DNA of 17,029 bases from Anaerolineales bacterium (GTDB lineage: Bacteria > Chloroflexota > Anaerolineae > Anaerolineales > Villigracilaceae): the NCBI GenBank assembly GCA_025056515.1, contig JANWWB010000051.1, positions 1-17,029 of the forward strand, written 5' to 3'. A model generated the notes under the pieces. The model was not told the origin of the DNA, did no database searches, and saw only the letters and a program-made list of their open reading frames with translations. This document shows, piece by piece, positions 1-17,029 of the stretch (position 1 is its first letter; the number at the start of each line of letters is the position of its first letter). The position numbers and the translations under genes were made by a program.

Positions 1-713
1 ATCAGCCAAATTTCTGGTTCGCCAGAGCGATTGGAGACAAAAGCAATCTGTCGCCCTCGTGGCGACCAGACTGGAGAGGAATCTAGAAAAGAGTCGCTTG
101 TCACGAGAATCGGTGCGGCGTTGGGATCAGCAACGGGGCGAATGGCAATCTCTAAGCTGTTTTGGCCATATGTCTCATAAACCAGCCAGACACCATCTGG
201 GGACCAAGAGGGCGCCGCATCGTAGGCAAGTGTGTCGGTCAGACGTAGGATACCGCCATCCTGTAAGTTGAGCAGGTAGAGGTCCCAATATCCGTTTTGA
301 CGGGAAGAATAGGCCACCCATGTCCCATCGGGACTAATAGCGGGAGTGATGTCATCCCATTGTCCGTTGGTCAGGCGAGTTAGAGGAAGCGAGTCAGGAG
401 CATAAGCGAAGAGGTGATAGTAACCGCCCTCTGCCAAAGACAAGATAAACGTGCCGGTCGGTTGCGGTGTACTTGGAGGAGTGACTTCTACCGGCGCGGT
501 GATGATCCAGGGAGTCTGGGTTGGCACAGGGGAGGGCGTTTCTGTAATTGTGGCTGTCTCGGACGGAGTAGAGGTCGAGGTAGGTGGACTGGAGATCGGG
601 AGACAAGATGCAAGCAGGCTTGTGAGGAAAATACAAAGCAAAAAACACAAGGCAAGCAGTGCATTGCGCGTTCGAAGCAATAGAGTTGGGATGGCATCGT
701 CAATGGGTATCAT
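1..713 (-). CDS. TolB-like beta-propeller lipoprotein, partial (C-terminus beyond window)
   Basis: The frame is open from an ATG at 713-711 down to base 1 (237 codons) and runs off the window, so the C-terminus is missing. The N-terminus is a lipoprotein signal: an Arg-containing region, a Leu/Cys/Phe-rich core and a lipobox LLASC with the lipidated Cys at about residue 37. A Ser/Thr/Pro/Glu-rich neck of about 50 residues follows. Then come repeated TolB/PD40 propeller blades, visible as SPDGTWVAYSS, SPDGVWLVYET and SPRGRQIAFVS, each preceded by Leu/Thr-Asp/Asn strands. Such proteins are surface-anchored propellers; the ligand cannot be told. The ATG overlaps the TGA of the upstream gene (ATGA at 713-710), so the two are probably translationally coupled. 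TolB itself is not implied: no Pal/TolA genes are here and the protein is a lipoprotein. Confidence 0.85.
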   Translation of the reverse strand, partial: MIPIDDAIPTLLLRTRNALLALCFLLCIFLTSLLASCLPISSPPTSTSTPSETATITETPSPVPTQTPWIITAPVEVTPPSTPQPTGTFILSLAEGGYYHLFAYAPDSLPLTRLTNGQWDDITPAISPDGTWVAYSSRQNGYWDLYLLNLQDGGILRLTDTLAYDAAPSWSPDGVWLVYETYGQNSLEIAIRPVADPNAAPILVTSDSFLDSSPVWSPRGRQIAFVSNRSGEPEIWL

Positions 714-1066
714 GCAGACAGGGGGATATCGAAGGTGATCTGGCGACGGTCAATTTCACCGATGTCAGGATAGAGAAGGATGGCTGTGAGCGTGAGAGGT
801 GAGATGACTGTGTCTTGCTTATTCCGTATGTGCATGGTCAGTTCAAGCGACCAGCTCATCGGCTCGATGAGGCTGACCGAGCCACAGGGTAGGCCTTGTC
901 GATCGGTAAGTTCTAGCTCAAGCTCAGGACGTTTTTGAAAGGGGGTGATTTCAAGACGAATGCGCAGGCGTCGGCCATCAGGGTAGGATTCGACATGCAG
1001 TGCAAGGATGCGCATTTTCTCCGGTGGGAGGCGTTCAATCTTCGGGTCGAGGAAGAAGGGATTCAT
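710..1066 (-). CDS. Small conserved-type hypothetical protein, predicted beta-sandwich
   Basis: 118 residues from the ATG at 1066. I do not recognise the family. It has no signal peptide or membrane span. The sequence alternates hydrophobic and polar residues (RILALHVESY, RLRIRLEITP, LELELTDRQG, WSLELTMHIR, LTLTAILLYP), which suggests an immunoglobulin-like or other all-beta fold. An in-frame TTG at 1108 would add 14 residues, but it falls within the T-run of a terminator-like hairpin. The ATG start is preferred because a TATAAT lies at 1079-1074, directly upstream. No good Shine-Dalgarno sequence precedes either start, so a leaderless message is possible. It is coupled by ATGA overlap to the TolB-like lipoprotein, so the two products probably act together. 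Confidence 0.65.
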   Translation of the reverse strand: MNPFFLDPKIERLPPEKMRILALHVESYPDGRRLRIRLEITPFQKRPELELELTDRQGLPCGSVSLIEPMSWSLELTMHIRNKQDTVISPLTLTAILLYPDIGEIDRRQITFDIPLSA

Positions 1067-1073
1067 GAGGGAA

Positions 1074-1079
1074 ATTATA
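1074..1079 (-). promoter_or_regulatory. Possible -10 element giving a leaderless transcript
   Basis: TATAAT reads on the minus strand at 1079-1074, only 7 bases before the ATG at 1066. Transcription from it would start at or next to the A of the start codon. No convincing -35 hexamer sits 16-18 bases upstream (the best is CATGAG), so the call is tentative. Confidence 0.35.
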
Positions 1080-1102
1080 AACGATTCTCTACGGTGCTCA
1101 TG

Positions 1103-1175
1103 AAACAAAAAGGTCAGTCATCAGGTGCGCGTTTGCAATGAGCAAACCAACAAAAAGTGAGCCAAATGACTGACC
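1103..1175 (-). terminator. Terminator- or attenuator-like inverted repeat
   Basis: A perfect 10-bp inverted repeat, GGTCAGTCAT / ATGACTGACC, pairs 1175-1166 with 1121-1112. On the minus strand it is followed at once by TTTTTGTTT (1111-1103). The 44-base loop contains a second 6-bp hairpin, GTTTGC-5 nt-GCAAAC (1131-1147). The orientation fits a Rho-independent stop for transcripts coming from the membrane genes at 2247-1383. The loop is much longer than in a usual terminator, so an attenuator or a protein-binding site is an alternative. Confidence 0.5.
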
Positions 1176-1382
1176 GCTACTCTAAGTACATACAAGTTTT
1201 GAAAGTTCCGCAAGAAGTTTTGAGATGAATTGCATCCAAGTCACATGTTGCTCTTTGAGATTCTGATTGTCAACATCGTGATTGGCCGAAAAGTGGAATA
1301 GTCAGCTGTGGATGCTCATCACCAAGATGAGGTGAAACGTTCATCAGGAAGTGATTTAGGAGAGCCAAGCGCTTTTGGATGA
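1176..1382. other. Intergenic stretch without a recognised gene
   Basis: Together with 1067-1175 this is a gap of about 315 bases between genes. A TTGACA hexamer occurs on the minus strand near 1290-1285, but the sequence 17 bases downstream (CAACAT) is a poor -10. The short reading frames that enter this stretch show no family signature. Confidence 0.5.
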
Positions 1383-1838
1383 TTATCGTTTCCAGGGGGG
1401 AGCAATCACCAACAAAACGGCAACGAATGTCTCTGCCAGCAATATCCAGGCCAACAGACTGGCAATAAAGAGCATGCTGGAACTCAAAGCATCCCGTTGG
1501 ATCCAAAGTGCAAACCAGACAACCATTCCACCCAACATCCATGCAAGCATCCATCCCCACTGCCAGCGGCGTGAGGGTTGCCAAAGACGCTTCAGCATCG
1601 TCAGTCCGGCCATTCCACCTACTAATCCTGCTAACGCCCCTGCGAGGGGAAGGAAGAGATATTCTACCGTGGAGATAAGGATATCTAAATCTCCACCACC
1701 TGTCATGGCGAAGACAACAGAAGCTGCAAGCAGGAGAGAAAAACCAAATGCCAAAACAACCGTTGCTATCACGGCTACGAGACCGCTACCCAACCCCACC
1801 AATCCAAAGAGAACCGCGTCATGCCACTGCCGTCTCAT
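1383..1838 (-). CDS. Small multi-span membrane protein, function unknown
   Basis: 151 residues, not recognised as a named family. The sequence shows about four hydrophobic segments: residues about 9-43, 59-82, 94-112 and 119-145. They are rich in Gly, Ala, Leu and Trp, with a short basic loop (RLWQPSRRWQWG) between the second and third. The C-terminus ends in a short basic stretch (PPWKR). There is no catalytic motif. It begins 19 bases after the stop of the preceding small membrane gene and has no clear Shine-Dalgarno, which suggests it is read as the second gene of a two-gene unit driven by the promoter at 2337-2309. A small integral membrane accessory protein is all that can be said. Confidence 0.7.
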   Translation of the reverse strand: MRRQWHDAVLFGLVGLGSGLVAVIATVVLAFGFSLLLAASVVFAMTGGGDLDILISTVEYLFLPLAGALAGLVGGMAGLTMLKRLWQPSRRWQWGWMLAWMLGGMVVWFALWIQRDALSSSMLFIASLLAWILLAETFVAVLLVIAPPWKR

Positions 1839-1857
1839 GCTAAATCATGCCCGAGAT

Positions 1858-2247
1858 TCAACACCCACCCATTCGGATACAACTAGACGAAAACCAAAAG
1901 AATAACAATATAGGCAAAAACACGCAGAGAAAAGAAGCTATCCCCAAGCTAATTCCTATGATAGCGGTGGATTTCGATGTTACATCATCAGGCGAGCGCT
2001 TTCGCAATGACAAAATCCCTAGTAGAATACCAAGCGGCGCAGTTCCCCAAAGACACAAAGGAACAACGTAATTTACAATATTGGATGCTTCCATCCCCAA
2101 CGTTGCCATCAGAACGTTATTCAACACTAAACCTAACACCAGGACTGCCCCACATGGAAGAAGAAAACCGAGAATACCCCCTACGAGACTGGCTTTCGCT
2201 AAAAGATTACCTGTGCCTGGTTGGGGTGGTTGATCTTCCTTTTCCAT
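1858..2247 (-). CDS. DUF4190-like small membrane protein
   Basis: 129 residues. The N-terminus is hydrophilic (MEKEDQPPQPGTGN). Three hydrophobic segments follow, at about 17-48, 62-81 and 94-119. The arrangement LLGILSLRKRSPDDV, then AIIGISLGIASF resembles DUF4190-type proteins, in which a Gly-rich span, a basic loop and a second Gly-rich span follow each other. That family has no settled function. The start is supported by GGAG at 2258-2255, seven bases before the ATG, and by a strong promoter about 60 bases upstream. The C-terminus has a Cys pair (CIRMGGC). Confidence 0.75.
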   Translation of the reverse strand: MEKEDQPPQPGTGNLLAKASLVGGILGFLLPCGAVLVLGLVLNNVLMATLGMEASNIVNYVVPLCLWGTAPLGILLGILSLRKRSPDDVTSKSTAIIGISLGIASFLCVFLPILLFFWFSSSCIRMGGC

Positions 2248-2271
2248 TTTTCAGCTCCAAGAAAGTTTGCA

Positions 2272-2284
2272 ACCTACTAGGTAG
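2272..2284. promoter_or_regulatory. Small palindrome in the 5' leader of the membrane-gene pair
   Basis: CCTAC-TAG-GTAGG: 5-bp arms around three bases, lying between the predicted transcription start (about 2302) and the ribosome binding site. It could be a short hairpin or an operator half-site pair. It is weak evidence on its own. Confidence 0.25.
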
Positions 2285-2308
2285 GATGCTTGTGCCTTAA
2301 TTTGTTAT

Positions 2309-2337
2309 ATTTTAATAAATTTGACCCGTTTTGTCAA
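2309..2337 (-). promoter_or_regulatory. Strong sigma70-type promoter for the membrane-gene pair
   Basis: On the minus strand TTGACA (2337-2332) is followed, after a 17-base spacer, by TAAAAT (2314-2309). The -35 hexamer is perfect, the -10 matches five of six bases and the spacing is optimal. The surrounding sequence is AT-rich. The predicted start near 2302 leaves a leader of about 55 bases before the ATG at 2247, which has a good GGAG ribosome binding site. Confidence 0.75.
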
Positions 2338-2739
2338 CTTAATACTTTGAACTGTGAACTTTTGCGAGAAGAGGAGGATTGGAAGAGAATTTCGTCATTT
2401 TCTAGGAGACCGGAACTAGGATATGAACTTTTGTGAAACAGCGCGATGTTCCGGGTTTTGAAAGGGGATTTTTACACTCTATCTGATATACAACAGGGGC
2501 CGAACAAGCGGTACGAATGGGCGAATGTTGAGATGAGTTCGTTTGCCGTGTTTTTCACCAGAACCTTTCGTTTTTGGTCTACTGTCGGAGTTTGCCAAGG
2601 GGTCGAGGGCGCGCGAAGGAAGGTCAATATATGTGACCCATTAAATCAAGCGATCCCACGCCTCATAAGCCTGTGGTTCTGGCTTTTTTTGGTTCCCCCT
2701 TCAAATAGTTTTTCAAACAAATCTGTCCGAGCATACTGG
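2338..2739. other. Intergenic region downstream of the signalling run, no convincing gene
   Basis: About 400 bases. A 103-codon frame on the plus strand (2446-2757) has no recognisable motif and overlaps the end of the minus-strand receiver gene, so I do not accept it. The region holds a 17-base palindrome-like site GGTCA-7 nt-TGACC at 2622-2638 and a repeated TGAACTTTTG (near 2355 and 2424). A small AAGCC-9 nt-GGCTT hairpin followed by Ts (2667-2690) is oriented for the plus strand only. No clear terminator for the signalling run is visible after 2740 on the minus strand. Confidence 0.5.
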
Positions 2740-3120
2740 CTAACTCTCGGAAGGTAACAGGCCTTCGACTTGCGCCCAAAGCTCACGAATGTTGATGGGC
2801 TTGGCCATGTACACATCGCATCCTGCTTCGAGCGCTTTTTCGGCATCGCCTTTGAGCGCGTTAGCGGTGATGGCGATAATTGGAATGTATGCCAGCGATG
2901 TTTTTTTATGGTGACGCAGACGGCGAGCAATTTCATAACCATCAATATCCGGTAGGTTGATGTCTAACAAAATCAAATCAACGTTTTCGCGTTCAGCGAT
3001 TTCTAGACCTTGTTGTCCCGTTGTGGCCTCTAAGAGACGATAGCCACGGGCTTCCAAGGCTCGTTTGACCAAAAGCATATTATCGGCATTATCTTCAATG
3101 TAAAGGATAACATTGCCCAT
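2740..3120 (-). CDS. Single-domain response regulator (receiver only)
   Basis: 126 residues made entirely of one receiver domain. Visible residues: acidic pocket E9/D10 in YIEDN, phosphoacceptor D53 in LLLDINLPDIDGYE, switch threonine T85 in AITAN and conserved lysine K107 in MAKPIN. All sites needed for phosphorylation are present. The YIEDNxxN opening resembles DivK- and Spo0F-like stand-alone receivers, which shuttle phosphate or act as allosteric partners. It is the last gene of the run, 21 bases after its close paralogue. The ribosome binding site is weak (AGAG). With no output domain, it must act on a partner protein or pass phosphate on. Confidence 0.92.
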   Translation of the reverse strand: MGNVILYIEDNADNMLLVKRALEARGYRLLEATTGQQGLEIAERENVDLILLDINLPDIDGYEIARRLRHHKKTSLAYIPIIAITANALKGDAEKALEAGCDVYMAKPINIRELWAQVEGLLPSES

Positions 3121-3141
3121 ATCGAAACTCTTTACGCGTTT

Positions 3142-3528
3142 TTAGGAATGTGAAGAAGACGAAAGATAGGATTCGATTTTTTCGCAGAGAGCAAAGACAT
3201 CAACCGGCTTAGTGATAAATTCTGTGGCTCCGGCTTGCAAAGCTTTTTCCATATCGGAGTGTTGAACATTGGCTGTAAGAATGAGAATAGGAATTCGGGA
3301 GGCATAAGGAAGATGACTTTGACGGATTCTACGGGTCACTTCATAGCCATCAATATCTGGAAGGTTAATATCCAAAAGGACTAAGTCAATCGGTTCGGAA
3401 GTGATGATTTTTAAGCCTTCTTGCCCACTAAATGCCTGGTGTAGGATGAAGCCGCTGCAGTCCATCACACGCTTGATCAGCATCATATTATCTGGATTAT
3501 CTTCGATGTAGAGAATGGTTCTGCCCAT
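3142..3528 (-). CDS. Single-domain response regulator, paralogue of the next gene
   Basis: 128 residues from the ATG at 3528; the frame extends upstream to 3552, but that part overlaps the preceding gene and the internal ATG aligns with the start of the paralogue. Receiver residues: E9/D10, D53 in LLLDINLPDIDGYE, T85 in LTAN and K107 in ITKP. These occupy the same positions as in the 2740-3120 protein, and both begin MG..ILYIEDN..NM, so the pair looks like a tandem duplication. The start lies one base after the stop of the PLP enzyme-receiver fusion, with GGAG about ten bases upstream inside that gene. Tight coupling with the fusion suggests a shared pathway. Confidence 0.92.
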   Translation of the reverse strand: MGRTILYIEDNPDNMMLIKRVMDCSGFILHQAFSGQEGLKIITSEPIDLVLLDINLPDIDGYEVTRRIRQSHLPYASRIPILILTANVQHSDMEKALQAGATEFITKPVDVFALCEKIESYLSSSSHS

Positions 3529-3529
3529 A

Positions 3530-5173
3530 TCATCTGCTCTCCTTCTCCTCAATCGCTTGTACGACCTGTTCTACAAACTTGCGGGGAGGAAGTGATCCTT
3601 TCTGATAGAGAGCTTGAATATGGCCGTTGAGGCGTTCACGTTCTTCTGGGGTAATATCTTTGGCGCTGACGACTACAATCGGAATATGCGCCGTACGTGG
3701 GTCGAGTTTTAATTCTTCAACGAGACCAAAGCCATCAATTCCCGGCATCATAAGGTCTGTAATAATCAGGTCTGGTAATTTCTGGCGGGCAATGGTTAAG
3801 CCTTCCCAGCCATCTTTAGCGCGAAAAACACGATAGGCTTTCCGAGCTTCTAACAGGCGACGGATAAGCAAGGCATCATCATCGTTGTCGTCGATCAGCA
3901 AAACGGTCGTGGCTTTTTCATCCAAATTTTCAAGAGCCGCCTGAAGGCCTTCGCGTGGCGCCGGAGCTTGTCCCTCACTGAGGTGAACATCCACGGCCCA
4001 TTGGTCGCCTAGGACGTGTTTTTCGACTGGGAAAGTATGGCCGGTGCAATTGACAACAACCAACTCCTCTGGAGAAATCACGCCTTGTTTGAGTAGTTTT
4101 TCGAGGCCGGCAAAAGCAACCGCCGCAGCAGGTTCGACAGCCATCCCTTCACTTTTAGCCAGAGCACGCATGGCATCAAAGGCTTGGGCATCGGAGACTG
4201 CTTCCATCACACCGCCGTATTTTTGGGTTATATTCCAAAGGTGGGTGTATGAGGCGCCTGGGTCGCCTGTCGAAAGGATGATGATAGAAGTGTCTGGGAT
4301 GACCGGTTCCGCAACCGATTTGCCGGCCTTGAATGCGCGCACCATGGGAGCACAACCCTCAGCTTGAATGACTGCCAGTTTGGGAATCTGATCGATCAAC
4401 CCCATCCGTAACATCTCTTCAAAGCCCTGGTAGACGCCAATCGGTCCCATGCCACCGCTGACGGACTGGATATACCAATCCGGCGCTCGCCAAGCGAGTT
4501 GCTCGACAATTTCGTAGGCGATGGTCTTCATGGATTCGCGTGCTGGGATGGAATGGGCGCCCCGGTCAAGCAAAAGATGCCGTCGTTGGGCAAATTGGGC
4601 AGCGATTTGTTTGGTTTGATCATAGTTGCCGCTTACTCGGATAACTTCGGCGCCAAAGAGAGCCGCTTCGCGCAGTTTTTCTTGGGGTACTAAGCTTGTC
4701 ATAAATACCCAAAGTTTGATACCTGCGCGTGCGCAAGCGGCCGCATAGGCAACTGCAGCGTTACCCGTCGAGGCAATCACGGCTTCCTTGATGCCGTTTT
4801 CCACCATTGCAGCGACTGCGCTGGCTGCTTGTCGGTCTTTGAAGGAACTGGTCGGGCCGTAGCGCTCATCTTTGATGTATATCCGTGAATGTCCTAGGGC
4901 AGGTGCATAACGTTGAGAAAGCCACAGCGGCGTCCCACCGGCCGGATATAGGTCAATGGCCGAGGGGTTTTCGATGGGAAGGACATCTTGATAGCGCCAC
5001 ATGTTGGCCGGTCGCCCAGGCAAACCGCGCAAAATCTCTCGCTTGAAAGTGGCATAATCGTAGCGCGTCTCCATCCATTGGGCGCCACACCGTTCACATT
5101 TCGGGACGACAAAAGGTTGGTATGGTTGTTGATGATTGCAAGAGGTGCATTCCAAATATAACGGGCGGGCCAT
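3530..5173 (-). CDS. Threonine-synthase-like PLP enzyme fused to a C-terminal receiver domain
   Basis: 547 residues. The N-terminus is a Cys4 zinc ribbon (C9, C12, C26, C29). Residues about 75-395 form a fold-type II PLP enzyme. SSFKDR places the Schiff-base lysine at K112, STGNAA is at 135-140, and the phosphate-binding loop SGGMGP is at 239-244. This layout matches the zinc-ribbon ThrC type (phosphohomoserine to threonine, cytosolic). Substrate assignment is inference: relatives acting on other phosphorylated amino acids look similar. A linker of about 25 residues leads to a complete receiver domain (about 421-541) with D428/D429, phosphoacceptor D473 in ITDLMMPGIDG, S503 and K525. ThrC enzymes of this type are normally about 350-410 residues and lack a receiver. 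The gene starts 3 bases after the histidine kinase stop and ends one base before a stand-alone receiver, so the kinase is the obvious phosphate donor. Regulation of the enzyme by phosphorylation is a hypothesis. AAGGTAA precedes the ATG. Confidence 0.9.
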   Translation of the reverse strand: MARPLYLECTSCNHQQPYQPFVVPKCERCGAQWMETRYDYATFKREILRGLPGRPANMWRYQDVLPIENPSAIDLYPAGGTPLWLSQRYAPALGHSRIYIKDERYGPTSSFKDRQAASAVAAMVENGIKEAVIASTGNAAVAYAAACARAGIKLWVFMTSLVPQEKLREAALFGAEVIRVSGNYDQTKQIAAQFAQRRHLLLDRGAHSIPARESMKTIAYEIVEQLAWRAPDWYIQSVSGGMGPIGVYQGFEEMLRMGLIDQIPKLAVIQAEGCAPMVRAFKAGKSVAEPVIPDTSIIILSTGDPGASYTHLWNITQKYGGVMEAVSDAQAFDAMRALAKSEGMAVEPAAAVAFAGLEKLLKQGVISPEELVVVNCTGHTFPVEKHVLGDQWAVDVHLSEGQAPAPREGLQAALENLDEKATTVLLIDDNDDDALLIRRLLEARKAYRVFRAKDGWEGLTIARQKLPDLIITDLMMPGIDGFGLVEELKLDPRTAHIPIVVVSAKDITPEERERLNGHIQALYQKGSLPPRKFVEQVVQAIEEKESR

Positions 5174-5176
5174 AGG

Positions 5177-7030
5177 TTACCTTGTTCTCTTTTCAACCAC
5201 CTCGGTTGATTTAGCTTTAAGTGGTAGTTCGATGTAGAATACGGATCCTTGTCCGGGTATACCCGCACTTTCAGCCCACATGCGTCCGCCATGTAGTTCC
5301 ACCAGACGACGACTGATGGGCAAGCCCAGACCGGTTCCGCCGACTTTGCGCGTAGTGGATGTATCCACCTGGGAAAATTCTTGAAAGATTTTTTCTAGTT
5401 GGTCTTCAGGAATACCGATCCCTGTATCCGTTACTGTGATCAGAACTTTTTCCTCAGGTACGCGCGCGGCATGGACTGAGACATAGCCTCTTTCGGTGAA
5501 CTTAATGGCATTGTTAACAACATTCAATAGGACTTGCTTGATACGGGTTTCGTCGGCTACGAGAACGACATCGCGCTCTGTATCTGGTTCCAGCATCAGT
5601 GCCAGCCCTTTGCTGTTTGCCATGGGAGTGGTTATATTCAGCACATTTTGAATCAAATCGTACAGATTGAATTGATCGAAATAGAGATTCATTCGACCTG
5701 CTTCAATCTTGGCCATGTCAAGCACATCGTTAATCAGCGCTAAAAGATGTTGGCCGTTTTTCTGAATCAGGCGTAAATCGTTCTCCATCTCAGGGGTTAG
5801 GGGGCCGTCAATGCCTTCCAAGATAACATCAGCAAAACCGAGAATGGAGTTGAGCGGTGTGCGTAACTCATGACTCATGTTGGCCAGAAACGCTGACTTC
5901 AGCCGGTCGAGTTCTTGGAGTTCTAAGGCACGCTTTTGCAATTCTTCTGTTAAACGAACGGTTTCCAAGTGTAAACTTACCTGGGCAGCAATTGTTTGCA
6001 TGAGCTCGGTCATTTCAGGAGACATTTCTTCTAGACCGGCAACTGCCATCTCTCCTATGGGTTCGCCTCGCACCGTCAAAGGAACACTGTAACTTATCGG
6101 ACCAGGTGGTTCTTGTAGGGGTAGGACGCGGTTTAAGTCATATAGAAAAGCCAACGAAGTCTTCTCTTTGTCTTTTGCAAATTCTTGCCAAGATTGACGC
6201 GTGAGGCGACGAGTCGCAGCTTCAGCTTCTGCGCGTGCTCGTGTGGCCTCGGCTAGCAAGCGAAGGTTTTCTGTTTGCTGGGCTAGTTGGCGACTAAGAG
6301 CATGGATAAAAGCTTTATCCTCTTCTGTCAATGGGTATTCTGGGTCAGCCTGAACGGCAATTTGACCAATGTATTCTTCAAGAACTTGTATGTTTGTTTT
6401 GAAATCAACCTCTTCAGGAACTGTTTCGAGCGGCTCTACCGCAGTCTGGTCATATAGAAAGCCAATCCGTTCGTTTTGGTGAATAGCATCCAAGAAGTTA
6501 GCCCAACTTTCATGGACATAGCGCCGCGTGGCTGCTTGTGCCTCAATGCGAGCGCGTTCTGCGGCTTGCAGCAAACGCAAATTTTGAATTTGAAGAGCAA
6601 CTTGACGCGCTAAGGCTTCGGTCAGGGTGATTTCCTCAGAAGACCAACTCTGTTGATGGGGAGGTTCCACAAGGATAGCGCCGATGGACTTATTTTCAGC
6701 GGTCAGAGGAGTATAGAAGGCCCCATGGATATTCAGATTAGAAAGAGGGGCGAGACGCAATGGTTCCAGCTTGCCGTTGCTCCACACGTAACCAATGACT
6801 TCTTTTTCGTAAATACTCACAGGTGAAGTTGGACTTAGGAAACGGTAGCGTTGACGATAGTGCTCAACCGTCTGCAACTGCTCGATTTGAGTTTCCAGTT
6901 CTGTTACGCGGGCGCGCAAAGAGGCAAGCTCTTGCCGCATCAATGTCACGTCAGGATCTGGGTGAAGCAGTAGCTTTTCAATCTCGTCGAATAGTTCTTG
7001 GAGACGATATCTTAGGCGGTCTTCGTTCAT
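5177..7030 (-). CDS. Soluble histidine kinase with repeated degenerate half-GAF modules
   Basis: 617 residues, no membrane span. A coiled-coil-like N-terminus (about 1-62) is followed by three related modules (about 63-157, 168-262 and 273-362), each ending in a helix such as QTENLRLLAEATRARAEAEA. The modules show G(F/Y)(L/V)Y/W..., a PL element and an IGxxxV strand, resembling the second half of a GAF domain. The kinase core is complete: phosphoacceptor H387 in MSHELRTPLNS, N box with N507 in NVVNNAIKFT, G1 DTGIGIP (535-541), F box around F549 and G2 GGTGLGL (564-570). It is the only transmitter in the window and carries no receiver, so its partners are probably the receivers encoded just downstream. 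It starts 12 bases after the six-TM GAF protein, without a visible Shine-Dalgarno, so reinitiation is likely. Signal input is inferred to come through the neighbouring sensors. Confidence 0.93.
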   Translation of the reverse strand: MNEDRLRYRLQELFDEIEKLLLHPDPDVTLMRQELASLRARVTELETQIEQLQTVEHYRQRYRFLSPTSPVSIYEKEVIGYVWSNGKLEPLRLAPLSNLNIHGAFYTPLTAENKSIGAILVEPPHQQSWSSEEITLTEALARQVALQIQNLRLLQAAERARIEAQAATRRYVHESWANFLDAIHQNERIGFLYDQTAVEPLETVPEEVDFKTNIQVLEEYIGQIAVQADPEYPLTEEDKAFIHALSRQLAQQTENLRLLAEATRARAEAEAATRRLTRQSWQEFAKDKEKTSLAFLYDLNRVLPLQEPPGPISYSVPLTVRGEPIGEMAVAGLEEMSPEMTELMQTIAAQVSLHLETVRLTEELQKRALELQELDRLKSAFLANMSHELRTPLNSILGFADVILEGIDGPLTPEMENDLRLIQKNGQHLLALINDVLDMAKIEAGRMNLYFDQFNLYDLIQNVLNITTPMANSKGLALMLEPDTERDVVLVADETRIKQVLLNVVNNAIKFTERGYVSVHAARVPEEKVLITVTDTGIGIPEDQLEKIFQEFSQVDTSTTRKVGGTGLGLPISRRLVELHGGRMWAESAGIPGQGSVFYIELPLKAKSTEVVEKRTR

Positions 7031-7042
7031 GGTTGTGTGAGT

Positions 7043-9514
7043 TTATGACTCTTTGAGACTGAGCTGGACGATGGTGCGTGGAGCATTCAGAGCGCGGCCA
7101 AGTTCTCGAGCAGCAATTTGCAATACTGCTTCCACAGTCGTAGCGCTTTGGATTTTCTGGCTGATAGCGTTGAGCAGAGCTTCGCGCTCGGCTTGCCGTC
7201 GTGCTCGTTCATAGTTGCGAGCATTTTGCAGAGCAGTCGCAACTTGAGCGGCCAAGGTCAATTGGATGTCGATATCCTCTTGACTAAAGGCGCCGACATG
7301 CTCAGATTGCACATCTAGTACGCCAAGCAGCTCATCCCCGATAATCAATGGTATAGCCAACTCAGCGCGCGTTGCGGGGAGGAGAGGATTAGGCAACCAG
7401 CCGGCATCGCTCTGAACATCATTGACCACCACCGACTGTCGAGTACGAGCTGCGCGAGCAACCAAGGATTGTTCCTGGGCTAGGGGGATGATGGTCTCAT
7501 CTATCAGATTTTCGTCTACCCCTTCTGCCCAACCGAAGGCTGTTGCGCGCAAGGTTTCATGTCTGGGGTCGTAGATGTAAATGCGAGTGTGATAAAGATT
7601 GAATTTCTGACGGGTTAGTTGAGCTACTGTTCTTAAGATGCTCTGAATTTCCTGTTCGCGTGAAGCGATGGTACTGATTTCAGCAACGGCTTGGAGCTGC
7701 CTGGCGCGTCGGTCGAGCTCTATTTGACCGCGCTGCGTTTCTTCGAGCAAGCGGATGTTTTCCAAATGGTCACTTAAGCGTTCGGCGATGGTCGTTACCA
7801 ATTCTTTTGCAAACAAATCGTCTATCGCGTCCAGAATGGTTATTTGACCGATTTTTTCTTGTTGGACTATAAGCGGAGCGTTTAGAACGTTTTGTTGGGG
7901 TAGAGAGATAGGTTCAGAGAGTGGTTTGGTCTCTTTTAGGTCATACAGATAACCAAGTGGACTGGCCTTTTCTTTGGCTTGCAGGTATTTCTCCCATCCT
8001 TCGCGCGTGAGACGACGGGCTGCTTCTTCTGCTTGTAGGCGATACCGTTCAGCGTTTTCCAGCAATCGCAAGTTTTCAAGATGTTCAGCTACCCGGCGCG
8101 AAACAGCCTGAAGTAACTCGATGGCTTGTGGTGTTGGCTGATTTTCTTCGAGCTCAACAATCATGGAACCGATTTGTTCTTGTCCGATGGTGATGGGGAT
8201 GCTCAGGCCTTGCAAGTCTTCCGGCGTAGAATCTGCAAGCGGCAGTACCTGATTTTGCTCGAACAGGTAACCAATCTGTTCCGGTTGATGGATGCTGTCC
8301 AAGTATTCTTGCCAGCTTTGGCGTTCTAGGCGGCGAGCGTATGTTTCAGCCTCGCGCCGAGCTTGTTCTGCTTCGACAAGCAAGCGGGCGTTTTGAATAG
8401 CAATTGCCAGTTGACCTGCCAGCGTTTCAAAAGCGGGAAGCATCTCCTCTGTGAGTGAGTAGGGCTCTCGGCTTTGCATATCCAGGACGCCAAGGACGCG
8501 GTCACTTACAATCAGGGGTACAGCCATTTCTGCTCGGGTTTCAGGAAGAAGAGGATTGGGCTTGAAGATCAAGCTTCGGCGCGTATCGGTGATCACCTGA
8601 GATTTTTTCTCAACAGCAGCCGTGCCGTTAATAGATGTGGTATTTAAAGGCAAACGGTGACGGCGTGATTTAAGTATCTTTCCGACCTCTCCTGATCCTG
8701 CATACAACTCAAGGTAGGTTTGGGAGGGGTTTACAAGATAAATTTGTACATAATAGAGCCCAAAACGCTCACAGATACGCTCAACAGCATTTTCGAGCAA
8801 TTCATCGAGTGCGCGTATTTGGGAGATAGTCCGGCCTACTTCAGCGGCAAATTGGATTTCGGTATACCGTATTTGCAATTTTGTTTGAAGGACCTCCAGT
8901 TGTCGTTCGCGTTCCTCGATGACTTTTTGTACCTTGTAAATCTCCTCTAGACGGATTTGTTCCAGATTATTGCGATACCAGGCAAACAGCAGAGTCAGTG
9001 TACCGATTGTGAAGACGCCAAGCAGAGAGGTAAGCATCTCAGAGGATGTAATATTACGAATGAAAAGCAGAGCAATCAGTGTGATTAACAATGCGTTCAG
9101 ATAAATAACGATAGACATCCATTTCAGAGGCAGAAGATTGGTTATGAGATATAAGGTGCTGAACGTCAGGACAATCAACAAGGCAGGATATGGACCACGC
9201 AGCGAGGCGAAGTAAGCTATTCCTAGAAAGCCGGCTAACAAGATCCAAACAGAAATTTGAAAGCGCGGGCTTCGGCTCAAAAGGTAGGCAAGAAAGGTCA
9301 AAGCAGAAAATACCAATGCTGCTACGACCAGGGAAGTGAGATTTTGAGCAACACTGAAGCTGATAACGGCTACGATGAAAGCAATAACAGAAAGGGAAAG
9401 TGAAATTGCTGCATGAATTTGTGCTTGGCGGTAGAGGAAAGGAACTTGAATCTGTGGATGCGGGGCAATGAGGGAGAGAAAAAGATTGCGAAAACGAGAG
9501 GAACGAGCTTTCAT
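7043..9514 (-). CDS. Six-TM sensor with two GAF domains and two half-GAF modules, no output domain
   Basis: 823 residues from the ATG at 9514, chosen because AAAGGA precedes it at good spacing; an upstream TTG at 9574 would add 20 residues. Six hydrophobic spans lie at about 36-57, 60-80, 87-105, 108-130, 135-153 and 160-178, followed by a coiled coil. GAF 1 (about 215-380) ends in PNPLLPETRAEMAVPL and VLGVLDMQS. Two modules follow (about 391-485 and 498-591), beginning RRLERQSWQEYL and RRLTREGWEKYL, of the kind found in the adjacent kinase. GAF 2 (about 605-765) carries PNPLLPATRAELAIPL and LLGVLDVQS. The last 45 residues look like the opening helix and strand of another GAF that then stops. 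There is no kinase, GGDEF or methyl-accepting region. The shared module and the 12-base spacing suggest this protein feeds signals to the soluble kinase. Confidence 0.9.
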   Translation of the reverse strand: MKARSSRFRNLFLSLIAPHPQIQVPFLYRQAQIHAAISLSLSVIAFIVAVISFSVAQNLTSLVVAALVFSALTFLAYLLSRSPRFQISVWILLAGFLGIAYFASLRGPYPALLIVLTFSTLYLITNLLPLKWMSIVIYLNALLITLIALLFIRNITSSEMLTSLLGVFTIGTLTLLFAWYRNNLEQIRLEEIYKVQKVIEERERQLEVLQTKLQIRYTEIQFAAEVGRTISQIRALDELLENAVERICERFGLYYVQIYLVNPSQTYLELYAGSGEVGKILKSRRHRLPLNTTSINGTAAVEKKSQVITDTRRSLIFKPNPLLPETRAEMAVPLIVSDRVLGVLDMQSREPYSLTEEMLPAFETLAGQLAIAIQNARLLVEAEQARREAETYARRLERQSWQEYLDSIHQPEQIGYLFEQNQVLPLADSTPEDLQGLSIPITIGQEQIGSMIVELEENQPTPQAIELLQAVSRRVAEHLENLRLLENAERYRLQAEEAARRLTREGWEKYLQAKEKASPLGYLYDLKETKPLSEPISLPQQNVLNAPLIVQQEKIGQITILDAIDDLFAKELVTTIAERLSDHLENIRLLEETQRGQIELDRRARQLQAVAEISTIASREQEIQSILRTVAQLTRQKFNLYHTRIYIYDPRHETLRATAFGWAEGVDENLIDETIIPLAQEQSLVARAARTRQSVVVNDVQSDAGWLPNPLLPATRAELAIPLIIGDELLGVLDVQSEHVGAFSQEDIDIQLTLAAQVATALQNARNYERARRQAEREALLNAISQKIQSATTVEAVLQIAARELGRALNAPRTIVQLSLKES

Positions 9515-9625
9515 GGCATATCCTTTTACAACTTCTTTTACGGTAAGCGATATCAATTCAGGATGAGTTGGCAAACGTTCTTTTCTATAGGATGGAATTT
9601 GAAGGAGAAACTTGTTGGGAATCTC
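9515..9625. other. Intergenic spacer between two sensor genes
   Basis: About 110 bases with no kinase motif in any minus-strand frame, so the lack of an output domain in the upstream sensor is not an obvious frameshift. No good -35/-10 pair is visible; the downstream gene is probably read through. Confidence 0.45.
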
Positions 9626-11098
9626 TTAGTTAATCTGTTTTCTTTCAAACGGCGCAACGAGCTTGATCAAAATGCGCTTAGCGCCTAAAACTTGACTGGT
9701 TTCACGGAGAGCAGTCTGTAAAGTTTCTTGTATGGTGTGAGTGTTTTGAATGCGCTGCCCGATATAGTTGATGGTGGCCTCTAGTTCGGCTCGCGTCGCT
9801 AATTCCGTGTAGATTTGAGCGTTTTGCAGAGAAATGGCCACCTGAGCTGCTACGGACTGCAGTAGGGCTACGTCGTCTTCGGTCAAACCGTTGATTCGGT
9901 TTTGTTGTACGTCGAGTACCCCTAGAACTTGCTCGCCCAAAAGGATAGGTACAGCAGCTTCAGATTTTGTCTCCGGTAACAAAGGATTGGGTAGCCAACC
10001 GATAGCCTGAGAGACATCCGGTACAAGGATGGGGGTTTTGGTCGCAGCAGCTCGGCCAACTAAACCTTGTCCACGGTGGATTGTGTGACCTGCGGCCAGC
10101 ATGGCAGCTCCGGCTTCTCCGGTGCCACCGGCCATTATCAAGTTGCCTGTTGTCTTGTCCAGAAAGTAAATGTGGGCATGATAGTAGCCAAAGGCGGCTT
10201 GTAGCTCTTTTACTACGTCTGTAGCAAGCATATTCGGGTCGGTTGCGGCCGAGAGGCGGCGACTGATTTCCAGCAAAGTTTGTAATGCTTTTGTACGTTC
10301 TTGTACCCGTTGTTCCAAGGAAGTAACGAGGCTTTGTAAGCTTTCAGCCATCGTGTTGAATGTATTCGCCAGTAAACCCAATTCGTTTTGGCTCTTGAGG
10401 GGTACGCGCTGGCTTAGGTTGCCTTTCTGAATAGCAGCAGCTGCTTCTGTCAAGAGAGTAATTTGCTTGAGGCTGAGTTGCAGGAGTATGAGGATGCCCA
10501 AAACGACTATACCACTCACAACGCTTGCCAGCACGGTTTGAACTTGGACGCGATTGGCGATTTGCGTTTGTCGTTCTGAAGATTGACGGATACGGTCTGC
10601 TAAGAACTCGGAGAGAGCTTGTTGTTCCTGTCGAAGAGCATCAAGGGAGGAGAAGATTTGCACAGTCAGGCGATTGGTTTCACCGACAGAAAGAGAAGGG
10701 GCATCGAGTAAACTTTGTACTTGAGGTCTAAGGTTCATGTAGAAGAGCGAAGCTAGTCGTGTTTGAACGATTGCTACTTCAGGATCATCGACCTTCCCGA
10801 TTTCGAGAATGGCTTGTTCTAATCCTTGCATTTCATTGAATACGTTCTCGCGCTGTTCTGCATTTCTGAAGAGGATATATTTTTCTAAGTGGGCGTCCAG
10901 TGCAATTAAGTGCAGGAGGATGTGTTGCCCCTGCTGTTGCAAGATACTATCCTGGTAGATTTTCGCGGAAAGTGGCTGAATTTGGTTCAGCTGAATTAAA
11001 GTCAAAGCAGAGATTGCAAAACTCAAAAGGACGATAAGACCAACACCCGCCGAAATTTGGCGTCGTAGGGAAGAACGGAAGTAATTGATGATCTGCAT
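9626..11098 (-). CDS. Membrane sensor: TM, extracytoplasmic domain, TM, HAMP, GAF, no output domain
   Basis: 490 residues from the ATG at 11098; GGAG sits six bases upstream, better than the in-frame GTG at 11122. TM1 is at about 15-37, TM2 at about 190-212. Between them is a predicted helical extracytoplasmic domain of about 150 residues, of the four-helix-bundle kind. HAMP follows (about 210-263, with NLSQRVPLKSQNELGLLANTF), then a coiled coil and a GAF domain (about 275-430) with FGYYHAHIYF, GGTGEAG, GLVGRAA, PNPLLPETKSEAAVP and VLGVLDVQ. The protein ends with the 45-residue tail shared with the two other sensors (about 437-482). There is no transmitter domain. The binding-protein lipoprotein is encoded immediately upstream, so this sensor may be its partner. 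Confidence 0.92.
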   Translation of the reverse strand: MQIINYFRSSLRRQISAGVGLIVLLSFAISALTLIQLNQIQPLSAKIYQDSILQQQGQHILLHLIALDAHLEKYILFRNAEQRENVFNEMQGLEQAILEIGKVDDPEVAIVQTRLASLFYMNLRPQVQSLLDAPSLSVGETNRLTVQIFSSLDALRQEQQALSEFLADRIRQSSERQTQIANRVQVQTVLASVVSGIVVLGILILLQLSLKQITLLTEAAAAIQKGNLSQRVPLKSQNELGLLANTFNTMAESLQSLVTSLEQRVQERTKALQTLLEISRRLSAATDPNMLATDVVKELQAAFGYYHAHIYFLDKTTGNLIMAGGTGEAGAAMLAAGHTIHRGQGLVGRAAATKTPILVPDVSQAIGWLPNPLLPETKSEAAVPILLGEQVLGVLDVQQNRINGLTEDDVALLQSVAAQVAISLQNAQIYTELATRAELEATINYIGQRIQNTHTIQETLQTALRETSQVLGAKRILIKLVAPFERKQIN

Positions 11099-11200
11099 AT
11101 TCGACTCCACGAAAAATTTCACAGTTCAAATGCTCACCAGAGTCTTGACCAAGGAAACTTCTAAAAGCACGCGGTAGAGCAGTTTTTTAGTACACCTCAC

Positions 11201-12187
11201 CTATTGAATAATCTCTGCATTTTTTAAGAGAGAGGGAGGTAGGATGATTTGCAATTTTTCTGCTAAAGACAAGTTAAGGATCAAGCGGCCACGTTTGTTT
11301 TGGGCGATTGCAATCTGGTTCACCGGAGTCCCCTGCAATATCTGTAAGGCTGTTTGGGCAGCCCACTCTCCTTGTTCTTCGGGTAACTTGGCCAGCGTAG
11401 CCAAGACGTAGGGGGCCATCCAAGGGTTGACGGAGATCGTAGGAACGGTCGTGTGTTCACGGAAAAATGTCTTCATGGTGGTTTCATCCCAGTCGGGAGC
11501 GCCAGCATTATTTAACACAATCAAGATGTCGTTTTCTTGTTGTGCTTGCAAGAAAAGTTCCATAAATTCGGTTTGCGTTTTAGGCCAGTAAACATTCATG
11601 GCACCATTGAAAAAACGAGAATTATAGATGCCGGCAATTTTACGCTCGGTCTCTGTATCTATTGAAATGAAGCCGATACGCGAACCACGGGCATAAGGCG
11701 ACACCATTTCGATCAATCGGTCAATTAAATCCACCTCGATCATGCCGGTCACATTCGGAGCCGGATACTTGTATTCACTGACACTCCAGTTGACGCCGGC
11801 AAAAATGACAGGTAGCTCGGTTCCTTTTAGGTAAGGGAGAACCAGGCACTTTTGGGCGTTATCATCGGTCGCAATCACGACATCGGGTTGAAAGGTTTGA
11901 ATCGTTTGCCAAGCTTGTTGACCAGCCTGTTGGCACAGGTCTGGATTGCGCTTTGTATCCATACGGAAAATTTCAAGTTGTGCCCCGCTCGGTTCTAGGA
12001 TGGAACGCAAACCGCGCTCGATCCCATCCGACCATTCATAGCCGGCGTGGTAAGAATCAACCCACAGTATTTTTCGCCCTGAGAATTCTGCAGTTACTTC
12101 CTGAGTTGGTATATTCTCAGGGGTAGGAACTGCAGCGCAAGCTACCAGTCCGAAAAGTAGAAAAATATAGCAATAGAAACGCCACAT
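11201..12187 (-). CDS. ABC-type substrate-binding lipoprotein (PF04392-like), sensor-associated
   Basis: 328 residues from the ATG at 12187, preceded by AGGAG at good spacing; that site overlaps the TAG of the upstream gene. The long upstream extension of the frame overlaps the sensor gene and is rejected. The signal peptide has lipobox LVAC with C17. The mature protein opens with a beta strand, KILWVDSYHAGYEWSDGI, followed by alternating strands and helices (DVVIATDDNAQK, LPVIFAGVNW, GSRIGFISID, ENDILIVLNNAG). This is typical of two-lobed periplasmic-binding folds of the ABC_sub_bind family. The ligand is unknown. No permease or ATPase gene is nearby, and it lies between two membrane sensors, so ligand sensing is more likely than transport (inference). 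Confidence 0.88.
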   Translation of the reverse strand: MWRFYCYIFLLFGLVACAAVPTPENIPTQEVTAEFSGRKILWVDSYHAGYEWSDGIERGLRSILEPSGAQLEIFRMDTKRNPDLCQQAGQQAWQTIQTFQPDVVIATDDNAQKCLVLPYLKGTELPVIFAGVNWSVSEYKYPAPNVTGMIEVDLIDRLIEMVSPYARGSRIGFISIDTETERKIAGIYNSRFFNGAMNVYWPKTQTEFMELFLQAQQENDILIVLNNAGAPDWDETTMKTFFREHTTVPTISVNPWMAPYVLATLAKLPEEQGEWAAQTALQILQGTPVNQIAIAQNKRGRLILNLSLAEKLQIILPPSLLKNAEIIQ

Positions 12188-12197
12188 ATGTTTGCTC

Positions 12198-13961
12198 CTA
12201 CGATCTCCCAATCTCACCAACCGAAGAAACATTTGGAGACTGAAGTTGGATATAGACACGTTTCTTGCCCAGTTCTCGACCGAGCTCACGCGCTGCAACT
12301 TGGATTGCTGCTTCGGTGGTGGTTGTGTTGACGATTGCCTGCCCAATACGGTTGAGGGCAGCTTGAAGTTCGGCTCGACGACGCGTTTCTTGTTCGGCTT
12401 CGTAACGGGCTGTAATATCTGTAATCACGGCGCTAAGCATAGGTCTGCCGGCACGGCTGGGAGCAGGCGTTAGGCGTATTTCTGCGCGGAACTCCCTCCC
12501 ACCAGCCGAACAGTGTATCCACTCAAATTGAGCAGTCCCTTCTTGTAGAGCTTGTTGGATTCTTTCACGAGCCGCTTCTGCAGAAGGGCGGCCATCTGGC
12601 TGGTATTCGGGACTGAGCGCAATTGGGCCGATTGTTCCAATGGCCTCAGGACCTAATTCAAACAATTCCAACATCGGCGGATTGGCTTGTACAAACACCC
12701 CATTTTCAGCGTCCAGAATAGCAATTGCGACTGGGGAATATTCGATGAGCTGCTGGTAATCGTTTAGCAAGTTCTGTACTTCTTCGGTTGCGCGAATGTT
12801 TTCCAAAGCAATGCCAACTTGATCGGCTACCGTAGAGATGAGCAAAACGTCCAGTTCGTTTAGACTGCCCACTTGGTCGTTTTGCACGTCAAGAACTCCC
12901 AGAACGCGCTCGCCTACCACAATAGGAACAGCTATCTCTGCGCGTGTTTCGGGTAACAAAGGATTAGGAAGCCAATCCGGATCCAAGCTTGTATCAGGCA
13001 CCAAGACAGCTTGTCCGGTTGTTGTGGCGCGTCCAACCAGACCTTTTCCACGAGGGATACGATGGCCGCGTTCCAACAAGGTCTTCCCTACTTCGCCCGT
13101 CCCGCCAACCATAACCAAGTTTTCTTGGTTGGGATCCCAGAGGTAAATATGAGCATGATAGTAATTGAAGGCATTTTTGAGCTGTTCAACGACTTCATGG
13201 ACAATACTGGCCTGGTCACGTAGGGCAGAAATGTGCTGGCTGACTTCAGCGGCGAGTTGCAAAGCTCGAGTTCGGTTGGCGAGAGCAGTTTCTAGCTCCC
13301 TAAGTTGGCTCTTTCGTAGTAGAAATGTGTTTCGTTCGATTCGTAGATATAAGAAGCCGGAGGTACTAATGACTAGGATGAAAACGATCCCGCTCGCAAG
13401 CAGGAGCAAGCGGGAAGTTGTTTGCTGTTGGAGCAGAGCGCTGAACTCAAGAACAAAATTTCGCTCTTGGATATCATAAGCGCGCTTTACCAGTTCTTCA
13501 TCCATTCGGCGGAACTGTTCTTGAAGATCATGACGTGCTTGCAAGCGCTTTGATAGGGACGGAGATACACCTAGGGAAAGCATATAGTCGTCATAGGCCT
13601 CTAATTCTGCTTGGAAGGCGCTCATCTTCTCAAGAACTTCACTTCCCGGAGGAAGTAAAGGCAAGAGGACGCGCATTTGAGAGCTGAGAAAAGCGCGTTG
13701 CCTTTCGATTTGTTCCTGTCCTGTTGTGGGATCGCTCAACCAACTCATCGTATAGGCAAAGAGCAGATTCGTGTGGCGTTGGATGTTGCTTAAGGTGATC
13801 AAAATTTCTGCTTGGTCATTGAAAAATTCTGTGCTGTTGCGCCAAAGCGAATATTCGCGAAACATCAAAAATGTAAAGCCGAATGCAATCAAGAGCAGGA
13901 TCGCAATCCCAAACATTTGTAGAAAAGATGGTCTCCAGCGGGGTAGGTCTCTGGTATTCAT
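12198..13961 (-). CDS. Membrane sensor: TM, extracytoplasmic domain, TM, GAF, PAS, no output domain
   Basis: 587 residues from the ATG at 13961, with GGAGG close upstream. TM1 is at about 14-35, TM2 at about 184-207; the helical extracytoplasmic region between them is about 150 residues. A coiled coil leads into a GAF domain (about 235-392) with FNYYHAHIYLWD, GGTGEVG, GLVGRAT, PNPLLPETRAEIAVP and VLGVLDVQ. A PAS domain (about 400-520) shows LIEYSPVAIAILD, FVQANPPMLELF and the closing ITDITARYEAEQ. The final 45 residues are the tail shared with the other two sensors. No transmitter or nucleotide-cyclase domain follows. It starts inside the stop codon of the lipoprotein gene (ATGA), so the two are coupled and probably interact. 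Confidence 0.92.
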   Translation of the reverse strand: MNTRDLPRWRPSFLQMFGIAILLLIAFGFTFLMFREYSLWRNSTEFFNDQAEILITLSNIQRHTNLLFAYTMSWLSDPTTGQEQIERQRAFLSSQMRVLLPLLPPGSEVLEKMSAFQAELEAYDDYMLSLGVSPSLSKRLQARHDLQEQFRRMDEELVKRAYDIQERNFVLEFSALLQQQTTSRLLLLASGIVFILVISTSGFLYLRIERNTFLLRKSQLRELETALANRTRALQLAAEVSQHISALRDQASIVHEVVEQLKNAFNYYHAHIYLWDPNQENLVMVGGTGEVGKTLLERGHRIPRGKGLVGRATTTGQAVLVPDTSLDPDWLPNPLLPETRAEIAVPIVVGERVLGVLDVQNDQVGSLNELDVLLISTVADQVGIALENIRATEEVQNLLNDYQQLIEYSPVAIAILDAENGVFVQANPPMLELFELGPEAIGTIGPIALSPEYQPDGRPSAEAARERIQQALQEGTAQFEWIHCSAGGREFRAEIRLTPAPSRAGRPMLSAVITDITARYEAEQETRRRAELQAALNRIGQAIVNTTTTEAAIQVAARELGRELGKKRVYIQLQSPNVSSVGEIGRS

Positions 13962-14527
13962 CGAACCTCCATGCTCTCGATATTCCAAATCATCAGATCT
14001 CGATACACGCTTTGGTCAATTTCCGGGAATTGATCAAAGGGAAAGATAATCCGAGTTGGACCGTTTTCGCTGACGGCCATGTATTTTCCATCGGCTTGAG
14101 TGGCTAGCAGGATGGGCCATTTCCGGATTTCTTGGAGAGTAATGTCTACTTCGTAGTCATCCAAGGCGACAAAATGGACCAGTTCTGCATCCTCTGCGGC
14201 CTGAATGATTTCGAGGAAATCGCTCATTAACACGCCGCGGTAGGTGACTACACGTTTCAGCCAAGGGTCGTTGAGTTCGTATTCCACCAAACCGAATTTT
14301 TCGAGAGTTTCCATATCTAGGAGCAACAGGTCACCACTGTTTCGGCTGCCAATTTTCCCACTGACCGTTAGAATGACTTCGCCGGTGGGCTTGGGAAGGA
14401 TATCGCCTGCTTGGAACATCGGCTGTGAAACGCGCCGGTAGGTTTGAGAAGCCTGCGATTCACACGCTACCCCTACCACCAGGAGAAGAAAACAGGTTAA
14501 GAGGGTGAAAACAAACCAGCGGTTCAT
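13958..14527 (-). CDS. Lipoprotein with molybdopterin-oxidoreductase-like domain lacking cysteine
   Basis: 189 residues from the ATG at 14527, with AAAGGA at good spacing; in-frame codons further upstream would run into the preceding gene. The signal peptide has lipobox VGVAC with C22. The mature domain shows EVILTVSGKI, then LLLLDMETLEKF, TYRGVLMSDFLEI, VHFVALDDYEVDI and GPTRIIFPFDQ, a pattern like small proteins of the PF00174 (sulfite-oxidase molybdopterin-binding) fold. True enzymes of that family ligate molybdenum with a cysteine; here no cysteine remains after the lipobox, so catalysis is not expected. A sensory role next to the GAF/PAS sensor, with which it overlaps by four bases, is my inference. 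The fold assignment is moderately sure. Confidence 0.75.
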   Translation of the reverse strand: MNRWFVFTLLTCFLLLVVGVACESQASQTYRRVSQPMFQAGDILPKPTGEVILTVSGKIGSRNSGDLLLLDMETLEKFGLVEYELNDPWLKRVVTYRGVLMSDFLEIIQAAEDAELVHFVALDDYEVDITLQEIRKWPILLATQADGKYMAVSENGPTRIIFPFDQFPEIDQSVYRDLMIWNIESMEVR

Positions 14528-14584
14528 TGTTGTATCCTTTCTAAAAAAAGAATGGACGCGTTTTATGAAGAAGACAGGCTTGTA

Positions 14585-14602
14585 GGTCGATGTTTCTCGA
14601 CC
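14585..14602. repeat. Short inverted repeat between operon genes
   Basis: GGTCGA-6 nt-TCGACC, 6-bp perfect arms, in the 140-base spacer upstream of the lipoprotein gene. No T-run follows on the minus strand, so it is not a terminator. It may be an RNA hairpin that adjusts expression within the run, or chance. Confidence 0.3.
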
Positions 14603-14667
14603 GTCCATGTTTGGCTTTTGCCGGGATGCAAAATCGAGCGCAGATTCGGAGGAGGCTAGGAAGGACT

Positions 14668-16035
14668 TCATTCCGTTGTTTCTGTAGGTGGAGTGGACTG
14701 ACCATTTATCTGCAAGTTCCAAGCTTCTGCTAACGGTTGGCTTACCAATTGCAAGATGGTCTGTAGAAGCCGGCGGTGTTCGTCTTCAAAGTAACCCTTT
14801 TTCTCATGTGTGAGGGCTAGAAATCCTCGCAGAGTGTGCTGAGGTTGTAGGAAGGCTAGGACGGCCGAATGCGATAAGTCTCCTGGTGTGAGAGGCCAAT
14901 CTGAGTGCTGGCGTACATTTTCAATAACAACACCTTCAGGATGGCGAAATTGCCAGTCCAGAAGCGGAAGCCATTCAGGACGAGGAGCTTTTTGGTCAGT
15001 GACCTGAGGCCAATCCTTGTTCCAGATTTGAACGAACGTCTCTTTAGGGGTTTGGATACATAAGCAAGCTTGCCAGGCGTCTAGAGTTTCTGCAGTGCGG
15101 TGTAGAAGGAATTCGGATAAAGCCGGGACGTCGCGTGGTTGATTGACTCGCTGTGCTATGTCCAGCAATAGATTCAATTCTTTTTGGCGTCGTTGCATTA
15201 CGTCCCAGTTGATTTTGTCGCGTAGCCGAGCGCGGACACGAGCCACCAATTCGCGTCGGTCGAATGGTTTGGTGAGGTAGTCTGCGGCTCCTAGGTTGAG
15301 AGCATATTGCAAATCCACCGGGTCCAACCGAGCAGCCGTCACGATAATGATTGGGATGTGTTTAAGCGTTGGGTCGGCTTGTGCGCGCTCTAAAACTTGA
15401 AATCCGTCCATTTCGGGCATGCTCACATCAAGCAATACCAAATCGGGACGCTCTGTATGCAATGTTTGCAGGGTTTCTAGGCCGTCGGATGCAGTCAACA
15501 AATCATAGTCTTCTTGTTGTAAGTAACGTAGTAATAGAGCAAGGTTGTTTGGGTTATCATCAGCAACGAGGATTTTGAAACGAGCTTCCGACTTTTGTGG
15601 AGCAGCTAAAGGAGTAGTTGGCTGGACGTTATCTAGCAAGCGTTGAGCTAACTGGCAAATCCGTTCCGGAGAGAAGGGCTTGATTAAGACTTCGCTGACT
15701 TTCATGCGTCGTGCGCTTTCGCGCAAGCCGGGAATATCATAGGCGGTGATGATGATGGAGTGAAAACGATTTCCGGGCGATTGCTGACGCAACTGTTCAA
15801 TCAGCTGAAAACCATCCATCCCCGGCATGATCAAGTCGGTGATCAGCAAGTCGATTGAGCGCCCTTGGAGTTGTTGGATAGCCTGATTGCCGTTATTCGC
15901 AGCAAGGACTTCCCATTTAGGGTTAATGCGCGCCAGGGCACGCCCTAAGGTCTCAGCTGTCCCGGGGTTATCGTCTACGATCAGGATTCGCCCCTCGATC
16001 AATTCGGATGAAGGAACAGAAGAATCGGAAGTCAT
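14668..16035 (-). CDS. Double receiver-GAF signalling protein (REC-REC-GAF)
   Basis: 455 residues. Receiver 1 (about 15-135) has D21/D22, phosphoacceptor D67 in ITDLIMPGMDG, T97 and K119. Receiver 2 (about 153-272) has D159/D160, D203 in LLDVSMPEMDG, T233 and K256. Both sets look functional. A helix then leads to a divergent GAF-like domain (about 285-440) with WQACLCIQT, VVIENVRQH and LRGFLALTHEKKGYF. No DNA-binding, kinase or cyclase domain follows. It is the first gene of the signalling run, downstream of the palindrome-rich intergenic region. It may act as a phosphate sink or as a scaffold that integrates two phosphorylation inputs. AGG precedes the ATG at about five bases. Confidence 0.9.
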   Translation of the reverse strand: MTSDSSVPSSELIEGRILIVDDNPGTAETLGRALARINPKWEVLAANNGNQAIQQLQGRSIDLLITDLIMPGMDGFQLIEQLRQQSPGNRFHSIIITAYDIPGLRESARRMKVSEVLIKPFSPERICQLAQRLLDNVQPTTPLAAPQKSEARFKILVADDNPNNLALLLRYLQQEDYDLLTASDGLETLQTLHTERPDLVLLDVSMPEMDGFQVLERAQADPTLKHIPIIIVTAARLDPVDLQYALNLGAADYLTKPFDRRELVARVRARLRDKINWDVMQRRQKELNLLLDIAQRVNQPRDVPALSEFLLHRTAETLDAWQACLCIQTPKETFVQIWNKDWPQVTDQKAPRPEWLPLLDWQFRHPEGVVIENVRQHSDWPLTPGDLSHSAVLAFLQPQHTLRGFLALTHEKKGYFEDEHRRLLQTILQLVSQPLAEAWNLQINGQSTPPTETTE

Positions 16036-16087
16036 ATTACCTGCCTGGTGCTATTCTTTTTGCGTCTTGATTGTTTATGTGTATAGG

Positions 16088-16108
16088 TTTGTTCGTCAAT
16101 CGAACAAA
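16088..16108. promoter_or_regulatory. 8-bp inverted repeat, probable operator or hairpin
   Basis: TTTGTTCG-TCAAT-CGAACAAA, perfect 8-bp arms, 53-73 bases upstream of the REC-REC-GAF start codon. A 10-bp perfect palindrome TGATCGATCA follows at 16112-16121. The location and symmetry fit a dimeric regulator, possibly the response regulator encoded just upstream (inference). Confidence 0.45.
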
Positions 16109-16111
16109 GGC

Positions 16112-16121
16112 TGATCGATCA
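16112..16121. repeat. 10-bp perfect palindrome
   Basis: TGATCGATCA, three bases beyond the inverted repeat at 16088-16108. It may be part of one composite site, or a chance palindrome, since such 10-mers are not rare. Confidence 0.3.
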
Positions 16122-16240
16122 AGCGACAAGAGAGTCGTTCACATAATTATTTTGGTCATTCTTTGGACAAGAGTGGTTTGGAATGGGTTGGAAACGTTAG
16201 AGAAAGTTGGTTGTCCCCCTAAGTTTCAAACGTATGATCC

Positions 16241-16266
16241 AAATCGTGCGCTCAAATCGTGCGCTC
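16241..16266. repeat. Exact 13-bp tandem duplication
   Basis: AAATCGTGCGCTC occurs twice head to tail with no mismatch, flanked on both sides by CGTATG (16231-16236 and 16267-16272). It lies 17 bases downstream of the response regulator stop. Direct repeats with a 13-base period could be a tandem binding site for an OmpR-family regulator, whose sites are often direct repeats of about 10-11 bases, or a recent slippage duplication. Confidence 0.6.
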
Positions 16267-16282
16267 CGTATGGGCAATTTTT

Positions 16283-17029
16283 TCAGTTGGTAACCAGCCG
16301 ATAGCCGATTCCACGCACGTTGACGATACGCAAACAAGAACATTTATAGCTTTCTAACGAGCGTCGAATCTGGTAAATATGCCATTTGGCCAGCTCTTGC
16401 GCTTCTCGTATGTCAACCTGATAGCCTTGCGCTTCAGTCACTAGGGTCAAATAGTCAACCACTTCCGGAGCATGACGCATGAGAACAACCAAATAGTTGA
16501 AAGCTGAGAGTGGAAGTTCAATTTCTTGCTCGCTACAAAACACACGTTGTGTGTATACATCTAGCGTGATGTTTGTTTTTTGCAAATATCTCTTCTCGGG
16601 CGGGGACTTTAAAGTTGTTTGAGTATCAGCCGAGTCGTTTTGTTCTAGTCGGTCTAGTTCAGCTTGTAAAGATGCAATTTGTTCGCGAAGCTGTCGTTTC
16701 CTCCGTTCGAGGGCGTGATGGGCTAGAAGCGTCTGTGTACGTTGGAGAAAATCATTCGGGTGCAAGGGTTTAAGCAAGTAATCAGCTGCGCCATGCCGGA
16801 GCGCTTCTAGGGCTGTTTGCAGGTCAGGTTGGGCGGTAAATAAGACGACCGGTAAGTCAGGTCGCACAGCATGAATGTGTTTGAGAACATCCATTCCACT
16901 AAGATCGGGGAGGCGAATATCCAGATATACCAGGTCAAATGCATGTTGTTGGAAGAGGACAAGACTTTCATGACCGCTCGCAGCAGTTGTGACCTGCAGA
17001 CCGGCTCCTTGCAAGATGCGTGCCAGGGT
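16283..17029 (-). CDS. OmpR-type response regulator, N-terminus cut by the window edge
   Basis: 248 residues are visible and the frame stays open to the window edge. The apparent TTG start at 17014 is internal, because the sequence upstream (TLARI) continues the receiver domain. The first beta strand with its acidic pair is missing. Visible receiver residues: phosphoacceptor in VYLDIRLPDLSG, switch Thr in LFTAQPD and Lys in YLLKPLHP. A coiled coil rich in Arg, Gln and Glu follows (about visible residues 104-131). The C-terminal winged helix (about 150-246) has FNYLVVLMRHAP, IYQIRRSLE and the closing VRGIGYRLV. It is a transcription factor and the only DNA-binding protein in the window; a target in the downstream intergenic region is plausible but untested. 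Confidence 0.92.
   Translation of the reverse strand, partial: TLARILQGAGLQVTTAASGHESLVLFQQHAFDLVYLDIRLPDLSGMDVLKHIHAVRPDLPVVLFTAQPDLQTALEALRHGAADYLLKPLHPNDFLQRTQTLLAHHALERRKRQLREQIASLQAELDRLEQNDSADTQTTLKSPPEKRYLQKTNITLDVYTQRVFCSEQEIELPLSAFNYLVVLMRHAPEVVDYLTLVTEAQGYQVDIREAQELAKWHIYQIRRSLESYKCSCLRIVNVRGIGYRLVTN

Follow-up and report, generated by a model that had tools for sequence, protein, structure and literature searches.

Response regulators are known above all as proteins that act on DNA, alter cyclic-dinucleotide levels or work through protein contact. Receivers attached to standard metabolic enzymes have been seen in bacteria as well, and receiver-enzyme fusions of narrow range have been described in archaea (PMC5847659, section 14, which cites Galperin 2006 and 2010 on response regulators with enzymatic output domains). 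No PLP enzyme is named in section 14 of that source, and "pyridoxal" is absent from the main text. The gene described here has in common with these enzymatic-output response regulators a receiver carried on an enzyme near a histidine kinase; it differs from the systems of that source, as far as they are set out there, in having an N-terminal fold-type II PLP enzyme and a C-terminal receiver, in being spread over several classes of one phylum, and in occurring in two types of operon. Placing a receiver on a metabolic enzyme is an arrangement of a kind already known, whereas a PLP-enzyme output with such a spread, two operon types and a traceable kinship of its receiver was not found in the literature searched. 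Nor was any description of a threonine synthase-receiver fusion found in that literature, whose coverage is missing most subscription papers.

The window, the whole stretch of 17,029 nucleotides that was analysed (Anaerolineales bacterium, contig JANWWB010000051.1), holds the fusion gene, its parts and its neighbours at the following positions.

3530..5173, minus strand: fusion gene (zinc ribbon, fold-type II PLP domain and receiver), 547 aa, single open frame
5087..5149, minus strand: putative zinc ribbon, residues 9-29 (C9, C12, C26, C29), from a CxxC...CxxC pattern
4040..4942, minus strand: PALP domain, residues 78-378 (PF00291, Pfam, E 4.9e-69)
4838-4840, minus strand: PLP lysine K112, conserved in 181/181 sequences
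3911..4003, minus strand: linker, residues 391-421, with an EGLxxAL motif, from conservation in 44 sequences
3539..3904, minus strand: receiver domain, residues 424-545 (PF00072, Pfam, best stretch 424-513, E 2e-16)
3755-3757, minus strand: candidate phospho-acceptor D473 of the receiver, conserved in 181/181 sequences
5177..7030, minus strand: 617-aa histidine kinase with GAF, HisKA and HATPase_c domains and no receiver; gap of 3 bases to the fusion downstream
3142..3528, minus strand: stand-alone receiver 1, 128 aa, starting 1 base after the fusion
2740..3120, minus strand: stand-alone receiver 2, 126 aa, 21 bases past receiver 1
7043..9574, minus strand: GAF-domain protein, lying upstream of the kinase with a gap of 12 bases
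9626..11122, minus strand: HAMP-GAF protein, from the domain scan
11201..12346, minus strand: protein with an ABC_sub_bind (PF04392) match, a possible ligand-binding part
12198..13988, minus strand: GAF-PAS protein, a possible sensor

A sequence-only reading of this DNA had described one unbroken frame with ribbon, PLP domain and receiver. Pfam recovers PALP and Response_reg within the 547 aa product, and K112, STGN (135-138), SGGMGP (239-244), D428/D429, D473, S503 and K525 all lie at the positions first claimed. The pattern of C9, C12, C26 and C29 suggests that this segment binds zinc. The same reading had the gene wedged between the sole histidine kinase of the run and two stand-alone receivers, with gaps of 3 and 1 bases, and this arrangement was confirmed: positions 5174-5176 separate the fusion from the kinase, a single base separates it from receiver 1 (ATG at 3528), both receivers lie beyond it, and a scan of 14 window proteins showed no kinase other than 5177-7030. 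Domain scanning detected no kinase domain in the upstream GAF, HAMP-GAF, PF04392 and GAF-PAS proteins of the window, which plausibly constitute the sensory part; the GAF-domain and HAMP-GAF proteins probably belong to the same operon as the kinase. Towards the far end of the window, 14668-17014 encodes a GAF protein with two receivers and, right at the edge, a Trans_reg_C response regulator whose listed frame is without the start of its receiver. A protein with a weak Oxidored_molyb match (13958-14722) separates this GAF protein from the GAF-PAS protein.

Residue conservation was scored over 181 fusion sequences, which fall into two subfamilies: A, to which the window member belongs (149 sequences), and B (32 sequences). 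In the PLP half, K112, S135, G137, N138, D203, E213, M215, K216, S239, G240, G243, P244, E347, P348, G378 and H379 are invariant (181/181), residue 377 is T or S throughout, the STGN loop is intact in all but one sequence, and the zinc-ribbon cysteines are kept in 181/181 except for one gap at C9. This half carries the signature of a fold-type II PLP enzyme, namely a PALP domain with the PLP lysine and the cofactor loops. The receiver is likewise invariant at D429, D473, A504 and K525 (181/181), with D or E at 428 and S or T at 503, and the response-regulator signature of acidic pair, phospho-acceptor Asp, T/S and Lys is present in full. The conserved lysine of receivers usually occurs in KP; that of the fusion sits in QKG. 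Within the linker, E408, G409, L410, A413 and L414 are at least 90% conserved in 44 sequences, and linker pN is 0.00-0.105 in four pairs with the window, synonymous sites there being too saturated for a ratio. Nonsynonymous change is low in both the PLP and the receiver parts (window versus L119: pN 0.059 and 0.065, pS 0.74 and 0.72, respectively), and pN/pS ratios are only rough because synonymous sites are near saturation in most pairs.

Both domains are present in 120/120 and 120/120 of the matches listed by two protein searches, each list including the query. The combination of PF00291 and PF00072 in one protein recurs widely, so the fusion is not unique to this assembly. Among the 80 of 497 relatives listed in a search with exact A-type peptides, 4 aligned over residues 1-545, and each carried Anaerolineae or Anaerolineales in its title. 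Counts taken from the best-E and match rows of genome scans place the fusion in 73 of 101 near genomes, the source genome included (the remaining 28 have no match better than about 1e-52), and in 42 of 400 genomes spread over Chloroflexota: 25/25 of the same family (own genome included), 4/11 of the same order, 6/19 of the same class and 7/345 further out. Three candidates were scored per genome in the 400-genome scan, and identity among the rows listed drops from 47% for the weakest full-length fusion to at most 39% for stand-alone proteins. The fusion is genuine; a product of chance or assembly is ruled out by the recurrence of both domains in the listed matches, by their occurrence in many genomes and by the conserved linker. 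It was not found in five of ten other congeneric genomes (G003, G004, G006, G008 and G010; 70-96% complete), nor in G013, a same-family genome that is 99% complete. The system is dispensable, since these five congeners are without it and an A member occurs in only one of the ten (G007, where it is cut by the contig end).

A members are 65-100% identical to the window protein, apart from L186, an A member with 51%, and B members are about 46-55% identical. For the fusion of Herpetosiphon aurantiacus DSM 785 the identity is 65%. The source genome holds one of each, the window member and a B member (G000:C154, locus L139). The latter, at 1411-3102, is a fusion of 564 aa with both domains, situated behind a kinase and before an EamA-type transporter. 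Neighbourhoods were mapped for 63 loci (31 A, 32 B). A same-strand kinase lies within 150 bases upstream in 30/31 A loci, and in the remaining one the contig begins within the fusion; GAF proteins also recur upstream in many A loci. A stand-alone receiver is found downstream in 31/31 A loci, and a stand-alone PLP enzyme, absent from the window, in 16/31. Such enzymes after A operons (L121 6133-7320 and similar) have the pocket motifs SFKAR and GGGTGL. A small sulfur-carrier gene between the fusion and the neighbouring PALP gene was considered and rejected, locus maps showing a receiver there instead. In L186 (7175-9304, minus strand) the protein has 710 aa and two receivers after the PLP domain, with a stand-alone receiver still downstream.

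In B loci, a same-strand kinase is located within 4 kb upstream in 28/32 (none within that distance in L152, L184, L185 and L197), and its catalytic core is usually some 400-1100 bases from the fusion because receivers follow the core in the same protein (scanned in L144 and L181). An EamA-type transporter lies downstream in 25/32 and a stand-alone receiver in 1/32. A ParA-like ATPase gene is present within 8 kb upstream, ahead of the kinase, in 18/32 B loci (e.g. L144 2151-2936). Overall, the neighbourhood count gives a kinase upstream of 58/63 fusion loci, compared with a same-strand kinase within 4 kb upstream in 1/20 canonical ThrC control loci (at 3.1 kb), so that the same domain order does recur beside kinases elsewhere.

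Clues to the origin of the receiver came from a midpoint-rooted tree of 190 receivers from fusion neighbourhoods. One group of 64 tips (support 0.865) unites the receivers of 62 fusion proteins with two kinase receivers, those of L188 and L190. The next larger groups, with weak support at some forks (0.34-0.50), add terminal kinase receivers (23/26 in all) and the second receiver of L186, and contain no stand-alone or DNA-binding-regulator receiver. Outside the fusions, the tip closest to each of the 62/62 fusion proteins is the terminal receiver of a kinase. Six whole genomes were also scanned with one B receiver (from G278). The top match in each was the genome's own fusion, and in 5/6 the next-best was the receiver inside the kinase immediately upstream (113 bits versus 80 for the next in G278, with a small margin of 78 versus 73 in G017); in the exception, G180, the second-best receiver belongs to an unlinked protein. 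The closest kin of the fusion receiver are the terminal receivers of hybrid kinases beside B members, and the simplest account would be that a copy of the kinase's final receiver became attached to the following gene before A and B diverged. A kinases are without such a terminal receiver, with 30/30 kinase cores ending within 150 bases of the fusion.

The best five of the nearest solved structures are all threonine synthases (first E 1.6e-42), and many listed homologue records bear that name. Like ThrC (TIGR00260; PDB 1uim, 2zsj, 2d1f), the fusion belongs to the same fold family and has the PLP lysine motif SFKDR and the STGN loop; unlike ThrC, it has replaced phosphate-site residues, an added receiver and, for the window protein, a score just under the cut-off. 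The pocket was compared with that of the Thermus threonine synthase (1uim) in two alignments, of 40 and 17 fusion rows. On the cofactor side, the fusions retain K61 and S84-N87 of the Thermus enzyme and have T or S at the position of T317. Opposite T88 they have A or V. Residues N154, S155, R160 and N188 of 1uim, which we take to be those binding the substrate phosphate, are kept in none of the 40/40 and 17/17 rows, the alignment near 155-160 being uncertain by 1-2 positions. Residue 204 of the fusion, R in most rows and otherwise M, K, L, T, A or Q, stands opposite N154, and D203 opposite Val153; S155 is matched by G205 or residue 206, N188 by G240, and R160 by residue 211 (A, S, T, G or P), many members having Arg or Lys at 212. 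The likeness to known phosphohomoserine enzymes holds on the cofactor side and breaks down at the aligned phosphate site.

Against the thrC cut-off of 167.1 bits (TIGR00260), the window protein scores 166.4, L144 160.2 and the Herpetosiphon PLP segment 167.7. PRK08197 ("threonine synthase") is the best-scoring NCBIfam family for the window protein, yet its 253.5 bits are under the cut-off of 303, and the pocket motif of the fusion is SGGMGP, not GGGTGL; PRK08197 resembles the stand-alone PALP enzyme beside 16/31 A loci (575 bits in L121, the one scanned). Similarity to cysteate synthase (TIGR03844; PDB 9k3c) is weak over the PLP domain, 129.6 bits versus a cut-off of 324.9, and the window protein is under the cut-off for all 25 NCBIfam families listed of 115 matches. 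In a tree of 36 PLP-domain rows, the 15 from fusions cluster together (100/100) to the exclusion of all unfused rows. Four groups of stand-alone threonine-synthase-like proteins lie outside this cluster, and the branch between it and ThrC is long and has full support. L186 keeps A from clean monophyly, A being one group in 24% of bootstrap trees.

The source genome does contain a stand-alone threonine synthase, for which the sequence-only reading had suggested looking: a canonical ThrC with the Thermus motifs (G000:C394). A close canonical ThrC (at least 55% identity) is present in 26/30 genomes tested; none at that identity was found in G012, G027, G049 and G217, where the fusion or another paralogue could therefore do that job. 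The fusion as sole threonine synthase is ruled out for the source genome by G000:C394, though not for all genomes. The suggestion that it is this cell's threonine synthase is not supported, given the replaced phosphate-site residues, the missed NCBIfam threonine-synthase cut-offs and the canonical enzyme elsewhere. Because the residues taken to hold the phosphate are replaced and a separate canonical ThrC is present, threonine synthase is probably the wrong name for the fusion, in which cofactor chemistry has probably been kept and the substrate changed. This suggests that many database "threonine synthase" entries of this shape do something else.

We consider the fusion to be probably a two-component response regulator with a catalytically competent PLP-enzyme output under the control of the kinase. 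Direct two-component control, as first proposed, remains the best reading because the fusion recurs, key residues are kept in both domains and a histidine kinase recurs upstream; the threonine synthase identity is the part left unsupported. The conserved covalent link, the adjacent kinase, the ancestry that the receiver shares with kinase receivers and a phosphorylation site that is still intact likewise argue for kinase control of the enzyme. The kinase (5177-7030) would sense signals, perhaps gathered by the GAF, PAS and binding proteins of the same run, and would hand phosphate to D473, upon which the receiver, via the EGLxxAL linker, would alter how active the PLP domain is or how it oligomerizes. 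That domain would be catalytically competent and no longer in a threonine synthase role, its chemistry being probably an elimination or replacement on an amino acid without the phosphate of phosphohomoserine. Since the enzyme-receiver fusion adjoins a kinase, an outside signal may tune amino-acid chemistry directly, with gene expression unchanged; if so, this widespread, conserved system would offer a clear example from nature of metabolism controlled directly by the environment, through a kinase acting on a PLP enzyme of amino-acid type. Counted against this reading are the four B loci without a kinase, the G180 exception, the small margin in G017, the weak forks of the receiver tree, the dispensability of the system and the QKG context of the lysine.

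The replaced threonine-synthase substrate residues and the stand-alone receiver downstream in 31/31 A loci would also fit a PLP domain serving as scaffold or as the ligand sensor that the sequence-only reading had offered as its alternative; an amino-acid ligand bound there would set the receiver's uptake or passing of phosphate, and the stand-alone receivers would be the true outputs. We regard this as unlikely: a mere sensor would not need the PLP lysine kept in 181/181 sequences, the STGN loop in all but one and T or S at 377, the kept lysine and cofactor loops argue against a dead enzyme, and B loci mostly have a transporter in the receiver's place (EamA in 25/32, a receiver in 1/32). That the protein is, as annotated, a working threonine synthase to which a regulatory receiver has been added is harder still to credit in view of the replaced phosphate-site residues, the window protein's scores below all 25 NCBIfam cut-offs listed of 115 matches, the close canonical ThrC in 26/30 genomes and the long, fully supported branch; in favour of this reading are the five best solved structures and the many records so named, the Herpetosiphon segment at 167.7 versus 167.1 bits, the 4/30 genomes without a close ThrC, and the Arg or Lys one position off the replaced R160 in many members. 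Every listed member joins the two domains in a single chain, and the linker motif is conserved, which makes it very improbable that the fused receiver merely drains or relays kinase phosphate while the enzyme is active independently, even if the ancestry shared with kinase terminal receivers and the window's ratio of three receivers in trans to one kinase point that way.

A more specific form of the preferred reading, a PLP enzyme switched by its kinase, can be put forward only tentatively and is on the doubtful side: the enzyme would make a small amino-acid-derived molecule, exported in B by the EamA-type transporter, and its receiver would have come from the C-terminus of the kinase and been welded to the neighbouring enzyme. 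The B product may leave the cell, because a transporter of an exporter-containing family adjoins the enzyme. If this were true, a signal would enter and a metabolite leave with the transcription step absent. The system is open to testing in culture in a distant carrier, the isolate Herpetosiphon aurantiacus DSM 785 (G200); the first 3000 bases of the second contig of that genome are 100% identical to plasmid CP000876.1.
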